A stretch of DNA of 64,000 nucleotides from a virus. Shown here one piece after another: positions 1 to 64,000 of this stretch. Numbering within the stretch: position 1 is the first letter of the stretch; each line of letters starts with the position of its first letter. The stretch is from the IMG/VR virus record IMGVR_UViG_3300032323_002843, positions 23,909-87,908 of that record, one strand, 5' to 3'. Below the pieces are notes generated by a model. That model made no database searches and had not been told where the DNA came from. It saw nothing but the letters and a program-made list of their open reading frames with translations. The position numbers and the translations under genes are program-made.

Positions 1-1265
1 AAGAAATTAGCACCACCACGAAGAGTTAACTGATGGATAGTGTTAGATACTTTTTGTAACTTAGTTCCTAAAGTTTGGAACCAACCACCTTGTGTATTGT
101 AGAAACCTAAGTTGCTATTAGCTACACCAGAAGCGTTTACAGCTTGGTTGTTAACAGCAGACCAGTATTCAGTTGTGAAAGCGTTCTCAATTAACATATC
201 TAAGATTTCTAAATCGATTTCCATAGAGATGTATTGAGATAAGATACCAGTTAATTCAGCTTCAGCATCAATGCTATGGTAAGCATTTAAGTCTTGAGCG
301 AATTCTGGAGTCCATTGTGCTTTTAACTTACGAGTTTTAGCAACGATAGCTTCAGATTTTAACTGAACGTTGATTTCTGGGATAGCAATAGCTGAAGAGC
401 TAAGAGCGTTTGGATAACCACCATCGCCACCATTACCAGAACCACCAGAAACTGATTGATCTTCGAAATCACCACGTGCAGTAGCAACTGGAGCAACGTT
501 GAAGAACAATGTTACAGTTTGAGTAGGGCTATTAGCTACTAATGAGCCAGTAACGATAAATGAAGCTGTATTGTTAGATACAGTAGTGAAAGCTTGTAAT
601 ACATCAGTTACACCGATAGAACCAGAGCTGAATACGAAAGCACGGATACCATTCTGATCAGCAGCTGATGGAAGTGGAACTAAGATCTTCTTCCAACCAG
701 TAGCAGCAGAAGCTGAGTAGTTAGAATCCAAGTTAAAGTCAACCCAAGTTGTTGAACCAGTGATAGCAGCAACAGAAGCTGAGAATTGGTTGATAGAGTA
801 ACCGAACTTACCAGCACCATAAAGTGATTGAGAAGTGATATCAGTTACGTTAGTAGTTTGGTTAGCACCGTAAAGTGAACCACCAGTTTGGAAAGGACGA
901 ACACCTGTACCATACTTGAAATCAAGATAGAATACAAGACCTGAAGGTAAGTTCATCGGCTGTACAGAAACGAATTCTTTAGCAGCGATTTCACCGAATA
1001 CACGGCGAACTAAAGGTAAAGCTACACCGTTCCAAGCTTCTTGAGAATAAGAACCACCACCGATAGTAGCAGTACCTGTAGCAGAAGCTTCGGTTACTAA
1101 TTGTTTAGCCTGATTCTCAAGGAGAATAGACATTGTGTTTTTGTCAGTAGTAGTCTTGATACCTTCTAAAAGGCCAGATTTTTCCCACTTGCTAGACAAA
1201 CGTTTTGCATCTTCCATTACACTCTTGTATTGGTTAGATGACTCTAATAATTGTTGTACGTTCAT
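1..1265 (-). CDS. 23: Major capsid protein gp23 (3' end off the window)
   Basis: T4-type major capsid protein that forms the head hexamers. I translated it from ATG at 1265; the reading frame stays open to the left edge, giving 421 codons without the C-terminus. Family features are a charged helical N-terminus, then LVRRVF, VQPMNLPSGLVFYLDF and a Gly/Ser/Thr-rich middle, as in T4 gp23. T4 gp23 loses its first 65 residues to gp21; here the comparable point is VTE59-A60, an inferred cleavage site. It lies 33 nt after the scaffold gene with no late box between them, so it is probably co-transcribed with it. Confidence 0.93.
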   Translation of the reverse strand, partial: MNVQQLLESSNQYKSVMEDAKRLSSKWEKSGLLEGIKTTTDKNTMSILLENQAKQLVTEASATGTATIGGGSYSQEAWNGVALPLVRRVFGEIAAKEFVSVQPMNLPSGLVFYLDFKYGTGVRPFQTGGSLYGANQTTNVTDITSQSLYGAGKFGYSINQFSASVAAITGSTTWVDFNLDSNYSASAATGWKKILVPLPSAADQNGIRAFVFSSGSIGVTDVLQAFTTVSNNTASFIVTGSLVANSPTQTVTLFFNVAPVATARGDFEDQSVSGGSGNGGDGGYPNALSSSAIAIPEINVQLKSEAIVAKTRKLKAQWTPEFAQDLNAYHSIDAEAELTGILSQYISMEIDLEILDMLIENAFTTEYWSAVNNQAVNASGVANSNLGFYNTQGGWFQTLGTKLQKVSNTIHQLTLRGGANF

Positions 1266-1298
1266 TTTAAAATGAATTAAAAATTAAAATTAAATTGT

Positions 1299-2429
1299 TT
1301 ACTTAATACCTGCAAGCATTTGCCATCTTGATACAGTAGCATCTACCTCAACGATAGGCTTCTTAGGGGCAACACCAGCAGCTTTAGAAGCAAATCCTAA
1401 TGATTCTTTAACGATGCTCTTCTTAGATTTTTCAATAGCACTGTTCATAGATTCAAAAATTGCTTTAGCTTCTTGTGCAGTAGTTGCTTTATCAAATTGT
1501 GCAATTACTTTAAGTTTTTGTGATTCGTTCAAATTCTTAGCTTTGAAGATTTTGTTAACATAAAGTAACTTAGCGTTTAATAAGTTTACTTCGTGTAACT
1601 CGTTACGAAGAGCTTCGATAGTATCGATTGCTTCTTTCATTTCTTCTTTGTCTTCTTTTTTCTTGTCTTCTTTTTTCTTAGCTTCGTACATTTCTTCTGT
1701 ATCGTCAGCTTCGTCAATTGAATCAAGTTCAGCTAGTAATTCTTCTAAATCGATTTCGTCTAAATCTTCGTCTTCTTCAGCGATTTCTTCAGTTTCACCT
1801 TCCATTTCACCGTCGATGTTTACAGCCATTTCTTCTTCACCACCCATATCGCCCATGTCAGCGCTCATGTCACCCATTTCTGGAGCTTCGTCACCGCCAA
1901 TTTCAGCAGAGATGATGTCTTTGATAATGTCTTTTAATTCATCAACTGTTAAGTCAGTGATTTTGTCTTCGCTTTCAGATTCGTCTTCTTCAGACTCTTC
2001 TTCTTCTTCTTCTGTTTCTTCTTCTTCTTCTTCTTTAGCTTCGTCCATTTTTTCTTTATCTTCTTTCTTTGCTTCATCAAGCTCATCTTCTTTGCTTAAT
2101 TCAGCTAAAATTTCAGATAAATCGAAATCTTCTGAAAGCTCATCTTCGTCGCCTTCTTCAAGAGCGAATCCTTTAGCTCTTTCAATATCTTGAGAGATAT
2201 CATCAGTATCGGCAGAAGCGAAGGCAGATGGAAGTGATTCTTCCATTTTTTCTTCATCTTTTGCTTCATCTAAATCATCATTATCCATTTCTTGTAACTT
2301 TGCAGCTAACATGGATTGAAGTTTAGGAGCTAAGGCCTCTTCAAGGGCGGCTTTTGCGTTTGCTAACGCTGCTTCGCGAACGGCTTTAGCGTCGGCGATA
2401 GCCTCTTTGAATAAGTCTTTGTTTGACAT
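1299..2429 (-). CDS. 22: Prohead core scaffolding protein, gp22-like
   Basis: A 376-residue, extremely acidic protein with long Glu/Asp/Lys runs (about residues 50-275) and Ala-rich helical ends. In T4-like phages gp22 builds the transient core around which gp23 assembles and is degraded by gp21. The assignment rests on position (between the protease and the capsid gene), composition and helical character, because scaffold sequences diverge too fast to recognise directly. The last 100 residues (IEALRNELHEVNLLNAKLL and onward) resemble the coiled C-terminus of marine T4-like scaffolds. Its 5' leader holds a late box about 100 nt upstream and a hairpin. Confidence 0.72.
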   Translation of the reverse strand: MSNKDLFKEAIADAKAVREAALANAKAALEEALAPKLQSMLAAKLQEMDNDDLDEAKDEEKMEESLPSAFASADTDDISQDIERAKGFALEEGDEDELSEDFDLSEILAELSKEDELDEAKKEDKEKMDEAKEEEEEETEEEEEESEEDESESEDKITDLTVDELKDIIKDIISAEIGGDEAPEMGDMSADMGDMGGEEEMAVNIDGEMEGETEEIAEEDEDLDEIDLEELLAELDSIDEADDTEEMYEAKKKEDKKKEDKEEMKEAIDTIEALRNELHEVNLLNAKLLYVNKIFKAKNLNESQKLKVIAQFDKATTAQEAKAIFESMNSAIEKSKKSIVKESLGFASKAAGVAPKKPIVEVDATVSRWQMLAGIK

Positions 2430-2495
2430 TGTCCTTAAATTTAATTACGGAAATAAGATTATTGGGAATCTTAATAGGGGTTTTTAATTATACCC

Positions 2496-2518
2496 AGGTT
2501 ACATAGAATTAGTAACCT
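2496..2518 (-). promoter_or_regulatory. Hairpin in the leader of the scaffold gene
   Basis: Perfect 7-bp inverted repeat AGGTTAC/GTAACCT with a 9-nt loop, between the late box at 2533 and the start of gene 22. No T-run follows, so it is more likely an mRNA-stabilising or processing element than a terminator. Confidence 0.35.
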
Positions 2519-2532
2519 ATTATAGGATGATC

Positions 2533-2539
2533 ATAAATA
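2533..2539 (-). promoter_or_regulatory. Late promoter box, scaffold/capsid genes
   Basis: TATTTAT on the minus strand, 103 nt before the gene 22 start. This is the longest leader in the set and the only box that can serve genes 22 and 23. Confidence 0.5.
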
Positions 2540-2566
2540 TATGTAGATACTTAAAACCGCGAATAA

Positions 2567-3109
2567 TTAGTTGTTTCCCTTAGATTTATCGTATACCTTT
2601 TTAGCAACAACAGCTAAAATAGCACCTGCTATTGCTCCTAAAACGGTTTCTACTATATGAGATGGAGACTGTCCTAACATTATTTGAGTCTTAGTTAAAA
2701 CGTCTCCTGCACTTGCTAAATAATATGCCAAAGCACCCCCACCAACTAATCCAGTCCAAAAAGAACCACCAACATCTAACCCTTCTTCTTCATTAATTGG
2801 GTTATCTTCTGCTTTTTTAGCCATGCTTAATGCTAATTTTTGAACTATAGAAGAATCAATATTTTCAGATAATTCTGATGGATTAATTCCTGATTGGCTT
2901 AATACGGCTTGCAGTTGTTTAAGAGCTTTTGGATCTTTAGATATTTTATCAGCTATGTTATCAACAACAGGAGATTTTTCTAAGCTATTAACTACTTTTG
3001 TTACTTGAGAAGCAGCATTTTCAGGAGATACTTCTTGATTTTCTTCGGCTTCATTAATAATGCCAGCTAAGTGCTGCATTCTTTTGATTTCGTTGATTTG
3101 TTGTTTCAT
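2567..3109 (-). CDS. Virion internal/prohead core protein with capsid-targeting-type N-terminus
   Basis: A 180-residue protein read from ATG 3109; the in-frame extension upstream uses TTG and overlaps the late box. The N-terminus MKQQINEIKRMQHLAG is followed by IINE-A, a fit to the gp21 cleavage rule (L/I-x-E). A Ser/Asn/Lys helical middle follows, then two hydrophobic stretches (about residues 120-145 and 150-172). It lies between the protease and scaffold genes, where T4 places small core genes (67/68). I infer a prohead core or packaged protein; homology to T4 gp67 or gp68 is not visible. Confidence 0.65.
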   Translation of the reverse strand: MKQQINEIKRMQHLAGIINEAEENQEVSPENAASQVTKVVNSLEKSPVVDNIADKISKDPKALKQLQAVLSQSGINPSELSENIDSSIVQKLALSMAKKAEDNPINEEEGLDVGGSFWTGLVGGGALAYYLASAGDVLTKTQIMLGQSPSHIVETVLGAIAGAILAVVAKKVYDKSKGNN

Positions 3110-3113
3110 GGAT

Positions 3114-3120
3114 ATAAATA
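3114..3120 (-). promoter_or_regulatory. Late promoter box, 4 nt before ATG
   Basis: AATATTTATATCC then ATG. If this is a -10 box, transcription starts at or beside the ATG and the mRNA is leaderless. Confidence 0.5.
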
Positions 3121-3735
3121 TTAACAAAGAGGACAAACCCCAGTTGCGTTACAAATAATCTCAGTTATTAAACCATTTACTTTACTATAATCTTTTACTG
3201 ACATATGCTTTTTAGATTCAGCTAATGTCATATATGCTTGTGGGGTTGATGGTACTGATACTAAATCCCAACACAGTAATTCAAAATCGTCTTGTACTTC
3301 AACAGTTTCACCTAATTGCTTAACTGAACCCATACCACGAGATGAGATACCAAGTGGAATACCTGATAATATAAGTGCTTTAGCAATATTACCACTTGGT
3401 GTAGGTAATAATTGTAATTTACCCATTAAATCGTTTCCTTTCCACCATACTTCAGTAATAACGTGTGATGTATTTGATAAGTTAACAACAGATGCTTCAG
3501 GGTGATCGAGTTCTCCTAAAGCAGTACGTGTTTTTACAGGACCTTCTGCATATTTTTTAACTTCTCTTTCAAGAATTTCGCGAGGATATACACGACCGTT
3601 ACCATTCTTTTGTTCTGCTTCTTGTAATTTACCAACAAGGGTAACAAGAGATTTACCTTCACCTAATTGTTTATTTTCAACAATTGTAATGTTTGCTGTT
3701 TGGAAGGGAGTATGGTCTATTAATAAAGATTTCAT
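3121..3735 (-). CDS. 21: Prohead core protease gp21
   Basis: A 204-residue serine protease of the T4 gp21 family (MEROPS S80, HK97-protease-like fold), which matures the prohead by cutting scaffold, capsid and internal proteins after L/I-x-E. Visible motifs are NGNGRVYPREILEREV (residues 44-59), the catalytic His in GELDHPE (His78) and the catalytic Ser in GISSRGMG (Ser131/132), in the family's order and spacing. It lies between portal-side genes and the scaffold, as in T4. It is the predicted processing enzyme for the capsid-targeting peptides described elsewhere in this window. Confidence 0.93.
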   Translation of the reverse strand: MKSLLIDHTPFQTANITIVENKQLGEGKSLVTLVGKLQEAEQKNGNGRVYPREILEREVKKYAEGPVKTRTALGELDHPEASVVNLSNTSHVITEVWWKGNDLMGKLQLLPTPSGNIAKALILSGIPLGISSRGMGSVKQLGETVEVQDDFELLCWDLVSVPSTPQAYMTLAESKKHMSVKDYSKVNGLITEIICNATGVCPLC

Positions 3736-3739
3736 ATTA

Positions 3740-5017
3740 TTATTTTTCTAGTGCTGCTAACGGATCAATCAAATTATCACGCCCATCAAAATATTCATCC
3801 ATAGCCATTGCTATATCATCTATTTCTTGATCATCACTTTCCATTTCTGATAATACTTCACGTACAATTTCTTCAAGTTGTGATTTGAATTTTTCAAATG
3901 AAGCACCTAAATCTTTACCACCATAATTCTTACGTAATGGAGTTAAGCGATAAAATATAATATTACCAGTATCTTCATCAAAATCACTATCTGGTTGTAC
4001 ATTAAATTGTAATTTTAATTTTTCAATTGCTTCACCAGGTAAGGCATCCCAATATTGAAATCTTAAAAGAGCTTCATTTGGGTCACTAGTTTGTTGAATT
4101 TGAATATCATCAGATAAAGCTTTTAATGTAGCGTTACCATCTACAAATTGCATTACTTGTTTAGCAACCTCATTTGGTTCACCAATTACATTAAATCTAG
4201 CTTCTTTAAGCTTTTTTTTGTCTTCAGCTTTAGGCATTTTAACCTTTTGCATTTGGTTAACTAAATCAACCAATTCAGCTGTTTGTTTTTTCTTAGCTTT
4301 CTTTTCTACTGGAGCTTTTACTTTAGGAGCTGAAGGTGATTCAACACCAGCTAGCTTTAATGCTGTGTAGTAATATGGATTTTCAGCTAAATGATCTAAA
4401 GCAATTTTTTTAGCTTTATCTAAATCATCAGTATGTTCTAATTCAACCCTAATACCCATACGTAATTCTTGTGGATGGATTTGGTTTGGATTTAATTCAG
4501 CTTTAACTTCTTTTTTCTTTTTAGCTTCATTTAATTCTTCTTCCATTGGGTCAAACTGAGACATGATAGCTTCTTCACCAGCTTTTTCATCTTCCATTTT
4601 TTTAATCATTGCTTCCATTTCATCATCTTCACCTTCATTCTCATTAGTCCAATCAACATCAGAATCATCTACTGGTTCGTTATAGTTGTCAGCATATGCT
4701 TTATTACCAACTGATTCTTCTGGATATTTAGTTGCTAAATCATCTTCATTTATGTTATACTTAGCAGCTACCTTAGCAATAGCTTCAGCATATGAATTGC
4801 CATCTTCCATTTCAGATTCAAGTTCATCTAAAAGATTGTTTTCTCCTAAAGCAGCTTCAGTTAAGATAGCTTTGTTTTTAAGGATTCTAACAGCATCATT
4901 AAATGAAGTTACGTTAGTAACATATTGAGGCATAGTCATACGTAAATTTCTCATGAAATTAACTTGAGACATTCTGCCTTCTTTTAAATCGCGGTATTGG
5001 TTTTGTATACTTTTCAT
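3740..5017 (-). CDS. Acidic virion protein with DUF5661-like segment
   Basis: A 425-residue protein read from ATG 5017, 4 nt after the stop of the 42-residue gene upstream. An ORF start at 5107 exists but would overlap that gene completely. The N-terminus MKSIQNQYRDLKEGRMSQV contains an L-K-E-G site, followed by a conserved-looking helical stretch (NFMRNLRMTMPQYV). The middle is strongly acidic, and PNQIHPQELRMGIRVELEHT begins a segment that I recognise from DUF5661-type phage proteins. The C-terminus ends in a second targeting-like helix (EEIVREVLSEMESD). Its place among head genes suggests a core or internal head protein; the function is unknown. Confidence 0.7.
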   Translation of the reverse strand: MKSIQNQYRDLKEGRMSQVNFMRNLRMTMPQYVTNVTSFNDAVRILKNKAILTEAALGENNLLDELESEMEDGNSYAEAIAKVAAKYNINEDDLATKYPEESVGNKAYADNYNEPVDDSDVDWTNENEGEDDEMEAMIKKMEDEKAGEEAIMSQFDPMEEELNEAKKKKEVKAELNPNQIHPQELRMGIRVELEHTDDLDKAKKIALDHLAENPYYYTALKLAGVESPSAPKVKAPVEKKAKKKQTAELVDLVNQMQKVKMPKAEDKKKLKEARFNVIGEPNEVAKQVMQFVDGNATLKALSDDIQIQQTSDPNEALLRFQYWDALPGEAIEKLKLQFNVQPDSDFDEDTGNIIFYRLTPLRKNYGGKDLGASFEKFKSQLEEIVREVLSEMESDDQEIDDIAMAMDEYFDGRDNLIDPLAALEK

Positions 5018-5021
5018 ATTA

Positions 5022-5150
5022 TTATCTGCCTTGTCCTCTGTAAGCTTTTGGCTTTGGAGTGTGTTTATTGAATGATTTTTGAGCTGATCCGTTTTTGCGT
5101 TTGCCAAAAGAAACTTTATTAGGGTTTCCTGCTGCTTTAGCTTTTGCCAT
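5022..5150 (-). CDS. Small basic 42-residue protein in the head cluster
   Basis: Hand-translated ORF of 42 residues: an Ala/Lys start, then FGKRKNGSAQKSFNKHTPKP and the end KAYRGQGR. It starts at ATG 5150, overlapping the TAA of the previous gene (TAATG), and stops 4 nt before the next ATG. The tight fit shows it is translated, whereas the overlapping start of the downstream frame is probably spurious. The protein is very basic, with about a third of residues Lys/Arg/His, consistent with DNA or RNA binding in the head. I recall similar small KSFNKH...YRGQGR proteins in marine T4-like phages, without a function. Confidence 0.75.
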   Translation of the reverse strand: MAKAKAAGNPNKVSFGKRKNGSAQKSFNKHTPKPKAYRGQGR

Positions 5151-5680
5151 TACTGCTGAAGGTTTTTAATTTTATTGTTAAGATGGTTTACCATTTCTGA
5201 AATAGTAGCAACATTCTTTTGGGTTGCTTTCCAGTATTTAATTCCTTCTTCTCCTTCGCTTAATTCTTGTTTCATACGAGATGTATATTCTACAATACGA
5301 TCAATTTCTTGTAATTTGCGTTTTACTTCACGAATTGCTTTGTGTAATTGTTCGTTTTTAGTACGGAATTTAACATCATTTTTGAACTTAGAATATGTTA
5401 CTTCGTTAAGTAATTCTTGTTCGATGATCTGTAATAGTGTTTCGTTCATTGAAGATTTTTTACCAGGCCATAATTCTTTATAATCAAGTACTTTGGAATT
5501 TTTAGGCATTCCTTTAGCAAGTTTCCAACCTTCTTTTTCAGCATATTTGGTAGCGGCATTTGTTTTTTGCCCTGGTTTACCAAAAGCAGCAGGGGTTAAA
5601 TAACCAGGAACACCAGCAGAAGTAGAAGTTTCTTCTAGTTCTTGGCGTACTAATTCTCTTATATATTCTTTTAAATCCAC
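5150..5680 (-). CDS. Virion protein with two targeting-type helices
   Basis: A 176-residue protein. The N-terminus MDLKEYIRELVRQELEET is an amphipathic helix of the capsid-targeting type (L-E-E-T site). Then comes a Gly/Pro segment (GVPGYLTPAAFGKPGQKTN) and a Lys-rich stretch up to about residue 75. A second Met begins another helix of the same type (MNETLLQIIEQELLNEVT), followed by a coiled coil to the end. It looks like two cargo modules fused head to tail. It lies between the gene after the portal and the 42-residue gene, overlapping both by a few bases. Function unknown. Confidence 0.7.
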   Translation of the reverse strand: MDLKEYIRELVRQELEETSTSAGVPGYLTPAAFGKPGQKTNAATKYAEKEGWKLAKGMPKNSKVLDYKELWPGKKSSMNETLLQIIEQELLNEVTYSKFKNDVKFRTKNEQLHKAIREVKRKLQEIDRIVEYTSRMKQELSEGEEGIKYWKATQKNVATISEMVNHLNNKIKNLQQ

Positions 5681-6534
5681 TACTTAACAGATTTTAATTC
5701 GTCAATTAATTGATAATACTGTAATAACGAAACTATATTTTCATCTTTTACGTTTTGAGTCTTATCTAAAGGATGTAATAAAGTAACTACCTCAGCTAAT
5801 TTAATCTGAGTAGTTTTGTCAGCTACTGTAGGAATTAATGTGTTAATTTCTTCAGTAATAACTTTAAAGTTATTGTTAACAAAATCACGTAATTTAGTTG
5901 TGTTAGTGATGTTGTTGATAAATTCTTTTAATGTTAATTTTTGGCGATCTGATAAAGTAGCATATTTGCTATTGAATTTTTCTAATAACATTCTGTATGC
6001 TAAAATACGAGATCCCTTATCCATACCAGCATATTCTTCCATTACACGATCCTTAACACCTTCTTTATTTACCTCTTTACGAGTGATGTGTTCAAGTAAT
6101 GTAATTTTATTATCGATGATTTGCTGCGGTTCAGTGAATTCCAATGAATTGTGAGCTTCAATTAAATTGAATGCAGCAGCGTATTGCTTATAATTGCTGA
6201 TTTTGGCTTTAAAGAATTCTTCTAAATCATATGATTCACGAATGTCCTTAATTAAATTATATTTTTCCTTACGTAAAGCTGTTTTGTTTAAACGCAAAGA
6301 AGCCTCTAACGTTGAATTAATGAACGTTTCGGCTTTAGCTTCAGACAATGATTTAGGCTGAATTAATGCTTGATATAATTTATATTCTTTTGCTAGTTCA
6401 GATTTGCTAAAATACTTTCTAACCAATCCGACAGCAGCAGAATCCTTATTTGATACAGTATCAGATGCGATTTGTCTTACGAGCAACTCGAATAATATTC
6501 CTGTATTCTTAAATTTGCTGTGTTTAATTTTCAT
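5680..6534 (-). CDS. Conserved head-cluster protein downstream of portal
   Basis: A 284-residue, Lys-rich, mostly helical protein with no signal peptide. The frame can be extended to a TTG at 6540, but ATG 6534 is the better start and puts the late box 21 nt upstream. The N-terminus KIKHSKFKNTGILFELLVRQ is a motif I associate with proteins beside the portal gene in marine T4-like phages. No catalytic motif is visible. It probably belongs to the virion or to head assembly, from position only. Confidence 0.65.
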   Translation of the reverse strand: MKIKHSKFKNTGILFELLVRQIASDTVSNKDSAAVGLVRKYFSKSELAKEYKLYQALIQPKSLSEAKAETFINSTLEASLRLNKTALRKEKYNLIKDIRESYDLEEFFKAKISNYKQYAAAFNLIEAHNSLEFTEPQQIIDNKITLLEHITRKEVNKEGVKDRVMEEYAGMDKGSRILAYRMLLEKFNSKYATLSDRQKLTLKEFINNITNTTKLRDFVNNNFKVITEEINTLIPTVADKTTQIKLAEVVTLLHPLDKTQNVKDENIVSLLQYYQLIDELKSVK

Positions 6535-6555
6535 AATCAATAGTGTGCACTACCT

Positions 6556-6562
6556 ATAAATA
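6556..6562 (-). promoter_or_regulatory. Late promoter box
   Basis: CATATTTATAGG, 21 nt before ATG 6534, in the short gap after the portal gene. Confidence 0.5.
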
Positions 6563-6567
6563 TGTAT

Positions 6568-8445
6568 TTACTGTATATCCTTGATATTTTTTTCGTCTAA
6601 TAGTGATGGTTCTTGATCAGGTCCCATTACGATTTCCTTGCGCTTACCTTGTAAACCTTCAAATAATTTCTTATTTCGTTGGTATTCAAACATTGCTTTT
6701 GGAGTACCGCTACCTTCTTCAGGTTGATTTGCAGTATATAATGTACCGTTTTCAATACTACCTAATGGATCTTTACCTAATGGGTCACGTTGTGTACCTT
6801 TAATAGATGCTTTTTCTTTAGGACGACCAACAGGACGATCTTCGTCATATCCCGGAGGTACAGGACCATCAATATCCATTCCTGCTCTACCTTTACCATA
6901 TAATGAAGCTAAATCATGTGGAGTACCATATGATTTACCAGTTTTAGCTGGATCATTACCTTCATTTTCAATTTGGGCTAAGCGGAATACACGTTTTTTA
7001 TCTTCAATTACTTGATCACGATAATCATCATATTGATCTTCACTAAATTGGAATACTTGATGATAAATCCAATCTGAAGGTAATAAATTTGTATCTTGTA
7101 TTGATTTAGCTAAGTCAATTTTTTCCTTCCATAATGCTACTTTTTCTTGTTCGTAAACAACAGACGGAGTAGTTAATGATAATTCAAAATTAGTTAAGGC
7201 TTCACCATCATATCCCTGAACATATAAGTGTACTAATGCAACTTTATACAGTTCAGACAAGGCAATACGTTGAATACGTTCAACTGTGCGAGCGAAGCGA
7301 ATATCTTCAGCAGCTAATGTAGCTTTACCTTGTAAATCTTTTTCAAATCCAAAATATGCTTTAGGTACTTTAAGAGCAGCTAACATTTCATCACGTAAGA
7401 ACGCAACGTCATCAATAGCATTATATTCAAGACCCTTAATAGTATCAATCTTAGTTGCAGTATCGTTACCACGAGTTGGAAGATAAAAGTCTTCCATCAT
7501 ATTCATCATGTTGTAACGTAAGTTATACTCACCTGTTTGTTGATCCATGAATGGAGTTTTCTTCATCTTCTGCATAATCTTCTGCATGTAACCATCTACC
7601 TCATTTGGAGGAATGTTACCAACATTTACAGTGAATACGCGTTTTTCCGGGGCACGTGTAATACGATGCAACAACATTGCATCTTTCATTAGCACATACT
7701 GCTTATAAGTTTTACGAGCAGGCTCAATGTACGATCTACCATAAGGTAAATAGTTAGCGTCAGTTAATAGCCTAAAGTGAGCAATTTCGTAGTTTTCAAA
7801 TTTAATTTTACCATCTCTATCTTTCACACGTGATACAATACCACCAGCCGCGATCACCATTGGATCGATACGGAAACACACATAAGATGGGTTTTCAGGA
7901 TCTTGTCCTTCTTCACGAACCATATCATATACTGAAAGTGGGGTAATATTATATACACCAAATTTTTCAGCAATTTCCATATGTAAATACCAGTCACCGT
8001 ATTTACACATATTTCTAACCCACATCCATAAATTAAACTCAATGTTTAAAACATCGTAGAATAAATTGTATAAAATACGTTGGATATTTTCGTCAGCGCT
8101 TCTGATTTGTAATACTTCTCCTGACTCATTTTTTAGAGTAGATTCATCAGCAATAATATCTAATGCGGATGATATGATTGATTCTGTATCCATTGCTTCA
8201 TAATCAGTGTATAACTGAATACGAAGTGTTTGGTAGTTCATCGTTGGGTTATATGGCATGTTTGCACCATAACGATGAAGCTTTGTAAATCTATCTATGA
8301 GAGCGTTTGTTTTTACGTTACCATAGGCTTGCATGTGATCTACGTCTACTACCTTTAGTTGATTACCACCAACATTTCTGATGATAACATCAGTTGAAAA
8401 TAGACGTGTTAGCCTAGTAAACAAACCTGGTTTTTGATCTGCCAT
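6568..8445 (-). CDS. 20: Portal vertex protein gp20
   Basis: A 625-residue T4-type portal, the dodecameric ring at the head vertex through which DNA is packaged and the tail attaches. Supporting segments are an N-terminal LFTRLTRLFS, then NYQTLRIQLYTDYEAMDTES and ISSALDIIADEST, followed by a long mixed core (KYGDWYLHMEIAEKFGVYN and LRDEMLAALKVPKAYFGFEK). The length and order match T4 gp20 and its cyanophage relatives. It lies directly after the terminase gene and before the protease, as in T4. The C-terminal 100 residues are Gly/Pro/Lys-rich and probably disordered. Confidence 0.94.
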   Translation of the reverse strand: MADQKPGLFTRLTRLFSTDVIIRNVGGNQLKVVDVDHMQAYGNVKTNALIDRFTKLHRYGANMPYNPTMNYQTLRIQLYTDYEAMDTESIISSALDIIADESTLKNESGEVLQIRSADENIQRILYNLFYDVLNIEFNLWMWVRNMCKYGDWYLHMEIAEKFGVYNITPLSVYDMVREEGQDPENPSYVCFRIDPMVIAAGGIVSRVKDRDGKIKFENYEIAHFRLLTDANYLPYGRSYIEPARKTYKQYVLMKDAMLLHRITRAPEKRVFTVNVGNIPPNEVDGYMQKIMQKMKKTPFMDQQTGEYNLRYNMMNMMEDFYLPTRGNDTATKIDTIKGLEYNAIDDVAFLRDEMLAALKVPKAYFGFEKDLQGKATLAAEDIRFARTVERIQRIALSELYKVALVHLYVQGYDGEALTNFELSLTTPSVVYEQEKVALWKEKIDLAKSIQDTNLLPSDWIYHQVFQFSEDQYDDYRDQVIEDKKRVFRLAQIENEGNDPAKTGKSYGTPHDLASLYGKGRAGMDIDGPVPPGYDEDRPVGRPKEKASIKGTQRDPLGKDPLGSIENGTLYTANQPEEGSGTPKAMFEYQRNKKLFEGLQGKRKEIVMGPDQEPSLLDEKNIKDIQ

Positions 8446-8466
8446 TATTTTATTTTAATTATACCA

Positions 8467-8473
8467 ATAAATA
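8467..8473 (-). promoter_or_regulatory. Late promoter box, portal gene
   Basis: AATATTTATTGG, 21 nt before the portal ATG, in the gap after the terminase gene. Confidence 0.5.
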
Positions 8474-8477
8474 TTTA

Positions 8478-10061
8478 TTACCCTAATATCCATGACATAT
8501 CTTCGAATTGACCACGTCCGTTATTTACCATATACGGGTTTTGTTGGCCGCTAGGTAACATAGGAACTGATGTGTCAAATCCTGTTCTAGATATGCTTGA
8601 TATCATTGCTCTGTTTAAATCCATTCCTTGTTCATAAAAACGCATCGCTGTATCTCTAGTGAACAATCCAATACCTAATGACATTACTAGGTCATCATTG
8701 TACCCGTTTTGTGCTTGTGCTTTACCATTTTGCCAGATAAACACACGTAATTCTTCTAATAAACGCTTAGAATGGAATATAAAAGCCTTTTCTCGAATAT
8801 ACGACTCCATTTTTGAGATAACAAGTGGTCTTGTCTTTGCTGATGTAGTAAATCCAGGAACTGTTTGTTCAGATTCCATTTTACTTAACCATTTATCTAT
8901 TTGCATTTCACCATAAGCACGAGGTGAATAATACATTTTAGGATACCCTTTATCTATGATGGTATTAACGACATCCCAACCGACATTAGCATTTTCAACC
9001 ACAAGTAAAGCATTATTATACTCAGTAGCAACAGAAACAAGCATATTACCATAAGTACGAGTGTCAACTTGGGATTTATATTCTGCCACTTGTTCACACG
9101 TTGTAGCATCGATGACATGAAACGCTGAGTAGTCCGAACCATCTCCGCGAGCAACGTCAGCACAAACCAAATACTGCTTAGTATAATCAGGATACTGCCA
9201 AACCCAAAAATCGCCACCCATAAAGCGGCGTTCAACAGGCTCTTGTATATAAGTTTCTTCATAAAAAGATAATAAATCAGGTTCAACTACTGAATTACCA
9301 GAACCTAAGAAGTCACAGTCATATTCTTGAGCAAATTCACGTGGTGACATGTTTGCACGCTCTGTAGCTTCCCACTTTTCATCTCTATCAGGATGTAAAT
9401 CCCATCTTAATTTAATCGCTTTAAATTCATTCTTCCCTATTTCAGCCTCACTATACATTTTATGAAACCAGTTACCAACACCGTTTGGAGATGATAATGC
9501 TATAATTCCTCCACCTGTTGCGATGGTTGGTTTAATACTTGTATAAATTCTATCAATTCCTTCAATGAAGGCAGCCTCATCCACAATCAATAATGAAACA
9601 GCATAAGATCTACCTGCATCTGATGCAGCTGATGTAGCAACAATTTGAGAGTTATTGGCTAGTTTTAGTGATAGTTTATTATCTGATATTGGTTTTTGAT
9701 TGCCTCTTAACCAAGAAGGTAATGAATTGTACATAAACTGTACTTTCTCTACCATCCCTTTAGCTGTTTCTTGCTTTGTCGCAATACACAACACGGTTTT
9801 ATCCTTATTAAATAGCATTGTCCATAAAGCAAATCCAGCTGATAGTGTTGAGATACCTAACTGTCTTGATTTATTAATAATACTAAATCTATTAGCTCTA
9901 AGATCATTTAATACATCCTCTTGGAATGGATACAAATGAAACAAAACTCTACCTTTAATTGGGTGAGTAATATAACAATATTTTCTAAAGAAGTGTACAG
10001 GGTCTGTGGCACATTTGATGTATTCAGCCTTGATTATTTCTTTAATATTCGCTTGACTCAT
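8478..10061 (-). CDS. 17: Large terminase subunit gp17
   Basis: A 527-residue DNA-packaging motor: an N-terminal ATPase followed by an RNase H-fold headful nuclease. The adenine motif YPFQEDVL, the deviant Walker A SRQLGIST (65-72), the Walker B LLIVDE (157-162) and the coupling motif SSPNG are all visible. Nuclease acidic residues are in CADVARGDGSD (Asp302), VVENANVGWD (Glu356) and YNDDLVMS (Asp455/456). The length is close to family average although the N-terminus is shorter than in T4. No small terminase (gp16) is visible nearby. A late box lies 4 nt before the ATG. Confidence 0.95.
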   Translation of the reverse strand: MSQANIKEIIKAEYIKCATDPVHFFRKYCYITHPIKGRVLFHLYPFQEDVLNDLRANRFSIINKSRQLGISTLSAGFALWTMLFNKDKTVLCIATKQETAKGMVEKVQFMYNSLPSWLRGNQKPISDNKLSLKLANNSQIVATSAASDAGRSYAVSLLIVDEAAFIEGIDRIYTSIKPTIATGGGIIALSSPNGVGNWFHKMYSEAEIGKNEFKAIKLRWDLHPDRDEKWEATERANMSPREFAQEYDCDFLGSGNSVVEPDLLSFYEETYIQEPVERRFMGGDFWVWQYPDYTKQYLVCADVARGDGSDYSAFHVIDATTCEQVAEYKSQVDTRTYGNMLVSVATEYNNALLVVENANVGWDVVNTIIDKGYPKMYYSPRAYGEMQIDKWLSKMESEQTVPGFTTSAKTRPLVISKMESYIREKAFIFHSKRLLEELRVFIWQNGKAQAQNGYNDDLVMSLGIGLFTRDTAMRFYEQGMDLNRAMISSISRTGFDTSVPMLPSGQQNPYMVNNGRGQFEDMSWILG

Positions 10062-10065
10062 GTAT

Positions 10066-10072
10066 ATAAATA
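10066..10072 (-). promoter_or_regulatory. Late promoter box, terminase gene, 4 nt before ATG
   Basis: TATATTTATATAC then ATG, just after the terminator of the upstream gene. Same 4-nt spacing as the boxes at 3114, 32212 and 46841. Confidence 0.5.
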
Positions 10073-10080
10073 TATAAAAA

Positions 10081-10104
10081 AGGCCCGCCCTTGCGGACAG
10101 GCCT
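10081..10104 (-). terminator. Rho-independent terminator
   Basis: GC-rich inverted repeat (AGGCC/GGCCT plus CGC/GCG, loop CCTT, one bulge) followed on the minus strand by six T. It lies about 25 nt after the stop of the 227-residue membrane protein gene and separates it from the terminase gene. Confidence 0.75.
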
Positions 10105-10126
10105 AGTTATGTGGGGGCGTGGGGTA

Positions 10127-10810
10127 TTATTTTACTAACATCAAGTAAGCCAATCCACCAATCACTACATAGCTTCCTATGCGTTGGAATTTAGATTTTA
10201 CTTTTAACTTGTTGTATTGTAATTCTAATTTTTGATATTGTCCTTCCCATCCTGTAATTTCTTTATCTTTATTAAGGATGATGTTTTTGTAGTTAAGTTC
10301 TTTATTAGCATATTTTCCAATAATACTATCTTTAACAGTTACTTTACTTTCTAATGTAGTGATAGAACTATCTTTTAATACAATAATTTGTTTAGCACCA
10401 TCTAATTCTACTAAATCCTTAGCAACACTTACTAATACTGGTTGTGCTACTGGTAATGGGTTAGTTACTGTATCTTTAGGGTAACGTCTGTTAAGTGAAC
10501 TGATTAATTCTTGTTCTGAATAAGAATCAACATTATTTTTCTCAATTTCAATTGTTTCAACAATCTTAATCACTTTTACTTTTTGATGTGCTAATTTATC
10601 TTCTAAAACATCACTAACTTGATTTAATGAATCAATTGCAGCATCTTCTTTAGCGATTTGATCATATAATGAATCGTTTACTTTATGTAAGCTATCCATT
10701 TGAGATAAAAATGCTTTATGCTCAACATTGTTGTTACATTTTTCAAATAATACACTACCGATTAATATTGCTATTACAGCAAATAAAACAATTGGTAAAA
10801 CTTTTTTCAT
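10127..10810 (-). CDS. Membrane-anchored coiled-coil protein
   Basis: A 227-residue protein. Residues 1-22 form a hydrophobic N-terminal anchor (VLPIVLFAVIAILIGSVLF), followed by a long coiled coil with repeated SLxxVxDSL patterns, and a hydrophobic C-terminal end (YVVIGGLAYLMLVK). This plan resembles spanins or other envelope-spanning phage proteins, so a lysis role is possible, but no family signature is visible. It has its own terminator and directly follows a cargo gene. Confidence 0.6.
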   Translation of the reverse strand: MKKVLPIVLFAVIAILIGSVLFEKCNNNVEHKAFLSQMDSLHKVNDSLYDQIAKEDAAIDSLNQVSDVLEDKLAHQKVKVIKIVETIEIEKNNVDSYSEQELISSLNRRYPKDTVTNPLPVAQPVLVSVAKDLVELDGAKQIIVLKDSSITTLESKVTVKDSIIGKYANKELNYKNIILNKDKEITGWEGQYQKLELQYNKLKVKSKFQRIGSYVVIGGLAYLMLVK

Positions 10811-10815
10811 ATATT

Positions 10816-11763
10816 TTATTTTTTTATACCTGCGTAATATTGCATTCTACCTTTTACCCATTCATCTAATGGTTCTTCTGTTTCTACATCTTCGATATCA
10901 ATAGGCTCATATTTTTTACCTGTAGCCTTTTCTTGACGTTGTTGTAAGTATTTAGAAGAAGCAACTGCGTCAGCGATACGTTTTTCTAATGATGCTTTTA
11001 AATCACGTAAACGTTGTAATTCGTCTGATGGTCTATCACCAATATCACCAGCAACACCTTTTGATTTCTTTAATTTTAAGATGTTAGATTTAGTAGCAGC
11101 TAAACGATTTTCTAAATCAGAAACTTTCATAAATGCTTCATAATCAGCATCTGACATTTTAGCAGCAGATACATCTGCTTTTTCAATATCACCAATTTCT
11201 GGTTCTTCATCTCCAGCAGCCATTGCTTTAGCAAAAGTAGCATCAACTTCTTCATCGCTCATATCACCTTGAATAAAACCAAATTCATCATCGGTGGTTG
11301 CTTCAGCACCAGCATCAGCAGCAGGGCGACTTAAACGTGGAGCGCTTTGTGTACCTGATGGTACAATTGTACCATTAGCAACAAGAGCCATAAAATCAGC
11401 ATTAATTGGATTTTGCTTATCATATCCTAAAGCACCAGCTACATCAATTTTTGACATTGGTTCTTCTGTAGACTGCATTGCAGTGATAATTCTAGCTTTT
11501 TTACCAGTAAAATCAGCAGCAGCTGCATCAGGAGCTAATTCATATCGTACTGCAACGTTTGCCATTTCGTCAATTTCTTCTTCAGTAATATCTTCTCTAC
11601 CTGAAGATAAGTCAGATTTTTGTGCCTGCAAAGCTTTAATTTTAGCATCAATAGCTTTCATTTCAGCGTCTTTAGCCGTTTTTTCAGCAGGAGATATGTC
11701 CGCTTCGTTTACTGCCTCAGCAATAGCGGTGCGAATCATTTCTTTTAGTTCAGATCTTTTCAT
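10816..11763 (-). CDS. Cargo-type virion protein with capsid-targeting N-terminus
   Basis: A 315-residue protein read from ATG 11763; a start at 11784 is possible but would sit next to the late box. The N-terminus MKRSELKEMIRTAIAEAVNE gives two candidate gp21 sites (I-A-E-A and V-N-E-A). The rest is Ala/Asp/Glu/Lys-rich with predicted helices. A weak winged-helix-like stretch (KARIITAMQSTEEPMSKIDV and the following AGALGYD) lies at about residues 85-125, and a coiled coil occupies the last third. Probably packaged in the head; biochemical role unknown. Confidence 0.68.
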   Translation of the reverse strand: MKRSELKEMIRTAIAEAVNEADISPAEKTAKDAEMKAIDAKIKALQAQKSDLSSGREDITEEEIDEMANVAVRYELAPDAAAADFTGKKARIITAMQSTEEPMSKIDVAGALGYDKQNPINADFMALVANGTIVPSGTQSAPRLSRPAADAGAEATTDDEFGFIQGDMSDEEVDATFAKAMAAGDEEPEIGDIEKADVSAAKMSDADYEAFMKVSDLENRLAATKSNILKLKKSKGVAGDIGDRPSDELQRLRDLKASLEKRIADAVASSKYLQQRQEKATGKKYEPIDIEDVETEEPLDEWVKGRMQYYAGIKK

Positions 11764-11784
11764 TTTATCGTTAATGTTATGCAT

Positions 11785-11791
11785 ATAAATA
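11785..11791 (-). promoter_or_regulatory. Late promoter box
   Basis: AATATTTATATGC, 21 nt before ATG 11763. Confidence 0.5.
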
Positions 11792-12310
11792 TTAAATGTT
11801 TTGTAAAATTGTAGCGATACGTTCCTCAGTTGTACCCTCTATTGTAATTAGTCGTTGTGGTGGATATTCAGCTAAAGACATTTTAATAACCTCATCAATT
11901 TTACGTCTATAATGTAAATCAGTTTCACGAACACCATTATCTTCCATAATAACACCACGAGGATCAACATAAATAACTAAATCATATTGATTACGAAGCA
12001 TCATAGCTGCTTCAACAAATGTACGTTTATCAAAATCACTAATTGATTTAGCTCCTAATGTAAATGCACATACATCCCATATTGTTCTGTCTGTAATGAT
12101 ATTTGGTTGTAGTAATTCACTAGCACGTTCAGCTAAAAATACAAACTGACCTGGTAATGTAGAATCAGTATTCAATGGAATACCTAAATCACGTAAGTAT
12201 TTACTACGCTCAGTATGTACACTATGATCTTTAAATTGATCTAATTCACCTAATGCTCTAGCTAATGTAGTTTTACCTACACTCATTGTACCTGCTAATC
12301 CTATTCTCAT
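11792..12310 (-). CDS. P-loop nucleoside/nucleotide kinase-like protein (AAA_28/NadR-like)
   Basis: A 172-residue P-loop protein. Walker A is GTMSVGKTT (residues 7-15). It continues with TERSKYLRDLGIPLNT, FLAERASELL and TDRTIWDVCAFTLGA, and a lid-like RETDLHYRRKID. This layout matches the AAA_28/NadR C-terminal kinase group (ribosylnicotinamide kinase and related small-molecule kinases). The substrate cannot be read from sequence; nicotinamide riboside or a nucleoside are both plausible. It overlaps the next gene by 4 nt and has no targeting helix, so it probably acts in the infected cell. Confidence 0.7.
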   Translation of the reverse strand: MRIGLAGTMSVGKTTLARALGELDQFKDHSVHTERSKYLRDLGIPLNTDSTLPGQFVFLAERASELLQPNIITDRTIWDVCAFTLGAKSISDFDKRTFVEAAMMLRNQYDLVIYVDPRGVIMEDNGVRETDLHYRRKIDEVIKMSLAEYPPQRLITIEGTTEERIATILQNI

Positions 12311-12552
12311 TTATTTCTATTATTTATTTTTTTCATTTGACGTGCTGTCTTCTTTTCCTGCTTAGCTTGCTTTATTTGTTGCTTAATAGCCTTTTCAGCA
12401 CCCGCCTTATACTTAATATCAACGTTAATAGGACCATGAAATTTATTTAAATCGTATGTCCATGTTTCAATAGTATATTCATCTTCATAAACACGAGTGA
12501 ATTTACGTGGTGCTACTGCTGGTTCTATTACTGCTGGTCTTCCTCTACTCAT
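12307..12552 (-). CDS. Small basic protein with one AT-hook-like motif
   Basis: An 81-residue protein. The N-terminus SRGRPAV is a minimal AT-hook core (RGRP). A central beta-like region (YEDEYTIETWTYDLNKFHGP) leads into a Lys/Gln-rich helical tail. It is translationally coupled to the kinase gene by ATGA overlap. Probably DNA-binding; unrecognised otherwise. Confidence 0.55.
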   Translation of the reverse strand: MSRGRPAVIEPAVAPRKFTRVYEDEYTIETWTYDLNKFHGPINVDIKYKAGAEKAIKQQIKQAKQEKKTARQMKKINNRNK

Positions 12553-12579
12553 ATAATAAAGATATAATCTTTACTCTGC

Positions 12580-12810
12580 TTAAACTCTAGCGCCTGCTGC
12601 TTTACCAACTGCGGTTTTGTAAAACGGAACACCATTAGCATCTTTTTTAGCTGCTTCCCATTGAAATTTAGAGTATTTGATTCCAAATAAATAATATTCA
12701 GCAGCACGCTTATTACCTTGTGGAATGTAAGCGGGGCCATCAAAATTATGCATTTTACCATCTAAGTAGTGTACAATACTACCATCTGTTGTTTTAATTT
12801 TTTTAGTCAT
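12580..12810 (-). CDS. Small protein with DGKxHxxDGPA repeat
   Basis: A 76-residue protein with two imperfect copies of the motif seen in many T4-like phage proteins, in which a YLDGKMHNFDGPA-type strand pair is followed by a YYLFGIKY-type strand. This resembles MORN-like beta repeats. Known copies have no assigned function. It lies between the oxidoreductase and the AT-hook gene. Confidence 0.6.
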   Translation of the reverse strand: MTKKIKTTDGSIVHYLDGKMHNFDGPAYIPQGNKRAAEYYLFGIKYSKFQWEAAKKDANGVPFYKTAVGKAAGARV

Positions 12811-12815
12811 TGTTT

Positions 12816-14117
12816 TTATTTTATTAAATTTTCTGCAATATAAATCCCATGTGCACCTGATACTGTAATACCTCTAGCTGATAGGGCATCACCAGCAAAG
12901 TGTACATTTGGATATTCTGTTAATGATAAGTTATCATAGTTTACTAATGGTTCAGGTGATAAGTACTTTACTTCAGGCATATACATACCCCAATCATCAC
13001 CAAATTCAAATACTTTATCCATTGATAGTATAAAATCATGAATGTAGGTAGCATATTCTCCTAATACTTCATAAAACCTAACTAAAGTATCAACTGGATA
13101 AGCAGCCACAGTTGTTCCTTCGGATGTTAATCCTGGGGTGCGAGTACGGTTGGGAGAATAATATAATCCTTTTCCATTAACTTGTAGTTTTGATACTACA
13201 TCTCTACTCCACTTAAATGGATCTTCAATACCCTTAATTTCCATTAATATACCAAAGTTAGTCATATCATTTCTAAATTCTTCACCTTTCTTAGCGTGAC
13301 CATTGTAGCTAACATCACCATATGTTTCTTCTACAGCAACATAAGCTGCATTGTTATTAGTACAGAACGATCTTAAAGATACATTATCAAATTTTTGATA
13401 TAACTTAAAGTCATAAGATACATCAATTAATTTCTGGAAGTATTTTTGTGGTGCTTCAAATCGAACACCAATTTGTACTGATTTAGGTTCATTAGGTAGT
13501 TTATAATCATCAGCTAATTTTTGAGCAAAATCAATACCTGATTTACCTACTGCAAATATTAATTCATCATAATTAGTAAAGGCTCCTAATTCTTCTTTAC
13601 TATTAGTAGCTGTTATATAATTTTCCTTAAAATTAATACTAGTAACCTCAAAGTTCCAAGCAAATGTAACACCTTTATCTAACAAATATTGATACCATGT
13701 TTTAGCAATTTCATGTAAGAAATTAGATCCAATGTGCCATACAGGGAACATTCTCAAACCAAAATATGGTTTAATAAATTCAGGTTCTTCCTGAGGATCA
13801 GACATGAATATTTCTTCTGGTTTAGGGTGGAAGCGAGTAAAGTTATCTACTACTTGTTTCATTAATTCCATTGCTTTTTCTTCACCACAGTATTTTGATA
13901 GTTGACCACCAATTGAGGTGTGGTATGTTAATTTACCATCACTCCATCCACCAGCACCAAGCATACCAGTCATTACCTCTTCAGGTAAGCGGTTAATTGG
14001 GTCATTACCCTTATCTATAATTGTGATTAGGCTACCATCATAGCCATTATCTACTAATTTAGTAGCGGCATTAATACCTGCTACTCCTGCTCCAATGATT
14101 ACTATTTTCTTATTCAT
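12816..14117 (-). CDS. FAD-dependent oxidoreductase (COG2509-like)
   Basis: A 433-residue flavoprotein. The N-terminal Rossmann motif IIGAGVAGINAATKLVDNG (from residue 6) binds FAD. The middle has a GGWSDGKLTYH segment, and near the C-terminus RTPGLTSEGTTVAAYPV and HFAGDALSARGITVSGAHG form the second FAD-binding signature. These features fit uncharacterised FAD-dependent dehydrogenases of the COG2509 type; the substrate is unknown. The length is complete and the cofactor motifs look intact, so it is probably active. It is a metabolic or redox gene in the cargo region, without a targeting helix. Confidence 0.8.
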   Translation of the reverse strand: MNKKIVIIGAGVAGINAATKLVDNGYDGSLITIIDKGNDPINRLPEEVMTGMLGAGGWSDGKLTYHTSIGGQLSKYCGEEKAMELMKQVVDNFTRFHPKPEEIFMSDPQEEPEFIKPYFGLRMFPVWHIGSNFLHEIAKTWYQYLLDKGVTFAWNFEVTSINFKENYITATNSKEELGAFTNYDELIFAVGKSGIDFAQKLADDYKLPNEPKSVQIGVRFEAPQKYFQKLIDVSYDFKLYQKFDNVSLRSFCTNNNAAYVAVEETYGDVSYNGHAKKGEEFRNDMTNFGILMEIKGIEDPFKWSRDVVSKLQVNGKGLYYSPNRTRTPGLTSEGTTVAAYPVDTLVRFYEVLGEYATYIHDFILSMDKVFEFGDDWGMYMPEVKYLSPEPLVNYDNLSLTEYPNVHFAGDALSARGITVSGAHGIYIAENLIK

Positions 14118-14172
14118 AAATTAAATTAAACATGTAAATATAATAAAAAATTTTGCCTTTTCAAAATAGAAG

Positions 14173-14198
14173 GTGGCCCACCTTTTGGGGTGGGCCAC
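14173..14198 (-). terminator. Strong hairpin terminator
   Basis: Perfect 10-bp stem GTGGCCCACC/GGTGGGCCAC with a 6-nt loop, followed on the minus strand by CTTCTATTTTG. It lies between the nuclease-like gene and the oxidoreductase gene. A smaller inverted repeat GAACGG/CCGTTC lies at 14227-14247, directly after the stop of the upstream gene. Confidence 0.75.
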
Positions 14199-14251
14199 TA
14201 CTCCAATATGATTATCTCTTACGAGCGAACGGGCAATGAATCCGTTCTGTC

Positions 14252-15112
14252 TTATTCTTCTTCGTCTAGTCCTTCTTTTTTAGGTTTACTTTTACCATAA
14301 GTTGGTTCAAAGTAAATCACAAATCTTACTTTTAATTTATTTCCTATTTTAAAGCTAGTTTCTCTATCAGTTGGACCTTGTATTAATGATGTTTTAATCA
14401 TACTAGCAAAGTCTAATTTTTCTAATCCTGTTTTGATTTGTTTTTCTAAAACATCACCCATTTCATCTACGTTAGTTCTAGAAGCAACATCTTGTCCAAA
14501 TGATAATTCTCTTAATAATTTACCATATACTACTCTTACTTGTATATCTTTACTAGATGTATTAGTTACAAAAGCGTAGAATTTATCTGCTGAGTAGTAT
14601 GTTGTTTGTAGTTGGGTATTAATTTTATTATCTTTGCTGGATTTAATCTCAACTATTTTACCACCTATAATAGCGTCTTGTCCTCTACCTTTATTAGCAA
14701 CATCGCTAGCTTCAACATTTTTTACTTTATTAGAGTAATTAATAATACATGTTTCTACTTCTTTACCAATATTACTTTCACGCTCAGGCACTAATTCTTC
14801 TCGTCTCCAATCAGCAATAGTATTAACTACTTCAGGAAATACAGTTCTTAATTCGCCCATTTCTGAGGAATAATGTTGTAAAGTGTAAGATGCTAGTTTA
14901 TCAAATACTTCTAGTTTAGTAAGAACACTTTCATCACCAATATATGAAAATATATTAGTTAATTGATCGTCTTGATCTTCATTTAAAAGATCAATATTAA
15001 ATTCTTTTAATATTTCGTCTAATATAGCTTTCTTTTTTGGATTGTTTATATCAACAATCCCATCATGGCATCTAAATGACCATTCACGTAATATTTTATC
15101 TATAACTGTCAT
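14252..15112 (-). CDS. PD-(D/E)XK nuclease-like protein
   Basis: A 286-residue protein. The N-terminus ILREWSFRCHDGIVDINNP is a motif I recall from proteins in marine T4-like phages. The second half has the restriction-type core GRGQDAIIGGKIVEIKSS (about residues 142-160): an Asp, a beta strand, then E-x-K, followed by QLQTTYYSADKFYAFVTN. This fits the PD-(D/E)XK fold, so cleavage of DNA is inferred. The acidic C-terminus (GLDEEE) is dispensable-looking. It lies amid cargo genes, so delivery with the virion is possible but no targeting helix is clear. Confidence 0.68.
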   Translation of the reverse strand: MTVIDKILREWSFRCHDGIVDINNPKKKAILDEILKEFNIDLLNEDQDDQLTNIFSYIGDESVLTKLEVFDKLASYTLQHYSSEMGELRTVFPEVVNTIADWRREELVPERESNIGKEVETCIINYSNKVKNVEASDVANKGRGQDAIIGGKIVEIKSSKDNKINTQLQTTYYSADKFYAFVTNTSSKDIQVRVVYGKLLRELSFGQDVASRTNVDEMGDVLEKQIKTGLEKLDFASMIKTSLIQGPTDRETSFKIGNKLKVRFVIYFEPTYGKSKPKKEGLDEEE

Positions 15113-15636
15113 TATGCTGCTGGGGTTTCTTCAGGAGTTTCTTCTTCTGCTGGAGGTGTTTCTGATGGTATTTCAGCAGCAGGTGCACTTGTAGCTGCGC
15201 TAAATGCTTCAGCACCAGCATCAGGTTTTTTCATTTCACCTGCACCACCATCTTTTTCATCAACAGCATAATCTAATTCTAAAACATTAGCTATGGCTTG
15301 TTGAGCTCTTTCTAATTCACCTAAATTTTGTGTATTATATTTTCTACCAGCTACTTTAACTGTATAATTTTTTCTTCCATCATATCTAATATTAAAATCT
15401 TCTCCATTGATCATTTCAACCATAAAAGTTGTTGGTTTAGGAGCAATAATAGATACATTAGTAACAAAACGAGCAAAAGCAGGAGACATTAATCTTTCCA
15501 TTAGGTCTTTTAAACCAGGAAAGCGATATACTAGATACATTGCTCTTGTAGCTTTCTTTTGGCGTTGCTCTTCTTCTTGAAGTGCTTTACGAACAGCTAC
15601 TTTAATGTATTTTTCTAATATTAATTTTTTATTCAT
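15112..15636 (-). CDS. Cargo-type protein with targeting N-terminus and Pro/Glu tail
   Basis: A 174-residue protein. The N-terminus MNKKLILEKYIKVAVRKALQ ends in an L-Q-E site. A compact domain follows (RFPGLKDLMERLMSPAFARF, IRYDGRKNYTVKVAGRKYN; about residues 30-125), then a disordered Ala/Pro/Glu tail. The first two parts suggest a folded internal protein carried in the head. Unrecognised family. It overlaps the next gene by 1 nt and the previous by 8 nt. Confidence 0.65.
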   Translation of the reverse strand: MNKKLILEKYIKVAVRKALQEEEQRQKKATRAMYLVYRFPGLKDLMERLMSPAFARFVTNVSIIAPKPTTFMVEMINGEDFNIRYDGRKNYTVKVAGRKYNTQNLGELERAQQAIANVLELDYAVDEKDGGAGEMKKPDAGAEAFSAATSAPAAEIPSETPPAEEETPEETPAA

Positions 15637-16105
15637 TATCTTTTAGTTCGTGAAAACCTTGAGCTGCTTGCTCAATATAGTTTTCTGCTTTAGCGATATG
15701 GTCTTGAATCCATCCTGGGATATTACGTTCAGTATTGCCAAGTTTTTGTCTTAATTCGATAATTGCTTCTGCAATTGCTTCTAGGCTAGACACAGCCATA
15801 GATACTTCGTGGTCATCACCTTCTTTAATATTAGCAGCTATTGCTTTACGACGATTAGCTAAGTACTTATCTGTTTTATCTACTTTACCATCGTTATTAA
15901 TATCGTCATCTTCTTTACCTACAGCATCTAATTTTTCATCCATAGCACGTTTTGTAGCAGTAGCATACATTACTGCTTCAGCATCTTTGCCATAGCGTTT
16001 TTTAAAGTCGCCTTTTGCTTTTTTCATGCCCTTAACAAGGGTTTCCTTCTCCTTCTTTTCAGAAGAAGTCATCTTTTTTTCTAGTAAATCAATTAGCTTT
16101 ATCAC
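15629..16105 (-). CDS. Cargo-type protein with EF-hand-like loop
   Basis: A 158-residue protein starting with GTG at 16105. The N-terminus MIKLIDLLEKK is a short targeting helix (L-L-E). It continues with LVKGMKKAKGDFKKRYGKDA and VMYATATKRAM, a stretch I recognise in virion proteins of marine T4-like phages. An EF-hand/dockerin-type loop DINNDGKVDKTD (about residues 70-81) follows, then a second helical module ending IPGWIQDHIAKAENYIEQAA. Calcium binding is inferred from loop spacing. A head internal protein is the best guess. Confidence 0.68.
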   Translation of the reverse strand: MIKLIDLLEKKMTSSEKKEKETLVKGMKKAKGDFKKRYGKDAEAVMYATATKRAMDEKLDAVGKEDDDINNDGKVDKTDKYLANRRKAIAANIKEGDDHEVSMAVSSLEAIAEAIIELRQKLGNTERNIPGWIQDHIAKAENYIEQAAQGFHELKDNE

Positions 16106-16475
16106 TTAAAAAACGTAATTTATAAAGTAAAGAATATATTAATGCAACAAGTTCATCTACTTGGTTTTGAATGTATGAATCTTGAGCGATCATACCTCTA
16201 CTTTTTTCAATGAACATTACTAATGTAATAAAGTAAGCTATAATAGCATCACAGCTTTGATATTCTTGCAAAGATACATTACTATATCCTTCAATAATAC
16301 CGTACTTACCTTGATAAGATTCAACTAAACCATCAATAGCATCCACAATCTCTTCGTAAAATTTCTTTAATGCTTTGTGAGCAGCAAATGATGGAGTTTG
16401 CAAATGAAAGATGTGTGCCTGAGTACGGGCAGACATCAATGTTGATATGAATTGTCCTATTATAGCGTTTTCCAT
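16089..16475 (-). CDS. Helical hypothetical protein
   Basis: A 128-residue helical protein, unrecognised. Features include MENAIIGQFISTLMSARTQA at the start and several Tyr-rich helices (LVALIYSLLYKLRFLSD at the end). It contains a His-x3-Thr/His pattern (AHIFHLQTPSFAAHKALKKF), the general shape of the ferritin-like or DNA-starvation (Dps) fold, but ligand residues cannot be confirmed by eye. It overlaps its neighbours by 1-17 nt, so it is translated with the cargo genes. Confidence 0.55.
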   Translation of the reverse strand: MENAIIGQFISTLMSARTQAHIFHLQTPSFAAHKALKKFYEEIVDAIDGLVESYQGKYGIIEGYSNVSLQEYQSCDAIIAYFITLVMFIEKSRGMIAQDSYIQNQVDELVALIYSLLYKLRFLSDKAN

Positions 16476-16942
16476 TATTTCTTAGCTAATGGTTTTTTCT
16501 TTTCTTCTTTCTTTTCGTCAGCTTTAGGCTCTTCTTTCTTATCGTCTTTTTTATCAGCCTTCTTATCAGCTTTTTTTACAGCTGGTTTTTTAGCTTTTTC
16601 GATAAGACCCATCATTTCTTTAACTTTTTCAGTTTCAGAAGATACTTTACCTTCAACATCAGAAATTTGACTATCAAGCATTTCAGCTAATTTAGCATGA
16701 GCAGCTTTGATTTTTTCTAATTCGTTTACAAATTTTTGCATATGAGCGTATTCAGCTACGAATCCAGATGTTTCACCACCTTCAGCAATTTGGTATTGAC
16801 CCAATGCTTCTCTCATACTTTTAAGGCTTTGTAATTCTTTTTTAAGGTGTACTAATTTTCCACCGCTTTTTGGTAAGCCGCCTTTCTCCATTGCTTCTGC
16901 AATAGCTAATTTAATGACGTTACGTACTTCTGTAATATTCAT
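16475..16942 (-). CDS. Cargo-type coiled-coil protein with Lys-rich tail
   Basis: A 155-residue protein. The N-terminus MNITEVRNVIKLAIAEAMEK has an I-A-E-A site. A coiled coil follows (about residues 25-110), then a Lys/Asp/Glu-rich tail (KKADKKADKKDDKKEE) ending PLAKK. The plan of targeting helix, coiled coil and charged tail is that of a histone-like or DNA-associated internal head protein. It has its own late box 18 nt upstream. Confidence 0.65.
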   Translation of the reverse strand: MNITEVRNVIKLAIAEAMEKGGLPKSGGKLVHLKKELQSLKSMREALGQYQIAEGGETSGFVAEYAHMQKFVNELEKIKAAHAKLAEMLDSQISDVEGKVSSETEKVKEMMGLIEKAKKPAVKKADKKADKKDDKKEEPKADEKKEEKKKPLAKK

Positions 16943-16960
16943 GTTTTGTATTTTATATGT

Positions 16961-16967
16961 ATAAATA
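16961..16967 (-). promoter_or_regulatory. Late promoter box
   Basis: CATATTTATAC, 18 nt before ATG 16942, in the short gap below the 340-residue gene. Confidence 0.5.
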
Positions 16968-16973
16968 TGTTAA

Positions 16974-17996
16974 TTAGTCCAAATCCTCGAGACCTGTGTC
17001 GTCTTTAGTTAAATCACGAGCTATGTCGCGCATTTCACCACTAGCCCAATTCTTTTGAGCTGGTGTTAATTCGTCGTTAATTGAATTTTCAATAAATGGG
17101 AAAAAATCGCTATCTGGTAGTTTGTATAATGATGCAAAAAACAATTCACGTACACGTGGATCATCTATTTGGCTTTGGTTATATATAGCAGATATAGCAT
17201 CATAAATAAATTTACCATACTGTAAATCACGAGGTTCATTTGATAATTTGTCCACAGCTCCGACAATCGCTTGGTTTTTTTCTTTATCGGCACCAAAGCC
17301 TTCAGTTCCAACAATTTCATATAATCCTTTTACAATTTCGTGAACGAGCATTGGATAACAAATAGCACGAGCTTTAATTACAAATTGCTCATTTTCTTCA
17401 TCATATTCCATCTCGCTCTCGCCACCTGGTGTATTTTGTTGTTGTGCAATCATAGCTAGCAACATAGCGATTGCATTTTCATCATCATATATACCAAATG
17501 ATAATTTTAATATTTCATTATATTTTTCTACTAATTCTGGGTTGATAGCATCTAGATATTCTTTAAATAGCATAAACCCAAATGCACCACGAATAGACGC
17601 ACCTTGTGTAATACCATTGATGATACGACGTTTAGCTTTCATCTTTTCAGGATCATCTTCACCAAAATCTGGTAATGATGGGTCTTGTTCTTCGTCTGGT
17701 TCAGGTAATTTAATATCTTCCATATCAACTATCTTAGCATCAATTTTGATGTTTGCGTAGTCAATAATTGGATAGGCATCAGTTACCATTTGAGCAGCTA
17801 CCATATCTAATTCATCTCGATACCCATCTTCAGCTTGTACTATCTCAGGTACTAAAGTAGCAGAACGCATAACGGCTTGTCTCAAATCCTTGTTGCCAAG
17901 CATTTGACGTAAAGAAGCCCCCGATTTGCCTTTTAATGTAGCAATCGTTTTAGGTGAAAATATCTTTTCGTATTCTACTTCTGTTAATTTAGCCAT
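16974..17996 (-). CDS. Hypothetical virion-cluster protein
   Basis: A 340-residue acidic, helical protein without signal peptide or membrane segments. The N-terminus LTEVEYEKIFSPKTIATLKG is not of the targeting type. A conserved-looking core (about residues 75-200) includes LPEPDEEQDPSLPDFGEDD and RRIINGITQGASIRGAFGFM. No enzymatic motif is seen. Its stop is followed within 35 nt by the next late gene, and its start overlaps the stop of a targeting-peptide gene, so it belongs to the cargo operon. Confidence 0.6.
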   Translation of the reverse strand: MAKLTEVEYEKIFSPKTIATLKGKSGASLRQMLGNKDLRQAVMRSATLVPEIVQAEDGYRDELDMVAAQMVTDAYPIIDYANIKIDAKIVDMEDIKLPEPDEEQDPSLPDFGEDDPEKMKAKRRIINGITQGASIRGAFGFMLFKEYLDAINPELVEKYNEILKLSFGIYDDENAIAMLLAMIAQQQNTPGGESEMEYDEENEQFVIKARAICYPMLVHEIVKGLYEIVGTEGFGADKEKNQAIVGAVDKLSNEPRDLQYGKFIYDAISAIYNQSQIDDPRVRELFFASLYKLPDSDFFPFIENSINDELTPAQKNWASGEMRDIARDLTKDDTGLEDLD

Positions 17997-18244
17997 TATT
18001 TTTTAGACTTAAAACGTTTAACAATTTTAGCTAACATCTCATCTTCGTTCATTGAAGCCTTTGGTTTTGGCTTAACATCCGGATTTCCTAGTGGACGACG
18101 AGGCTTTGGTTTTTCACCTGGTTTACCTGGTGCTACTGCTGGGTCTGGAGATGTTGATGGTTTGCTAGGTGCTGTTGCAGGTCCTTCAGAAAGTACCTTT
18201 GCAATCACTTCACGAATTACTTCTTTTAATTTATTTTTGTTCAT
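17996..18244 (-). CDS. Short cargo-type protein, Pro-rich
   Basis: An 82-residue protein. The targeting helix MNKNKLKEVIREVIAKVLSE ends in L-S-E-G, an excellent gp21 site. Everything after it is a Pro/Lys/Ala-rich low-complexity stretch (PGKPGEKPKPRRPLGNPDVK) and a short basic end. After cleavage only a small basic Pro-rich peptide would remain, comparable in kind to the small internal peptides of T4 heads. Confidence 0.62.
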   Translation of the reverse strand: MNKNKLKEVIREVIAKVLSEGPATAPSKPSTSPDPAVAPGKPGEKPKPRRPLGNPDVKPKPKASMNEDEMLAKIVKRFKSKK

Positions 18245-20891
18245 TTTTTTCGTTTATATGTTTACGAAGTAGTTGTTTAAATTCTGTTATATGTGTGGGA
18301 TTAGCACCTAAATATTCATTTACAAGATAATTATGAACTTCTGCTAAACCACGTTGTTGTAATACGTTTAATAAATCTGATGGGGAATTTAATGATAATG
18401 CATTATTACCACTAGCGTTACCGGTTAATACGTAATTACTATTACCTGGTTGGACATTAATAGATGCTATAATTTGTTGGTTAGCCAATCTAATAATATA
18501 AATCTTACTACCACTAGGAAGAGACATAACTCTACCTACACGACCTGCTGTTCCTAATAAATTATTACGACGAGCTGCTCCTCTATCACCATTTGGATCA
18601 ACACGAGAGGCATTAGTAACATTTAATCTTCTCATAATTGCTCTTGGTAAGCGTAAGAATGCTACATCTAATCCAGTTTCATCCATTACTTCACGAACGT
18701 TAATATCACCTGCTGCTGCTGGAGCTGCTGCAGGACGAGGAGCATTTGGTTGACCTGCTGGTCTTCCTCTTCTACCAGTTGTAGGAGCAGCTGTAGCAGC
18801 AACTTGACCACCTAATAATTGTCTTGCTAATGCAGTTGGTACATTTGCTTTAACTAATTTACCAGATTGATCAGATATTTTAAAGCTTTCTCTTGGATTT
18901 GCTGTATTAATAAGTAAAGCTGTATCACCATTCATAGCTGGTTTTAATTGACTATCTGCTGTTACTGGTGGGTTATTAGCTATAAAAGCTTTTTTAGAAG
19001 TTGCCATCATTGAATAGCCTTGACTACTTAATAGTGTTTTTAAACCATTAGAATCAAATGCTTGGTTTGTATTTCTTAAATAATCAAAATACGATGCCCA
19101 TTGACTAGCATCTAAGTTATTACTAGTATCTCTACCTCTCCAATCACCTCCTCTTCCACCATAACCATAATCAACAAGTGTTCTTTGTTGACGAGGATCA
19201 ATTGTAGAAGGCATTAAAAAGAATTCTGATCTTGATGTTCCTCCATCTGAAGTTAATACTACTGCTGAGGTTTCCCCTATTTGTACTATTCTTTGATTAT
19301 AAGGAATAGCATTAACAACAGACGTTAGTGCTTCTTTATCTATAGTTACAGGAATATTTTCTTTTGTTTTAAATACATTTAATGCATTTTGTTGGAATGA
19401 TTCATTATCTTTAGAATCAACAAATACTTGTTGTACCTCTTCATTATCAAATGGAACCGATGTTATTTTACCATTTTTATCTATTTTATATGAAGAGAAT
19501 GAATTTGAGTCTAATATAATTTCTCCATCTTCTATTGGTTTAACTATTAGTGCAGAATTAGGATCATTTTTAGCATTATCTAATACTCTTGTAATTAAAT
19601 CTTTATCAATTACTTCGTCTTGAGATAATTTAAGTAAATTCTTTAACGGAATTTTGTCTAGTTCTGGAAAGTCTAGTAAATATTTTGATGTGCGCTTATT
19701 TAATTTAATATCAGGGAAGTCATCTTCTGCTTGATATAATCCTACTTTTATATCATCACCTAATTTTAGTTTTACAATAGTAGAACCATCTTTAGTAACA
19801 TATAGTCGTTCTGCTGATGGGACATCCCATTTATTAGATTTAACTAAGAATTTTTTAACTTCAAAAGGAATTATATCTGTAAGTAGATATTTTAGTTCAA
19901 TTTTGTCTCTCATATTTGCTATGATTGACTTAACATCTTGATTTGAAAATTTCTCTAAGTTTTTAACTAATATTAAACTACTTACAATACCAGCATTAGT
20001 AGCAATAAAATTAGCAATCTGAGGGTATTTGGGTAGATATTTTTCTACAAACTCATCATTTTCTATATCTTTAAATAAATCCCCTCTATCTTTTCTAACA
20101 ACTAAATATTGTTTTTTAGTTTCAAACGGAAATTTAGTCCACTCTCTAATAGTAACAGCTTCGCGTTTATATTGTTGGTTGACTTTCTCTTTTGTAGATA
20201 AAGGAATATATTTAAATATGTTTTGTAAACCTCTAACTGATGGGAAATTTTGTTCAATAAAACTCCATGGTTCCCATCTACTCCACTCTGTAGCTCTACC
20301 ACCAACATCGTTATTTGATCTGTCTGATGCTTTGTAAGTATTATCACTACCAACAACAACAACAAAGAAACTTTTACGATCACTATCAGGTAAATTTGTA
20401 TCTCTTACGAGATAAAATGTTGGATTTTTTCTATCAGAATCATAACGATAATTACCAAATGAGGTTTTAGTAATACACCAAGATTCTCCCCTACCAAAAT
20501 TTAAACAGTTTTCCTCTTTAGAACCATTATATATAATTAAACCATTTTCATTGTAAACAACGTCTGGTGTAATATCATATTCTTCTACAGGTTCTTCAAC
20601 ACCTTTAGCTGATGTAACTATTTTAATTAGTTGAGATAAAGGAACTATAACTTCATATTTACCACCAACTTGTTTTACTAAATCTGTTCCTCCTTTAGAA
20701 ATAATACCTGGTTTGATTTTGTCAAAACGATCAACATATGCTTTTAACTGGCTATCAGTAATGTTAATATTCAAATCATCAGCTTCTTGTTTATAGTGCT
20801 GGATGATTTGGTCTAATAATGCTTGTTTATATTCATTCAAAGGAAATGAACTATGAACTACATGTAATATAAATTTATCTATTGGTCTCAT
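18231..20891 (-). CDS. Giant multidomain virion-cluster protein with Trp-Cys motif
   Basis: An 886-residue protein, the largest of the cargo region. The N-terminal third has the block GRGESWCITKTSFGNYRYD followed by FYLVRDTNLPDSDRKSFFVV (about residues 128-180). This recalls a WC-T/A motif present in many uncharacterised phage proteins, in which the Cys could be catalytic. The middle is Lys/Asp-rich with beta-strand repeats. At about residue 705 lies an AT-hook-like linker (TGRRGRPAGQPNAPRPAAA), followed by a folded C-terminal domain. No standard targeting helix is visible. The function is unknown; a delivered effector or a structural protein both fit. Confidence 0.65.
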   Translation of the reverse strand: MRPIDKFILHVVHSSFPLNEYKQALLDQIIQHYKQEADDLNINITDSQLKAYVDRFDKIKPGIISKGGTDLVKQVGGKYEVIVPLSQLIKIVTSAKGVEEPVEEYDITPDVVYNENGLIIYNGSKEENCLNFGRGESWCITKTSFGNYRYDSDRKNPTFYLVRDTNLPDSDRKSFFVVVVGSDNTYKASDRSNNDVGGRATEWSRWEPWSFIEQNFPSVRGLQNIFKYIPLSTKEKVNQQYKREAVTIREWTKFPFETKKQYLVVRKDRGDLFKDIENDEFVEKYLPKYPQIANFIATNAGIVSSLILVKNLEKFSNQDVKSIIANMRDKIELKYLLTDIIPFEVKKFLVKSNKWDVPSAERLYVTKDGSTIVKLKLGDDIKVGLYQAEDDFPDIKLNKRTSKYLLDFPELDKIPLKNLLKLSQDEVIDKDLITRVLDNAKNDPNSALIVKPIEDGEIILDSNSFSSYKIDKNGKITSVPFDNEEVQQVFVDSKDNESFQQNALNVFKTKENIPVTIDKEALTSVVNAIPYNQRIVQIGETSAVVLTSDGGTSRSEFFLMPSTIDPRQQRTLVDYGYGGRGGDWRGRDTSNNLDASQWASYFDYLRNTNQAFDSNGLKTLLSSQGYSMMATSKKAFIANNPPVTADSQLKPAMNGDTALLINTANPRESFKISDQSGKLVKANVPTALARQLLGGQVAATAAPTTGRRGRPAGQPNAPRPAAAPAAAGDINVREVMDETGLDVAFLRLPRAIMRRLNVTNASRVDPNGDRGAARRNNLLGTAGRVGRVMSLPSGSKIYIIRLANQQIIASINVQPGNSNYVLTGNASGNNALSLNSPSDLLNVLQQRGLAEVHNYLVNEYLGANPTHITEFKQLLRKHINEKNEQK

Positions 20892-21394
20892 TACTTATTC
20901 AACTTTACTTTTGCTTTCTTAGTATTAGGCACAAATTGTTTGTTTGATGCTGCTTTTTTCTTTGAGGTAGCAGCGCGCTCAGCTTTAGTTAAACTATTTG
21001 CTTTAGCACGAGGTAAACAACGAGTTGTTTTATTACCTTTTTTCATTGTACCACAAGGTCCAGTTATGTTGCCTGCTGTATCAATACGAACCCAATCTTC
21101 TTTTTTAAACCAATCACGAAGTGATTCATTTAAACTATTATCGTGTCCACATTTATGACAAAGATATGGATCATCACCACCCTTCTCTAAATCCCACTCC
21201 CAACCACAATTTTCACATTTAACTTCGTCTTCATCACCTTCCATTAATCCTTTACACACTTTAACAGCACGACCAGAAAGGTAAGCTGATGGTTTTTCAC
21301 CAGCAGCTCTACGACGATTGTAATAAGCTTTGCCTTTAGGACATAACTTTTTTTCAGCTATTATGTCTTGTAATATTTCGGTCAGTTTAATCAT
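20891..21394 (-). CDS. Cargo-type zinc-ribbon protein
   Basis: A 167-residue protein with four visible parts. The targeting helix MIKLTEILQDIIAEKK gives an I-A-E site. Next is a Cys/Arg segment (LCPKGKAYYNRRRAAGEKPS). A zinc ribbon then has two CxxC knuckles (CENCGWEWDLEKG and CHKCGHD, about residues 59-80). Last is a basic domain with DWFKKEDWVRIDTAGNITGP, CGT and RCLPRAKANSLTKAERAA, which I recognise as recurrent in marine phage and giant-virus proteins (DUF5872-like). It is probably a DNA-binding protein packed in the head and injected with the genome. Confidence 0.72.
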   Translation of the reverse strand: MIKLTEILQDIIAEKKLCPKGKAYYNRRRAAGEKPSAYLSGRAVKVCKGLMEGDEDEVKCENCGWEWDLEKGGDDPYLCHKCGHDNSLNESLRDWFKKEDWVRIDTAGNITGPCGTMKKGNKTTRCLPRAKANSLTKAERAATSKKKAASNKQFVPNTKKAKVKLNK

Positions 21395-21399
21395 GTCTT

Positions 21400-22053
21400 T
21401 TATTTATTATAATCCCAATTAGTATCAGATGGACGCCATTTACTAAAATCTTCTGATTTCCAAATTTTAGTAGAATATTTAAAATATGGTTTTTCAGTTA
21501 TATCATTAGTTCTACTTGGTTGATACCATTTAGTTCTATTGTTTGGCTGAGCACATATTTGTCCATTATCTAATTTTGATACATTATAACACTTATGTTC
21601 ATTTGGTGTTTCACTCCAACCACAATCTATTTCATTTGGGTCAGAATGTGCTGTATCAATTGTAAATAAATATTCACCTTCCATAACGGATTGGTCTTTC
21701 ATCGTAGTATACGTTTTAACACCTCTTAACACTCTCTTTTCAATTACTGATATATTGTACGATAAACAATCCCAAAGCTGTAGGAAATCTAATGGAAACA
21801 CTTTATCTGTTGATTTTAGTGGTCTCCAACGAAACGCATGAATTGGTAATTTATCATATACAGCACCAAAGGTATCAATATATGTTTCAAATAACAATGC
21901 ACGGTTGGGGATAGATTTTACACTAACCCAATGTCCTTTTTCCCACTCACCATCTCCTAATAATTTACCTTTTTCGTCTTTTTGAAAATCATATAAAAAA
22001 CGTTTATCAATATAAACCTCGATTGGTGGTATATTTGCTACTAAATAAGCCAT
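21400..22053 (-). CDS. Conserved hypothetical protein (marine T4-like type)
   Basis: A 217-residue, Trp/Tyr-rich, largely beta protein. It begins MAYLVANIPPIEVYIDKRFL and has repeated aromatic motifs (WVSVKSIPNRALLFETYI, AFRWRPL, TKWYQPSRTNDITEKPYF). I recognise the overall pattern from proteins of marine T4-like phages, where the function is not known. It contains three Cys in the second half but no zinc pattern. It lies inside the cargo operon, abutting genes on both sides. Confidence 0.62.
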   Translation of the reverse strand: MAYLVANIPPIEVYIDKRFLYDFQKDEKGKLLGDGEWEKGHWVSVKSIPNRALLFETYIDTFGAVYDKLPIHAFRWRPLKSTDKVFPLDFLQLWDCLSYNISVIEKRVLRGVKTYTTMKDQSVMEGEYLFTIDTAHSDPNEIDCGWSETPNEHKCYNVSKLDNGQICAQPNNRTKWYQPSRTNDITEKPYFKYSTKIWKSEDFSKWRPSDTNWDYNK

Positions 22054-22370
22054 TACTTATTTCTTATTAATAATTCACCTAATACCTCTAAACGACCAAC
22101 TTCACGTTGAAATTCGGTTTGAGTCATGTTTAATGATATCTTTTTATATGTTTGTTCAAATTCTTTTTTAGCCGCTTCTTTATCGAATTTACCTTCAGCT
22201 GCTTTTTTATAGTACGGAGCCTTAACTTTAAAATGATGCCATGTTAATAGAGATAATCCGCCTTTTTCTTCAGCGGTAGCAGCAATTTTAGCAGCACCTT
22301 TACCACGAACAGTAGCAAAATTTTCAAATGTTTCTTTTACTTCTTTTAATATATCTGATAGTTTAATCAT
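22053..22370 (-). CDS. Cargo-type helical protein
   Basis: A 105-residue protein read from ATG 22370 (MIKLSDILKEVKE), 2 nt before the previous gene's stop region; upstream in-frame residues belong to the overlap and are not needed. After the L-K-E-V site comes NFATVRGKGAAKIAATAEEK, then GGLSLLTWHHFKVKAPYYKK, a block I associate with internal virion proteins of marine T4-like phages, and a Lys/Glu helix. Function unknown. Confidence 0.68.
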   Translation of the reverse strand: MIKLSDILKEVKETFENFATVRGKGAAKIAATAEEKGGLSLLTWHHFKVKAPYYKKAAEGKFDKEAAKKEFEQTYKKISLNMTQTEFQREVGRLEVLGELLIRNK

Positions 22371-22371
22371 A

Positions 22372-22752
22372 TTACCATTTTCTACAAGACCAGTATCTAG
22401 CTTTAGTACGTGGTCCTGGGTTAGCACAATTATGTCTTGCTCTGAAGGCAGCGCGGCGTTTAGGGTTATTTTTCTTAATATTCATTCCCTTAGCACCAAA
22501 GTTAACTTTTACAACTTTACCAGTTTTAGGGTTTTTAACATACACCTTAAATTTCTTACTGTCACCGCGCATTGGCTTACCTAATGGTACAGTGCGACCT
22601 TGATACTTAGCTTCAAGTAAACAGTCACAATCAGCTTCGTTAAGTTCTTGTTGATACGACTCCATGAACTCAACAAATTCTTTTATGTCTTGTTCATTCT
22701 CAACGTCGTATTCTAATATTTCTTCTTCTAGAAGTTCTAATAATTTAATCAT
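22372..22752 (-). CDS. Cargo-type basic protein with FRARHNC motif
   Basis: A 126-residue protein. The N-terminus MIKLLELLEEEILEYD is a targeting helix (L-L-E-E). An acidic linker ends in CDCLLEAKYQGRTVPLGKP. The C-terminal 70 residues (KKFKVYVKNPKTGKVVKVNF, RRAAFRARHNCANPGPRTKA, RYWSCRKW) form a basic domain that I know as one of the most frequent small virion-type domains of marine T4-like phages. Cleavage would free this domain inside the head. Nucleic-acid binding is inferred from charge. Confidence 0.74.
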   Translation of the reverse strand: MIKLLELLEEEILEYDVENEQDIKEFVEFMESYQQELNEADCDCLLEAKYQGRTVPLGKPMRGDSKKFKVYVKNPKTGKVVKVNFGAKGMNIKKNNPKRRAAFRARHNCANPGPRTKARYWSCRKW

Positions 22753-23033
22753 ATACTTCCTGTACGTTTATCTGTTAGGTATTTAATTTCGGTACGTAAT
22801 GCTGCCACTTCAGCTACTAATTCTAATATCTGTGCACGCATTTCATCTTTTTCTTTTGATGATTCAGCAAGTAATGCTTCTAATTTAGATATACGATCTT
22901 TGCAATCATGACGAATAAAATCTTCGTCACGTTCTTTGCGCATTGATTTTTTTTCATAGAATCGGAAAGCAGCGGCACTACCAAGAACGGTAATGGCTGT
23001 CATTAGAACTGTGTATATATTATCGGCATTCAT
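22749..23033 (-). CDS. Small membrane-anchored coiled-coil protein
   Basis: A 94-residue protein. A single membrane segment (residues 5-24, IYTVLMTAITVLGSAAAFRF) is followed by Lys/Arg residues and then a coiled coil (RISKLEALLAESSKEKDEMR and onward). It could be a spanin component or holin accessory. Overlaps the next gene by 4 nt; late box 22 nt upstream. Confidence 0.6.
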   Translation of the reverse strand: MNADNIYTVLMTAITVLGSAAAFRFYEKKSMRKERDEDFIRHDCKDRISKLEALLAESSKEKDEMRAQILELVAEVAALRTEIKYLTDKRTGSI

Positions 23034-23055
23034 TTGCTGTACAAGATGATTACCA

Positions 23056-23062
23056 ATAAATA
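23056..23062 (-). promoter_or_regulatory. Late promoter box
   Basis: TAATATTTATTGG, 22 nt before ATG 23033. It overlaps the stop codon of the zinc-finger gene upstream. Confidence 0.5.
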
Positions 23063-23644
23063 TTAAGAAGCAATAGTGTCCTTTAATTCTTGAATGTGAT
23101 CCTGTACCTCTTTGGTGAATTTCTCTTTATCAACACCTTTACCTTTCCATGTTTCTATATCACCCTGTTCAGTTACGAATTGATCATCAACTTCACTATT
23201 AAAGTCAATTAAAGCATCTTCAAGATCTTTAATATATTGCTTAACACCACCACCAATAAGGTTTTTAGCGTATTCTTCAAATCTGCCCTGGCGTTTTAAT
23301 TCAGTCTCATAAGCAATAACACAATCAAAACATTTACTATGGATGGGCCACATTTTTTTATTTAATGTGTTATTTTTCATTGCTTTACCACAACTAGGAC
23401 ATGCAATGGGTAAATTTATAACTTTTTTTAATTCATCAAAACGTGTTACTGTTTGTTTAATACCGTTTTTGATAGTCCATTTCTTACCATTCTCTTCCCA
23501 TACATCACCTTCATTATGTTCTATTTGTGCTTTAGTATAACCTACCTGAGTAACGGTTTTAGCAGTATAATCTTTTTGAATAATATTACGCATTCGCTGA
23601 ACATCACGTTCGCGAAATTCGCGTTTTAGCATATTGTCGCTCAT
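23063..23644 (-). CDS. Zinc-finger protein, conserved in marine T4-like phages
   Basis: A 193-residue protein. The N-terminal block LKREFRERDVQRMRNIIQKD and the beta segment EGDVWEENGKKWTIKNGIKQ precede a zinc site with CPSCGK (Cys82-Cys85) and HSKCFDCV (about residues 101-108). The rest is helical and acidic. I recognise the arrangement from proteins of marine T4-like phages annotated only as hypothetical. Role unknown; nucleic-acid binding is plausible. Its start is 1 nt from the stop of the HAD gene. Confidence 0.68.
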   Translation of the reverse strand: MSDNMLKREFRERDVQRMRNIIQKDYTAKTVTQVGYTKAQIEHNEGDVWEENGKKWTIKNGIKQTVTRFDELKKVINLPIACPSCGKAMKNNTLNKKMWPIHSKCFDCVIAYETELKRQGRFEEYAKNLIGGGVKQYIKDLEDALIDFNSEVDDQFVTEQGDIETWKGKGVDKEKFTKEVQDHIQELKDTIAS

Positions 23645-24111
23645 TATAAACCTAATTCTTTAAGTTGCTTAATTGTATTAGCTGCTGATGTGTGTAATAT
23701 TCCTATACCACCCTTATCATTCCATTCTTGGATAGTATTAGGTAAATCATCAATTAGAATTCTATTTTCACCTGAGAATAATTGCTTTTGTGCTCTCGGA
23801 TAGAAATAGGCGTTTTTATAGCTATTTTGTAGGTGCATTTTTAACCAAGCATCTTTACCAACACGAGATGTTTGGCTGCGAGATGGTGATGATAAAATAT
23901 ATGGTTTATACTTTTTAATATAACGCCATAATTCTTGTCCATCAGGCATCCAGGGCAAATTAGCCCAAAATGATGGACCTTCAGCATCTATAGGTTCCCA
24001 AAAAGCATTATCGCCTTTAGCAAATTGTTTTGTATGAACGCCTGTTGCGTCATAATAACCTTTTTCAAAATCGACAAGGACACCGTCCATGTCACAAAAA
24101 ATTTTATACAT
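23644..24111 (-). CDS. HAD-family 5'(3')-deoxyribonucleotidase-like phosphatase
   Basis: A 155-residue HAD hydrolase. Motif I FCDMDGVLVDF supplies nucleophile Asp7 and Asp9, motif II is ILSSPSRS, and motif IV ILIDDLPNTI supplies the paired Asp. The size, the WANLPWMPDGQELWRYI cap and the motif set fit phage and bacterial 5'(3')-deoxyribonucleotidases, which dephosphorylate dNMPs. The exact substrate is inferred. No targeting helix, so it acts in the cytoplasm of the infected cell. It sits between the nucleotidyltransferase-peptidase and the zinc-finger gene. Confidence 0.82.
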   Translation of the reverse strand: MYKIFCDMDGVLVDFEKGYYDATGVHTKQFAKGDNAFWEPIDAEGPSFWANLPWMPDGQELWRYIKKYKPYILSSPSRSQTSRVGKDAWLKMHLQNSYKNAYFYPRAQKQLFSGENRILIDDLPNTIQEWNDKGGIGILHTSAANTIKQLKELGL

Positions 24112-24113
24112 AA

Positions 24114-25379
24114 CTATTGATATATTTCTTCGTGTTGTTTACCAAAATCTCTTAATAATACTCCTGCTTTAGCGTTTGCTTCATTTTCAATGTCACTTCC
24201 GGTTTTACCACTTTCGTAGCTAATACGGCCATCTTCGTCTTGTTTACGGTGTACTAATTCATGTGCTAATGTTCTTAATATATCACCCATGTTTCTGTTT
24301 CCGCAATACACCCATATTTTATTGCTATTCGGATCAAAATATCCAAAACTCCTCATTTCCTTCGCTTTAGCAGTATCATATGATAGAGCTAAGTTACGGG
24401 GAGGATTTTGAATTTCCAAGTTTTTAATAGCATACTTTATAAATTCACCAATGGTTGCAGTTTCGCTTTCGTTTAACTTACCTTCCATTAATTTGGTTTG
24501 TTTAGGTTGACCTAAATTTAATGTTGCCATTAGTACTTTAGCTATTTTACCTGCTTTACGTAAAGTCTGGCCACCTTTAACTAAATGGTATTTGTCTTTA
24601 TCGTAATTTAATATTAATGGTATTTCGCCATCACTATTTTCTTCTTTATTTTCTAGTTTATCTAAAATATCCTTAGATAATACAATCATATTTCCAGCAA
24701 CAAAGGCATATAATACATCAGGAATAGGTACATTAAATTTATCTGCTGCTATTTCTATTTCGTGTCTTGCTTTATCAACGATAGCTTGATAAGCATCATC
24801 TACATTTTGATATTTTCTTTCTTCTAATGAAATTTCTTCACCTTTATCTTCTGCAGGTGGTAATTTTTTACCAATTGTATTTGCAAAATCAGTTAAATTA
24901 ATTCCATCAGGTATAAATTGAGCAATAGCATCTGCATTATTTGATTGAATAGCATTTCTTAATCCTGTAGCATTTACAGCATCAACAGTACCTGCATCAA
25001 ATACTTTTGCATTTGGATAATCCATACGTTTAAAACGGCTAGCATCATCTTTACCAAATGCAACTATAAAATTAGTATCAGGATTTTCTTTAACTAAATT
25101 ATAAGTTTCTCTAACAGGATTTTCTAAAGCAACTCTTATTTCAACATTGTTATCTAAAAGTGTTTTATATAATTCCCATACAGCAACACTTTCATCTGCA
25201 GTTACACCTTCACGAGTTTTAGGTGATACTAACACAACTACCTGATCAGCATTTTGTAATAGTTTTTTAACTACTTCAAAGTGACCCCTGTGTGGTGGTT
25301 TAAAAGCACCTGGGAAGACAGCTATTGTTTGCTTGTCTTGTTCAAGTAATGTGTTTGCTATGTATTGTCCTAAATTCAT
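24114..25379 (-). CDS. Cargo-type nucleotidyltransferase fused to a zinc metallopeptidase domain
   Basis: A 421-residue fusion. Residues 1-14 (MNLGQYIANTLLEQ) are a targeting helix with an L-L-E site. Residues 19-160 are a HIGH-type nucleotidyltransferase: FPGAFKPPHRGH (22-33), DADQVVVLVSP-like strand, and TGLRNAI for the second nucleotide-binding loop, as in NMN/pantetheine-phosphate adenylyltransferases. A linker follows. Residues 366-421 contain HELVH (373-377) with downstream IENEAN (398-403), a gluzincin-type zinc site. The combination of the two active sites is unusual; both look intact. The substrate is unknown. Confidence 0.78.
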   Translation of the reverse strand: MNLGQYIANTLLEQDKQTIAVFPGAFKPPHRGHFEVVKKLLQNADQVVVLVSPKTREGVTADESVAVWELYKTLLDNNVEIRVALENPVRETYNLVKENPDTNFIVAFGKDDASRFKRMDYPNAKVFDAGTVDAVNATGLRNAIQSNNADAIAQFIPDGINLTDFANTIGKKLPPAEDKGEEISLEERKYQNVDDAYQAIVDKARHEIEIAADKFNVPIPDVLYAFVAGNMIVLSKDILDKLENKEENSDGEIPLILNYDKDKYHLVKGGQTLRKAGKIAKVLMATLNLGQPKQTKLMEGKLNESETATIGEFIKYAIKNLEIQNPPRNLALSYDTAKAKEMRSFGYFDPNSNKIWVYCGNRNMGDILRTLAHELVHRKQDEDGRISYESGKTGSDIENEANAKAGVLLRDFGKQHEEIYQ

Positions 25380-26143
25380 TTTAAAAAGCTATTTACTTTA
25401 TTTTTAGCATCATCTGTAGATGAAAACTCTGGAGTAGATTGGATTAATTGCTGAATACTGCTATTTAGAGCTTCAATTTCAGCTTTCTTTTTAGCTAATT
25501 CATCTGGTGTGTATTCTTTACCACTACCTTTAACTGTTTTAAAGAATCTTTCTTTTGCAATAGCAGGATCATATTCTAATTTACCTTTAGGATCATTATT
25601 AATTAATACGAATTTATTACCAAACGCTTGTTCGTATGTACCAATATTACTATTTACACCAGCCCATGTTTTTAAAACAATAGATGGTGGTAATGAACGA
25701 CCTCCAGCTTTATCACGATCAGCATTACGTTGTAATGATGTGTAAGGTGAAACCCAAATCATGACCATCATTGTATCGTAGCCTAATTTTTCTAATTCGT
25801 CTTTTTTCTTTAATAAAGGTTTACTAGCAGCACCAGTACCATCAATAACAATGTTTTGTTTAGCAGCGGATAACTGTGCATATTTTTCTTTAGTAGCTTT
25901 TTGAGCTTGACCCATTAATTTGCCTGCTTGCGATAATTGATCCTGATCGAAATCTGCGACTTTTAAACCTAAACCTGCTGCTTTAAGTAATTCTTCATAG
26001 GTGTCATCGACATTAATTACAGTCAAATTTTTCGGTATTAATTGAGCAGAAGTGAATGTCTTACCAGATCCAGCAGGACCAGCCAGGAATATAGCTTTTG
26101 GTTTGGATTGTATTTCTTTTAATAAATCTAGTAACTTGATCAT
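25376..26143 (-). CDS. Cargo-type P-loop kinase, zeta-toxin-like
   Basis: A 255-residue protein read from ATG 26143 (MIKLLDLLKEIQSK), a canonical targeting helix with an L-K-E-I site; the longer frame start at 26182 lies inside a hairpin. Right behind the helix lies FLAGPAGSGKTF (Walker A, 22-29), then VINVDDTYEELL, a VIDGTG strand and a lid with RNADRDKAGGRSLPP. These are the motifs of zeta-toxin/AAA_33-type kinases. It is predicted to be carried in the capsid and injected. The target, whether a nucleotide sugar, RNA or small molecule, is unknown. It overlaps the next gene by 4 nt. Confidence 0.78.
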   Translation of the reverse strand: MIKLLDLLKEIQSKPKAIFLAGPAGSGKTFTSAQLIPKNLTVINVDDTYEELLKAAGLGLKVADFDQDQLSQAGKLMGQAQKATKEKYAQLSAAKQNIVIDGTGAASKPLLKKKDELEKLGYDTMMVMIWVSPYTSLQRNADRDKAGGRSLPPSIVLKTWAGVNSNIGTYEQAFGNKFVLINNDPKGKLEYDPAIAKERFFKTVKGSGKEYTPDELAKKKAEIEALNSSIQQLIQSTPEFSSTDDAKNKVNSFLK

Positions 26144-26151
26144 ATGTGAAT

Positions 26152-26158
26152 ATAAATA
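26152..26158 (-). promoter_or_regulatory. Late promoter box, proximal, kinase gene
   Basis: CTATTTATATTC, 8 nt before ATG 26143; touches the foot of the hairpin at 26158-26184. Confidence 0.48.
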
Positions 26159-26184
26159 GGTGACCTGGACGAGCCAAGCCACCT
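26158..26184 (-). terminator. Hairpin between two late boxes
   Basis: 11-bp stem (AGGTGACCTGG with CCAAGCCACCT, two G-U pairs) and a 5-nt loop, about 20 nt after the stop of the lipoprotein gene. No good T-run follows, so termination is likely partial. A late box lies immediately on each side. Confidence 0.5.
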
Positions 26185-26191
26185 ATAAATA
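26185..26191 (-). promoter_or_regulatory. Late promoter box, distal, kinase gene
   Basis: AAATATTTATAGG, 41 nt before ATG 26143 and upstream of the hairpin; second box for the same gene. Confidence 0.45.
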
Positions 26192-26205
26192 TTTGTAGTT
26201 TTTAA

Positions 26206-27408
26206 TTATTGTCCCTTAACTGGGAAACGTGTCCATCCATTTATCCATGTTGGTTTAGATATAGTTTCCATTTCAGCTTTAGTATAGCTTACTTCTTTGT
26301 TACCTTGTGATAATGCTTTTATTTTTATATCAGCAGCGGTAAACACTGTAGATGTAGATCTAAAGTTTAATAATGGGTCGAATGACTGTACTTCATTATT
26401 TTCAAACTTACTAATACCATCTTTATAAGCTTGTGCTGTTTCATTTGATTCAATACTAAATCCACCTTTTTGATATCCTAATATTTTAGAATTAGTCATT
26501 GTAAACTGTGTTGCACGTCTCCATCTTAAACCTAGATTGTGGTTTGCTAATGAAGCAGCATCAAATGGTCCAATCAGTACCATACTATTTAATTTAGGAT
26601 GTGTAAATGGTTGAGCGGTTGAGCCTGTACCATCATTATCACATTCTATACCATTTCCAGCATCACCATTATCTACAAATTGTGGATCACGTTTTGAGAT
26701 ACTGTTTGTTATAGTTCCAGTATAACCAAAATCAAAATCATAATCATCATCTGCAGTAGCAAAAGCATATAAATTTTTAGCATTTACAGTACCACCAAAA
26801 AATTCAAACGCATCATCGTTAGCATAAATAGTTTGAACATTCTCAATAATTGTTCCACTACCAACACCACCTAATGTTAATGCATTGATTTCGGAGTTTG
26901 GCATTGCTGCAATTCCAGCATATTCAATACGAATAAATTTTAAAACACCACTATTATCTAAATCATTAGTACCACCATAAGGACGACCAATACCACCTTC
27001 GATAGTTGGTTCTGATGATCTGTTGGTTTTAGCACGGCCTAAAATTACAATACCACCCCAATCGCCAGGAGACCTCTCGCCGACGTTTTTGCCTGAGGTG
27101 AATATAATTGGTTTTGTAGCTGTACCTTCAGCTATAATTTGAGCCCCTCTTTCAATACACAGGGCACCTTTTTCAGCAATATCACTTATAATAGTGGTAC
27201 CTGGTTGGATGATAAGTTTAGCACCATCAGTTATGTAAACATATCCTTTTAAAGTCCATGTTTTGTCTGATGTTAATGTAATTGTTGTGTTAATGTTACC
27301 GCTTAATGTTGTTGATGTAGGGACATTAATTGGTCCTTCACCTCCACCTAATTCTTTTTTGCAGGAAAATAGTCCAATGATAGCTAATAGTGTTAATAGC
27401 TTTTTCAT
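26206..27408 (-). CDS. Outer-membrane lipoprotein, beta-helix type, partner of TonB receptor
   Basis: A 400-residue lipoprotein. The signal peptide MKKLLTLLAIIGLFSCKKE carries a lipobox with Cys16 and the following Lys-Lys, typical of Bacteroidota. The mature part opens TLSGNINTTITLTSDKTWTL and repeats strand-turn units (WTLKGYVYITDGAKLIIQPG, GDWGGIVILGRAK, IENVQTIYANDDAFEFFGGT) suggesting a right-handed parallel beta-helix. It overlaps the receptor gene by 4 nt (ATGA), so the two are translated together. In bacteria such lipoproteins accompany TonB receptors as surface partners. Ligand unknown. Confidence 0.8.
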   Translation of the reverse strand: MKKLLTLLAIIGLFSCKKELGGGEGPINVPTSTTLSGNINTTITLTSDKTWTLKGYVYITDGAKLIIQPGTTIISDIAEKGALCIERGAQIIAEGTATKPIIFTSGKNVGERSPGDWGGIVILGRAKTNRSSEPTIEGGIGRPYGGTNDLDNSGVLKFIRIEYAGIAAMPNSEINALTLGGVGSGTIIENVQTIYANDDAFEFFGGTVNAKNLYAFATADDDYDFDFGYTGTITNSISKRDPQFVDNGDAGNGIECDNDGTGSTAQPFTHPKLNSMVLIGPFDAASLANHNLGLRWRRATQFTMTNSKILGYQKGGFSIESNETAQAYKDGISKFENNEVQSFDPLLNFRSTSTVFTAADIKIKALSQGNKEVSYTKAEMETISKPTWINGWTRFPVKGQ

Positions 27409-29648
27409 AAGTTTAAGTTTAATGTTAATGAAATTATTTGTTCGTTGTTTGTTTTAATTAAATCACCTTTTGTTTTTTGGTAATAAATGGATGGCTGCGC
27501 AAACACATCACTTATTGCCAGTTTAAGTTCACCTTTATTTATTTTATGTAAGTATACTACATCTAAAACGTTTCTAGAATTTTCAAATATATCAGCATAT
27601 CCTTGGAAACCAACTGCTGATATTCTATCTCCTACTCTATTATAAGTAATGTTTAATGTTTCTTTTTTCTTGTGTAAATTAATACCACCATTAATAACGT
27701 AATTAGATTGACCTTGCATTTGTCTATTTAATCCTTTTACATTTGAATTCATTAAGGATGTATTAGTATAAAAATCAAACCATCCATTTATTTTCTTACG
27801 AATTTCTATTTCAACACCATATAACACAGCAGATTCTGGGTTAGTGTAGGTTAGTAGTAAATTAGATGGTACTGATCCGTCTGCTACTATTTGTTCAATT
27901 GGTTTGATAAAATTTTTACCAAATAAACTTACAGATATATTTTCACCTGCTTTTGGATATAATTCCCATTTTAAATCTAAATTATATATGTCAGATTTTT
28001 CTAGATTAGGATTACCTAACAATTGTGCATTACGTACAAAATCATAATAAGCAAAATTAGCTACTTCTCTAAATTCAGGACGTGCTAATGTTTTACTTAA
28101 TGAAAATCTATACTTTGTTTTTTCTAAATTGTAAGAAAGATTTAATGATGGAAGTGGATCTAAATACTTTCTATTTACATTTACTCTAGTACCACTAAAG
28201 TCAGCTGTTTGTACATTAAATAAATTGTATTCTGTTCTTAATCCAGTATTTAATTTCCATTTACCAAAATCTTTATCATACATTACAAACCCATTAGCTA
28301 AATCAAAATCAGCTGTGTATCTATCTGTATTATTAGTAATTTCATTTAACATATCAACAGCATCGTATCTGAATATTCTTGCTTGAAAGTTTCTTAAGCG
28401 TTTAACGTATCCACTTCCAACTTTAATATCACCAAAATCTTTACTAATGCTTCCATTAAAACTATTTTCATCCATTACACTCCAAAAACGATATGTATCT
28501 CTCCAAGCAACAGCATAAGGTTCATTTATACCTAATGATTTAGTGATTGGATTAACTCTATAGTCAGGTTGATCACGTAACATTAAATTATGTCCTAAAT
28601 TAATATCCCATGTTTTAATTTTAGCATCAAACTGAGTGTTAATAGATGTTTTAATGATATTGTTTGAAGAATTACTTCTAACATTTTGTACATTATCAAA
28701 ATTATCACCATTACGAGTTAAATAAGATTCTTCAACTTGGTTATTAAATAATGTTTTTAAGCTATAACGATTAACTCCTAAATAAGTTATGTTTAATAAT
28801 CCATTTAATGATTTTACATTAGTAAATGATGTGTCCTTATATTTGTAAGCTAATTCAGTTGATGATTGATAATCTTGTCTATCAATATAGTTTAATGAAT
28901 ATGAATTACGAGCTACAGAACTAAATAATACGTTCCAATTATTTTTCTTAACACCAAATGATAAAGCACCATTAGCATTAGGAATAGATATAAATTCTTT
29001 AGCTAATGGAGATGAAATTAACTTAGTATATGCTCTTTTATCTCCGTTTCCACTAATACGAAATTTGTATGTAGAAGGAAAATTAGATGGAAAATCAACA
29101 CGTTTAACCAATTTAAAGTTTTGATTTGTAGATATTAATCCATATCCACTACCTAAACTTAAATTAAGAAATTTACTAGATACTTCTTTAGTTGATACTT
29201 GAATTAACCCACCAGCAAAATCACCTGGTAGATTAGCTGTAGATGATTTATTTACAACTATATTATCTATTAAACTAGAAGGTATAATGTCAAATGAAAA
29301 TGCTCTACGGTCAGGTTCAGTAGAAGGAAGCAATGTTTTGTTTAACATTGCTAAATTGTAGCGATCAGCTAACCCTCTAACTAATACAAATTTATCGTTT
29401 TGTACCGTGACACCACTTACACGCTTTAAAGCATCACTAGCAGTTCTATCAGGTGTTTTTTTAATAAAATCAATTGATACACCGTCAGATACAGCTAGAT
29501 TATTACGAACAATGTTTATAACAGCAGCTTCAGTGGATTTTTTGCCTGTAGAACGAATTGTTACTTCAGACATTGTTTTATTAAATAAAGTATCTTGGGT
29601 AAAACCAAAACCAGGACACAATAGTAATAGGACTAATATGTATTTCAT
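27405..29648 (-). CDS. TonB-dependent outer-membrane receptor
   Basis: A 747-residue receptor. Residues 1-18 (MKYILVLLLLCPGFGFTQ) are a signal peptide. The plug domain is clear: TPDRTASDALKRVSGVTVQN, FVLVRGLADRYNLAMLNKTL, LPSTEPDRRAFSFDIIPSSL, IDNIVVNKSSTANLPGDFAG, GLIQVSTKE (about residues 64-170). About 22 beta strands of a barrel follow and end with the outer-membrane signature IISLTLNLNL. It lacks the N-terminal carboxypeptidase-like domain common in Bacteroidota receptors. No frameshift or truncation is visible. Base composition matches the surrounding phage genes. Its substrate is unknown; the ligand may be a scarce nutrient. Confidence 0.9.
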   Translation of the reverse strand: MKYILVLLLLCPGFGFTQDTLFNKTMSEVTIRSTGKKSTEAAVINIVRNNLAVSDGVSIDFIKKTPDRTASDALKRVSGVTVQNDKFVLVRGLADRYNLAMLNKTLLPSTEPDRRAFSFDIIPSSLIDNIVVNKSSTANLPGDFAGGLIQVSTKEVSSKFLNLSLGSGYGLISTNQNFKLVKRVDFPSNFPSTYKFRISGNGDKRAYTKLISSPLAKEFISIPNANGALSFGVKKNNWNVLFSSVARNSYSLNYIDRQDYQSSTELAYKYKDTSFTNVKSLNGLLNITYLGVNRYSLKTLFNNQVEESYLTRNGDNFDNVQNVRSNSSNNIIKTSINTQFDAKIKTWDINLGHNLMLRDQPDYRVNPITKSLGINEPYAVAWRDTYRFWSVMDENSFNGSISKDFGDIKVGSGYVKRLRNFQARIFRYDAVDMLNEITNNTDRYTADFDLANGFVMYDKDFGKWKLNTGLRTEYNLFNVQTADFSGTRVNVNRKYLDPLPSLNLSYNLEKTKYRFSLSKTLARPEFREVANFAYYDFVRNAQLLGNPNLEKSDIYNLDLKWELYPKAGENISVSLFGKNFIKPIEQIVADGSVPSNLLLTYTNPESAVLYGVEIEIRKKINGWFDFYTNTSLMNSNVKGLNRQMQGQSNYVINGGINLHKKKETLNITYNRVGDRISAVGFQGYADIFENSRNVLDVVYLHKINKGELKLAISDVFAQPSIYYQKTKGDLIKTNNEQIISLTLNLNL

Positions 29649-29652
29649 TAAA

Positions 29653-29665
29653 TGAATTTAATTCA
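29653..29665. promoter_or_regulatory. Palindrome upstream of the TonB receptor gene
   Basis: TGAATTTAATTCA, a 13-bp near-perfect dyad 4 nt upstream of the receptor ATG at 29648. A position for an operator, but no repressor is known; AT-rich palindromes also arise by chance. Confidence 0.25.
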
Positions 29666-29675
29666 CTTATACGTA

Positions 29676-30461
29676 TTATTCTTTTATTTTAACACTTGTT
29701 GGTAATAATTCCGTCATAGGTTTAAAATCTGGGTTTTCTAGTTTATATATTTCGTATATATTTTTAAACATTTTAAAATTAGTTTCAATTTCATTTACGA
29801 ACTTTAATTCCCATCCTTTACCTTGTATCTTTCCGTTCTTTCCTTCACCACGAGTATTTGCTTTAACCCATAAGATACCTGTGTGAGTTACTTTCTCATC
29901 GTGTGTTTCATTCCATGCTTGAGCATAAGCAGCTAATTGTAAATCATAAGACGTATGTAAACTGTTCGATGTCTTAAGATCTAGTAACCATATGTTATCA
30001 AACATTCTAACAACTAAATCCGCTGTACCAGCATATTTGTGTTCGTCTGAGAATAAATGATATTCTGTTGCAATTAATTCTGGTTTATGTGTGTTCCAAA
30101 AATCAGCAAAACGTAAAATCATTTTCCAAACCTCAAGAGAGTACTTAGCACTCCCATCAGGATAAATCCAATTTATTTCTTCTCCATTTAAAAACGCATC
30201 TACAGCTGTGTGTACTTGAGTACCTTCACCTGCTGCTTTAGATGCAATAATATCACTATTATGTCCTACATCTTTCAACCAAGAATGGAAAAATTGATTT
30301 TTAGGGAAATAATTTAAAACAGATGTTACGGATGGATAATATTCACCATTACGTCTGTAGAATCTACTGTCTAAAACATTAACTTGTTTATCCCCTTCAG
30401 CGTATTCAACAATACGTTTGATTTTAGGATCTTTGATAATGTTTACATTTCTTTCGATCAT
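29676..30461 (-). CDS. PD-(D/E)XK exonuclease, Cas4/RecB-like
   Basis: A 261-residue nuclease of the RecB/Cas4 branch. Visible parts are PSVTSVLNYFPK near the start, GTQVHTAVDAF (the conserved His helix), EYHLFSDEHKYAGTADLVVR (with the active Asp), then the strand IWLLDLKTS (E/D-x-K type: DLKTS) and YDLQLAAYAQAW (QxxxY motif). Such nucleases process recombination or replication ends in T4-like phages. No four-Cys iron-sulfur cluster is visible. It overlaps the primase gene by 4 nt, consistent with a replication role. Confidence 0.82.
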   Translation of the reverse strand: MIERNVNIIKDPKIKRIVEYAEGDKQVNVLDSRFYRRNGEYYPSVTSVLNYFPKNQFFHSWLKDVGHNSDIIASKAAGEGTQVHTAVDAFLNGEEINWIYPDGSAKYSLEVWKMILRFADFWNTHKPELIATEYHLFSDEHKYAGTADLVVRMFDNIWLLDLKTSNSLHTSYDLQLAAYAQAWNETHDEKVTHTGILWVKANTRGEGKNGKIQGKGWELKFVNEIETNFKMFKNIYEIYKLENPDFKPMTELLPTSVKIKE

Positions 30462-31399
30462 ATTAATTGTAATTTTTTCTCAAGCAAACTCTGTAAATTC
30501 AGAGGTTTTGTTTGCTCAATTGTGTTAAGAAATTGTTCAAAACCAATTTCATTAGCGTCTTTACCTTCCATTTCTACTAAATACACTTCTTTACCATACG
30601 ACATTAACTGTTCAGCTTGTTTTAAAGCATCTTTTCTAGCATCAGCATCTAAAGCAATATAAATACGATTAACAGAAGATTCGACTAATTTTTTCATTAG
30701 TTTATCATGTAATACTTTACCAAACAAAGGTATAACATTACGTTTGATAGTAAGTGCATCAAATATACCTTCAACAAGTATAATTGGTGCATCCCAGTTT
30801 ATATATAACTCCCATCCAATAACGTCTTTAGCGGATGTAGGAGGATTTTTATATTTTCTTAATGATGGTTCTTTGTAATCACGAGCAATAAAATAATTTA
30901 GTTTACCTAAACTATCATAAGATGGAATAACAACACGGTATTCATATTTTCCTTCTTTACAAAAACCAATATTATATTTTATAACGTCGTTTTGTGTAAT
31001 ACCACGTTTTTTTAAAAATTTTAAAGCGTGTTTGGCTTCAATTTGAGCAATTTTATTTTCAACTTCGTCTGATAGTGAAATAAATTCTTTAGGTAATTCA
31101 AGAGCGCCTTGTGCAACGTGTTCTTCTTTTTTAGAAGGAACAATTAAAATATTTAATTCAGCTATTTTATTTTGTGGTGCTTTAATTTTCTTAAATAATG
31201 TAAGCAATGTTTTACCCTTAGCACCACATACCCAACAATGCCAGAAATTTTCACGTTTTGATGTTGTACGTAAACTAATTTCCATCTTATTTTTGTGATG
31301 AGTACAGAATGGACATTTAAAAGCATAATTGCCTTTACTAGTTGATTGTCCTTTACCTAGCACTGATTCGACTAGGAATAATAGAGCTGTATTATCCAT
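30458..31399 (-). CDS. 61: DNA primase, gp61-like
   Basis: A 313-residue DnaG-type primase that makes RNA primers for lagging-strand synthesis. The N-terminal zinc ribbon is CPFCTHH (Cys29, Cys32) and HCWVCG (Cys55, Cys58). The TOPRIM core follows with APIILVEGIFDALTI (acidic Glu) and RIYIALDADARKDA (DxD-like), and the KDANEIG motif. The length is close to T4 gp61 (about 340). Being separated from helicase genes, it suggests the rest of the replisome lies outside the window. Confidence 0.88.
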   Translation of the reverse strand: MDNTALLFLVESVLGKGQSTSKGNYAFKCPFCTHHKNKMEISLRTTSKRENFWHCWVCGAKGKTLLTLFKKIKAPQNKIAELNILIVPSKKEEHVAQGALELPKEFISLSDEVENKIAQIEAKHALKFLKKRGITQNDVIKYNIGFCKEGKYEYRVVIPSYDSLGKLNYFIARDYKEPSLRKYKNPPTSAKDVIGWELYINWDAPIILVEGIFDALTIKRNVIPLFGKVLHDKLMKKLVESSVNRIYIALDADARKDALKQAEQLMSYGKEVYLVEMEGKDANEIGFEQFLNTIEQTKPLNLQSLLEKKLQLI

Positions 31400-31426
31400 A
31401 ACCTGTAATATACGAAATAATTTTGC

Positions 31427-31858
31427 CTATAACAAGTCTTTGGTAAAAAATTTACCTAATATATTATCGTTATAGGATCTATGACTACCAATTAGAACTT
31501 CTTCTTTACACTGGTAGTGCATTTCGTAGTATGTTAGTTGTTTTTTAGTTGCGCACTGCTTATATATCCAACATTGGAAATTTTTTTCACCATGTTCTTT
31601 AATATCAGCGAGTAATTGCTTATTAGAACCCCAATATGTTTTCCAATCGCTTTCAACACGAATAATTTCGTGAGTTGGTTTGCGACCTGGTCCTGTTTGT
31701 TCTGCTAGTTGTTTTTTGGTAAGCTTATACTTTTTATTATTCCAAAACACTTTTTTACCAATATAAAACCTTCCAGTTTTAATATTAGTAATTTTATAAA
31801 CAAAACCATAATATTTTTCGGGATTTATTACATCCCAACTTTTCCATTTAGATGTCAT
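31427..31858 (-). CDS. GIY-YIG-like nuclease domain protein
   Basis: A 143-residue protein. YGFVYKITNIKTGRFYIGKK (residues 17-36) is a GIY-YIG-type start in which the first triplet reads GFVY and the second YIGKK. A basic stretch and SDWKTYWGSNKQLLADIKEH follow, then Glu in LTYYEMHYQ, a plausible metal-binding Glu. This is the layout of the short phage GIY-YIG proteins that sit beside replication genes; active or degenerate state is open. It overlaps the tail-protein gene by 11 nt. Confidence 0.62.
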   Translation of the reverse strand: MTSKWKSWDVINPEKYYGFVYKITNIKTGRFYIGKKVFWNNKKYKLTKKQLAEQTGPGRKPTHEIIRVESDWKTYWGSNKQLLADIKEHGEKNFQCWIYKQCATKKQLTYYEMHYQCKEEVLIGSHRSYNDNILGKFFTKDLL

Positions 31859-32207
31859 ATTTTACAACAAATGTCATGTCCGTATCAGGGGATACCATAA
31901 TTGGTTTACCAAACTTAGCCACAGCTAATAGATTATCATTATCATCGTATAATCCGATTTGAGTAGCATATGTGTAGAAATCTGAGCCTGTAGCAAAATC
32001 TCTTACAGTACTATCGATTGATCCTGTTAAAGTATAACCGCCATTTCCATTAGATACTATATATTGGCTGCCTGATATACGCAGTGTTGAATTATAAGAT
32101 AAATTATAATCACTGTCTTTTACTAAACAACGCACCTCATTTTCATAAACGGTATGTTCGTTTTTGAATGATACTGTAAAAGAACCTGTATGTACTACTG
32201 CTGGCAT
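31848..32207 (-). CDS. Tail/fibre module protein
   Basis: A 119-residue beta-rich protein, MPAVVHTGSFTVSFKNEHTV at the start. The last 40 residues (TQIGLYDDNDNLLAVAKFGK) are paralogous to the C-terminus of the 337-residue tail protein at 35934-36947 (AVGMYNDNNELLAIAKLSQP). Such modules occur in tail or neck proteins of marine T4-like phages. A late box 4 nt before the ATG marks it as late. Confidence 0.66.
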   Translation of the reverse strand: MPAVVHTGSFTVSFKNEHTVYENEVRCLVKDSDYNLSYNSTLRISGSQYIVSNGNGGYTLTGSIDSTVRDFATGSDFYTYATQIGLYDDNDNLLAVAKFGKPIMVSPDTDMTFVVKYDI

Positions 32208-32827
32208 GGATATAAATATTTATCTAGATTATCTTTCCAAAGAAATTTAGTTACATGTTCATTGTAGTTAGGTTGGTAAAAATATGGACTATCTTTAGGA
32301 GTTAAAATAACATGATTATTGGATTCCATAGCTAAAAAAAGATCTGTAAATTCCCCTTTTTCTAAAGCCATAGTAGATATGTCCGCTAGTGTTTGAGCAG
32401 ACTCAGCATTTGGAACAATGATAACCCCTGGTGCTAATACGTTATATGCTCTATAGTAAAAATCATCATATTCTTCTAATCGAATAGGAGCTTTCATTCC
32501 TCCGCATTCATATGTACTACCAGACCATATTATAGCCAATATATTGTCAGGAATATAGAATTCTTCAGGAGGATTAACAAATACGGCTGAATCATCTTCC
32601 ATATAAATAAAAGGGAATATGTTTATCTTTATTGATTCCTTCATTAGGTTAATAAAATCAATGCTCATTCCGTTTTGTCTAGGATGAGTTTTTGTATTAT
32701 AAGGGACTCTATTATATTTTAATCCTAATTCTTTACATTGGTTTTCAATAAATTCTTTTTCTCTAGTATAAAATTCATTATTAGGATAATAACCATGAAT
32801 ATCTTTAAATTTTATTATTGTAGACAT
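32195..32827 (-). CDS. Glycosyltransferase-like protein (EDD motif)
   Basis: A 210-residue protein, the third and last gene of the glycosyltransferase operon. It begins IIKFKDIHGYYPNNEFYTRE, and FPFIYMEDDSAVFVNPP (EDD at 77-79) is a DxD-type metal/nucleotide-sugar site behind a hydrophobic strand. A GST..-type segment and APGVIIVPNAESAQTLAD follow. The family cannot be named with certainty. It overlaps the next gene by 13 nt and the previous by 13 nt, so the three are co-translated. Confidence 0.62.
   Translation of the reverse strand: MSTIIKFKDIHGYYPNNEFYTREKEFIENQCKELGLKYNRVPYNTKTHPRQNGMSIDFINLMKESIKINIFPFIYMEDDSAVFVNPPEEFYIPDNILAIIWSGSTYECGGMKAPIRLEEYDDFYYRAYNVLAPGVIIVPNAESAQTLADISTMALEKGEFTDLFLAMESNNHVILTPKDSPYFYQPNYNEHVTKFLWKDNLDKYLYPCQQ
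32212..32218 (-). promoter_or_regulatory. Late promoter box, 4 nt before ATG
   Basis: AAATATTTATATCC then ATG of the tail-module gene; identical 13-nt context to the box at 3114. Confidence 0.5.
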
Positions 32828-33570
32828 ATTTCGTTATTTTGTATATTAATTAATCTATTTTTATTTTCTAATAAAATCTTTTTATGGTTATCTACATCTA
32901 AACCAGGATAACGAGTTTCTCCAATCCCACCTTTATCACTTACTCCAAACATAAATTTTTCACAAGGAACTGTATATGGAGGATTAAAATGGAAATAAGT
33001 ATTTATATAACTTTCATCATTTACTCCAGGTTCGTAAGGAATTTTTTTATCTTCTAATTGCCATTCTCTAAGAGTAGTACAAAAATCAATCACACGATCT
33101 TTTTTACCACCAAAAAATGCACCGTAGTGGTAAGTGTAAGGTAAAGGACTATCTTCAGGAACATATGCTTTTGATTGAGGATTTCTATCAAAACCAGCTC
33201 CGTTTTTTAGCCAATCTCTATTACCATAATGTTCACCACCTACTAAGTCTCCAAGAAACCATTCGTCGGTAAAACCTGCATTTATATTAGTATCAGCATC
33301 AAAATAATATAAATAATCACTTTTACAATTAGATAAATTAATTATATTTTTGAATTTTGAATTAGTACCATCTACCCAACTAGTATGTTGTTCATGATGG
33401 TATTCTACATCAATATTATCTGGTAGATATGGTTTAGGATCTGTATCTGAGAAGAAATAAAATGTAATTTGCTTATCACCTTTATAGTAATGTGCAAATC
33501 TTTTTACAAATCTAATTCCTAAAACAAAATATGCATTTGTAGCTAGTATAACGATTCCTATATTAGACAT
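32815..33570 (-). CDS. Family 6-type glycosyltransferase (ABO-like)
   Basis: A 251-residue enzyme with glycosyltransferase family 6 signatures in order: N-terminal IGIVILATNAYFVLGIRFVK, YFDADTNI (DAD 91-93), HYGAFFGG (148-155) and NDESYINTYFHFNPP (184-198). In animals GT6 enzymes add galactose or N-acetylgalactosamine in alpha-1,3 linkage (ABO, GGTA1). Bacterial copies often replace the DxD; this protein keeps DAD. A cyanophage (P-SSM2) is known to carry a GT6 gene, so a phage copy is not unprecedented. The acceptor may be the host envelope or the phage's Thr-rich fibre. Confidence 0.75.
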   Translation of the reverse strand: MSNIGIVILATNAYFVLGIRFVKRFAHYYKGDKQITFYFFSDTDPKPYLPDNIDVEYHHEQHTSWVDGTNSKFKNIINLSNCKSDYLYYFDADTNINAGFTDEWFLGDLVGGEHYGNRDWLKNGAGFDRNPQSKAYVPEDSPLPYTYHYGAFFGGKKDRVIDFCTTLREWQLEDKKIPYEPGVNDESYINTYFHFNPPYTVPCEKFMFGVSDKGGIGETRYPGLDVDNHKKILLENKNRLINIQNNEICLQ

Positions 33571-34514
33571 GATTTCTGGGCTGTTTCTTTAATTTCATTA
33601 AAATATAATTTAGAACAAAATTGTTCATCAAATGTGTCTTCAATATTGTATGGTAGTTGTTGTTGGTATATTCCTTTGTAAAAATGTTTTCCTGTTCCTG
33701 TCACACCAGCATTGTGAAATATAGTTGTTTCTTCCCATCTGTGTTTTGGGTCAGTAGCCCAACTAAAATCCATTTCAGGTACTACTTTAGTTTCGTTTCC
33801 TAACATCCATCCATTCCAAAGAACAGCCCACATATCAGCACACCATATTTGAAGTTCATGGTATGTTGGGTTTGCTGCTTTTTTAATATTATTTAATTCA
33901 GTTATTTCTTTAAATAGTTTTTCACTATCGCGTTCAACAAATTCCCAGAATGCCCAATCAACATTTTTCATTAGATATTGAGCACCCCCTGAATTTGAAT
34001 TCATTAAGCGTGGAATTAATGGGTTCATTTTAGTAATTTCACACATTTTATCATATACATCTAATCCTTTAGATATGATATAATCATAATTAATGTATGA
34101 ATTTGTATTGCTTAAATACCAAATTTTATCGCTTAAAAACGCATTAAAATCAGGCTTACGAGTAAATACAATATCACAATCATGATAGAAGATCGCCTCA
34201 GATTCCAATTGAGGATGCGCTTTAAAGTGCTGTTTTAATATATTAGGGCGTACAGACGAAATATAGTATATAGGTTGTTCTCTAGTATCTTGATAAAAGA
34301 AGAAACGAACCTGATTGTAATGTGCTGCTAGTTTATCCCAAGCATCAACATTAGCTTGAACTGATGTAGTTAAGTCGTTTGGATTCCAAGCAACAAGAAT
34401 ATCAATGTTGTTTGGGTTAATTCCATGTTTAATAAAATTATTAATCATTACTTCAACCTGCCAGGCATAATAAAGTAGCCTTGGTTGTACACAAATGTAG
34501 CGTAGATTTTTCAT
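33558..34514 (-). CDS. Glycosyltransferase-like protein (DCD motif)
   Basis: A 318-residue protein, first gene of the glycosyltransferase operon. It begins KNLRYICVQPRLLYYAWQVE and has the strand AIFYHDCDIVFTRKP (DCD at 112-114), then NSGGAQYLMKNVDWAFWEF, and HELQIWCADMWAVLWNGWML, the aromatic and acidic sequence of GT-A-fold nucleotide-sugar enzymes. FHNAGVTG near the end is a second conserved-looking loop. Exact family uncertain. It overlaps the family 6 gene by 13 nt. Confidence 0.65.
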   Translation of the reverse strand: MKNLRYICVQPRLLYYAWQVEVMINNFIKHGINPNNIDILVAWNPNDLTTSVQANVDAWDKLAAHYNQVRFFFYQDTREQPIYYISSVRPNILKQHFKAHPQLESEAIFYHDCDIVFTRKPDFNAFLSDKIWYLSNTNSYINYDYIISKGLDVYDKMCEITKMNPLIPRLMNSNSGGAQYLMKNVDWAFWEFVERDSEKLFKEITELNNIKKAANPTYHELQIWCADMWAVLWNGWMLGNETKVVPEMDFSWATDPKHRWEETTIFHNAGVTGTGKHFYKGIYQQQLPYNIEDTFDEQFCSKLYFNEIKETAQKSCLI

Positions 34515-34556
34515 AACCTAATATAAGTAATTTAATTTATAATTCCAAATTGTTTA

Positions 34557-35930
34557 TTACGGACACAGTGTTGTAGCAACAATGAATCCACCATTATCTA
34601 CTTGGTAGCTGTTTGCACCAGTTCCTTGAGAGTACCATTGGTTACCTCCTATTATAGGAGTCACTCCACACTCACCATTTACATATAATCTTGTAGGAGT
34701 TAAAGCATTGTCAGTATCAAATAATGTTAAACTTCCTAAATGAGCACATGCAGTGGCATTAGAAGGGTATAAATATATTTGTTGACAAGCAGCTGTTGTG
34801 GTAGTTGTTGTTGTACTAGTAGTAGTTGTTGTAGTAGTAGTTGTTGTTGTAGTCGTAGTTGGTGGTGGTGTTGTAGTTGTTGTTGTTGTACTAGTTGTTG
34901 TTGTTGTTGTAGGTGGTGGTGTTGTAGTTGTTGTTGTTGTACTAGTTGTTGTTGTTGTAGTCGTAGAAGGTGCAGTTGTAGTAGTAGTTGTCGTACTAGT
35001 TGTTGGTGTTAATGTTGTTGTGGTTGTTGTTGTAGAAGTTGTTGTAGGGGCTGTTACAATAGCAGTAACTTTAGCCTTATTACTTCTTAAAGTAATAGGA
35101 CAAGAACTAGCAACTTCAGCACTTATAGTATAGTAAATAGTATAAGTACCAACCATAGTAGTAGTTAACAAAACAGTACCGTTACTTCCTGTTGACCAAT
35201 AAGCTAAATCAGAAGCACTACCTGATAGTAATATTGAACCTGTATTTAAGGTTCCACTTCTTCCATCATCATTAAGCGATGCTGAAATTGTTTTTGGAGA
35301 GTCTGTAGTTAAAAAACTTCCACTATCATTTTTAGCTAGTGGAGGTAGAGGAAACATTAATTGATAATCTTGATTAGTTATAATAGCTAATCCTTGAGCA
35401 TAAAATATATTCCCAACATGAGTTTTACTTCCAGAGTAATCAAATAAATTTCCATAAGCATCATCTGTAATATTATATGCTGATGATGATAATTGAAAAT
35501 TGCCAGGAAGTACTTTATTACCAAAAACGCTTTGATTAATTGCTATTACACGAATCCCGTCCATTGCTCCTGTAGGGAAATTAACAATTAAATTATCGTT
35601 ATCATTGTAAATAAAATAAGAAGAAGTAGGACGTTGTTGAGAAGCAGACTGATAATTGTTTAGGGTAAACATTAACGAGCTTGTGTTTAACGAAGCTGTA
35701 TATGTTTGATAAAACATTTGGTTAACTTGAGCGTAAACTAAACGCTCATATTCACCTTCAGTAACAGGATCATTATCGGCAGAAAAAGCTCCTGTAACGT
35801 TTGTGCCTTTATAAATAGTTAAATAGCCAGATGAAGTAGGGTATGGACAATAAGGTAAAGTCCATTGTTTATTAGCTTGGTTTGCTACAACTGTAACGTC
35901 TGATCTGCTTAACTGTTTGAATGAAGACAT
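34557..35930 (-). CDS. Tail fibre-like protein with poly-Thr stalk
   Basis: A 457-residue protein in three parts. Residues 1-285 are a beta-rich domain with blocks related to the neighbouring 337-residue tail protein (LPGNFQLSSSAYNITDD, and YQLMFPLPPLA). Residues about 290-383 are almost purely Thr with Ser and PPP spacers, a mucin-like stalk. The last 73 residues form a Cys-containing domain (ACQQIYLYPSNATACAHLGS; GECGVTPIIGGNQWYSQGTG), plausibly the host-contacting tip. The adjacent glycosyltransferases invite the idea of O-glycosylation. Confidence 0.75.
   Translation of the reverse strand: MSSFKQLSRSDVTVVANQANKQWTLPYCPYPTSSGYLTIYKGTNVTGAFSADNDPVTEGEYERLVYAQVNQMFYQTYTASLNTSSLMFTLNNYQSASQQRPTSSYFIYNDNDNLIVNFPTGAMDGIRVIAINQSVFGNKVLPGNFQLSSSAYNITDDAYGNLFDYSGSKTHVGNIFYAQGLAIITNQDYQLMFPLPPLAKNDSGSFLTTDSPKTISASLNDDGRSGTLNTGSILLSGSASDLAYWSTGSNGTVLLTTTMVGTYTIYYTISAEVASSCPITLRSNKAKVTAIVTAPTTTSTTTTTTTLTPTTSTTTTTTTAPSTTTTTTTSTTTTTTTPPPTTTTTTSTTTTTTTPPPTTTTTTTTTTTTTTSTTTTTTTAACQQIYLYPSNATACAHLGSLTLFDTDNALTPTRLYVNGECGVTPIIGGNQWYSQGTGANSYQVDNGGFIVATTLCP
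34793..35050. repeat. Low-complexity Thr-codon repeat
   Basis: About 258 bp of ACA/ACT-type trinucleotides on the coding strand, including a near-perfect duplicated block with CCA-CCA-CCT spacers. Such tracts change length by slippage and so could vary the fibre stalk. They also produce long spurious ORFs on the plus strand. Confidence 0.85.
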
Positions 35931-35933
35931 GCA

Positions 35934-36947
35934 TTAATAGTCTAGTTTGATTCTAATTAGAGCTTCTTTAGTAAAGTCTTTTGTCAATGGTTGACTTAAT
36001 TTAGCTATAGCTAACAACTCATTATTATCATTATACATACCTACAGCAGTAGGGAATGTTTGAGGATTATCAATTAATGTAGTATATAATAAGTTACCAT
36101 TAGCATCTATAATAGATGGATTTGTTGTATAGTTAAATTCACTATTTTTTACTCTTGTGAAGAAATATCTTGAAGATACTGTTTCAGATGATTGTAAAGT
36201 AAAGCTACTTGTTGAAGATCCACTTACAATTGAATTATATAATCCTAAAGTATTATAACTTGCTGAAGAAGTACGCTGGTTCATGTTTGCAGAGCCAGTA
36301 ATATAAGGTAATAATGATGTTGATGATTGTGAAGTTGCGTTTAATACAATAACATTAAGATCAGGGAACATCATTCCATAATAAGAAGCAGAAGCAGCAG
36401 CTGTGTAACCAGTACCATTACTACCACTAATTATATAATATACTTCATTTTCACCAATAAAGCGAGTTAAATTTGTAGTACCGCTATCATCTGTTAAATA
36501 AATAATACTGCTACCACTCTTTAAAGCTAGGTTAAAAGAACCTGGTTGTAATGATTCTTTGTAGCGGTTACGAGCAAAGTTTAAAACAAATATTTGACTT
36601 GCTGTAGTAGCGCTGTTATCAAAGCTAAAATTTACTGTTTCAGTTCCGTAAACTAAGTTTCTATATTCTCCATATACAACACGAGAAGGAGTATATCCAC
36701 CTGTAGGAACATTATTATTAATTAGAGCAGAGCCGGATCCAAATAGGTTACCATATTGAATACTAAATTGTACAGCTGAGCTTGATAAAGATGGAATACC
36801 ATTATATACATCTAAATAATATTCAGATGTTGTGCTTTGGCTAACAAAATTACTTGAATTTGCATTTACATCTCCACTCCAAAAACCACGTATTACGGTT
36901 TCTGAGCTAATTACTGAATCTTCTGGGGTGTATCTTACGAATGACAT
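35934..36947 (-). CDS. Tail/fibre structural protein
   Basis: A 337-residue beta-rich protein. The middle block NFARNRYKESLQPGSFNLAL then IIYLTDDS is paralogous to parts of the fibre-like protein just downstream, and the end (AVGMYNDNNELLAIAKLSQP) to the 119-residue protein at 31848. Ser/Thr/Asn-rich composition and no signal peptide fit a virion protein. Probably part of the tail-fibre or baseplate periphery. Confidence 0.72.
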   Translation of the reverse strand: MSFVRYTPEDSVISSETVIRGFWSGDVNANSSNFVSQSTTSEYYLDVYNGIPSLSSSAVQFSIQYGNLFGSGSALINNNVPTGGYTPSRVVYGEYRNLVYGTETVNFSFDNSATTASQIFVLNFARNRYKESLQPGSFNLALKSGSSIIYLTDDSGTTNLTRFIGENEVYYIISGSNGTGYTAAASASYYGMMFPDLNVIVLNATSQSSTSLLPYITGSANMNQRTSSASYNTLGLYNSIVSGSSTSSFTLQSSETVSSRYFFTRVKNSEFNYTTNPSIIDANGNLLYTTLIDNPQTFPTAVGMYNDNNELLAIAKLSQPLTKDFTKEALIRIKLDY

Positions 36948-36955
36948 AGTTTATA

Positions 36956-37618
36956 TTATATTGTTGATACTTTTTGAATATTAAGAGGAATTGTAATTCT
37001 AGCTCCACTATCTCTACCAATTACAGTAAAGGTTGTAGTTAATTGAGTTAAATTAGAACCAAATAATGTATTAATTGTAGTACCTGTTAATGTGAATGAA
37101 GTACCAACTTGAGTTACTGATAATACAGTTCCTGTAGTTGTGTTTAAATTTCCTGTAGGTTCAGTTGTAGTAATACCTGTACCTGTAAATGTAGATACTA
37201 AACGAGAATCAGCAATTGTTGCAGTGTATCCATTAGCTTCAAATGTACTTGTAGCACCTAAATAGTTAAGTGTTTGTGGAGTAATTGTTAATGAAGCACC
37301 TTGGCGTAAAGTGATACTGTTATAACCTAAGTTAATAACTGGTAGTTTAGATGTGCCACGAGGTAATGTTACTAATTTGTAACGCATTACTTGTGATTCG
37401 TTTGGAATAGCTTCTAATACTGGTGTATTTTCAATTGCTTCTCCATAATATGCAGAGCCTGATGGGTGGGTTGGATTATATAGAGTATAATCAATTTCAT
37501 CATCTGCTAATGCAAATTGTGTGATTTGAAATGAACCATCATTACGAGCCAATAATTCGCGGCCCTTCGTGGTTAATATTGCATCTACTGTAATTACTGT
37601 AGGATTTAAAATTGCCAT
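36956..37618 (-). CDS. Structural protein of the tail cluster
   Basis: A 220-residue protein. It begins MAILNPTVITVDAILTTKGR, then ELLARNDGSFQITQFALADD (residues 21-40), a block I recognise in tail proteins of marine T4-like phages. The C-terminal half is Thr-rich beta. Late box 22 nt upstream. Likely a fibre or baseplate component; exact role unknown. Confidence 0.72.
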   Translation of the reverse strand: MAILNPTVITVDAILTTKGRELLARNDGSFQITQFALADDEIDYTLYNPTHPSGSAYYGEAIENTPVLEAIPNESQVMRYKLVTLPRGTSKLPVINLGYNSITLRQGASLTITPQTLNYLGATSTFEANGYTATIADSRLVSTFTGTGITTTEPTGNLNTTTGTVLSVTQVGTSFTLTGTTINTLFGSNLTQLTTTFTVIGRDSGARITIPLNIQKVSTI

Positions 37619-37640
37619 AGTTTCTTATTGTGTATATACT

Positions 37641-37647
37641 ATAAATA
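37641..37647 (-). promoter_or_regulatory. Late promoter box
   Basis: CATATTTATAGT, 22 nt before ATG 37618. Confidence 0.5.
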
Positions 37648-37655
37648 TGTTAAAT

Positions 37656-38390
37656 TTAGAAGCCTCCGCCGTTAATATTATCTATGGCTGGCTGGTCGTT
37701 AAGTAGTTTTTGTTTAACTTCTTTAGTAATGGTATCGATATTAGCTAATACTGTAGGAGAAATATTTTCAGGAATTAAAAATCCGTATGATGTTTTTCCA
37801 CTTCTTTTTGTAAAAGATAATATTACGTTAGTTTCATCTTGTCTTCGAGATAATACTAGAAAACGAGTATATGTTTGATTTGCAATTTCGGATTTTAATG
37901 TAGCCGATAATTCAATATCTAACCCAGCATGTAATAAACCTGCTTGACTATACACATTTAATACTCTTGCTTCTACAAATGTATTATCTGAAAGATATAT
38001 TAATATAATATCAAAAGGGTTAATAACAAAATTATAGTCAACATCTCCATAATCATCATATAAACTACTACTTACAGAGCCAGATAATGGGTTTGGTACA
38101 AATAAATAATTACCTCCATGAAAACCACTTACACCAGGTGAAAATATAATTTCATTTGAATTAGAACCGGTTGCTATAGAGGCACTGCTGAAATAAGGAT
38201 ATGGTGTTGAGGCATAACCTAAAGAAGCAGCTAGTGAAGATACTTTTAAAGCACCAGTCCCTAAAGAAGCAGTAAAGCTTCCAGTAGAATTACCTTCCAT
38301 TTGAAATTTAAATATTAATTTTTCTCCTACATTTAATGGTGTAGAAGGAATATTAATATTAAACGTTGTATTTATTGTTTTTTGTGCCAT
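37656..38390 (-). CDS. Beta-rich tail-cluster protein
   Basis: A 244-residue protein, mainly beta with Ser/Thr/Gly turns. It begins MAQKTINTTFNINIPSTPLN. The C-terminal 40 residues are helical. No family recognised. It ends 37 nt before the next start and begins 10 nt after the stop of the 1252-residue protein, so it belongs to the tail operon and is probably virion-associated. Confidence 0.6.
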   Translation of the reverse strand: MAQKTINTTFNINIPSTPLNVGEKLIFKFQMEGNSTGSFTASLGTGALKVSSLAASLGYASTPYPYFSSASIATGSNSNEIIFSPGVSGFHGGNYLFVPNPLSGSVSSSLYDDYGDVDYNFVINPFDIILIYLSDNTFVEARVLNVYSQAGLLHAGLDIELSATLKSEIANQTYTRFLVLSRRQDETNVILSFTKRSGKTSYGFLIPENISPTVLANIDTITKEVKQKLLNDQPAIDNINGGGF

Positions 38391-38399
38391 TTATTATGT

Positions 38400-41300
38400 T
38401 TAATTAGCATAGTAGTCACAGTTATTATCTACAACTACTGTTAATTGTGTTCCTCCGATAGTTAATACACTACCATTAGTAGCATATTGACCGTTTATTA
38501 CTAAATATGATCCTTTAGTATAGTTAGTAGTACTAGATCCCATTGGAGTATTACCAGTTACATTTCCACTAGTTGTACCAGCAGTAATAGTTAAACTATT
38601 TCCAGTATTTATATTATCATCTTCACTAATTACATTACAAGCATTACCAGAATATCCTGTAACAAAGGCCGAACTAATAACAATATTAGTTGATGGAATT
38701 GCTTCAGATAATGTAAAGTAAAAATCTCCACTAGTATAATAAGTAAAATATAATGTTGATGATATTGGATCACCTGCTACAAAATATTGAACATCTTTTT
38801 GTAGTAATGTTTCTCCACTAGAACCACTTTTCCATACTTGTAAAGACCAAGTAGCATTGTTTATAGGACTTGTACCTACTGTATAATCAAAAGGTAAACT
38901 TATCTGAACTAAATGATCACCAGTTTCTTGGACTGAATATGTTGGGAATTGGGTTACAGATCCTGATCTAAAGTATTGTGATCCTTCAATGGTTCTATCA
39001 AAGATGTTGTAAACATAGCTTCCACTTAAAGGATAAGTATTACTACCTCCACTTCCGCTAATATAAGAGTTTGGATTTAGTGTGTTTTGAGCTGTAGCTA
39101 AATATGCATTTAAATCTACTGTGTTTAAAAATGCTAAAATATTATCTGATCCTGTAGGGCCAAAATATAAGATAGGTTCATAAGTATAACCACTATCAAA
39201 TATTGATTTTTCACCATCAGTAATTTTTTGATTACTATATAGTTGATTATTAAATTGAGATATACTTCCTGTATCATTTTGGATAAAGGTATTTTGTACT
39301 TCTACCCAATGTTTATTACGAAGGTTTAATTCAGTTAAATTACCTTCAATATCAACTAAATATTTTAAAGCAACATTATTGCGTTTAGGTAAAAACCTAC
39401 TATTTACTACTTCTGAAAATAAACCTAGTTTAAGTACATTTTTATCTATAACTGCTGTTTTACCATACGAAGTATCTCCATCAGTATATGTGTTATATTT
39501 TGCACTGCTTAATTTAACACCATCATATCTTGATAATTGATGTGTTTTTAAAGTTTCATATGAATCCTGTAATTGAACAGGAGTTAAAATAAAATTTTGA
39601 GTACCAAAGATAGGTTCTGCTAATTGTCTATTTCTAGAAATTAAACTACTAGAAACATTATTTAACATTACGTTATAATCAGTATGATTAAAAACGTAAA
39701 TTTGTCCTGGTGTTAATGTACTTGATGTTGGGAGCAAATAGGGATTGAAAGTTCCACTTTCAAAATATTTGTAAGTATTTATATAACTTCCGGTAAATAC
39801 ACCATTATAATAAGCTGCTTTACTACCAGTTAATCCATAATAAATGTCTGTATATTCAGTTCCGATAGTTGGTCCTGCTATACTGCCTGTCTGTACTTCA
39901 ATTTCTGATGTAGCTGAAGGATTAGCATAAGACCATTTATTTCTTTCAAGTATAGGTGAACTAATAGTTACACCAGTTGATAAACTTGTTCTTGCAGGAA
40001 TAAAATCCTGTAGCATTTTGAACAATGAATTATCAAAAAATTGTATTAAACGAATAAAGCTATTATAATCAGTTGCAGCAATTGAACCACTTGATACTGA
40101 AGATGTATATGGAAGTTGAGATGCAGATAGTGGAGATAAGTAAGTTATTCTAGCTGTCTCTAAGGCGCTATAAGAACTACTATACTGATAACCAGGATCA
40201 CCAATAATGTCATCTATTGTCCAAGATGAACTTACAGCAACTATTGAAGCTGATGTGTATATATCAATTTTGTCTTGTGGAGAAAATGATATATCAACAT
40301 AATTTAGATCGTTTGTTCTAAATTGAGATGATGCTGTTGGATATTGAACTACACTAATATAAGGTGATAAAACACTTCCTGTTACTATGCTACCAGATAC
40401 AACTCTAACTTTATCATTATTAAATTCATCTAATGTGTTTGACTTTAAGTCACCACCATATTCTTTAATAGGTAATGTACTTCCAGTAACACCAAAAACA
40501 GATACTAATGTTTGTAAACCATAAGCTGTACCTTTTGTTTTTAATAATAAAGGTAAATTATGATAAATACGTTTATATGATTCAGCAAGTAAATCTTTAC
40601 GAGGAATAGTGTTTAAATAAGATCCAGTAGAGGTAAATGCCTGAGTATCGTTTCCTGTATAGTAAGCACTACCACTATTTCCTATTAGATAATCTACATT
40701 ATCAACATCTCCATATTGGTTATATAATTTAGTACCTAATGATTCAAGCACATGGTATACTAAGTCTTTAGATATACCTTTTTCTAGGTTATTATTTGCT
40801 AAATTAATATCTGTAATAGCACTTAGGTAAATCCAAATATTATCAAAATAATGACCAACCATATTTAAAAAAGTCAAATAAGGAGTATTATTAGGATCAT
40901 CCTTAATAAAGGAAGGTATTGTATAAACTAAATTATTTTGATTTTCATTATCATAGGTATCAGCACTTGATGTAGCAGCATTATACCAGTTAGTAGCAGA
41001 TGCTGTAGTTGCATTTATGTAGGGTAAGCTATTATTTGTTTTAGGCCAAGAAGTTGAACCAGATTCAAAATATAAATAATATTCATATCCATCAAATCCC
41101 GCTATAATAATATCTATGCTTGATGTTGCATTATTAATAAAGCTTGAGGATAAACTAGAGGAAAAAGCATTTGAAGAATAATAAGTAATATCATTATTGT
41201 AATCTTCAATATCTTTTATTTTAGAATAAAAGTTTTTTAAACGTTGTTCAGCTGAGCTAAAAAATATAAAATTATTAAGATCAGAATAGTCTACATTTAT

Positions 41301-42158
41301 ATCTATGCTTTGTGAAACCATTATGCTTAAAAGCTGTTGGTAAGACGCTGTGGATATATTTTGTACACTGTTTATTAAACTGCTATATGTTTGATAAGAT
41401 GTAGCTACATTATTCTGATTGGGAATATCAATAGCAAAATTAGGACCTTTAAGTTGAGGGCCAGGAGCAGAAATAATTAACTTATCTAAATTAATATCAA
41501 AAATATATGGATTTACTTTTTCTTGTACAATCCATAATGTATTTTTTTCTTGTATATTAACTGAAAGAGGTTGATACAATTTTAGTAGTATCTCGTATCC
41601 TGATTCAATCTTATTTAGGGCAACGTTTACAACAGTTGCTTGAATATTATTACCAAAATCAGCTATATAATCAATAAAATAAGCTGAGCTAGAATATTCA
41701 TTTATAAGAGATAATGAACCACTTTCAATTTGTTCATTTGTTAATACTGTAGATCCTACTCTTAATTCTGTTCTATCAGCGGATATTTCCTTTATAAATA
41801 ATCCTGATTGTTGAGGATTAGATACTCTATTATTAAAGAAATTATATTGTACTTTAAATTCACCAGATGAATAACCTAAATTTTGAAGATCTTTTATTGG
41901 ATCAATTTCAATTATAGGTAAAGATCCACTTGATGGATCTACATATGAAGTATTAGGTAGTTTAAAATCTCTATAATTATAATTTATATTTAAAAGATTA
42001 CCACCAGCATCATATGTAAAATACTCAATATAGTCATTTTGTTGACCAAAATCTTCTTTAATCAATAAAGGGGATAGAAGATTAAGATCATCAGCATCGT
42101 AACGAGTTACAAGCTGTGTATCTAATATATTACCTACTATTTTAATATTATCTGCCAT
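38400..42158 (-). CDS. Giant baseplate/tail protein with P2 gpI-like region
   Basis: A 1252-residue protein, the longest in the window. The N-terminal region has beta strands (TYVDPSSG, IEIDPIKDLQNLGYSSGEFK). Around residues 450-560 lies GHYFDNIWIYLSAITDINLA, then LLAESYKRIYHNLPLLLKTK and GTAYGLQTLVSVFGVTGSTL, the sort of signature that tail proteins of the P2 gpI/baseplate wedge type show. The last 400 residues are beta-rich and fibre-like. It could combine a wedge (gp7/gp8-like) with a tail appendage. The overlapping TAATG start couples it to the 114-residue gene. Confidence 0.7.
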   Translation of the reverse strand: MADNIKIVGNILDTQLVTRYDADDLNLLSPLLIKEDFGQQNDYIEYFTYDAGGNLLNINYNYRDFKLPNTSYVDPSSGSLPIIEIDPIKDLQNLGYSSGEFKVQYNFFNNRVSNPQQSGLFIKEISADRTELRVGSTVLTNEQIESGSLSLINEYSSSAYFIDYIADFGNNIQATVVNVALNKIESGYEILLKLYQPLSVNIQEKNTLWIVQEKVNPYIFDINLDKLIISAPGPQLKGPNFAIDIPNQNNVATSYQTYSSLINSVQNISTASYQQLLSIMVSQSIDINVDYSDLNNFIFFSSAEQRLKNFYSKIKDIEDYNNDITYYSSNAFSSSLSSSFINNATSSIDIIIAGFDGYEYYLYFESGSTSWPKTNNSLPYINATTASATNWYNAATSSADTYDNENQNNLVYTIPSFIKDDPNNTPYLTFLNMVGHYFDNIWIYLSAITDINLANNNLEKGISKDLVYHVLESLGTKLYNQYGDVDNVDYLIGNSGSAYYTGNDTQAFTSTGSYLNTIPRKDLLAESYKRIYHNLPLLLKTKGTAYGLQTLVSVFGVTGSTLPIKEYGGDLKSNTLDEFNNDKVRVVSGSIVTGSVLSPYISVVQYPTASSQFRTNDLNYVDISFSPQDKIDIYTSASIVAVSSSWTIDDIIGDPGYQYSSSYSALETARITYLSPLSASQLPYTSSVSSGSIAATDYNSFIRLIQFFDNSLFKMLQDFIPARTSLSTGVTISSPILERNKWSYANPSATSEIEVQTGSIAGPTIGTEYTDIYYGLTGSKAAYYNGVFTGSYINTYKYFESGTFNPYLLPTSSTLTPGQIYVFNHTDYNVMLNNVSSSLISRNRQLAEPIFGTQNFILTPVQLQDSYETLKTHQLSRYDGVKLSSAKYNTYTDGDTSYGKTAVIDKNVLKLGLFSEVVNSRFLPKRNNVALKYLVDIEGNLTELNLRNKHWVEVQNTFIQNDTGSISQFNNQLYSNQKITDGEKSIFDSGYTYEPILYFGPTGSDNILAFLNTVDLNAYLATAQNTLNPNSYISGSGGSNTYPLSGSYVYNIFDRTIEGSQYFRSGSVTQFPTYSVQETGDHLVQISLPFDYTVGTSPINNATWSLQVWKSGSSGETLLQKDVQYFVAGDPISSTLYFTYYTSGDFYFTLSEAIPSTNIVISSAFVTGYSGNACNVISEDDNINTGNSLTITAGTTSGNVTGNTPMGSSTTNYTKGSYLVINGQYATNGSVLTIGGTQLTVVVDNNCDYYAN

Positions 42159-42502
42159 TATGCATTAGTTGTTCCTGTCAATTCGTTTATTGTTGTTTGG
42201 GAATCAAGCAATTGTTGTCTTAAAGATGTAATTTCATCTAATAAAGCTTGAACATCATCTTGACTAATACTTACCCCTAAATAATCAGCTTCACGTTGTA
42301 AAATATACTGATGTGAATTTGATTCTCCTTCTGTAGGAATTTGAAAAAATACTTGATCATATATTTCAAAAAAATCATCAACTGAAAAGGAAAGTTGTTC
42401 CTCTCCAGCAGTTGAATCTACCAATTGATTAAATTGAGTATTAACAACCTTACTAAAAGCATCTTTATCAAATACTACTTTTTGTACAGGGATTTGAGAC
42501 AT
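42158..42502 (-). CDS. Small acidic tail-cluster protein
   Basis: A 114-residue protein, acidic, with a C-terminal coiled coil (VQALLDEITSLRQQLLDSQT). It begins MSQIPVQKVVFDKDAFSKVV. Placed between two large tail proteins with 1-nt overlaps on both sides; perhaps a connector or chaperone. Unrecognised. Confidence 0.6.
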   Translation of the reverse strand: MSQIPVQKVVFDKDAFSKVVNTQFNQLVDSTAGEEQLSFSVDDFFEIYDQVFFQIPTEGESNSHQYILQREADYLGVSISQDDVQALLDEITSLRQQLLDSQTTINELTGTTNA

Positions 42503-43596
42503 TATCTTATAACTTTAAAAATATAATTATTATCAAATACTACTACTTCACCATTAGCCATTACTGATTTTAAAAGTATTTTATAATATCTTTCTGGTTC
42601 TAGTCCATTCATATATACATTGAAATAATTACTATTTGAATCACAACTAATTTTAGTATATGATGTATCGTAATCTACGACAATTTCTTCAGTATCCAAA
42701 TCTACTATTGACCAGTATGAAGAAGAAGGTAATGCTTTTTGATTAGCAAAACTTAACGTAGTTCTGAATGTTACAGGAGGATAAATATCTCTTACAGCAA
42801 CTCTAAAACGTTGAACTGAGTCTTGTTGGTATTCACCCTTATTGTTGTTTAATGTAGGTACACAATAGCTAGAAGTAACTACTGTTAAAGATCCAGTAGT
42901 ATAGGATGAATCGTTCCATCTAATTTCTAATGATGGAGGATAAATAGTATGTGTAGTATCTGAAAAATATTTTGTTTCAAATTTAGAAGCTGTTGTGAAT
43001 TCTAAAGATGAGGAGTGTTTTAATATAAACCCATAATTAGGAATAGAACCACTATACCATGCTTTTACGGTATTTGATACTTTCATTTCTATATCTTTAT
43101 CAGATATAAAATTAAATGATTGTGTAGCTTGGTAAGCAGAAGCAGTGTACCATGTACCTCCTCCTATATTAGTACTGTATGAACCAGTAATACCAGATGC
43201 GAATGTTCCGTTTGTCCATACCCCACTTCCTGATTGTTGTGTATATTTCCAGCTTACTCCATCTGTTGTTTGTGGTAAATTTCCTAAACGTCCTGTACCT
43301 TGATTCCAATCAGCCGCTAGTGGATGGCAAAATACAGTATAATCTAAAGGAAGAGCAGAAGCATTTGCTAAAAATATTTTTAAATAAACATCAAAAGTAC
43401 TTCCTGATACTTTATTAGTAATAATATCGGTTATTTGATCTGATGGGAATTTTATAATTGGGCGAGATACCTCATCAGTACTTTCTATAGAGTCAAAAGT
43501 ACTTAATTCTAATATTTCGTCAATTCCTGTATTTAAAGCAGGATAAAATGAATAAAGAGTTGCACTCTTTTCTGGGAATATTTTGTAAATAGCCAT
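42502..43596 (-). CDS. Beta-rich tail protein, DNRLRE-like N-terminus
   Basis: A 364-residue protein. The N-terminus IYKIFPEKSATLYSFYPALN and the following YLKIFLANASALPLDYTVFC resemble the DNRLRE-type carbohydrate-binding beta-sandwich found in surface proteins. It has many Trp/Tyr/Ser/Thr residues and no enzyme motif. Likely a virion protein that contacts polysaccharide; this is inference from composition. Late box 18 nt upstream. Confidence 0.62.
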   Translation of the reverse strand: MAIYKIFPEKSATLYSFYPALNTGIDEILELSTFDSIESTDEVSRPIIKFPSDQITDIITNKVSGSTFDVYLKIFLANASALPLDYTVFCHPLAADWNQGTGRLGNLPQTTDGVSWKYTQQSGSGVWTNGTFASGITGSYSTNIGGGTWYTASAYQATQSFNFISDKDIEMKVSNTVKAWYSGSIPNYGFILKHSSSLEFTTASKFETKYFSDTTHTIYPPSLEIRWNDSSYTTGSLTVVTSSYCVPTLNNNKGEYQQDSVQRFRVAVRDIYPPVTFRTTLSFANQKALPSSSYWSIVDLDTEEIVVDYDTSYTKISCDSNSNYFNVYMNGLEPERYYKILLKSVMANGEVVVFDNNYIFKVIR

Positions 43597-43614
43597 AATT
43601 AGTAATTACTACGT

Positions 43615-43621
43615 ATAAATA
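43615..43621 (-). promoter_or_regulatory. Late promoter box
   Basis: CTATATTTATACG, 18 nt before ATG 43596, after the endolysin stop. Confidence 0.5.
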
Positions 43622-43640
43622 TAGTAACTACTAAATTGTT

Positions 43641-44240
43641 TTACGCCAATAAATGGTAATACTCTTTAAAGTGCTTAATACGATCAGCTAAACCAATAGT
43701 ACCACCGTTAACACGCTTAGTGATTTGTGTAACAACTGCGTCAGTTGCACCACCATCAGCTAATTTATGTAAACCATTTTTATGGAAGAACCATGCTGCT
43801 GATAATAGAGCATATTTACCTGCCACAACTGTTGGGTCTACTGTTAAATCTTCGTTGATTGATTTACCAAACGCAGTGTAGTTATCTTTACCAGTTAATT
43901 GGATATAACCACGACCACAATACTTAGCACCATCACCAGACGCTTCAGGACCGTTACCCATTCTATTACCATAAACTTTGTTAGCAATTTTTTCTGGTTT
44001 ACGTTCGTATTGTTTAGCTAATGTTTCAGTTGGGAAATACTTTTTAAATATACTCATTAAACCTTTAGCACTATAATTTAAATTTTCTTTTGTTAAACGG
44101 AACCCACCAGATTCGTGACCGCATTGAGCTAAGAAATGAGCTAAACGTAATGGAGTATTGATTTGGAATTTTTCCATTACAGCTGGGATTTGAGATATTA
44201 CAGCTTCAGGAATATGTCCTTTTAATTTTTCTAAATTCAT
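43641..44240 (-). CDS. GH19-type endolysin
   Basis: A 199-residue chitinase-like (glycoside hydrolase 19) lysozyme that cuts peptidoglycan at lysis. Visible: RLAHFLAQCGHESGGF (catalytic Glu at about residue 43), ENLNYSAKGLMSIFKKYFP, then NRMGNGPEASGDGAKYCGRG and YIQLTGKDNYTAFGK, the substrate-cleft block, and ending KHFKEYYHLL. The length equals other phage GH19 endolysins. No signal peptide, so a holin must release it; candidate membrane proteins lie elsewhere in the window. Late box 15 nt upstream. Confidence 0.92.
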   Translation of the reverse strand: MNLEKLKGHIPEAVISQIPAVMEKFQINTPLRLAHFLAQCGHESGGFRLTKENLNYSAKGLMSIFKKYFPTETLAKQYERKPEKIANKVYGNRMGNGPEASGDGAKYCGRGYIQLTGKDNYTAFGKSINEDLTVDPTVVAGKYALLSAAWFFHKNGLHKLADGGATDAVVTQITKRVNGGTIGLADRIKHFKEYYHLLA

Positions 44241-44255
44241 ACTTTATGGTTTATT

Positions 44256-44262
44256 ATAAATA
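44256..44262 (-). promoter_or_regulatory. Late promoter box, endolysin
   Basis: TAATATTTATAAT, 15 nt before ATG 44240; overlaps the stop region of gene 6. Confidence 0.5.
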
Positions 44263-46098
44263 TTATTGAACAACTACTCTACCTTGTATATCTGTGTTAG
44301 GATATCTAACTTCAAACACTGCTGGGTCCATTGATGGGTATACATTGCCATTTCTAGTAGCTCCTGCTATATCATACCCATATTGTGAATATGTTGTTCC
44401 TGTAGAGTCTTGCTTATTTACTATTTCAAGTTTAACTACAGATTGTACTCCTCTTATTTGTAATAATTTAGAAACTATATCTGATAAGATAATTGGTTGA
44501 TTGATTTGCCAGTTGTCTATATTGAAATGATCTTTTACTACGTTTATACAATTTGTTAAAACGTCTTTATTACTATATCCACTTAATACAATAATATCAA
44601 AATTAACACCAATGTTAATATAATAAGCATCTTTAATATTAATAGCATCTGTAACCATTCTATACTGATTTATATAGGTTACTAAATTGTTTTTTAGAGT
44701 AGCAGATGCTTGTGTTAATTGTTTACTACTATTATACGATAAAATATATAAATCTAAAGCTAAAGGATTATTTTGAGGAATTACCGCTACTGTTTGAGAT
44801 GGGTTTTTATATAAATCTTGTGATATATATGCTTTAGCTATAGTACCATAGTCAGAAGGCATTGACATTGCTCTTACAATATAATCTTCTTTAGTTACAG
44901 CTCTTAATTGAGTTGAATAAGCATATAATGCATTTTGACGAATTTCTTCTGTTGTATCTCCATTTCTACCACCAGATGATGGAATTGGATTAGACGAAGC
45001 AACACTAGCTAATACTGAACTAGATAGAGGTCCAGTAGCGTTTTTAAAATAAGCAGTTGAACTGTCTATAACTGTTAAATCATTAGCAGGTACATTTGAT
45101 GTAATACCACCACCAACTAAATATTTTACTGTCAGTGATCCTGAAGGAACTAATCCATATTCTTGGGTAAAGAATATAGAAGCTTCATTGTAATTGCTTG
45201 TTAAATCTGAAATACCAGGTACAGCTCCTGCTTGTATATTTGATGGAGTTGGGATAATTTGGCTATCTGTTTTATCTATTGGTCTTACACCAGCACCAAA
45301 TTCTAATTGTAGTGTATTATCAGATAAGATTCTAGAAACATAACGTCTAGGAACCCTTTGAAGTTGTAATAAATAAGGCACACCATCACTTCCTGATGTA
45401 GAATTATTTCCTTTTTGGAAGATAGATGATTGAGCTAAATAAGGTACTTCATACCAAAAATTACCATCACTAGAAGTAACATTCAATACTTGTAAAATAT
45501 TAGTATCTATAATATTAGAAGTAGCAAACTTTTGATTAGCACCTACATTAATTGTAGTTTCTTTTATTTCTGCTGATATAGCAGGTACTGATTTTTTAAA
45601 TAAATAGTTATTAGAATCTACAAAAGTAATTTCAGTACTACCAGTATCCGTAAAATCTATCTGTTGTGTTGTTAAAAATTTAGTACCTGTTGAAATTGAT
45701 GTAAGAGTTGTATTAGAAGGAATAATTAAGCCATATTTTTGATAATCAGGATATGTTATACTACCACTAATAACAGAAGGAACTAATTGAAATATATCAA
45801 CTATAGTGTTTGATGCATAAGATGCTTTAGGACGATAACCCATTACATATGCTTGAGCATATAAATTTTCTTTTTCCTTAGCGTATAATAAGAAATTTTC
45901 TTGTACTTGAGTATCTAAATAAAATGACGTAACGTCACCTACATAAGAAGCCATTTCGATAAATAAATTACCTGGTGTTGCTTCTGAAAAATCATTGTAT
46001 GTAGATGGAAAGTATGTTTTGGCATACTGTTGAAGGGATGATTTAAAATCACCAAAGGTTTTATTTAAATACGATATATTTTTATCCTCGTTAGCCAT
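44263..46098 (-). CDS. 6: Baseplate wedge protein gp6
   Basis: A 611-residue T4 gp6-type wedge protein (gpJ-like family), a core of the baseplate that moves when the tail contracts. Marks: NKTFGDFKSSLQQYAKTYFP, NLFIEMASYVGDVTSFYLDT, QVQENFLLYAKEKENLYAQA, YVMGYRPKASYAS (residues 9-90) and the region RNGDTTEEIRQNALYAYSTQ with VTKEDYIVRAMSMPSDYGTI. It lies directly downstream of gene 25, as in many T4-like phages. Confidence 0.9.
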   Translation of the reverse strand: MANEDKNISYLNKTFGDFKSSLQQYAKTYFPSTYNDFSEATPGNLFIEMASYVGDVTSFYLDTQVQENFLLYAKEKENLYAQAYVMGYRPKASYASNTIVDIFQLVPSVISGSITYPDYQKYGLIIPSNTTLTSISTGTKFLTTQQIDFTDTGSTEITFVDSNNYLFKKSVPAISAEIKETTINVGANQKFATSNIIDTNILQVLNVTSSDGNFWYEVPYLAQSSIFQKGNNSTSGSDGVPYLLQLQRVPRRYVSRILSDNTLQLEFGAGVRPIDKTDSQIIPTPSNIQAGAVPGISDLTSNYNEASIFFTQEYGLVPSGSLTVKYLVGGGITSNVPANDLTVIDSSTAYFKNATGPLSSSVLASVASSNPIPSSGGRNGDTTEEIRQNALYAYSTQLRAVTKEDYIVRAMSMPSDYGTIAKAYISQDLYKNPSQTVAVIPQNNPLALDLYILSYNSSKQLTQASATLKNNLVTYINQYRMVTDAINIKDAYYINIGVNFDIIVLSGYSNKDVLTNCINVVKDHFNIDNWQINQPIILSDIVSKLLQIRGVQSVVKLEIVNKQDSTGTTYSQYGYDIAGATRNGNVYPSMDPAVFEVRYPNTDIQGRVVVQ

Positions 46099-46100
46099 TA

Positions 46101-46511
46101 TTAATTAAATTGTACTGTTACTTGATCGGGTGTTTGTGATATATTCATTATATAATCAACAGATAAATCTATTAAATTATAATCAGGATTAGGAGTAACA
46201 GTAATATTAGTTACTGTTATTTCAGGTATAAAGATAGCAATACTATTAGCTAAATTACTAGCTAATAATTCTGAATTTGATTCTGTAATTCCTTCAAATA
46301 GAAATTTTTTCAGATTACATCCAAATTCAGGATTCATTACTCTTTCACCTATATCAGTTAATAATAAATTAACTAAATTTGACTTAGTTTGATCTTTAGT
46401 AGTGAAAGTACTATTAAATACACCAGGACCATTAAAAGGTAGCGATACCCCAATAGCAATATTCTTCTGTAAATCTAACGGATTTACACGTATCGTTTGA
46501 GGTATTGGCAT
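46101..46511 (-). CDS. 25: Baseplate wedge protein gp25
   Basis: A 136-residue gpW/gp25-family protein, the lysozyme-like baseplate wedge joint that nucleates sheath assembly. Motifs: NPLDLQKNIAIGVSLPFNGP, TKSNLVNLLLTDIGERVMNP and EFGCNLKKFLFE (residues 11-70), typical of gp25 (TDIGER-NP-FG). The length matches T4 gp25 (132). It lies upstream of gene 6. Confidence 0.92.
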   Translation of the reverse strand: MPIPQTIRVNPLDLQKNIAIGVSLPFNGPGVFNSTFTTKDQTKSNLVNLLLTDIGERVMNPEFGCNLKKFLFEGITESNSELLASNLANSIAIFIPEITVTNITVTPNPDYNLIDLSVDYIMNISQTPDQVTVQFN

Positions 46512-46512
46512 G

Positions 46513-46836
46513 TTATCCTAAGTTTCTTAATCCTGATAAGTCCTGAGCAGTCATGTTAGCGCCTGCATCAGCAATAAAGGAAGCAAATGGGTTATCAGAA
46601 ACAGTATCAACTTTTAGGTTTTGTTGTGGTGTTTCATATCCAAACATGGATCCCATTTTACTACGCAAAGCCGTTTTAGCATCTGCACCTACTGGTATAT
46701 CACTACTAGTAAAACTAACTGTTTTGCTTTCAGTTAATTCTTGTTTCTTTTGTTCTAATAATAAAACACCGATTTCTTCACGAACTGCTTCGCGAACCGC
46801 TTCTTTAATTAAATTTTTAAATAATTTTGCGTTCAT
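46513..46836 (-). CDS. Cargo-type small protein in the baseplate cluster
   Basis: A 107-residue protein read from ATG 46836; the extension upstream overlaps the late box and the neighbouring gene. The N-terminus MNAKLFKNLIKEAVREAVRE is a targeting helix, followed by VLLLEQ (L-L-E site), then a Ser/Asp/Ala linker and short end (PFASFIADAGANMTAQDLSG). It is the only clear targeting-type protein among baseplate genes. Late box 4 nt before the ATG. Confidence 0.62.
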   Translation of the reverse strand: MNAKLFKNLIKEAVREAVREEIGVLLLEQKKQELTESKTVSFTSSDIPVGADAKTALRSKMGSMFGYETPQQNLKVDTVSDNPFASFIADAGANMTAQDLSGLRNLG

Positions 46837-46840
46837 AATT

Positions 46841-46847
46841 ATAAATA
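46841..46847 (-). promoter_or_regulatory. Late promoter box, 4 nt before ATG
   Basis: AAATATTTATAATT then ATG 46836. Lies inside the last codons of the 421-residue gene. Confidence 0.48.
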
Positions 46848-46849
46848 TT

Positions 46850-48115
46850 TTATCCTTGTAAGTTTCGTTGATCAATAACTAGTTTTAATTGCTCTACTAA
46901 GTCATTGGGATCTTGTGTAAATGAATAATCACTTTTAATTTGTTCAACGCCGTCACGATTAATAGCTACGGCATAGCGGCGTTTATTTCCTTTAACTTCA
47001 AATGATTTATTTTCTTCTACTTTGATTTTAAATTTAAATCCTTTATATGGAGGGAAATCATTAATACCAGCAGGTGTAAAGAAATCTGTTAACTCTGCAA
47101 ATTGCTTATCATCTAAATTATTTAATGTTTTTCCGTCTAATTTTAAACTAATTTCTTGTAATCTATCTTTTAATTCAATTAGTTTTGTTATTTCATTACC
47201 TAATAAATTAGAAGCAATAACCAATACAGCACTTAAAGCCGCTATTAATGTTATAGCAGATTGTAATTTTGGTTGAAGATTAATTTTAATTGGAATTAAA
47301 AATGGAAAAGGTAAAAGAAGTATCTTTTGAATTAATAAAATGATAGCAGTTATTGTAGCTATATTTTTAACTATTTGTTCAACACTCTTTTTTAAAGCTT
47401 CTAATTTTTTAGTATTATTATCAATTAATCTAACAGCGTTATTTCTTAGATTAGTAGCTATAACAACAGTCTGTTGGTCTTTAACTTGTGTATCTATATA
47501 ACTATTTACTTGATCTACTAAATCTTCTAACTTTTTTCTTTGAGTAATAATCTTAAAAAGTTGATTAGTAAGCTGAAGTGCAATAACAGGGGCTAATGTT
47601 TTAGCTGTGTTTAAAGCTATTTGTTTAGCTAAATCTCTACTAGATTTAGTTTCTTCGTTTTGAGTTTTTTTCTTTAGGTTTTTAAGACTAAGTTTAAATC
47701 CTTTTTGTCTTTGTTTTATTATGTTATAAGGATTATTTTCAATAAGAGTTTTATCTAATCCTAATTTTGCTCTTTTTAAATTAATAGATGCAATTTCTTT
47801 TTCATAAGCAATTTGAGATATTTTTTGGATATCTTTATATTCCTTTTGAGTTATTTGGTTTGTATTATAATCCTTTTGAGCTTTTTCAATTGTAGCTTTT
47901 TGAGTTTCACCTGCTTTTTGTTCTTGTAAATCTAAAGCTTGTAACTCATTATTTATTTGATTGGTTTTGGTTTGGTTTCCTACAACTAAAGTTTCTTTAT
48001 TTTTGTTAACTAGTTGAGCACCAAAAGTTTTAATGGCAGTAGCAGCTGATATTGTTTTTAATATATCAGGGGATATAACAGGAGCTACATTTAATTTATT
48101 TTTATCGTTTGCCAT
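46850..48115 (-). CDS. Coiled-coil protein with membrane segments in the baseplate cluster
   Basis: A 421-residue, Lys/Gln/Asn-rich protein with long coiled coils (about residues 60-200) and two hydrophobic stretches (TAIILLIQKILLLPFPFLIP and LQSAITLIAALSAVLVIASN, about residues 255-310). It ends in a small folded domain (FPPYKGFKFKIKVEENKSFE). Such a layout could be a tape-measure-like or pore-forming tail protein released on injection. No family recognised. Abuts the spike gene by a 1-nt overlap. Confidence 0.62.
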   Translation of the reverse strand: MANDKNKLNVAPVISPDILKTISAATAIKTFGAQLVNKNKETLVVGNQTKTNQINNELQALDLQEQKAGETQKATIEKAQKDYNTNQITQKEYKDIQKISQIAYEKEIASINLKRAKLGLDKTLIENNPYNIIKQRQKGFKLSLKNLKKKTQNEETKSSRDLAKQIALNTAKTLAPVIALQLTNQLFKIITQRKKLEDLVDQVNSYIDTQVKDQQTVVIATNLRNNAVRLIDNNTKKLEALKKSVEQIVKNIATITAIILLIQKILLLPFPFLIPIKINLQPKLQSAITLIAALSAVLVIASNLLGNEITKLIELKDRLQEISLKLDGKTLNNLDDKQFAELTDFFTPAGINDFPPYKGFKFKIKVEENKSFEVKGNKRRYAVAINRDGVEQIKSDYSFTQDPNDLVEQLKLVIDQRNLQG

Positions 48116-49290
48116 TATACTGTAAATACTTTTTGGGATGGTACTTTATCTATTAAATCAATCATTTTTTTCATATCATTAACTAAATCTTTACCAGCAG
48201 TATTTAATCCTACAATAGGAGCACCAACAGGTGCACTTACAGCGCTTGTTAAATAACCTGATAATCTAGTTAATGTTTGTTGAAGATGAATTAATAGGTT
48301 TATGGTTTCGTTTCCTAATAATACTGGTTGAGGAATATTATTATTATTGTAAGGTCCTAAAAATACTGAATTTGAATTTAGATGTACTCTAGTATCAGCA
48401 TTTAAATTAATAACATTTTTAGTATTAATTTCAACATTAGTAGTAGCAAATATCATTACTTCATCTTTTTTAGAATTTATAGTAACTCTATCTGAATTTA
48501 ATATTACTTGAGAATTAAAATAGTCAGGTACATTTAATGGATTAGTTAAATTATTTAATATACCTGTTTTATCTGTTTGTAAAGGAATTTTTTGAGTAGA
48601 AGTTAAATAAATAGAAGATGAATCTGCGTTTATTTGTTCTACATAATATTTTTGATTAGGGTTATATGCTAATCCATTTGTTAATATAGCTATAGAATCT
48701 ACTTCATTTCCAATTTGACTCCATTCATTTTGAGGATTTATCCTTGTTGTTGTACTAAATCTTAAAGCACTTCCTTGTCTTCCTTCTATGATATAATCTC
48801 CTTGATAAGGAACTAAAGGTCTAATATTAGGATTAACATAAAAAGTAGATCCAGGAGAATCTTTATCTGAACTGGGCTGGGTATTTAGTTGAGGGTTATT
48901 CCATAGGTTTAAAACTGTATAGTATTTTTGATCAGAAGATGGAGAAACTTGAGAAAAAGGAGATGGGAGTTTATCTTCTACTACTATTAATTCTCCTATT
49001 AGAGGATAGTATTTAATAGAAGGATAAAGAGGTTTAGCTATAATACAATTATCTAAAAAATTATCATCAATACTTCCTGTTACATTTTTTGATTGGTCAT
49101 AGTCAAGATAAAAAACAGATCCCATACCATCATACCCACCAGCTTTTTTGAACATAGTAGGGGTTGGTGTATCTTCTGTAGTAACAATACCATATACTTT
49201 TCCTACTTGTTTAGATTTAGGAGAACTATAGTTATTTTTCCCAATTGAAGATACTACTAATGATAAGTTATCTTTTGATTTAAATCCCAT
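48115..49290 (-). CDS. Baseplate hub/spike protein, gp5-like
   Basis: A 391-residue protein. The beta-rich N-terminal half includes YPLIGELIVVEDKLPSPFSQ and GRQGSALRFSTTT, followed by SIYLTSTQKIPL. The C-terminal part has beta-helix repeats (VILNSDRVTINSKKDEVMIF, VEINTKNVINLNADTRVHLN, SVFLGP) like the needle of gp5-type spikes. I know this arrangement from baseplate proteins of marine T4-like phages. No lysozyme domain is present, unlike T4 gp5; the short Ala/Val C-terminal helix may seat a tip protein. Confidence 0.78.
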   Translation of the reverse strand: MGFKSKDNLSLVVSSIGKNNYSSPKSKQVGKVYGIVTTEDTPTPTMFKKAGGYDGMGSVFYLDYDQSKNVTGSIDDNFLDNCIIAKPLYPSIKYYPLIGELIVVEDKLPSPFSQVSPSSDQKYYTVLNLWNNPQLNTQPSSDKDSPGSTFYVNPNIRPLVPYQGDYIIEGRQGSALRFSTTTRINPQNEWSQIGNEVDSIAILTNGLAYNPNQKYYVEQINADSSSIYLTSTQKIPLQTDKTGILNNLTNPLNVPDYFNSQVILNSDRVTINSKKDEVMIFATTNVEINTKNVINLNADTRVHLNSNSVFLGPYNNNNIPQPVLLGNETINLLIHLQQTLTRLSGYLTSAVSAPVGAPIVGLNTAGKDLVNDMKKMIDLIDKVPSQKVFTV

Positions 49291-49676
49291 TATTTTTGCT
49301 CTAAATGCACTATGGGTGCTTGATTAAGTAATTTTTGACCTTGTTCTTGTACTGCTTTTTGTTCTTCTAATAAAGCATTGATTTCATCCATGTTAATTAA
49401 ATCAGTACCACTATTTGCATTAACAGTTGCTGCACGCTGCGCGATAGCTGCTATTTTAATTAATTGTTCGTTATTTTTTACGTTAACATCAATTAAATCT
49501 TTAACAGTAGGCATCAACATTGTTGCAGAACCCGCGTTAGCTGTCGCCATTGGTTTCATAGTATCTATGAATTCTCCAATTTGCTTATCAATATCTTTAT
49601 TATTTTTATGTATTTTTTTAAACAAGTCTGATAAAGACATGCCATCAAATACTTGTACATCGTCAAAATTAGCCAT
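49290..49676 (-). CDS. Small baseplate-cluster protein
   Basis: A 128-residue helical protein read from ATG 49676 (MANFDDVQVFDGMSLSDLFK). Ala/Asn/Gln-rich helices (INALLEEQKAVQEQGQKLLN) dominate. No family recognised. The start at 49676 is preferred over 49691 because the late box at 49691 would otherwise fall in the coding region. Overlaps the spike gene by 1 nt, so it may be a spike chaperone or a virion component. Confidence 0.6.
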   Translation of the reverse strand: MANFDDVQVFDGMSLSDLFKKIHKNNKDIDKQIGEFIDTMKPMATANAGSATMLMPTVKDLIDVNVKNNEQLIKIAAIAQRAATVNANSGTDLINMDEINALLEEQKAVQEQGQKLLNQAPIVHLEQK

Positions 49677-49690
49677 AAATGCGTTTACCA

Positions 49691-49697
49691 ATAAATA
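49691..49697 (-). promoter_or_regulatory. Late promoter box
   Basis: CATATTTATTGG, 14 nt before ATG 49676, in the gap after gene 55. Confidence 0.5.
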
Positions 49698-49704
49698 TGA
49701 ATAA

Positions 49705-50478
49705 TTAAATCTTTATATGTCCGTGATTGTAGTATTCATTATACAGCTGAACGTATATTAGTTTGAGCTTTTTAATTATTTTAGTGATCTGAGGTGTTGA
49801 CACATCAGTTATTTCACGAATATAAATGTATAATGCTTTTTTATTAAATATTTCTAATGTTTCACGTTTACGAAATAATTCAACAATAGCATCTGCTGTT
49901 TGAGCATCTTGCTTTTTAGGAAATAATCTGAATATATGGGTATCTATATATTTGATATATTGATCAATAAAACTCATTTCATCAAATGCTTGTTCTATGT
50001 TTTTATCATTTTCATAGAGCATCATCTGTTCATCATCAGACTCATCAACATCAGCTTTTTCCTGGAGTTTCTTATAGTTGTTTTCGTTATAAACGATTAG
50101 ATAACGTTTGGCAATAGTACCAAAATAAGAGAATGCTTTACCCTTCTCAGGCTTATATAAGTGGAGTTTTTCGAGTAGGAATGTAATTACCTCGTGTTTT
50201 AATTCCTCAATAGTATCAGTATCAGTATAGTAAAACTTAAATGTATGAATAATGTTTTCGGATAACTTATAAAAACCATATTCAATACGGTCGTTATAAA
50301 TACGATTACGTTCAGCTTGATCAGTACAAGCCAAATATTCTACAATTGCATCTTCAGTATCCTGAGTGAAGTAAATACGAGGTTCTTTTGGTTTGCGTTT
50401 ACGCGGTTTACCTCGTTTAGTTAGTGCTAGTGTGTCTTCAGCAAATATATCAGCACCATAATTATCAAAATATGACAT
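49705..50478 (-). CDS. 55: Late sigma factor gp55
   Basis: A 257-residue T4 gp55-type sigma factor that directs host RNA polymerase to late promoters. An N-terminal basic stretch (KRGKPRKRKPKEPRIYFTQD) leads into YFTQDTEDAIVEYLAC, then YGFYKLSENIIHTFKFYYTD and IEELKHEVITFLLEKLHLYK, PEKGKAFSYFGTIAKRYLI, the sigma region 2-like helices. In T4, gp55 works with the sliding clamp (gp45) and gp33; neither is recognised in this window. It is the natural reader of the TATTTAT boxes. No early or late box lies directly upstream. Confidence 0.88.
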   Translation of the reverse strand: MSYFDNYGADIFAEDTLALTKRGKPRKRKPKEPRIYFTQDTEDAIVEYLACTDQAERNRIYNDRIEYGFYKLSENIIHTFKFYYTDTDTIEELKHEVITFLLEKLHLYKPEKGKAFSYFGTIAKRYLIVYNENNYKKLQEKADVDESDDEQMMLYENDKNIEQAFDEMSFIDQYIKYIDTHIFRLFPKKQDAQTADAIVELFRKRETLEIFNKKALYIYIREITDVSTPQITKIIKKLKLIYVQLYNEYYNHGHIKI

Positions 50479-50532
50479 AGTGATTTCCTAATTTTTAATC
50501 CCAATATAAGGAAGAAAAATCACATAACCAAA

Positions 50533-50808
50533 CTAGCCTTTGAAATTATTAAAGTCGTTAATGAGTGTTTGTATTTCCCTTAAATTCTTAAAAAAAGTAC
50601 CAACTTCATCATCGGCTTCAAATGCACCTAAAGTATCTAATTCTTTAAGTTTTTCATTAGAGTTATTAACAATAATACTTATAGCATCAATATATTCACG
50701 TTGTTGAGTAACAGCTTCTTCTAATGCCCTATTACGTCTAATAAGTAAAAAAGCGCCAATGGTAGCTATCTCAACTAAATGAATTATTATTAACCAAATC
50801 CACATCAT
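50533..50808 (-). CDS. Small membrane coiled-coil protein near gene 55
   Basis: A 91-residue protein. Membrane segment at residues 3-23 (WIWLIIIHLVEIATIGAFLL), then a coiled coil and an acidic conserved-looking end (GAFEADDEVGTFFKNLREIQ). I recognise the pattern from small proteins beside gene 55 in marine T4-like phages. Function unknown. Overlaps the upstream small gene by 4 nt. Confidence 0.66.
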   Translation of the reverse strand: MMWIWLIIIHLVEIATIGAFLLIRRNRALEEAVTQQREYIDAISIIVNNSNEKLKELDTLGAFEADDEVGTFFKNLREIQTLINDFNNFKG

Positions 50809-51005
50809 ATACCAGCGAATTGTTGTGCAAAATCATCTTGTTCAAGAGAAATAATCTCACGAACTTTTTCAATTTGTTCTTTCAATTGTTCTAAAGATTC
50901 AAGAATTTGATCTTGATCTAAACCTCTGTTTACTTGAAATTGAATACGATTAGAAACAGCTTCTACTTGATTCAATTTATCTAGTACGTTATTTTTGTAT
51001 TTCAT
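50805..51005 (-). CDS. Small coiled-coil protein near gene 55
   Basis: A 66-residue protein, a single long helix/coiled coil (VEAVSNRIQFQVNRGLDQDQ, ILESLEQLKEQIEKVREIIS) with an acidic end. It is in the same two-gene unit as the membrane protein that follows, and has a late box 15 nt upstream. Function unknown. Confidence 0.62.
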   Translation of the reverse strand: MKYKNNVLDKLNQVEAVSNRIQFQVNRGLDQDQILESLEQLKEQIEKVREIISLEQDDFAQQFAGI

Positions 51006-51020
51006 AATATATGTTTATAT

Positions 51021-51027
51021 ATAAATA
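51021..51027 (-). promoter_or_regulatory. Late promoter box
   Basis: TATATTTATATAT, 15 nt before ATG 51005. Confidence 0.45.
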
Positions 51028-51141
51028 TATGTGTTTTCCCGTTCCCCAACCCCTCGGCGTTCTTATCATTCTCCCTGTTCCCTTTTTCTCAACCCGCGTA
51101 GGTGGAAGTTACGAAGGAGATTTTATACTTCCAAAGAAGAA

Positions 51142-51163
51142 GGGCATCTTTTTCAAGACGCCC
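51142..51163 (-). terminator. Terminator hairpin downstream of the 168-residue cargo-type gene
   Basis: 9-bp stem with one mismatch (GGGCATCTT/AAGACGCCC), loop TTTC, followed on the minus strand by a T-rich tail (TTCTTCTTT). It sits 46 nt after the stop of the gene ending at 51209. The rest of the gap down to 51027 holds nothing else I can see. Confidence 0.6.
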
Positions 51164-51208
51164 AAATTTCTTTATTTTTAATTTACAAATTACAAACTCT
51201 TAGATCTA

Positions 51209-51715
51209 CTAATTTTCAATACCTTTAGATCTATTGATTTGACCTGATATACTTTGTAAGATTTTTTCTTTTTCTTCTTTAGATTTACCTTTTAAGTCTC
51301 TATATAAAGAAGCAGCAAACGTACCACCAACACCTAAAATAGTAGCAAGGATAGGGATAAGTTCATTTACCATATCTTCGTTTAGATCTGATTCATCTAA
51401 TTTGTCTTTCTTGTCTTCGTCTTTAACTTTCTTTTTTTCAGCTAATACAGCTTGTAATTCTTGGCGAACCATTTCTTTTAATTCGCTTTTAGTTAATTTC
51501 TTTTTGTTTTCCATTTCTTGTATGGTGTTAATTTTTGGAGATTGTTTTAAAATTGTTTGTACAGCTTCTAACTGTCTTGGTTCGTCAACGATTACTTCAA
51601 AATATCCCTCTAATTTATTATCTACAGCTTGATCTGTATCTAAAGCAACACCTGCTTTTTCCATACGATTCAAAAATGCAGCTTTATCTTCAAGTTTTAT
51701 TTTAAATGTAGCCAT
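51209..51715 (-). CDS. Virion protein with internal targeting-type helix
   Basis: A 168-residue protein. Residues 1-67 form a small alpha/beta domain (FKIKLEDKAAFLNRMEKAGV, YFEVIVDEPRQLEAVQTILK). Met68 then begins a segment identical in plan to the targeting helices of other cargo proteins (KSELKEMVRQELQAVLAE, with L-A-E). A Lys/Asp stretch and a hydrophobic segment follow (VNELIPILATILGVGGTFAA). Either the helix sits inside a fusion or translation also starts at Met68. Late box 10 nt upstream. Confidence 0.65.
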   Translation of the reverse strand: MATFKIKLEDKAAFLNRMEKAGVALDTDQAVDNKLEGYFEVIVDEPRQLEAVQTILKQSPKINTIQEMENKKKLTKSELKEMVRQELQAVLAEKKKVKDEDKKDKLDESDLNEDMVNELIPILATILGVGGTFAASLYRDLKGKSKEEKEKILQSISGQINRSKGIEN

Positions 51716-51725
51716 CTTGTTTACA

Positions 51726-51732
51726 ATAAATA
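51726..51732 (-). promoter_or_regulatory. Late promoter box
   Basis: CATATATTTATTGT, 10 nt before ATG 51715; the first late box met when reading from the early region. Confidence 0.48.
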
Positions 51733-51792
51733 TATGCAGGTATAACAGAACGTATCTCCCTTATGTAGTCTTGTGGCTACCAACACCAATCT

Positions 51793-51963
51793 CTAGATAC
51801 GTATATACAATTTCCTTAGCATTAAAGCATGCCATATCGCATGTAACGACATAAAACCCACAAATTGTAATATATTAAATCCAATGATATTAATATGATA
51901 GTGGTGAAAACAAATTAGGATTATATGACCTAATAAAGTTAATAAGATATTAGTTAATTTCAT
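51793..51963 (-). CDS. Small membrane protein (56 residues)
   Basis: Hand-translated ORF of 56 residues, ATG at 51963 overlapping the end of the T5orf172-type gene by 14 nt. Hydrophobic and His-rich: MKLTNILLTLLGHIILICFH, HYHINIIGFNILQFVGFMSL, then a basic end (LMLRKLYIRI). Two membrane segments are predicted by eye. The function is unknown; a holin or host-membrane modifier is possible. It fills an otherwise empty gap. Confidence 0.5.
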   Translation of the reverse strand: MKLTNILLTLLGHIILICFHHYHINIIGFNILQFVGFMSLHAIWHALMLRKLYIRI

Positions 51964-52438
51964 TTGATTTGTATTTTTTACCTATATTTTCAATAATAAT
52001 GCGCGCATCATCAGATGATATTTGAAACCCCTCGCGTTTTGGATTAACACGTACGCCAATGTCTTCAAGATGTGTGTGTATATCATGCTCAAGTGAACGA
52101 CCATCTGGACACTTATATGAGAATACCGCGTACCAAGGCGTAATAACACCCGTAGCTGAGTTGATCTGTTTAACTCTATCGTATACTGTCGTGGTAGTAA
52201 AGCCAATTTTACATATACCTGGAATAGATGGGTTAACAAGAATGTAAATATAATGGGGGTGTTGTGGGGTATTTGTTGGATCTAACCAGGCTGCACCGTA
52301 GTATGTGATTTCTTCCCAACCTGGGTCATTAGGGATGGGGGTAAGGGTGTAAGCAATAGCACGGTGCATATTATAACGCATATCACTGCTGCTTAATGGG
52401 CGATACTGCTTAGCCTCATCGTGTGTTAAACGTTTCAT
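51950..52438 (-). CDS. T5orf172/GIY-YIG-type nuclease domain protein
   Basis: A 162-residue protein whose second half is a T5orf172 domain of the GIY-YIG superfamily: HYIYILVNPSIPGICKIGFT (about residues 62-81), then a TTTTVYDRVKQINSATGV helix and RSLEHDIHTHLEDIGVR with the conserved Glu/His. The N-terminal 60 residues (KQYRPLSSSDMRYNMHRAIA) are of unknown fold. Such proteins are common in phage early regions; DNA cleavage is inferred from the family. Confidence 0.75.
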   Translation of the reverse strand: MKRLTHDEAKQYRPLSSSDMRYNMHRAIAYTLTPIPNDPGWEEITYYGAAWLDPTNTPQHPHYIYILVNPSIPGICKIGFTTTTVYDRVKQINSATGVITPWYAVFSYKCPDGRSLEHDIHTHLEDIGVRVNPKREGFQISSDDARIIIENIGKKYKSNEIN

Positions 52439-52635
52439 TATTTACGAAGTTTAATTTGTCCTAAATAAATTATTACAACTATTGGGAACATTAACCAACC
52501 TATTATCAACCCACCAACTAAGTTAATTGATAAATCAAGTAGTGTGTGACGATGATTATTTTCGTGTTCGCGTATACTGACAAACCCAGCGATGAATAAT
52601 CCGCTGAATAACACGTATGAGAGAAATATTGACAT
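52438..52635 (-). CDS. Small two-span membrane protein
   Basis: A 65-residue protein: two membrane segments (SYVLFSGLFIAGFVSI and LVGGLIIGWLMFPIVVIIYL) joined by a His/Asn-rich loop, and a basic end. Overlaps the T5orf172-type gene by 1 nt. Function unknown. Confidence 0.6.
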   Translation of the reverse strand: MSIFLSYVLFSGLFIAGFVSIREHENNHRHTLLDLSINLVGGLIIGWLMFPIVVIIYLGQIKLRK

Positions 52636-52653
52636 AACCTTTTATTTGTTTAC

Positions 52654-52827
52654 TTAAATATCCGATTGGGACTTTGCCTGTACAACGCTTCCACTTAAAA
52701 TAGCTTGGTTGTATTCTTCAAGCGTTAGTCCGTATTGTGCTGCTTGCGCTTCGCGTTGTTGTTGAATGTATTGTTCAAATGCTTCTTTAGTGAGCATCAT
52801 ACTGTCTTGTATATACTTTGTCGACAT
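52654..52827 (-). CDS. Small helical protein
   Basis: A 57-residue protein read from ATG 52827 (MSTKYIQDSMMLTKEAFEQY); the longer frame back to 52968 has a basic aromatic N-terminus that does not look coding. The rest is a Gln/Glu helix (IQQQREAQAAQYGLTLEEYN) with a Ser/Val tail. Unrecognised. Confidence 0.5.
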   Translation of the reverse strand: MSTKYIQDSMMLTKEAFEQYIQQQREAQAAQYGLTLEEYNQAILSGSVVQAKSQSDI

Positions 52828-52984
52828 AAAAAGTTTTGTTAAGAGGTAGTTTTGTGGTTTTATAAAGTGGTTCCAAAAGGGGTTAAATGGAAATTCGCGA
52901 ATAAATATGGGGTATATGCGTATATATGTTCGATGGGTAAAGATTGTGTTTCTGTTGAACATACCCATCTTTTTTTTACATTAA

Positions 52985-53116
52985 CCACGCCCCGTCGATG
53001 GACCGCAATTAGCATGGGAGCACTCCGCCGTCGAAACGCTATCGGATCGCTATCAACCGCGGGCGTCCCGCTATCCCTAAATTTTTTTAGAGATGCGGGC
53101 ATCGGGCATCATGCCC
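52985..53116. other. GC-rich structured island with phased CGCTATC repeats
   Basis: In the 290-nt gap 52828-53117, bases 52985-53116 are conspicuously GC-rich compared with the AT-rich surroundings. They contain three copies of CGCTATC at 53037, 53048 and 53069 (spacings 11 and 21, close to one and two helical turns) and dense short dyads: GCGGG-CGT-CCCGC at 53059-53071, GATGC-GG-GCATC at 53092-53103, GGGCAT-C-ATGCCC at 53104-53116. An operator array, origin element or structured RNA are all possible. Confidence 0.5.
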
Positions 53117-53117
53117 A

Positions 53118-53324
53118 TTAAATTTTAATCCCCACGGTAGCCATCATGCGTTTGTACTCGTCTGGTGATTCGTCGCCGTATCCACCTGAATTATTATCAT
53201 CATCCATTACTTCATCTAGTATCATCTGCGCTTCAGCTTTAGTTACCCAACCATTGCCGTCTACATCAACTATGTTTCCTACATAGTACATGTCATTCAT
53301 GTTCATTAATTCGTTTACATTCAT
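53118..53324 (-). CDS. Small EF-hand-like protein
   Basis: A 68-residue protein. Residues 20-32 hold DVDGNGWVTKAEA, a good EF-hand loop (Asp-x-Asp-x-Asn-Gly-x-Val). An acidic DDDNNSGGYGDESPDEYKRM tail follows. Calcium binding is inferred from the loop. Role unknown. Starts 2 nt after the next upstream gene ends. Confidence 0.65.
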   Translation of the reverse strand: MNVNELMNMNDMYYVGNIVDVDGNGWVTKAEAQMILDEVMDDDNNSGGYGDESPDEYKRMMATVGIKI

Positions 53325-53325
53325 A

Positions 53326-53538
53326 CTATTTAATTTTAATAAAGTTATAATTATCTGATTGTCTCATAAGTCTGAGTTGGTAATTAGTGTGTTCAATGTA
53401 TTTATTACCTTCGTTTACATCGTTCACAGCCATCATTCTGTTTTCCCCTAACACATACCATCCATCAGCTCGTTCTTCTAAACGTAATGGACCACTTAAA
53501 TCGAATGTTTCACCGTCTGTAAATGTTAATTTGCTCAT
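53326..53538 (-). CDS. Small hypothetical protein
   Basis: A 70-residue, beta-rich protein (LTFTDGETFDLSGPLRLEER; WYVLGENRMMAVNDVNEG). Unrecognised. It has its own early promoter box 18 nt upstream and is followed within 2 nt by the EF-hand gene. Confidence 0.6.
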   Translation of the reverse strand: MSKLTFTDGETFDLSGPLRLEERADGWYVLGENRMMAVNDVNEGNKYIEHTNYQLRLMRQSDNYNFIKIK

Positions 53539-53556
53539 GTTTTATTATTTGTGTAC

Positions 53557-53566
53557 CGTGAAGATA
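53557..53566 (-). promoter_or_regulatory. Early promoter box
   Basis: TATCTTCACG on the minus strand, 18 nt before ATG 53538. The GGCTGAAT element 9-10 nt further upstream overlaps the Trp-Ala-Glu-stop of the previous gene. Confidence 0.5.
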
Positions 53567-53572
53567 TGATTA

Positions 53573-53803
53573 TTATTCAGCCCAACCACTAAATGGATCA
53601 ACATATTGCTTTAGCTCATCAATGTTCATTTTCCATGCTGCGGTTTGTGTTTTCACTATCGCTGTTACCTTATTCATTTTAGTTATGATACCGTATTCAG
53701 TGTTTAGGTACGTGCTCATACCTCGCTCGTTAATTGATCTGTTGAATTGAACGCGATCGCCTACTTGAAATGTTACTACTGGTTGTGTTGTTATTTGTTT
53801 CAT
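53573..53803 (-). CDS. Small SH3-like barrel protein
   Basis: A 76-residue protein read from ATG 53803 (MKQITTQPVVTFQVGDRVQF). VTFQVGDRVQFNRS then EYGIITKMNKVTAIVKTQTA is the strand pattern of a small SH3-like or KOW-type barrel. Ends Trp-Ala-Glu, where the coding sequence doubles as the upstream element of the next promoter. Unrecognised family. Confidence 0.58.
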   Translation of the reverse strand: MKQITTQPVVTFQVGDRVQFNRSINERGMSTYLNTEYGIITKMNKVTAIVKTQTAAWKMNIDELKQYVDPFSGWAE

Positions 53804-53816
53804 ATCATTATTATGA

Positions 53817-53826
53817 CGTGAATATA
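53817..53826 (-). promoter_or_regulatory. Early promoter box
   Basis: TATATTCACG, 13 nt before ATG 53803. It lies immediately after the coding end of the zinc-site gene (54060). Confidence 0.5.
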
Positions 53827-53835
53827 TAATCATGG

Positions 53836-54060
53836 CTATGCCATGACACATTTATCTGCTTCTAACTGTTGATACTTAGCTACACATTTAGGACATCCAA
53901 TGTGTTCCATACCTTCTATAGCTACCCAGTTGCTAGATAACATCGGACGTCCACACATTGTTACTGGTTCACCTGATTTAGCGATGTGAGCTGTATTGCT
54001 CCATACATCACCTTTACCTCCAAACATGTAATGTTCATTGTCTAATTGATACTTTTCCAT
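53836..54060 (-). CDS. Small zinc-site protein
   Basis: A 74-residue protein with two Cys motifs: CGRPMLSSNW (residues 37-46) and IGCPKCVAKY (about 58-67), together a treble-clef-like or ribbon zinc site. It resembles small phage and plasmid proteins with a CGxx...CPxC layout. Nucleic-acid or protein binding is inferred. Unrecognised family. Confidence 0.6.
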   Translation of the reverse strand: MEKYQLDNEHYMFGGKGDVWSNTAHIAKSGEPVTMCGRPMLSSNWVAIEGMEHIGCPKCVAKYQQLEADKCVMA

Positions 54061-54081
54061 ACGTTTAATTTTTAATTTTTA

Positions 54082-54396
54082 TTATACCGTGAATATACGT
54101 GATTGGCTCTGCCTATACTGTGGTTCAGTGTATAGATCATTGTAGAACTCAATTACCGTTTTCATGTGTGTATCGATGTGTGCAGCGTCTAGCTTGATCT
54201 TATCACTGGACCAGTTCAGTACACACGTATCATGATGGCTGCGGTGCCAAGTGATCGTATCGTCTATACTGGTGTAGTCGACTGGAACGAATAATACGGT
54301 ACCATCACCCTCATTATCGTGTACTTCATATCCCATTGACTCAGCTAGCTCATATGCTGCTTTATTGATCGCGTTTTTAATTTCTTTCTTGTTCAT
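54082..54396 (-). CDS. Small hypothetical protein
   Basis: A 104-residue protein (MNKKEIKNAINKAAYELAES). Mixed alpha/beta with a VHDNEGDGTVLFVPVDY strand. Unrecognised. The last codons coincide with the promoter of the next gene: the early box at 54088 and its upstream GGCAGAG element lie inside its coding end. Confidence 0.6.
   Translation of the reverse strand: MNKKEIKNAINKAAYELAESMGYEVHDNEGDGTVLFVPVDYTSIDDTITWHRSHHDTCVLNWSSDKIKLDAAHIDTHMKTVIEFYNDLYTEPQYRQSQSRIFTV
54088..54097 (-). promoter_or_regulatory. Early promoter box, inside upstream coding end
   Basis: TATATTCACG, 27 nt before ATG 54060, with GGCAGAGC upstream. Both lie within the last codons of the 104-residue gene. Confidence 0.5.
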
Positions 54397-54413
54397 ACTT
54401 ATTAATTTTATAG

Positions 54414-54423
54414 CATTAAGGTA
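54414..54423 (-). promoter_or_regulatory. Early promoter box, variant
   Basis: TACCTTAATG, 17 nt before ATG 54396; same variant as at 61364. Upstream lies a GTCAGAACTGGC element. Confidence 0.42.
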
Positions 54424-54507
54424 GGTAGCCAGTTCTGACCACCCACATCTATTTAATTTAATATATTAATATTTTCAAACTATTTCATTATAATATATTA
54501 TTTTAAT

Positions 54508-54879
54508 TTAACTATATTTTTCTACTATTTTATTAATTAATTCATCTACATTTATTTCTTTACCTATACTATATAATACTAAATCATTATACACATTTAA
54601 ATTATTATTAAACATTACTTTAATTTCATCATTATAATCTCTATAAACACTATTAATATTATATTTACTTCTAACTTTATTAACTATTTCATTATATATT
54701 TTACTTTTTTCATCTTTCTTTTTATTTAATTCAATTATTTCTTTATTTAATTTTTCTAACTTTTTATAATCCACATCTTTTTCTAATTTACCTTTAATTT
54801 TTTCATACTTAATTTCATTAACTCTTTTACCAATTTCAATACTTAAAACACTCATTTCACTACTACTTAACTTTTTCAT
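54508..54879 (-). CDS. AT-rich coiled-coil protein
   Basis: A 123-residue protein, Lys/Asn/Ile-rich with a central coiled coil (YKKLEKLNKEIIELNKKKDE) and a C-terminal helix. Its base composition is clearly more AT-rich than its neighbours, suggesting recent acquisition. No family recognised. No early promoter box is visible directly upstream. Confidence 0.55.
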   Translation of the reverse strand: MKKLSSSEMSVLSIEIGKRVNEIKYEKIKGKLEKDVDYKKLEKLNKEIIELNKKKDEKSKIYNEIVNKVRSKYNINSVYRDYNDEIKVMFNNNLNVYNDLVLYSIGKEINVDELINKIVEKYS

Positions 54880-55048
54880 ACTTTTTTAATTTTAATTTTT
54901 AATAATTTAATATAATTAAATATAAGTAATTAATTTTGACCTTTAAAATATTTATGTATATTTTTGAATAGTTTTTTTTTAGTGGTAGGGGGGAAGGATG
55001 TGAGCTGGAGGAAGTACATCCCAGAAACGCTAGTAGCTGGACAGCGAG

Positions 55049-55072
55049 GGAGCCGGGTGAACACCCAGCTCC
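55049..55072. terminator. GC-rich hairpin in the 54.9-55.1 kb gap
   Basis: GGAGC-C-GGGT/ACCC-A-GCTCC with a 4-nt GAAC loop, in the 228-nt gap between the coiled-coil gene and the HWDGYP protein. It sits where the 55108 gene ends and probably terminates that transcript, though no T-run follows. No gene is seen in the rest of the gap. Confidence 0.45.
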
Positions 55073-55107
55073 GTCTAACCATTAAAAATTAAAAGTATGA
55101 ACCGTCT

Positions 55108-55497
55108 TTAAGCCACGGCGGCTAATATTTCTGTCGGCACTAGCACTCCAGTGTAATCCAATCTGGAGCAATCCCACTCGTGCTCGTTGTTATAAACGTA
55201 TATATAATCCACCCCGTAATTCATTCCCACTGCAGCTAGCTCACTGGTGTTTACATCTCTGGGCTCCACCATTCCCCACGGTTCGTTTCTGTCGCGGTGA
55301 TAAGCAGTACAACTGTCTGGTGTTGCGTCCAGTGAACTCAAATCCCCTAGCTCCATCAGTGCAGTTATTAACGCGGGTGTGTTGTAGTCGTGTACTAGTA
55401 ACTCCCCAACGTGTGCTGGATATCCATCCCAGTGGCAATAAATAATCTTAGTGATCCCATTATCCAAATTCATCCCAATCAATGATCTTGTAGCCAT
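55108..55497 (-). CDS. Conserved phage protein with HWDGYP motif
   Basis: A 129-residue protein read from ATG 55497 (MATRSLIGMNLDNGITKIIY), with an early promoter box 22 nt upstream. CHWDGYPAHVGELLVHDY (about residues 21-38) is the mark of a small family widely found in phages and bacteria with no known biochemical role. The ending YIYVYNNEHEWDCSRLDYTG is also family-like. The longer frame start at 55572 is not needed. Confidence 0.74.
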   Translation of the reverse strand: MATRSLIGMNLDNGITKIIYCHWDGYPAHVGELLVHDYNTPALITALMELGDLSSLDATPDSCTAYHRDRNEPWGMVEPRDVNTSELAAVGMNYGVDYIYVYNNEHEWDCSRLDYTGVLVPTEILAAVA

Positions 55498-55519
55498 AAC
55501 TTTAATTTTAATTTTATAA

Positions 55520-55529
55520 CGTAAATGTA
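55520..55529 (-). promoter_or_regulatory. Early promoter box
   Basis: TACATTTACG, 22 nt before ATG 55497. A TTTG lies exactly 20 nt further upstream, matching the Bacteroidota -33/-7 spacing, and GGCAGAT lies in between. Confidence 0.55.
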
Positions 55530-55558
55530 TGTACAAAAAATCTGCCCACCAAATTCGT

Positions 55559-55765
55559 CTATAAAAAAACATGTTGGTTGACCCCGTGAAGTGAACTCAC
55601 TCGGTGCTCCCTCATCCAGCTGAACTGGTCTGGTTGAGCGTCTGGAGTGCAGGTGGAGCAAGGGACCTGAACACCGTACTCTAGATTGATTGGTTCCCCA
55701 CTGATGCGTACACCAAAAAAGAACGTTAATAAAAAATTGATAATAATGTCTATATATTGCTTCAT
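55559..55765 (-). CDS. Possible small protein with one membrane segment
   Basis: A 68-residue ORF from ATG 55765 (MKQYIDIIINFLLTFFFGVR). The hydrophobic N-terminus is followed by a region of much higher GC (INLEYGVQVPCSTCTPDAQP, then DQFSWMREHRVSSLHGV). A real gene is plausible because the frame stays open and the region has no other gene, but no promoter box is evident. The CSTC pair could bind metal. Confidence 0.4.
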   Translation of the reverse strand: MKQYIDIIINFLLTFFFGVRISGEPINLEYGVQVPCSTCTPDAQPDQFSWMREHRVSSLHGVNQHVFL

Positions 55766-55834
55766 ATTAATTATAATAATGGTGATAAAAAAAATGAACA
55801 GACGGGATCTACTACGGACCCCGTCGTTCAAAAA

Positions 55835-56074
55835 TTATGCGGCAACCGCCTCAGCCTTAGCTGGTCTACCACGCTTGATCGTTTCACCAGCTGCGATCTT
55901 AGCTGCCTTAATGGCTAACTTAGCTTGACGCGCTGATCCCTCACTAGCTGGTCTACCACGCTTCACCTCACCACCAGCTGCAACGCGTGCTGCTCTGGCT
56001 TCTAGACGTGCTTGACGTGCTGATGTACTTACTGTTGGACGACCTCTCTTTGTTGATTTGTTTTCGTTTGACAT
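55835..56074 (-). CDS. AT-hook protein with three 29-residue repeats
   Basis: A 79-residue protein with three AT hooks, KRGRP at residues 9-13, 38-42 and 67-71, spaced exactly 29 residues apart. Each is followed by a SARQARLEARAARVAAGGE-type Ala/Arg helix. AT hooks bind the minor groove of AT-rich DNA, so it could coat or bend host or phage DNA. The GC content is well above its surroundings. A second AT-hook protein follows upstream at 56406. Confidence 0.78.
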   Translation of the reverse strand: MSNENKSTKRGRPTVSTSARQARLEARAARVAAGGEVKRGRPASEGSARQAKLAIKAAKIAAGETIKRGRPAKAEAVAA

Positions 56075-56108
56075 AACCTTTTGTTTTATTGTTTTTTAAT
56101 TATTATAT

Positions 56109-56118
56109 TATAAATGTC
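56109..56118 (-). promoter_or_regulatory. Early promoter box, degenerate
   Basis: GACATTTATA, 34 nt before ATG 56074; the least similar member of the set. It is placed by position and its TTTTG upstream. Confidence 0.35.
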
Positions 56119-56143
56119 TGGACAAAACATTGCCCAAAAAAAA

Positions 56144-56350
56144 TTACCTGATTAACGTTTTAGCCATATACTCTCCCCCACATCTTATTCCAGCATGAAA
56201 CATGTGTAATAGATCTATTGTACTATTCATTTCAAATTTGATAAGGTCTTGATTACCATCATCAAGCTTATCAACAACAACTCTATCTGCACCTAATGCT
56301 TCAACGATATAAGGAACTCTATCCTTACTAATAAACAATTCTACATTCAT
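56144..56350 (-). CDS. Small hypothetical protein
   Basis: A 68-residue protein read from ATG 56350 (MNVELFISKDRVPYIVEALG). Alpha/beta, slightly acidic, ending MFHAGIRCGGEYMAKTLIR. Unrecognised. Early promoter box 19 nt upstream. Confidence 0.58.
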   Translation of the reverse strand: MNVELFISKDRVPYIVEALGADRVVVDKLDDGNQDLIKFEMNSTIDLLHMFHAGIRCGGEYMAKTLIR

Positions 56351-56369
56351 AACTTTAATTTTTATTATA

Positions 56370-56379
56370 CATAAATCTA
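56370..56379 (-). promoter_or_regulatory. Early promoter box
   Basis: TAGATTTATG, 19 nt before ATG 56350, with a TTTTG 20 nt further upstream. Confidence 0.5.
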
Positions 56380-56405
56380 CACACAAAACCTCGACCGAAC
56401 AAAAC

Positions 56406-57065
56406 CTATCGACGAGCGCTTTTAGGGCGCCCGCGCTTCCCTCCAGTGCGTACTCTAGTGGCCGCCTTCTGGCTGACCCTCTGGGCGATCACCTCACTAG
56501 TGAGTGACGGACGTCCCCTCTTACCTGCGGGTTTGGGACCCACACTGGACAAAACCTTAGGGGTGGTTGACGCTGGACGTCCACGCTTACCTCCACTGCG
56601 CGTTGAGCGCTCAATTTTAGCTGCGTCTCTGGCTGCCTTAACTGCTGGATCCAGAGCTGGACGTCCCCTGCGGCCACCCTCTACTTTCACCTTCGGTGGC
56701 TTGCTCCCACGCTTCGCAGCACGTTCACGTGCCGCCTGAGCCTTCTCAGCTCGACGCAACATTTTATCCAATGTTTTCTTATGTTTAATAATCGCTGGGT
56801 GTAAACAAACCTGATCCATATCGTAGTTACGTACACCACCTCCCCCGTCACGTACCTCAAAACCACCGTTGGGAAAAAGCTTATGTTCACCTGGCGCCCA
56901 TTGGCGTATCAGATGGAACCATAAATTCTTCTCGTAAAAAAACGGTGCGGGTAAAACCCTATCGCCTGGCTTCATTACCATTAGCTCTGGCTCGATGTCG
57001 GTGTAGCTTAGGTATGTACCTAGTTTCGCACCACCCACTATAAAATCATTTTCTTTAACTTTCAT
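56406..57065 (-). CDS. AT-hook protein with four hooks and an N-terminal domain
   Basis: A 219-residue protein. The N-terminal 95 residues form a compact domain (DFIVGGAKLGTYLSYTDIEP, RVLPAPFFYEKNLWFHLIRQ, FEVRDGGGGVRNYDMDQVCL). The C-terminal half is a Lys/Arg/Ala tail with RRGRP at 132-136 and KRGRP at 160-164, 182-186 and 210-214. It is strikingly GC-rich for this genome. Minor-groove DNA binding is inferred from the hooks; the N-terminal domain may recruit another factor. Early promoter box 16 nt upstream. Confidence 0.78.
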   Translation of the reverse strand: MKVKENDFIVGGAKLGTYLSYTDIEPELMVMKPGDRVLPAPFFYEKNLWFHLIRQWAPGEHKLFPNGGFEVRDGGGGVRNYDMDQVCLHPAIIKHKKTLDKMLRRAEKAQAARERAAKRGSKPPKVKVEGGRRGRPALDPAVKAARDAAKIERSTRSGGKRGRPASTTPKVLSSVGPKPAGKRGRPSLTSEVIAQRVSQKAATRVRTGGKRGRPKSARR

Positions 57066-57081
57066 ATTTCTAATTGTATGA

Positions 57082-57091
57082 CGTAAATCTA
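57082..57091 (-). promoter_or_regulatory. Early promoter box
   Basis: TAGATTTACG, 16 nt before ATG 57065. TTTTG lies 20 nt upstream. Confidence 0.55.
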
Positions 57092-57117
57092 AGAAAAAAA
57101 CCTGGACAAAACAAAAC

Positions 57118-57300
57118 TTACTTCAAAAAATTTTTAAATTTATCTTTAATATTATTAAAAAACAATATACCAAAAAAAATTACTAAAAACAATGAAAAAT
57201 ACCTCCAGATGATATTAAATGGGAAAATATCCTTAAACATAACGGTACAAAACCCTACTAAGAAAAAAACAATTTCAATAAATAAATTATAATCTGTCAT
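57118..57300 (-). CDS. Small two-span membrane protein
   Basis: A 60-residue protein read from ATG 57300 (MTDYNLFIEIVFFLVGFCTV). Two hydrophobic segments (IEIVFFLVGFCTVMF, WRYFSLFLVIFFGILFF) and a basic C-terminus (KDKFKNFLK). It is preceded 4 nt upstream by an early promoter box, so the mRNA would be nearly leaderless. Function unknown. Confidence 0.55.
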   Translation of the reverse strand: MTDYNLFIEIVFFLVGFCTVMFKDIFPFNIIWRYFSLFLVIFFGILFFNNIKDKFKNFLK

Positions 57301-57304
57301 ATGA

Positions 57305-57314
57305 CGTAAATCTA
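57305..57314 (-). promoter_or_regulatory. Early promoter box, 4 nt before ATG
   Basis: TAGATTTACG, 4 nt before ATG 57300, with TTTG 20 nt further upstream. Confidence 0.55.
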
Positions 57315-57399
57315 AGAAAAAAACCCCGCCACGGCAAAAAAAAAACAAAAAAACAAAAAAAATTGGTTGAAAGTTACGAAAAAATTTTGACTAAGCCAA

Positions 57400-57665
57400 A
57401 AAAAATTTTACTACAAAAATTAGTACTACAAAATGTAGTTAATACTAAAAAAAGTAGTTTATTGGTAATCAATAAATAGTTGGTGTTTGTCGATAAAAAA
57501 GATGTGTTTGAGCAGAAAAAAAGTGGAATGGGTCGCATCACCACTCTACCCCCACTCAACCATCGTTCCACATACTATATAACTAAAGACAGTAGTTAGT
57601 AAAAAACTACCGTGTGTAGTTATCCTACGTTATGTAGTTTTCCACCCATTGTAATAAAAAACCTA
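57400..57665. repeat. Intergenic repeat region with GTAGTT motifs
   Basis: The 411-nt stretch 57315-57725 has no convincing gene. It contains five GTAGTT copies (57435, 57454, 57592, 57616, 57634) and an inverted AACTAC at 57605, plus two related CCTACGTTA/TTTG sites (57624 and 57662), in an otherwise poly-A-rich tract. These could be binding sites for an initiator or regulator. Nothing else visible except the hairpin at its right end. Confidence 0.5.
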
Positions 57666-57695
57666 CGTTTGTTAGTACAAAAAAGGCGCATTATC

Positions 57696-57713
57696 TAGCG
57701 CAAAAATGCGCTA
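57696..57713 (-). terminator. Terminator downstream of the 57726 gene
   Basis: Perfect TAGCGC/GCGCTA stem with a 6-nt A/T loop; on the minus strand a second GCGC block and TTTTTTG follow. It starts 13 nt after the stop of the 78-residue gene. Confidence 0.6.
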
Positions 57714-57725
57714 AAAAGCGCACGT

Positions 57726-57962
57726 TTACTTGATAATTTGTTCATATGTTCTCCAAATAACAGTACCATAAGGCGCATTATCCACAGGCATTGCCAACAT
57801 ACAATTACCATCCATGTTACCTACAGCCGCGAAGCCATATCCCTCACATATCCAGTTCTCATACGTACCGTCTTTTAATTTACCAAACACCTCCAATATA
57901 TCGAAATCACTCGGCATATCAGGGTCGTTTGCGTCGCACCATTGTTTACTAAAGTCTGCCAC
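57726..57962 (-). CDS. Small hypothetical protein
   Basis: A 78-residue protein starting with GTG at 57962 (MADFSKQWCDANDPDMPSDF). Trp/Cys/Gly-rich (YENWICEGYGFAAVGNMDGN). Acidic, beta-type. Unrecognised. Starts 3 nt after the zinc-site gene stop. Confidence 0.55.
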   Translation of the reverse strand: MADFSKQWCDANDPDMPSDFDILEVFGKLKDGTYENWICEGYGFAAVGNMDGNCMLAMPVDNAPYGTVIWRTYEQIIK

Positions 57963-57965
57963 TGT

Positions 57966-58268
57966 CTATCGTTTTTTATTATTATAATATTTTTCGTATA
58001 ATTCTTCTTCCTTTTTAGCACAATCATTACATTGAACTCCTCTACCTATTGTGTTTAATAATTGCTCGTATGTAGTTAAACCATCTAATTCCTTCATTTC
58101 ATCATCTGTTAGATCGGTTCGCTCTAAATTCACCCACCAATTGGCTCTACCCCATTTATCAATTAATGCTTCGGCTTCGGGAATTGGGATTGTCATTGAG
58201 ATAAATCCATAATAACAATCCGCTTTATCCTCACCGCAATGGTGACATCTATCTATTTTACTTTCCAT
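57966..58268 (-). CDS. Small zinc-site protein
   Basis: A 100-residue protein with CHHCGEDKADC (residues 8-18) and VQCNDCAKKEE (about 77-87), a split four-Cys zinc site. Between them is an alpha/beta stretch with GRANWWVNLERTDLTDDEMK. Perhaps a DNA or protein-binding module. Unrecognised family. Confidence 0.6.
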   Translation of the reverse strand: MESKIDRCHHCGEDKADCYYGFISMTIPIPEAEALIDKWGRANWWVNLERTDLTDDEMKELDGLTTYEQLLNTIGRGVQCNDCAKKEEELYEKYYNNKKR

Positions 58269-58286
58269 ATACTAAGATATAATATG

Positions 58287-58715
58287 TTATTTGTTTTTTG
58301 GTTTGTAGTACTTACGTTTATTACGTTTCTTTTCTCCCACACGTTCGTTACCCTGGATATTATTATAATAATCTTCCTTTCCACGTTCTTCTTCCCATTG
58401 CCTTAATTGTTCTGCTTGTAATATTTCCAATGGTACTTGTTCACTATCATCAATCGGTTGAGCATCATTATAGTGCAATCCCTCATTTCCGTTCTGTCCT
58501 ATAATGTCCATCCTACGTTCTGCTTCTTCGGCGTCCCAACTTGCTGCATCGTGTCCTCGGCAAGGCGCTACTAATTTATTGTATTGCGCTGCTGCTTCCT
58601 TTAGCGCATCGTTTGGTTCCGGCCATTCATCTCCGTCGTATGCGTGTAACGCTGCTATTACTTCGTCTAACTTCGTTTCGATGCGTGTTAGTGTTTCTAT
58701 TATTCTATCCTTCAT
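58287..58715 (-). CDS. Hypothetical protein with basic tail
   Basis: A 142-residue protein. A coiled coil (IIETLTRIETKLDEVIAALH) begins it, then an acidic middle with many Trp/Tyr (AYDGDEWPEPNDALKEAAAQ), and a basic Lys/Asn end (VGEKKRNKRKYYKPKNK). The tail may bind nucleic acid. Unrecognised. Four nt before the membrane-protein gene. Confidence 0.55.
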   Translation of the reverse strand: MKDRIIETLTRIETKLDEVIAALHAYDGDEWPEPNDALKEAAAQYNKLVAPCRGHDAASWDAEEAERRMDIIGQNGNEGLHYNDAQPIDDSEQVPLEILQAEQLRQWEEERGKEDYYNNIQGNERVGEKKRNKRKYYKPKNK

Positions 58716-58719
58716 TTAT

Positions 58720-58965
58720 TTATAGTTTTAAATACCATTTACTAATCATGTATAGTCCCTTAAATAATCCAACTGCGATTAATACTGGTACTATCATGAA
58801 CCACATTGTTGCGAATCCGAAATATGCCTCTTCATTACTCTCCCAATCGCCATAGTTGGCATATGTTTTTTCATTATCATAATCGAATCCGATTCGTTTT
58901 CCAAAGTATTTGAAGAACGTTAACGTTATTAAGAATCCAAGTGGGTATATTAGCATTAGTATCAT
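58720..58965 (-). CDS. Small two-span membrane protein
   Basis: An 81-residue protein. Membrane segments: ILMLIYPLGFLITLTFFKYF and ATMWFMIVPVLIAVGLFKGL, with a charged, aromatic loop in between (GFDYDNEKTYANYGDWESNE). Function unknown; a host-membrane modifier is possible. Confidence 0.62.
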   Translation of the reverse strand: MILMLIYPLGFLITLTFFKYFGKRIGFDYDNEKTYANYGDWESNEEAYFGFATMWFMIVPVLIAVGLFKGLYMISKWYLKL

Positions 58966-58976
58966 CTATCCTTAAT

Positions 58977-59225
58977 TTATGCTGAGTGTATTATTGTTTT
59001 AACGGGTATGTTTTCTGCCTTTTGTTCATCTATGAACTTTATTGCTGCATCTTTACTCTGAAACCAAACGTTTTCGTCTTTATATTTAGAATCATTATAG
59101 AACGTCCACGGATCTATACTTTGATTTAAAGTATGAGGGTCTATTACTTGTGGGTACCATCTTCTCGTTTCGTATTTCGTACCTTCTCTATATATTTTCT
59201 CTAATATTCTATATTGCTTACTCAT
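58977..59225 (-). CDS. Small hypothetical protein
   Basis: An 82-residue protein, Lys/Trp/Asp-rich with a compact alpha/beta look (QYRILEKIYREGTKYETRRW; KDENVWFQSKDAAIKFIDEQ). Unrecognised. Start directly follows the stop of a 31-codon ORF (TAG-ATG). Confidence 0.58.
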   Translation of the reverse strand: MSKQYRILEKIYREGTKYETRRWYPQVIDPHTLNQSIDPWTFYNDSKYKDENVWFQSKDAAIKFIDEQKAENIPVKTIIHSA

Positions 59226-59321
59226 CTATCTACATTTTAATCGTTTAACTACATTCATCGCCTTAACGCTAATGTTTAAGCGTTGCCATCCCAATCTTGA
59301 TACTGTAACGTATGTTTTCAT
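59226..59321 (-). CDS. Possible 31-residue basic peptide
   Basis: Hand-translated ORF from ATG 59321: MKTYVTVSRLGWQRLNISVK then AMNVVKRLKCR. It is basic, and ends one base before the next gene's ATG, which suggests translational coupling. Small size leaves it uncertain. Confidence 0.33.
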   Translation of the reverse strand: MKTYVTVSRLGWQRLNISVKAMNVVKRLKCR

Positions 59322-59382
59322 ATTGAATCGTATATACGGATATTTGGATGTGGTGTGTGATCCATAAAGCTTAAGCTGAATT

Positions 59383-59511
59383 TTATGGTACTATTTTATG
59401 TTTCTTGAGTATTTTCATTATCATATTCTTAGTCTCAATTGCGCCTACTAGTCTACCTAATAGGAATGCTGTTATGTAACTACTTATAATGAATATTGTA
59501 TAGTTGCTCAT
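59383..59511 (-). CDS. Small membrane protein (42 residues)
   Basis: Hand-translated ORF from ATG 59511, next to the lipoprotein gene stop: MSNYTIFIISSYITAFLLGR and a basic end (NMIMKILKKHKIVP). One membrane segment followed by Lys. Together with the 31-residue ORF it accounts for most of the 287-nt gap between 59226 and 59512. Confidence 0.5.
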   Translation of the reverse strand: MSNYTIFIISSYITAFLLGRLVGAIETKNMIMKILKKHKIVP

Positions 59512-59512
59512 A

Positions 59513-59773
59513 TTAGTCTACTTTGATTATTGCTTGGTTAACTGTTGCTTTACCTTGTTTTGTTTGATAGTTGAGTATAGTAGGCATTGCGTCGCTACTG
59601 TCTTTAGGGTACATTATCCAAATAGGATATGCACCATCCGATGGAACTACTCGCATTAATTTATAGATTTTACCATGTATGACTATAAAGTCAGCTGGTT
59701 GTTCACGTACTTCACCTCGTTCACTACATGATGTTAATGTTAATACTGCTAATACTGTTAATATTCGTTTCAT
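59513..59773 (-). CDS. Small lipoprotein
   Basis: An 86-residue protein. Signal peptide MKRILTVLAVLTLTSCSERG with a lipobox Cys (LTSC, Cys16). The mature part is beta-rich (PADFIVIHGKIYKLMRVVPS). Phage-encoded lipoproteins often block superinfection at the envelope, but no specific family is visible here. Confidence 0.64.
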   Translation of the reverse strand: MKRILTVLAVLTLTSCSERGEVREQPADFIVIHGKIYKLMRVVPSDGAYPIWIMYPKDSSDAMPTILNYQTKQGKATVNQAIIKVD

Positions 59774-59774
59774 A

Positions 59775-60035
59775 TTATAATTTTTGTATTTGTTCCATTA
59801 ATTTAGTTACTTCATTTTCGCTTAAGTATCCTTCAACATCGTCCGTTACAGGCGTATCATAGCATAATTTACCGTCTTTATCTAATACTGCTAATTCATA
59901 TAATCCATCTTTACCACCATATGTGTATTCGCCTTTAACTACGCTTGCTCCGTATCCATTTTCAAACATGATACGGCTCATAACGCCATTCATGGTGATG
60001 TGTGGTTTGAATTCTAGATCGTTAAATGTTTTCAT
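59775..60035 (-). CDS. Conserved small phage protein (NGYGASV family)
   Basis: An 86-residue protein: MFENGYGASVVKGEYTYGGK (residues 23-42), then DGLYELAVLDKDGKLCYDTP and VTDDVEGYLSENEVTKLMEQ. I know this block as a small family common in phage genomes, without a known function. Overlaps the previous gene by 4 nt (ATGA). Confidence 0.72.
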   Translation of the reverse strand: MKTFNDLEFKPHITMNGVMSRIMFENGYGASVVKGEYTYGGKDGLYELAVLDKDGKLCYDTPVTDDVEGYLSENEVTKLMEQIQKL

Positions 60036-60175
60036 GTTAATTTATTTAATATTTCTTCATGTATTTTACTCATTAACTTATCGATCGTTTCATTTTCGAT
60101 CATTTTGGGTTCCACTGCACGTACCTTATTTAGGCAGTAATACAGGTCATTTAATTCGGCTAATGTAAATTCCAT
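60032..60175 (-). CDS. Small acidic helical protein (47 residues)
   Basis: Hand-translated ORF from ATG 60175: MEFTLAELNDLYYCLNKVRA then a helix (VEPKMIENETIDKLMSKIHE) and EILNKLT. The ATGA overlap with the next gene and an early promoter box 17 nt upstream show it is a real gene and the first of a two-gene unit. Confidence 0.66.
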   Translation of the reverse strand: MEFTLAELNDLYYCLNKVRAVEPKMIENETIDKLMSKIHEEILNKLT

Positions 60176-60192
60176 ATGTTTTAATTTTATAA

Positions 60193-60202
60193 CGTGAATC
60201 TA
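60193..60202 (-). promoter_or_regulatory. Early promoter box
   Basis: TAGATTCACG, 17 nt before ATG 60175. GGCAGAG upstream lies in the coding end of the next upstream gene. Confidence 0.55.
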
Positions 60203-61078
60203 CGCTGTTTGCTCTGCCTCACTAACGTATCTATTATAACGAGCCGTTTCATCAGCGTCTCGTCTCGCTTTATTGGTTGTTTCCCAGGCATATACGCTTT
60301 CAATGAATGAGTCGAAGTAGTCATGTTTAACATCAATGTCACTCCATCTTTCATCGCCTACTCGTTTAACTCGTAATGCTATTTTATTATATTTGGCAGG
60401 TCCAACTACTCTGTAGGCGTTTACATTTGTGTAATCCCATTTACCACGTCCTGTGTCTAATACGAATGAATTTGGCATTTCTGTTAATTCATATTGATTA
60501 GTTTCGTAGTTCATCTTACAATGTAGGTAAGGTGATATGGTATGTTCGAATCCTGCTGCTTTATAAGTTTCACGTTTAGATACATGGATATCTCGTTTAA
60601 CTGCGTTTATTTCATGTTCTAATGTGCGTAGTTCGCTAATTAGTTCATAGTGTGGTTTGTAAATCGCTTTATATGCTGGTTTCCACTCTTCTCTTATGTT
60701 TGAAGTGATTAGATTAATATGTTGTGCTATTTTACCTAGTGTAGTTAAATAATATATGTTATTCTTATCTATTTTACTATGACTACTTCTATAATCAATT
60801 TCATAGTAATTATTTTCATCATCTCTATAGGTGTAATGTTTTCTAATGTTGATTGTACTAGGCCAGTTACCATCGTTTGTTGGAACGATTTCTAATGTAT
60901 CGTCTTTAAGTTTGATACTATACGGACTCATATTTAGAACGCTACTGAACCAATCGCTGATAGTTTTGTTTAGTCCCTCTAATGCGGGTTCATATACTGT
61001 TGATTCGTACTGTATTAACTCGTTTTGCTTAACTGCAAATTGTGATGCAAGAGCATCTAAGATGATTTGTTTACTCAT
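60200..61078 (-). CDS. Hypothetical protein of 292 residues
   Basis: A helical, Tyr/Lys/Glu-rich protein with no signal peptide (begins MSKQIILDALASQFAVKQNE). The middle has a strand-rich stretch (TYRDDENNYYEIDYRSSHSK) and the second half long helices and CKMNYETNQYELTEMPNSFV. No family recognised. The last codons (GAGGCAGAGCAAACAGCG-stop) coincide with the early promoter of the next gene. Its own early promoter box lies 21 nt upstream. Confidence 0.6.
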   Translation of the reverse strand: MSKQIILDALASQFAVKQNELIQYESTVYEPALEGLNKTISDWFSSVLNMSPYSIKLKDDTLEIVPTNDGNWPSTINIRKHYTYRDDENNYYEIDYRSSHSKIDKNNIYYLTTLGKIAQHINLITSNIREEWKPAYKAIYKPHYELISELRTLEHEINAVKRDIHVSKRETYKAAGFEHTISPYLHCKMNYETNQYELTEMPNSFVLDTGRGKWDYTNVNAYRVVGPAKYNKIALRVKRVGDERWSDIDVKHDYFDSFIESVYAWETTNKARRDADETARYNRYVSEAEQTA

Positions 61079-61099
61079 AACCTTTAATTATTTGTGTAA

Positions 61100-61109
61100 C
61101 GTGAATATA
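61100..61109 (-). promoter_or_regulatory. Early promoter box
   Basis: TATATTCACG, 21 nt before ATG 61078, with GGCAGAAT upstream inside the coding end of the 81-residue gene. Confidence 0.55.
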
Positions 61110-61115
61110 CGATCA

Positions 61116-61361
61116 TTATTCTGCCTGACCCACTCTAAACTCAATTTGGTCATCGTCTGCATCAACGACTTGCATCGTCATGTTAGCGTTTTCCATTAGT
61201 AGTGTTAGGTAGTTCAATGCTTCGTCTTCGTTTTCGAAATGTGCTCCATTTGGATCTAATATCTCAACTTCGTCTCCATCGAATACGAACTCGCATTTCT
61301 TAACTCCATCAAACGACATTGTTAACGTTTGATACGCTGTATTATTTATTGTTACTTTCAT
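61116..61361 (-). CDS. Small acidic protein
   Basis: An 81-residue protein, beta-type (KVTINNTAYQTLTMSFDGVK; KCEFVFDGDEVEILDPNGAH). Ends Val-Gly-Gln-Ala-Glu, where the coding end overlaps the next promoter. Unrecognised. Confidence 0.58.
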   Translation of the reverse strand: MKVTINNTAYQTLTMSFDGVKKCEFVFDGDEVEILDPNGAHFENEDEALNYLTLLMENANMTMQVVDADDDQIEFRVGQAE

Positions 61362-61363
61362 AA

Positions 61364-61373
61364 CATTAAGGTA
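61364..61373 (-). promoter_or_regulatory. Early promoter box, 2 nt before ATG
   Basis: TACCTTAATG, variant form, 2 nt before ATG 61361; upstream GGCAGAGTAA contains the stop of the caspase-like gene. Confidence 0.45.
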
Positions 61374-61379
61374 TAACCA

Positions 61380-61925
61380 TTACTCTGCCAAGTACAATCG
61401 ATTGTGATTGTATAGTGCAACGGGATTATCTTCGGTTAGTAATCCATAATTTTCCTTAACATGCTCATATATAGCGCTTAATGGCTCATTAATTACTTCA
61501 CCTAATAACTGAGCGAAGTAGTTGTTTGATGTTGTTACTGTTTCTTGTGGTGTACCTGGTAATCCACAGTAATGTGCTTCGCCTACTTCACTAATGAACA
61601 TACCACTATAGAAACCATATAGTTCATGTCTATTCATGAATTGATCTGCATTACACCATATTGAGATACATTCAACGTTCTTTAATACGTCTACCATTGT
61701 TGAATCAATTATGTAACCATTATTGCCTATGAATTGACCTACACTGAATAGACCAAATGGTGAACCATGACCTAACATTATGATTCGGTCGTGTTGAACC
61801 ATTAGTTCTTTAACTTGATCCTTAGTTGCTCCACCATTTAAAATGATAGCATCGCTTATATTCTCGTATATCGGTTTTAGGAAATCCGTACTACGATCAG
61901 CAGGGTGTATAATTAAATTTTTCAT
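61380..61925 (-). CDS. Caspase-like/CHAT-type candidate protein
   Basis: A 181-residue protein read from ATG 61925 (MKNLIIHPADRSTDFLKPIY). Hydrophobic strand IIMLGHGSPFGLF with His53-Gly54, then a strand ISIWCNADQF with Cys91: the spacing and strand-HG / strand-C pattern of clan CD cysteine peptidases (caspase, gingipain, CHAT). GFYSGMFISEVGEA follows. I recall this protein family in phages and Bacteroidota; catalysis has not been shown to my knowledge. Early promoter box 2 nt upstream. Confidence 0.66.
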   Translation of the reverse strand: MKNLIIHPADRSTDFLKPIYENISDAIILNGGATKDQVKELMVQHDRIIMLGHGSPFGLFSVGQFIGNNGYIIDSTMVDVLKNVECISIWCNADQFMNRHELYGFYSGMFISEVGEAHYCGLPGTPQETVTTSNNYFAQLLGEVINEPLSAIYEHVKENYGLLTEDNPVALYNHNRLYLAE

Positions 61926-61927
61926 AA

Positions 61928-61937
61928 CATAAAGATA
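61928..61937 (-). promoter_or_regulatory. Early promoter box, 2 nt before ATG
   Basis: TATCTTTATG, 2 nt before ATG 61925. It touches the terminator-like hairpin at 61936-61956. Confidence 0.45.
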
Positions 61938-61956
61938 GGGCACTTATTGTGCCCTA
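61936..61956 (-). terminator. Hairpin upstream of the caspase-like gene
   Basis: Perfect 8-bp stem TAGGGCAC/GTGCCCTA with a 5-nt loop, 24 nt after the stop of the gene ending at 61980. Likely terminates it, while the promoter of the next gene abuts its foot. Confidence 0.55.
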
Positions 61957-61979
61957 CCTAATTTACTTAACTTTAAATA

Positions 61980-62252
61980 CTAATTTTCGTCTAAATCTTC
62001 AAAACTTGACATTACTTCGTCTTGTTTCTCACTAATAATACCACCTAAATTATTAAATGCATTAACGACATCGCTACAAGCGTCTCCTACTGCTTTACCA
62101 ATTTCAAATAAATTATCATCACCATCAATGTCATTTAATGTGTCTGAAGCATTATCTAACATGCTGTGGATGTTGATTAACTTTATGAACTGTTCTTTAG
62201 TTAATGTGATTAATTTTTCTTCTTGTGCTGTTGTTGTTTTTGCTTTACTCAT
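61980..62252 (-). CDS. Small acidic helical protein
   Basis: A 90-residue protein, Asp/Glu-rich helices (TTAQEEKLITLTKEQFIKLI; NIHSMLDNASDTLNDIDGDD). No family recognised. Followed by the hairpin at 61936. Confidence 0.58.
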   Translation of the reverse strand: MSKAKTTTAQEEKLITLTKEQFIKLINIHSMLDNASDTLNDIDGDDNLFEIGKAVGDACSDVVNAFNNLGGIISEKQDEVMSSFEDLDEN

Positions 62253-62275
62253 AACTTATATTTTATTATTTGATT

Positions 62276-62515
62276 TTAATTACAATCTTCGTTTAACATT
62301 GAGTTAACCTGATCTATTGTTAGTAATTCACCTTTCTCAGCTTGTTCAATTAACTCAACCATATTAGCCCACAACATATTCTTGTCTTCGGCTAAGTAGT
62401 TATTTAGTATCATTTCAACTAGTGTCTCAGTATCATCTCTAAATAATACTACTAATTGTTCATGAATACCTTTAATTTGTTCATCTGTTAAGACGCGTTC
62501 CTTATTTCTTGACAT
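62276..62515 (-). CDS. Small acidic protein
   Basis: A 79-residue protein read from ATG 62515 (MSRNKERVLTDEQIKGIHEQ). Helical, acidic end (ELLTIDQVNSMLNEDCN). Unrecognised. Early promoter box 17 nt upstream. Confidence 0.58.
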   Translation of the reverse strand: MSRNKERVLTDEQIKGIHEQLVVLFRDDTETLVEMILNNYLAEDKNMLWANMVELIEQAEKGELLTIDQVNSMLNEDCN

Positions 62516-62532
62516 AACTTTTATTTTTATAA

Positions 62533-62542
62533 CGTGAATATA
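62533..62542 (-). promoter_or_regulatory. Early promoter box
   Basis: TATATTCACG, 17 nt before ATG 62515, with GTCAGAG upstream in the gap and coding end of the 70-residue gene. Confidence 0.55.
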
Positions 62543-62560
62543 TGAACCTAACTCTGACAA

Positions 62561-62773
62561 TTAGTAGTCGTCTTCATTATCCCAATTACTACCAAATCCA
62601 TCTTTATCTTCATCATCATAGTACATAAACTCATCAATTTCATCTAATTCCTCATAGTAGCTTTCTAATGTGTCAATGAAATCTTCCAAATCGAAGTTTT
62701 CAGGTGCACCACGTTCATTAAGTGTGTTAATTGATACTGTAATTAATTCACTGAGAATGTCTTTAATTTCCAT
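62561..62773 (-). CDS. Small acidic protein
   Basis: A 70-residue protein read from ATG 62773 (MEIKDILSELITVSINTLNE). Mostly helix, then a very acidic tail (EEDYYDDED-type). Unrecognised. The only early-region gene with a TATTTAT box (16 nt upstream). Confidence 0.55.
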   Translation of the reverse strand: MEIKDILSELITVSINTLNERGAPENFDLEDFIDTLESYYEELDEIDEFMYYDDEDKDGFGSNWDNEDDY

Positions 62774-63200
62774 TTTGTTTCTTTTTACTATAAATATAAT
62801 GATAGAATTCAAGCAACGTACCATCGAAATTGAACATTTCGTCCTCAACTTCGTCTTGCTTCATTCTAAATGCTAGCCAGAAGTCTTTATACATTGCCTC
62901 TAGTATTTTGGCTTCGTCTTTTTCAAAGTCATTCATTAATCTACGTCTACGCTCTCCAAATAAACATCTTGCTTCGTGTTGTTTACCTACATCAGTTATT
63001 TTAGATAATGATTCCTGTTCTAATTCATTCTCCCATAACATCCACCAATGGTAATCACTTGGTTCGTAATCACCATTTACTATTTTATCTTTAAGTGGCT
63101 GATACTTATGAAGTGTTTCTCTACCTTTGAAACGCCTCCACCAATAATACGGATTGTATTTTGTTGGGGTGTATGTTTCAATTTTATCTTTTAGTTCCAT
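62763..63200 (-). CDS. Hypothetical protein, Trp/Glu-rich
   Basis: A 145-residue helical protein, rich in Trp, Tyr and Lys: TYTPTKYNPYYWWRRFKGRE, SDYHWWMLWENELEQESLSK, then CLFGERRRRLMNDFEKDEAK and AMYKDFWLAFRMKQDEVEDE. No motif known. Its 3' end overlaps the next gene's start by 11 nt. Confidence 0.58.
   Translation of the reverse strand: MELKDKIETYTPTKYNPYYWWRRFKGRETLHKYQPLKDKIVNGDYEPSDYHWWMLWENELEQESLSKITDVGKQHEARCLFGERRRRLMNDFEKDEAKILEAMYKDFWLAFRMKQDEVEDEMFNFDGTLLEFYHYIYSKKKQNGN
62790..62796 (-). promoter_or_regulatory. Late-type box in the early region
   Basis: ATTATATTTATAGT, 16 nt before ATG 62773, inside the coding end of the upstream gene. Could be fortuitous. Confidence 0.35.
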
Positions 63201-63547
63201 CCGTTATCAGCTTTTACTTGTTTAATGTGTTTACATCCACTATTACCTGACCAGCCAAATGCAGGGCAAGTACAGCTCCATCTATCATCTTCATTTTTAA
63301 CTGTGTACTTCTTACCTTTACTACCATCAACTTCCTGTTCAAATGTGTTTTTGAACGCTTCGTTTTTAGAGTTTTTATACTCTTTCTTGAAATGTATGAT
63401 GTGTTTTTGGCCTAAATGGAATGGTATTTCAGTCCACTTACCGTCTGCAATAACATAACGCTTATCTGGTTCTTGTATTGAGTTAAATACAATTGGTGGA
63501 ATGTAACTATGGACAATTATCTTGTCGCCTCCTACTATTACTGACAT
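63191..63547 (-). CDS. SWIM zinc-finger protein
   Basis: A 118-residue protein. The C-terminal CTCPAFGWSGNSGCKHI (Cys92, Cys94, Cys105, His107) is a SWIM-type CxCx(n)CxH zinc motif. The N-terminal 80 residues are beta-rich (IIVHSYIPPIVFNSIQEPDK; GKWTEIPFHLGQKHIIHFKK). SWIM domains bind DNA or proteins. A role in early takeover of the host is possible but not shown. Early promoter box 17 nt upstream. Confidence 0.72.
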   Translation of the reverse strand: MSVIVGGDKIIVHSYIPPIVFNSIQEPDKRYVIADGKWTEIPFHLGQKHIIHFKKEYKNSKNEAFKNTFEQEVDGSKGKKYTVKNEDDRWSCTCPAFGWSGNSGCKHIKQVKADNGWN

Positions 63548-63564
63548 AACCTTTAATTTTATAA

Positions 63565-63574
63565 CGTCAATGTA
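63565..63574 (-). promoter_or_regulatory. Early promoter box
   Basis: TACATTGACG, 17 nt before ATG 63547, with TTTG about 19 nt upstream and GGCAAAGT in the coding end of the previous gene. Confidence 0.5.
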
Positions 63575-63577
63575 CGC

Positions 63578-63877
63578 TTAGTACTTTGCCTTCCAAAGCT
63601 GGTACCATTTGCGTTTTGGTCTCGGTTTGCATACTGAGAATGGGTTATCACCAAATGATGCTTTGTTACTATATTTAGACGTTAACATGTTTAAGAATAC
63701 TTCATGGTATTCTGGAGGTATAGTGTTAAAGTCTGCTTCGATTTTAACGTTTAGTTCAAGTGGGTCTTTGGCTCCATTAATTAATACTAGTGTTTCGTTA
63801 ATTGATACTAGTTGTGACGTTTGAACGCTTAGATGTGAGCCGAATCCTAAATGTATTTCGCTTTTATTTTCGTTCAT
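63578..63877 (-). CDS. Small hypothetical protein
   Basis: A 99-residue protein (NENKSEIHLGFGSHLSVQTS). Beta-rich middle then a short basic C-terminus (KPRPKRKWYQLWKAKY). Unrecognised. Its last codons serve as the upstream promoter element of the SWIM gene. Overlaps the partial gene by 14 nt. Confidence 0.56.
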   Translation of the reverse strand: MNENKSEIHLGFGSHLSVQTSQLVSINETLVLINGAKDPLELNVKIEADFNTIPPEYHEVFLNMLTSKYSNKASFGDNPFSVCKPRPKRKWYQLWKAKY

Positions 63878-64000
63878 TTTTAACTATTTCAATTAATTTT
63901 TTAAGACAAGCAAGTTCTGCTTCTTCGTAGGTATCAAATCTTCTTAAATCATTTATAGAATAACCATTTTCATAATGCATTATGCTTATAAATAAATCAT
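63864..64000 (-). CDS. 3' end of a gene entering from the right edge
   Basis: Hand-translated frame open from the window edge to TAA at 63864: MHYENGYSINDLRRFDTYEE, then AELACLKKLIEIVKNERK. The start lies beyond 64000. The FDTYEEAELACL block with a helical basic end recalls small phage proteins of unknown function. Confidence 0.55.
   Translation of the reverse strand, partial: DLFISIMHYENGYSINDLRRFDTYEEAELACLKKLIEIVKNERK

Follow-up and report, generated by a model that had tools for sequence, protein, structure and literature searches.

The closest described counterparts of the locus analysed here are bacterial gene pairs linked to phosphate starvation. In Flavobacterium johnsoniae, the PUSIV pair consists of a TBDT (Fjoh_0545; Pfam set pf07715+pf13715+pf14905) and an adjacent lipoprotein, FII (Fjoh_0546), with a pectin-lyase-like fold; the accessible sections of PMC8115612 place phoBR and porin genes next to the pair and list changes of 8.0 and 9.9 for its two members on Pi depletion (FC column of Table 1, taken here as log2). 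In Caulobacter, the accessible sections of PMC2996285 describe the surface lipoprotein ElpS (cc0170) as induced by Pi starvation and encoded beside the TonB-dependent receptor (TBDR) cc0171, which is constitutive. Overexpression of elpS increased phosphatase activity in the supernatant, ElpS itself had none, and deletion of elpS left phosphatase activity unchanged. The phage locus shares with both systems the adjacency of a TBDR and a lipoprotein, and its lipoprotein model has the fold of Fjoh_0546. It differs from cc0171/ElpS, which adjoins a type II secretion system, and from the F. johnsoniae pair, which is chromosomal and retains the pf13715 domain that our receptor has lost. Both likenesses were drawn from context and domains, and the link to ElpS rests on a published identity of 31–36% between FI, FII or FIII and a Caulobacter low-Pi lipoprotein, as given in the part of the literature available.

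Phosphorus acquisition genes and TBDR genes have also been described in phages. Cyanophage PstS is a phage-carried phosphorus acquisition gene under Pho-type control by host PhoBR, as is apparent from the available text of PMC10976474, but it encodes a periplasmic binding protein, whereas the pair described here is TonB-dependent and belongs to the outer membrane. TBDR genes were reported for the megaphages Mar_Mega_1 and LR745206, where they were published as SusC with a proposed role in carbohydrate uptake (PMC9723777, in part), and for pelagiphage Skadi-1, where the gene lies between those for the tail tube and major capsid proteins and was read by the authors as a clue to the receptor used in adsorption (PMC10504331, in part). 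In the accessible portions of the open-licence literature, these two papers were the ones to describe a phage-encoded TBDR, and neither connects it with phosphate; no phage TBDR was found in the corresponding portions of PMC10013915, PMC7288430, PMC12013270 or PMC11337851. The statement in the first-pass annotation that no well-described case exists is thus partly outdated, in that phage TBDRs are in print and LR745206 also carries the lipoprotein beside its TBDR, albeit on a distant branch and in reversed gene order.

The window, by which we mean the whole 64,000-nucleotide stretch analysed, belongs to a T4-like phage and encodes the TBDR at 27405–29648 and the lipoprotein (LP) directly behind it at 26206–27408, as in a PUSIV-type pair. 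Both genes are on the minus strand and overlap by 4 nt of stop and start codon (27405–27408). Coordinates, Pfam matches and the LP model bear out the initial description of a full-length TBDR with a β-helix lipoprotein. The TBDR (747 aa) contains a Plug domain (PF07715, residues 57–146, 29211–29480, minus strand; 32.5 bits, cut-off 23.9) and a β-barrel stretch (PF14905, OMP_b-brl_3, residues 402–737, 27438–28445, minus strand; 88.8 bits, cut-off 27). Its predicted model has ~22 long strands, with a pLDDT of 63.6 overall and below 50 in the plug, and the barrel matches FecA (1po3) by fold with an E value of 4.3e-16. A Plug score above the curated cut-off and an outer-membrane β-barrel of ~22 strands are the features of a TonB-dependent transporter; the score against TIGR01782, at 160.8 bits, is under that family's cut-off of 310. 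The barrel also matches by fold those of XusA-XusB and BtuB-BtuG (PDB 9gbc, 8blw), which likewise pair a TBDR with a surface lipoprotein but transport siderophores and B12, a likeness drawn from the TBDR barrels alone. A conserved LSEVxVxS-like segment, looked at for a TonB box, is present in A1.

The window receptor is a short form in which Pfam confirms the absence, already noticed in the first pass, of the N-terminal CarboxypepD_reg-like domain. This domain, which we treated as non-essential to a PUSIV-type pair, is found in the related TBDRs of L025, L162 and L161, and that of phage L025 has the complete Pfam set of Fjoh_0545. The terminal β-strand signature claimed at first did not hold, as the protein ends in ...LTLNLNL. 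Outer-membrane barrels usually carry a terminal aromatic residue as their signature, which is missing here.

The LP (400 aa) is by context of the FII/ElpS type. Signal peptides of both proteins and the lipobox cysteine were assigned by eye; that of the LP (27361–27408, minus strand) ends in Cys16, a residue that does not vary across 33 aligned sequences. Neither Pfam nor PHROG gave a family for the LP at E≤0.1, and a profile search for solved relatives by sequence returned none (best E 0.83). The predicted structure (pLDDT 84.4) is a right-handed β-helix that aligns with 5w6p_A in VIA-align with Z 23.2 and an rmsd of 3.5 over 281 aligned residues, as expected of a parallel, pectin-lyase-like β-helix; the best Foldseek E value was only 4.7e-3. 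The Foldseek matches to tailspikes and epimerases are at the level of fold only. The β-helix, common to polysaccharide lyases and epimerases (Z 20–23), together with the TBDR fold, would suit the SusC-type carbohydrate uptake proposed for Mar_Mega_1 in the accessible part of PMC9723777. We nonetheless regard that role as very improbable, given that the LP matches no SusD-type family, or any Pfam family, at E≤0.1, and that the bacterial copies are surrounded by phosphorus genes and Pho-box-like repeats (see below).

With respect to genomic setting, the pair lies behind genes for an exonuclease (phrog_298, 29676–30461) and a primase (phrog_47, 30458–31399), both on the minus strand and common to the phage group of the window, and is followed by genes for a zeta-toxin/kinase-like protein and a cytidylyltransferase. 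These neighbours are not the head/cargo operon proposed at first; the portal and terminase genes are at 6.6–10.1 kb of the window. A terminator-like hairpin of 13 pairs stands right behind the LP gene (26156–26186, minus strand), from a consensus scan that found 7 such hairpins in 12 kb against 4.7 in shuffles. Because the separate contig L002 aligns in one piece to 22781–32220 (86.5% over 9492 columns), across both edges of the module, chimerism of the window contig is very unlikely. Contamination by host DNA or a chimeric assembly, which the existence of chromosomal relatives might suggest, is therefore an extremely improbable explanation for the presence of the pair, and it also conflicts with the position of the pair in a phage-dominated clade. 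Moreover, among 26 long records (including the window and LR745206), 21 have a terminase or tail sheath and none has ribosomal S7; in 14 control genomes, the terminase family also matches in 11, the sheath in 3 and S7 in 13.

The TBDR–LP pair is not rare in phages. Both genes occur in at least 74 further viral-contig groups, 72 of which share the 4-nt overlap, and these counts are lower bounds because the relatives retained were the best 80 of 115 and the best 80 of 124. A scan of genome contigs with two peptide patterns gave 5 confirmed cases out of 41. In the phage collection, a TBDR match was obtained for five records, of which four are faecal contigs without annotation that bear the label 'Bacteriophage sp.'. 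Flavobacterium phage immuto, whose portal and terminase make it the nearest named phage, is absent from this set of five. The usual phage neighbours of the pair received PHROG names in 2 of 10 examples and Pfam matches in 0 of 4.

In bacteria, the neighbourhoods, as annotated by profile matches, often include pst, PiT, porin O/P, PhoBR-like, phosphodiesterase and phosphonate genes. Specifically, the TBDR directly precedes the LP in 39 of 40 Cytophagales regions, and pstS-like and porin O/P genes lie within five genes in the same 12 of these, seven of which add pst permeases; the other 28 have no pst or porin O/P gene within that distance. PstS, PstC and PstA of L202 score above their NCBIfam cut-offs. 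A second set of 22 regions, mostly from a second order, has the TBDR before the LP throughout, with PiT in 13, a DUF47-type protein in 14, a sensor kinase in 14 and a PhoB-like regulator in 10, the PhoB-, PhoR- and DUF47-like matches scoring below their cut-offs. Neighbours of the phoBR and porin types are thus common to these bacterial loci and the F. johnsoniae pair. In Aquirufa (L162, L269) and a MAG locus of the same genus (L163 = L275), the pair is followed by phosphodiesterase-like and PiT genes, and L162 additionally encodes an HD oxygenase of the phosphonate type that scores above the TIGR03276 cut-off, along with a match to alkaline phosphatase that stays below cut-off. By sequence, the TBDR–LP of phages is the phage branch of this pair, which bacteria often keep beside phosphorus genes. 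A host-type phosphorus gene thus lies inside a phage genome, as is characteristic of phosphorus auxiliary genes.

This association extends to putative control elements. Among 58 non-redundant phage TBDR upstreams (from 70, window included), 25 contain a Pho-box-like pair of TAAYA repeats (mean 0.7 in shuffles), the pairs at distance 11 number 29 (0.57 in shuffles), and other phage genes have one in 9 of 1336 cases. The bacterial copies have the same repeats before the TBDR (22/40), porin O/P (15/16) and pstS (5/12) genes, against 3/303 for other neighbours; the second set gave 19/22 for the TBDR against 14/194. With a matrix derived solely from the bacterial copies, 28 of the 58 phage TBDR upstreams scored above the 99th percentile set by 1327 upstreams of other phage genes (AUC 0.94) and 45 above the 95th, with 13 below. 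The strict pair is missing in 33 of the 58, at LR745206, before the TBDR in 2 of 6 native Aquirufa loci, and before the phosphodiesterase, PhoA and DUF5690-HD genes of L162. Predicted Pho boxes in phage genomes have been flagged as unreliable in the available text of PMC10976474. The window itself has no TAAYA-N6-TAAYA pair (0 matches in 64 kb, 4.9 expected by chance). Between its exonuclease stop and TBDR start lies TACGTATAAGTG (29664–29675, minus strand), which also precedes the TBDR of L004, L073 and L075 and, with one change, that of L002; we assign it no role because, at up to two mismatches, it is not enriched in the window (7 vs 8.1). Two promoter candidates were rejected: TATAAATA, mildly above chance at 27 occurrences against 19.1 (2 of 100 shuffles reach 27) but with 23 of the 27 in plus-strand orientation, opposite to the genes, and a sigma-70 promoter, for which the scan was not above shuffles (60 vs 68.7).

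The chromosomes of Aquirufa provide a further link between the phage and bacterial pairs. In two genomes, a phage-type pair occupies the chromosomal site of the native pair, and one flank is visible in a third; in view of this position, the phage-type pair probably has the function of the native one. Quick trees nested this phage-type pair among phages, but phage monophyly survived an AU test on the quick tree (p 0.786), for which a better tree was also found. In the careful tree of 36 rows, it groups with five phages at 100/100, and phage-only monophyly appears in 0 of 200 bootstrap trees, yet with an AU p of 0.067. Transfer from phage to host is the direction these trees favour. A broader scenario, to which we give slightly less than even weight, is that phages have been a long-term reservoir that took the pair from Bacteroidota and spread a Pho-box-controlled cassette among diverse large phages, and that Aquirufa regained a copy that replaced its own pair in the phosphorus island.

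Purifying selection acts on the TBDR–LP genes, with dN/dS values of 0.04–0.18 where computable. Across 64 phages (window included), conservation is 0.89 in the plug and 0.87 in extracellular-side segments, compared with 0.76 in the remaining barrel. TBDRs are common phage receptors, and the PDB holds a complex of T5 pb5 with FhuA. A full-length phage-encoded TBDR could swamp or replace the host receptor in superinfection exclusion, or act as a decoy against other phages, and the reading of the Skadi-1 gene as a pointer to the adsorption receptor (PMC10504331, in part) goes in this direction. Escape should diversify the plug and extracellular side, however, and these are the most conserved parts; nor does such a role explain an LP partner that is tied to phosphorus genes and fixed by the 4-nt overlap, the Pho-box-like repeats or the allele exchange in the phosphorus island. 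Receptor replacement or a decoy, both raised in the first pass, therefore seems improbable.

The auxiliary nutrient uptake proposed at the same time, in which phosphate headed the list of nutrients, has good support from the neighbourhoods, the Pho-box-like repeats and the allele exchange. Taken together, our data make it likely that the pair serves phosphorus acquisition, as a phage-borne module for the outer membrane of probably Bacteroidota hosts: the related bacterial pairs are linked to phosphate starvation and the phage copies often have the same kind of repeats upstream, so the virus can probably keep the infected cell supplied with phosphorus. The LP would capture, or help to release, a phosphorus compound (phosphate, organophosphate or another) on the surface of the infected cell, and the TBDR would import it with energy from host TonB-ExbBD, which would provide phosphate for phage DNA. 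In phages that have the repeats, host PhoB may switch the pair on in starved cells. In the lineage of the window, the pair comes after the genes for primase and exonuclease, and its expression would therefore follow phage replication instead of PhoB. A variant that is also phosphorus acquisition makes the LP the active part, raising extracellular phosphatase activity as elpS overexpression did in supernatants (PMC2996285, in part), with the TBDR as accessory or sensor. We hold this variant to be unlikely, although less so than the other alternatives, as purifying selection has preserved the TBDR, whose ligand side is conserved, and the scanned neighbours of the phage pair, most of them unnamed, included no recognisable phosphatase.

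In the portions of the cited literature available, phage phosphate genes are those of cyanophages, with a site of action inside the outer membrane. If many phages of Bacteroidota type do carry the module proposed here, phage control of nutrient uptake would extend to another large bacterial group and to the outer membrane itself. The prediction concerns at least 115 to 124 contig stretches with relatives, and the megaphage gene described in print as SusC may be open to a different interpretation. The two regulatory designs, host PhoB control and coupling to phage replication genes, could be compared, and the allele exchange in Aquirufa would constitute a natural experiment on phage genes serving host nutrient uptake.

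Two genes on the minus strand of the window, one for a 747-residue TonB-dependent receptor (TBDR; 27405-29648) and one, 3′ of it, for a 400-residue beta-helix lipoprotein (LP; 26206-27408), overlap by 4 nt. These coordinates bear out the first-pass annotation of a complete receptor and lipoprotein, and the TBDR is further identified by Pfam Plug and OMP_b-brl_3 matches; the LP gave no match in a Pfam search. The proposed setting in a head/cargo operon does not hold for the direct neighbors, none of which is a head gene: primase and exonuclease genes lie upstream, and the downstream side has a kinase-like gene and a cytidylyltransferase gene. The exonuclease stop lies 27 nt from the TBDR start, and primase, exonuclease and pair are probably transcribed together. 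The window covers positions 23909-87908 of an IMG/VR virus record 87,908 bases long. Its T4-like matches comprise portal, terminase and baseplate wedge, and among named phages Flavobacterium phage immuto is nearest by portal (59.0%) and terminase (53.2%). Other window genes encode a cytidylyltransferase-like N-terminus fused to a weakly metallopeptidase-like C-terminus (24114-25379), a 457-residue protein with a long low-complexity Thr/Pro-rich linker and no PHROG match (34557-35930), an 886-residue protein without a match in PHROG and Pfam searches (18231-20891), and, close to the portal and terminase genes, a 433-residue protein with a pyridine-nucleotide oxidoreductase match (12816-14117).

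The LP was modeled confidently as a beta-helix and the TBDR as a barrel at moderate confidence, with no confident model for its plug. A decoy role for the receptor, suggested at first pass, is disfavored by conservation across 64 phages, window included. Specifically, the plug (0.89) and the extracellular-side segments assigned from loop lengths (0.87) exceed the turns on the periplasmic side (0.74) and the remaining barrel (0.76), a pattern that suits a conserved ligand.

Chimeric assembly had also been a concern; however, window positions 22781-32220 align to viral contig L002 as a single piece (86.5%) that spans both module edges, and contigs L003, L004 and L075 are collinear with the window from ~26.1-26.2 kb to 31.8-32.2 kb, so the pair is not an artefact. 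Contig L149 is collinear over the same stretch in two pieces. The TBDR, exonuclease and primase have diverged to like degrees within this group (95, 90 and 88% identity to the window in L002; 79, 80 and 88% in L003), the pattern that long residence of the pair would give. Both genes are under purifying selection as judged from dN/dS, which is 0.087-0.175 for the TBDR (8 gene pairs, two saturated) and 0.044-0.175 for the LP (8 gene pairs, one saturated).

A viral_contigs search matched 115 stretches to the TBDR and 124 to the LP; the best 80 of the 115 and the best 80 of the 124, plus the window and the huge phage LR745206, form at least 88 groups of non-identical sequence. Setting those two aside, both genes are visible in 74 of 86 groups, and 72 of these 74 have the exact 4-nt overlap, in each case among the matches listed. 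Locus L036 has a 2-nt gap instead, and the representative L149, its TBDR reading in two pieces, does not fit the overlap, although another member of its group, L003, retains it. The L149 copy (7850-10001 of a 182.8-kb record; longest frame 580 residues) may be frameshifted. The receptors occur in ~825-residue and ~750-residue forms; the long form tested, L025, carries a CarboxypepD_reg-like domain, and the window TBDR is a short form, in agreement with the earlier remark that it lacks this N-terminal domain. Flanks vary among phages, with an exonuclease or primase neighbor common to 13 loci, some of one contig. Near the pair there are also unnamed proteins that look secreted, one family in 13 phage groups and a second in 23; the examples of these families (L150 1226-2059 and L011 13477-14199) had no match in a Pfam search.

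Among 26 records picked by length, including the window and LR745206, terminase was detected in 16, tail sheath in 14 (12 above cut-off), at least one of the two in 21, and ribosomal protein S7 in none. Since the terminase family also matched 11 of the 14 cellular genomes used as controls (sheath 3/14, S7 13/14), the absence of S7 and the sheath matches weigh more. A portal homologue is present in 13 records besides the window. Their portals range from 83% down to 37% identity with that of the window, whereas LP identity remains within 75-85%, which would reflect strong constraint, lateral transfer among phages, or a combination of the two.

The search of bacterial genomes advised at first pass led to loci with phosphorus genes. 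A single genome_contigs scan found relatives in Aquirufa antheringensis (order Cytophagales; 69%) and a Cytophagaceae MAG (71%). At the A. antheringensis locus L162, a phosphodiesterase-like gene and a PiT permease gene come after the pair; nearby are a phosphonate HD oxygenase (TIGR03276, above cut-off) and matches to an alkaline phosphatase and an FAD oxidoreductase. LP homologues occur in 334 of 390 Cytophagales genomes (E<=1e-20). Among 40 regions taken non-randomly from the higher-scoring matches, 39 have the TBDR gene ahead of the LP gene. Twelve carry pstS-like and porin O/P genes within five genes, with 16 porin genes in total; seven of the twelve also have pst permease genes, and the remaining 28 regions have none of these three within that distance. 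In L202, the matches for PstS, PstC and PstA lie above the NCBIfam cut-offs. In 15 of these 40 loci (L201-L240) the gene next to the pair, on the opposite strand, encodes a MoxR-like ATPase, as judged by eye from its sequence. Closer LPs (50-61%) were found in 29 of 396 genomes of a second order. The pair is intact in all 22 regions of a second set (21 of that order, and L279 from a genome of the class), alongside PiT (13/22), a DUF47-type protein (TIGR00153; 14/22), a sensor kinase (14/22) and a PhoB-like regulator (10/22); examples of the last three score under NCBIfam cut-offs. We take the DUF47-type protein to be PhoU-like. LPs at E<=1e-95 occur in 3 of 222 sampled genomes in the family and 3 of 395 in the class, so close bacterial relatives are few among the genomes sampled.

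Of the 38 genomes in the A. antheringensis genus, 31 encode an LP at E<=1e-60; three of these LPs are phage-type (73%), and the other 28 are more divergent (44-50% among those listed). The native set of loci L272, L274 and L276 (TBDR of 932-947 residues, LP of 588-589, plus a 183-189-residue gene) is flanked by a 112-117-residue gene and phosphodiesterase-PiT. In L162 (7647-11397) and L269 (9817-13564) the phage-type pair occupies exactly this site; the third copy (L163 = L275, 3-2244) is on a 4.2-kb contig in which the downstream flank alone is visible. Native loci L270, L271 and L273 have DUF5690 and HD genes nearby and no phosphodiesterase-PiT adjoining the pair. Because the phage-type pair can replace the native pair in a phosphorus island, the two very probably have the same job. 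In a 36-row tree the Aquirufa copies group with five phages at 100/100, nested within phages, but the AU p is 0.067; the transfer may have gone from phage to host.

PhoP/PhoB boxes consist of TTAACA units that recur every 11 bp. In the sequences that precede phage TBDRs (58 non-redundant, window included, from 70 usable loci), TAAYA pairs at distance 11 (TAAYA-N6-TAAYA) number 29; 200 shuffles gave 0.57, with a maximum of 4. Those at distance 22 number 8, versus 0.57. The distance-11 pair is present in 25 of the 58, 68-96 nt 5′ of the start codon, and before 9 of 1336 other phage genes. In 300-bp bacterial upstreams (39 Cytophagales regions and L162) it precedes 22/40 TBDR, 15/16 porin O/P and 5/12 pstS genes and 3/303 other neighbors; the second set gave 19/22 TBDR and 14/194 other genes. 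Against 1327 other phage upstreams, a matrix built from 120 bacterial units placed 28 of the 58 above the 99th percentile and 45 above the 95th (AUC 0.94). The window, scanned throughout, contains no TAAYA pair at distance 11, and together with its near group (L001, L002, L004 and L073) it has some of the lowest matrix scores. We regard the repeats as putative Pho-box-like control elements, noting that one study judged predicted Pho boxes in a phage unreliable (PMC10976474).

By gene order, domain set, fold and neighbors, the pair is a putative relative of Fjoh_0545/0546 of Flavobacterium johnsoniae and cc0171/ElpS of Caulobacter. As described in PMC8115612, Fjoh_0545 (a TBDT with pf07715, pf13715 and pf14905) and Fjoh_0546 (lipoprotein FII, IPR011050) lie in the phoBR operon and have fold-change values of 8.0 and 9.9, which we take as log2, upon Pi depletion (Table 1); lipoproteins FI, FII and FIII are 31-36% identical to the Caulobacter low-Pi lipoprotein, and the pectin-lyase-like description of FII fits the modeled beta-helix of the window LP. 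That Caulobacter protein, ElpS, is a surface lipoprotein produced under Pi starvation and encoded beside TBDR cc0171; its overexpression raised supernatant phosphatase activity, although none was seen for ElpS itself, its deletion was reported to cause no change, and cc0171 was constitutive (PMC2996285). LR745206 carries a distant pair (35% and 26% identity) in reversed order, LP then TBDR, and has no strict Pho-box pair. Its TBDR was reported as SusC (PMC9723777); the neighborhoods described here argue for a phosphorus role instead.

Cyanophages provide known cases of phage phosphate genes and of their control by host PhoB (PMC10976474), and earlier papers mention TBDR genes in phage genomes (PMC9723777, PMC10504331); our search of open-licence literature found no report of a phosphorus-tied outer-membrane TBDR-lipoprotein pair, its spread among phages, its Pho-box-like control or its chromosomal exchange. 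The hosts of pair-bearing phages are probably Bacteroidota. There, the TBDR and LP would be placed at the cell surface, where TonB energy may drive import of a phosphorus compound, and phage DNA synthesis would gain from the phosphorus taken up.

What the first reader, a model, noticed from the sequence alone, without database searches (positions are those of the whole stretch)
61380..61925. Phage protein with caspase/CHAT-type His-Gly and Cys strand pattern
LGHGS after a hydrophobic strand and WCNAD after another, 37 residues later, with a compact 181-residue fold. These are the hallmarks of clan CD cysteine peptidases. A phage early-gene peptidase could cut a host or defence protein; an inactive version could act as a decoy for host caspase-like defences. 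It has its own promoter directly at the ATG.
Basis: partly seen in the sequence, partly recalled or inferred. Interest (0 to 1): 0.64.

Follow-up and report, generated by a model that had tools for sequence, protein, structure and literature searches.

The report
Phage-encoded minimal caspase-like protease family
A Bacteroidota phage carries a small, strongly conserved protein predicted to be a stand-alone cysteine protease with the caspase fold, one of an undescribed family shared by many phages and some bacteria, and a good candidate for a tool the virus uses to cut a protein in the cell it infects.

Summary
On the minus strand, 61380-61925 encodes a 181-aa protein with LGHGS (His53) and WCNAD (Cys91). 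The clan CD idea is well supported. AlphaFold2 gives a confident model (pLDDT 97, pTM 0.92) with the caspase order of elements: His53-Gly54 follows strand 3, a small beta section precedes helix 3, and Cys91 follows strand 4. Foldseek hits with the highest TM-scores are clan CD proteins (Csx29, RgpB); for a bacterial relative all four top hits are (caspase-4, SAVED-CHAT). His53, Cys91 and Asp10 are invariant in 103 aligned relatives and 6 distant ones, mostly not found through those motifs. dN/dS is 0.05-0.26. No Pfam, NCBIfam, PHROG or PADLOC model matches. At sequence level it is neither CHAT nor C14, so it is a new family. At least 182 viral contigs carry a relative, and so do about 1% or fewer of Bacteroidota genomes. 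Distant relatives carry the canonical Ser/Ala-Cys motif and end a four-gene operon (C5-methylase, double HATPase, receiver-like protein, caspase-like protein) at 6 of 6 loci. Most likely it is an active endopeptidase, perhaps cutting after Arg/Lys, used against a host or defence protein. An inactive decoy is unlikely. The promoter claim was not supported. Activity and target are untested.

The parts
61380..61925 (-). Coding sequence of the caspase-like protein, 181 aa
   Evidence: ORF; 182 related viral stretches, 64 genome loci; dN/dS 0.05-0.26; AF2 pLDDT 97.3
61896..61898 (-). Asp10, start of helix 1; invariant; candidate S1-pocket acid
   Evidence: Invariant in 103 + 6 sequences; same element as the S1 acids of MALT1 (Asp365) and TbMCA2 (Asp95) (PMC4357240)
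61767..61769 (-). His53 of the GHG motif after strand 3; proposed catalytic histidine
   Evidence: Invariant in 103 + 6 sequences; model strand 47-51
61653..61655 (-). Cys91 of the WCNAD motif after strand 4; proposed nucleophile
   Evidence: Invariant in 103 + 6 sequences; model strand 85-89
61548..61604 (-). Loop after strand 5 (residues 108-126; G108, M109, I111, S112, E113, E116 conserved), corresponding to clan CD loop L5
   Evidence: L5 role from PMC4357240
61933..61959 (-). Hairpin just upstream of the ATG; stem kept with changed pairs in related phages; terminator-like

Best explanation
The gene encodes a minimal, single-domain, single-chain cysteine endopeptidase with the caspase/haemoglobinase (clan CD) fold, with His53 as base and Cys91 as nucleophile. 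By inference from the invariant Asp10 on helix 1 and Glu113/Glu116 on loop L5, it cuts after a basic residue (Arg or Lys). The phage makes it as a free-standing enzyme to cleave a host protein during infection, most plausibly a defence or regulatory protein. Shown here by computation: the fold class, the position of the dyad, its near-perfect conservation, purifying selection, wide occurrence in Bacteroidota phages, and kinship to the last gene of a bacterial methylase/HATPase/receiver-like operon. Inferred: activity, P1 preference and target.
For: Two AF2 models from different clades, pLDDT 97.3 and 95.8, share the element order b1-a1-b2-a2-b3-His-(small beta section)-a3-b4-Cys-b5-L5-a4-a5-b6, as described for caspases (PMC4357240). 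Highest query TM-scores among the listed PDB hits: Csx29 0.54, RgpB 0.51-0.53, TPR-CHAT 0.50-0.51, caspase-4 0.48, against mostly 0.32-0.44 for flavodoxins and others. For the bacterial relative the first four hits are caspase-4 and SAVED-CHAT. Invariant Asp10, Gly52-His53-Gly54 and Cys91. Distant relatives replace Trp-Cys by Ser/Thr/Ala-Cys, the usual clan CD form. dN/dS 0.05-0.26. The phage has its own prohead protease (PF03420), so a capsid role is unlikely.
Against: Foldseek E-values are weak, and in the first search flavodoxin-like proteins rank above caspases by E-value. No sequence or profile link to C14, CHAT or C11 was found. Tryptophan directly before the nucleophile is unusual for clan CD. 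Nothing identifies a substrate.
Confidence: 0.5

Rival explanations
1. It is an active caspase-like toxin or defence effector carried by the phage for its own benefit: it would kill or arrest the cell when a competing phage enters, like the related protein at the end of the bacterial methylase/HATPase/receiver-like operon.
For: Distant relatives are the last gene of such an operon at 6 of 6 loci. Bacterial caspases act in several antiphage systems (PMC12799240). Prevotella relatives sit near ADP-ribosylglycohydrolase, macro-type, NUDIX and PP2C genes.
Against: The phage gene has no sensor or partner gene that travels with it: the commonest upstream neighbour cluster is at only 20 viral loci. 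It is common in what look like large lytic phages, where a self-harming effector is less expected.
Confidence: 0.2
2. It is a non-peptidase with a flavodoxin- or Rossmann-like fold in which the conserved His, Cys and Asp bind a ligand or cofactor.
For: The first Foldseek search ranks flavodoxin-like proteins first by E-value; both folds share the first four strands.
Against: TM-scores favour clan CD; a small beta section follows the histidine in both models; profile comparison with flavodoxins finds nothing; an invariant His-Gly/Cys pair at the ends of strands 3 and 4 is not a flavodoxin feature (general knowledge).
Confidence: 0.12
3. It is a catalytically dead decoy that soaks up regulators or substrates of host caspase-like defences.
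For: A dead tandem paralogue without both residues exists in one Prevotella genome (L116).
Against: Every phage copy examined keeps His and Cys.
Confidence: 0.05
4. It is a virion-maturation protease.
For: It is a phage-encoded predicted protease.
Against: The phage already has a prohead core protease at 3121-3735 (PF03420, phrog_207). This gene lies about 58 kb away among small unknown genes, and relatives occur in bacterial chromosomes without an obvious phage context.
Confidence: 0.03

Closest known systems
Clan CD cysteine peptidases (caspase/haemoglobinase fold; PMC4357240)
   Same: Order of secondary-structure elements, small beta section after strand 3, His-Gly after strand 3, Cys after strand 4, acidic residues in S1-type positions; highest structural similarity to Csx29, RgpB, caspase-4 and SAVED-CHAT
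   Different: No detectable sequence relation to C11, C14 or CHAT; Trp before the nucleophile; only 181 residues with no partner domain
CHAT peptidases (PF12770; Csx29/TPR-CHAT, SAVED-CHAT)
   Same: Fold and dyad position
   Different: No Pfam or profile match; no TPR or SAVED domain, free-standing
Methylase / double-HATPase / receiver-like / caspase-like operon found here (L264-L269)
   Same: Clear homology (profile E 2e-14 in a whole-genome search; hhalign probability 97.8%) with matching Asp10, His53 and Cys91
   Different: Operon proteins have Ser/Thr/Ala-Cys and about 215-222 residues; phage copies are stand-alone
Response_reg_2 / HEF_HK two-component-like loci with C5 methylases (PMC8011034)
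   Same: C5 methylase plus HATPase plus receiver-like protein
   Different: The receiver-like protein here does not match PF19192; that paper's main text has no mention of a peptidase

Membership tests
Clan CD (caspase/haemoglobinase fold) | Core of four strands and three helices in the order b1-a1-b2-a2-b3-a3-b4 | tested here: met
   Two AF2 models. Order along the chain only; sheet order 2-1-3-4 could not be read without coordinates.
Clan CD (caspase/haemoglobinase fold) | Small beta section between strand 3 and helix 3 | tested here: met
   Strands at 54-55, 58-60 and 71-73 in the window protein; the same in the second model
Clan CD (caspase/haemoglobinase fold) | Catalytic His at the end of strand 3 with an adjacent Gly | tested here: met
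   G52-H53-G54 invariant in 109 sequences; strand 47-51
Clan CD (caspase/haemoglobinase fold) | Catalytic Cys at the end of strand 4 | tested here: met
   C91 invariant in 109 sequences; strand 85-89
[quoted passage not shown]
   Six candidate strands (3-6, 26-29, 47-51, 85-89, 104-107, 177-180); directions not visible
Clan CD (caspase/haemoglobinase fold) | Structural similarity to solved members | tested here: inconclusive
   Best TM-scores are clan CD (0.46-0.54) but E-values are modest (5e-4 to 1e-2)
Clan CD (caspase/haemoglobinase fold) | Cysteine-dependent site-specific endopeptidase activity | not testable with these tools
   Needs a bench assay
CHAT (PF12770) | Match to the family profile | tested here: not met
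   No hit among 101 members; hhalign finds nothing
Peptidase C14 (PF00656) | Match to the family profile | tested here: not met
   No hit; hhalign probability below 2%
Peptidase C11 (PF03415) | Match to the family profile | tested here: not met
   No hit; the C11 profile used held only 8 sequences
Flavodoxin-like (PF02525) | Match to the family profile | tested here: not met
   No hit
Known antiphage defence proteins (PADLOC) | Match to any of 5027 models | tested here: not met

The most novel reading that the evidence does not exclude
Bacteroidota phages widely carry minimal caspases related to the effector of a previously undescribed bacterial conflict operon (C5 methylase, double HATPase, receiver-like protein, caspase-like protease), and use them as active proteases to short-circuit or pre-empt host caspase-type immunity.
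Probability: 0.22. Interest if true: 0.82.

Novelty: new variant of a known kind. Interest (0 to 1): 0.62.

Why it matters
Bacterial caspase-like proteases are known as antiphage effectors (CRISPR-associated Csx29, canu, Thoeris; PMC12799240), but I found no paper in the held library describing a widespread family of phage-encoded ones. If active, it would be a compact model caspase and a candidate counter-defence or host-takeover protease in gut and aquatic Bacteroidota phages. The link to a four-gene operon points to a possible unrecognised defence system that can be tested.

Tried and rejected
Pfam, NCBIfam, PHROGs, PADLOC and PDB sequence searches found no family. Profile comparison with C14, CHAT, C11 and flavodoxin profiles built here found nothing. 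PLSDB plasmids: no match. The Ser-Cys operon type was not found in viral contigs. The 'gut phage' record MT837816 is nearly identical to a Leyella stercorea chromosome copy, so it may be bacterial DNA rather than a phage. A conserved partner gene in phages was sought and not found. Response_reg_2 membership of the operon's receiver-like protein was tested and rejected. Co-location of Prevotella relatives with ADP-ribose and phosphatase genes was seen but not tested for enrichment. BFVD structure search gave no significant hit; its weak list includes a 'caspase-like protein' from a cedratvirus at TM 0.44.

Full report
What is there. The coordinates are right but the gene is on the minus strand: ATG at 61925, TAA at 61380, 181 residues. 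LGHGS is residues 51-55 and WCNAD 90-94, so His53 and Cys91 are 38 positions apart. The window belongs to an 87,908-base virus record with a T4-type head module: terminase, portal, prohead core protease and baseplate wedge. The gene lies among small minus-strand genes; the five neighbours tested have no PHROG match.

Family. No library names it. Related loci are plentiful: 182 stretches in IMG/VR, of which 80 loci were kept, identity 52-97%; 64 loci in Bacteroidota-dominated genome assemblies, identity 27-50%; and Lak megaphages at about 25-30%. By profile, only 3 of 395 Bacteroidota genomes carry one, and that set includes the centre genome already known to be positive, so it is rare in chromosomes. 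In the tree, 47 viral rows and 9 environmental genome rows form one group apart from a Bacteroidales chromosomal group; support for the viral group is 81/100, not starred, and the Lak row has a long branch. The genome rows could include prophages or misbinned contigs; this was not resolved.

Conservation. Across 103 aligned members Asp10, Leu16, Gly52, His53, Gly54, Leu59, Cys91, Ala93, Met109, Ile111, Ser112, Glu116 and Asn173 are invariant. Retrieval used motif patterns, which could bias this, so loci were split: 65 of 66 loci not found through the Cys pattern keep Cys91, and 99 of 101 not found through the His pattern keep His53; the remaining two are a truncated ORF and a paralogue. Profile-only searches then found distant relatives that also keep both residues. 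Close relatives show dN/dS 0.05-0.26. The single real exception is a tandem paralogue in Prevotella sp. 885 (L116, 5370-5978) with GDG and WPES in place of the two motifs, next to an intact copy.

Structure. AF2 with 101 sequences gives pLDDT 97.3 and pTM 0.92; a bacterial relative with 46 sequences gives 95.8 and 0.91. Both have the order b1-a1-b2-a2-b3-[HG]-small beta section-a3-b4-[C]-b5-loop-a4-a5-b6. McLuskey and Mottram (PMC4357240) define the clan by this core, by His and Cys at the ends of strands 3 and 4, by a Gly beside the His, and by a small beta section between strand 3 and helix 3. Foldseek against the PDB gives its best query TM-scores to Csx29 (0.54), RgpB (0.53), TPR-CHAT (0.50-0.51) and caspase-4 (0.48), although flavodoxin-like proteins lead by E-value. 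For the second model the first four hits are caspase-4 and SAVED-CHAT. No coordinates were available, so active-site superposition remains to be done.

Sequence relation to known clan CD families is not detectable. That is expected: a review notes that clan CD families are grouped by structure, and that YabG lacks sequence homology with other members (PMC12445089). The missing link is partly supplied by distant relatives. They read LLSCNS, LLTCKS, LLSCRS, LISCRS or LLACDS in place of IWCNAD, that is, Ser/Thr/Ala before the Cys. hhalign joins them to this family at 97.8% probability with GHG on GHG and Cys on Cys.

The operon. At all six loci of this sister group the gene follows a C-5 cytosine methylase, a large protein with HATPase_c_3 and HATPase_c domains (split in two ORFs in L264), and a receiver-like protein of about 235 residues. 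PADLOC knows only the methylase. It resembles the Response_reg_2/HEF_HK/C5-methylase loci of PMC8011034, but the receiver-like protein does not match PF19192. A defence role is inference.

Mechanism. Acidic S1 residues on helix 1 and loop L5 go with basic P1 specificity in MALT1 (Asp365, Glu500) and on helix 1 in metacaspase TbMCA2 (Asp95). Here Asp10 opens helix 1 and is invariant in all 109 sequences; Glu113 and Glu116 lie on the loop after strand 5. I therefore predict cleavage after Arg or Lys, at about 50%. The retained dyad argues against a decoy, and the separate prohead protease against a capsid role. The neighbours in phages vary, so the enzyme probably acts alone on a host target. 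Counter-defence or host takeover is the likeliest use; a phage-borne defence effector is the main rival.

Confidence by step: clan CD fold 0.88; active cysteine endopeptidase 0.7; directed at a host or defence protein 0.5 overall; basic P1 0.5.

Noticed in passing
window 61933-61959 (-) and upstream of the gene in L001-L004, L007, L008, L012, L016-L020: An 11-bp hairpin followed by TATCTTTATG sits directly upstream of the gene in most close relatives, with stem sequences that differ but still pair; possibly a terminator/promoter unit between genes. A similar hairpin seems to precede another gene near 54396.
   Followed up: partly
window 27405-29648 (-) and 26206-27408 (-): The phage record encodes a TonB-dependent receptor-like outer-membrane protein (Plug plus OMP_b-brl_3) next to a lipoprotein-like protein, unusual cargo for a phage.
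   Followed up: partly
L264-L269: A four-gene operon (C5 methylase, double HATPase, receiver-like protein, caspase-like protein), unknown to PADLOC apart from the methylase; a candidate defence system.
   Followed up: partly
L116 5370-5978: Tandem paralogue lacking both catalytic residues (GDG, WPES) directly upstream of an intact copy in Prevotella sp. 885; perhaps a regulatory partner.
   Followed up: no
L093, L097, L098, L110, L112, L115, L120, L126, L133, L142: Rumen Bacteroidales relatives lie close to ADP-ribosylglycohydrolase genes, often with macro-type, NUDIX/NrtR and PP2C genes nearby; enrichment not tested.
   Followed up: partly
window 56406-57065 (-): Small basic protein with repeated GKRGRP-type AT-hook motifs; no Pfam match.
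   Followed up: no
L010 (MT837816): A GenBank 'Bacteriophage sp.' scaffold nearly identical in this gene, with similar neighbours, to a Leyella stercorea chromosome; may be mislabelled bacterial DNA.
   Followed up: partly
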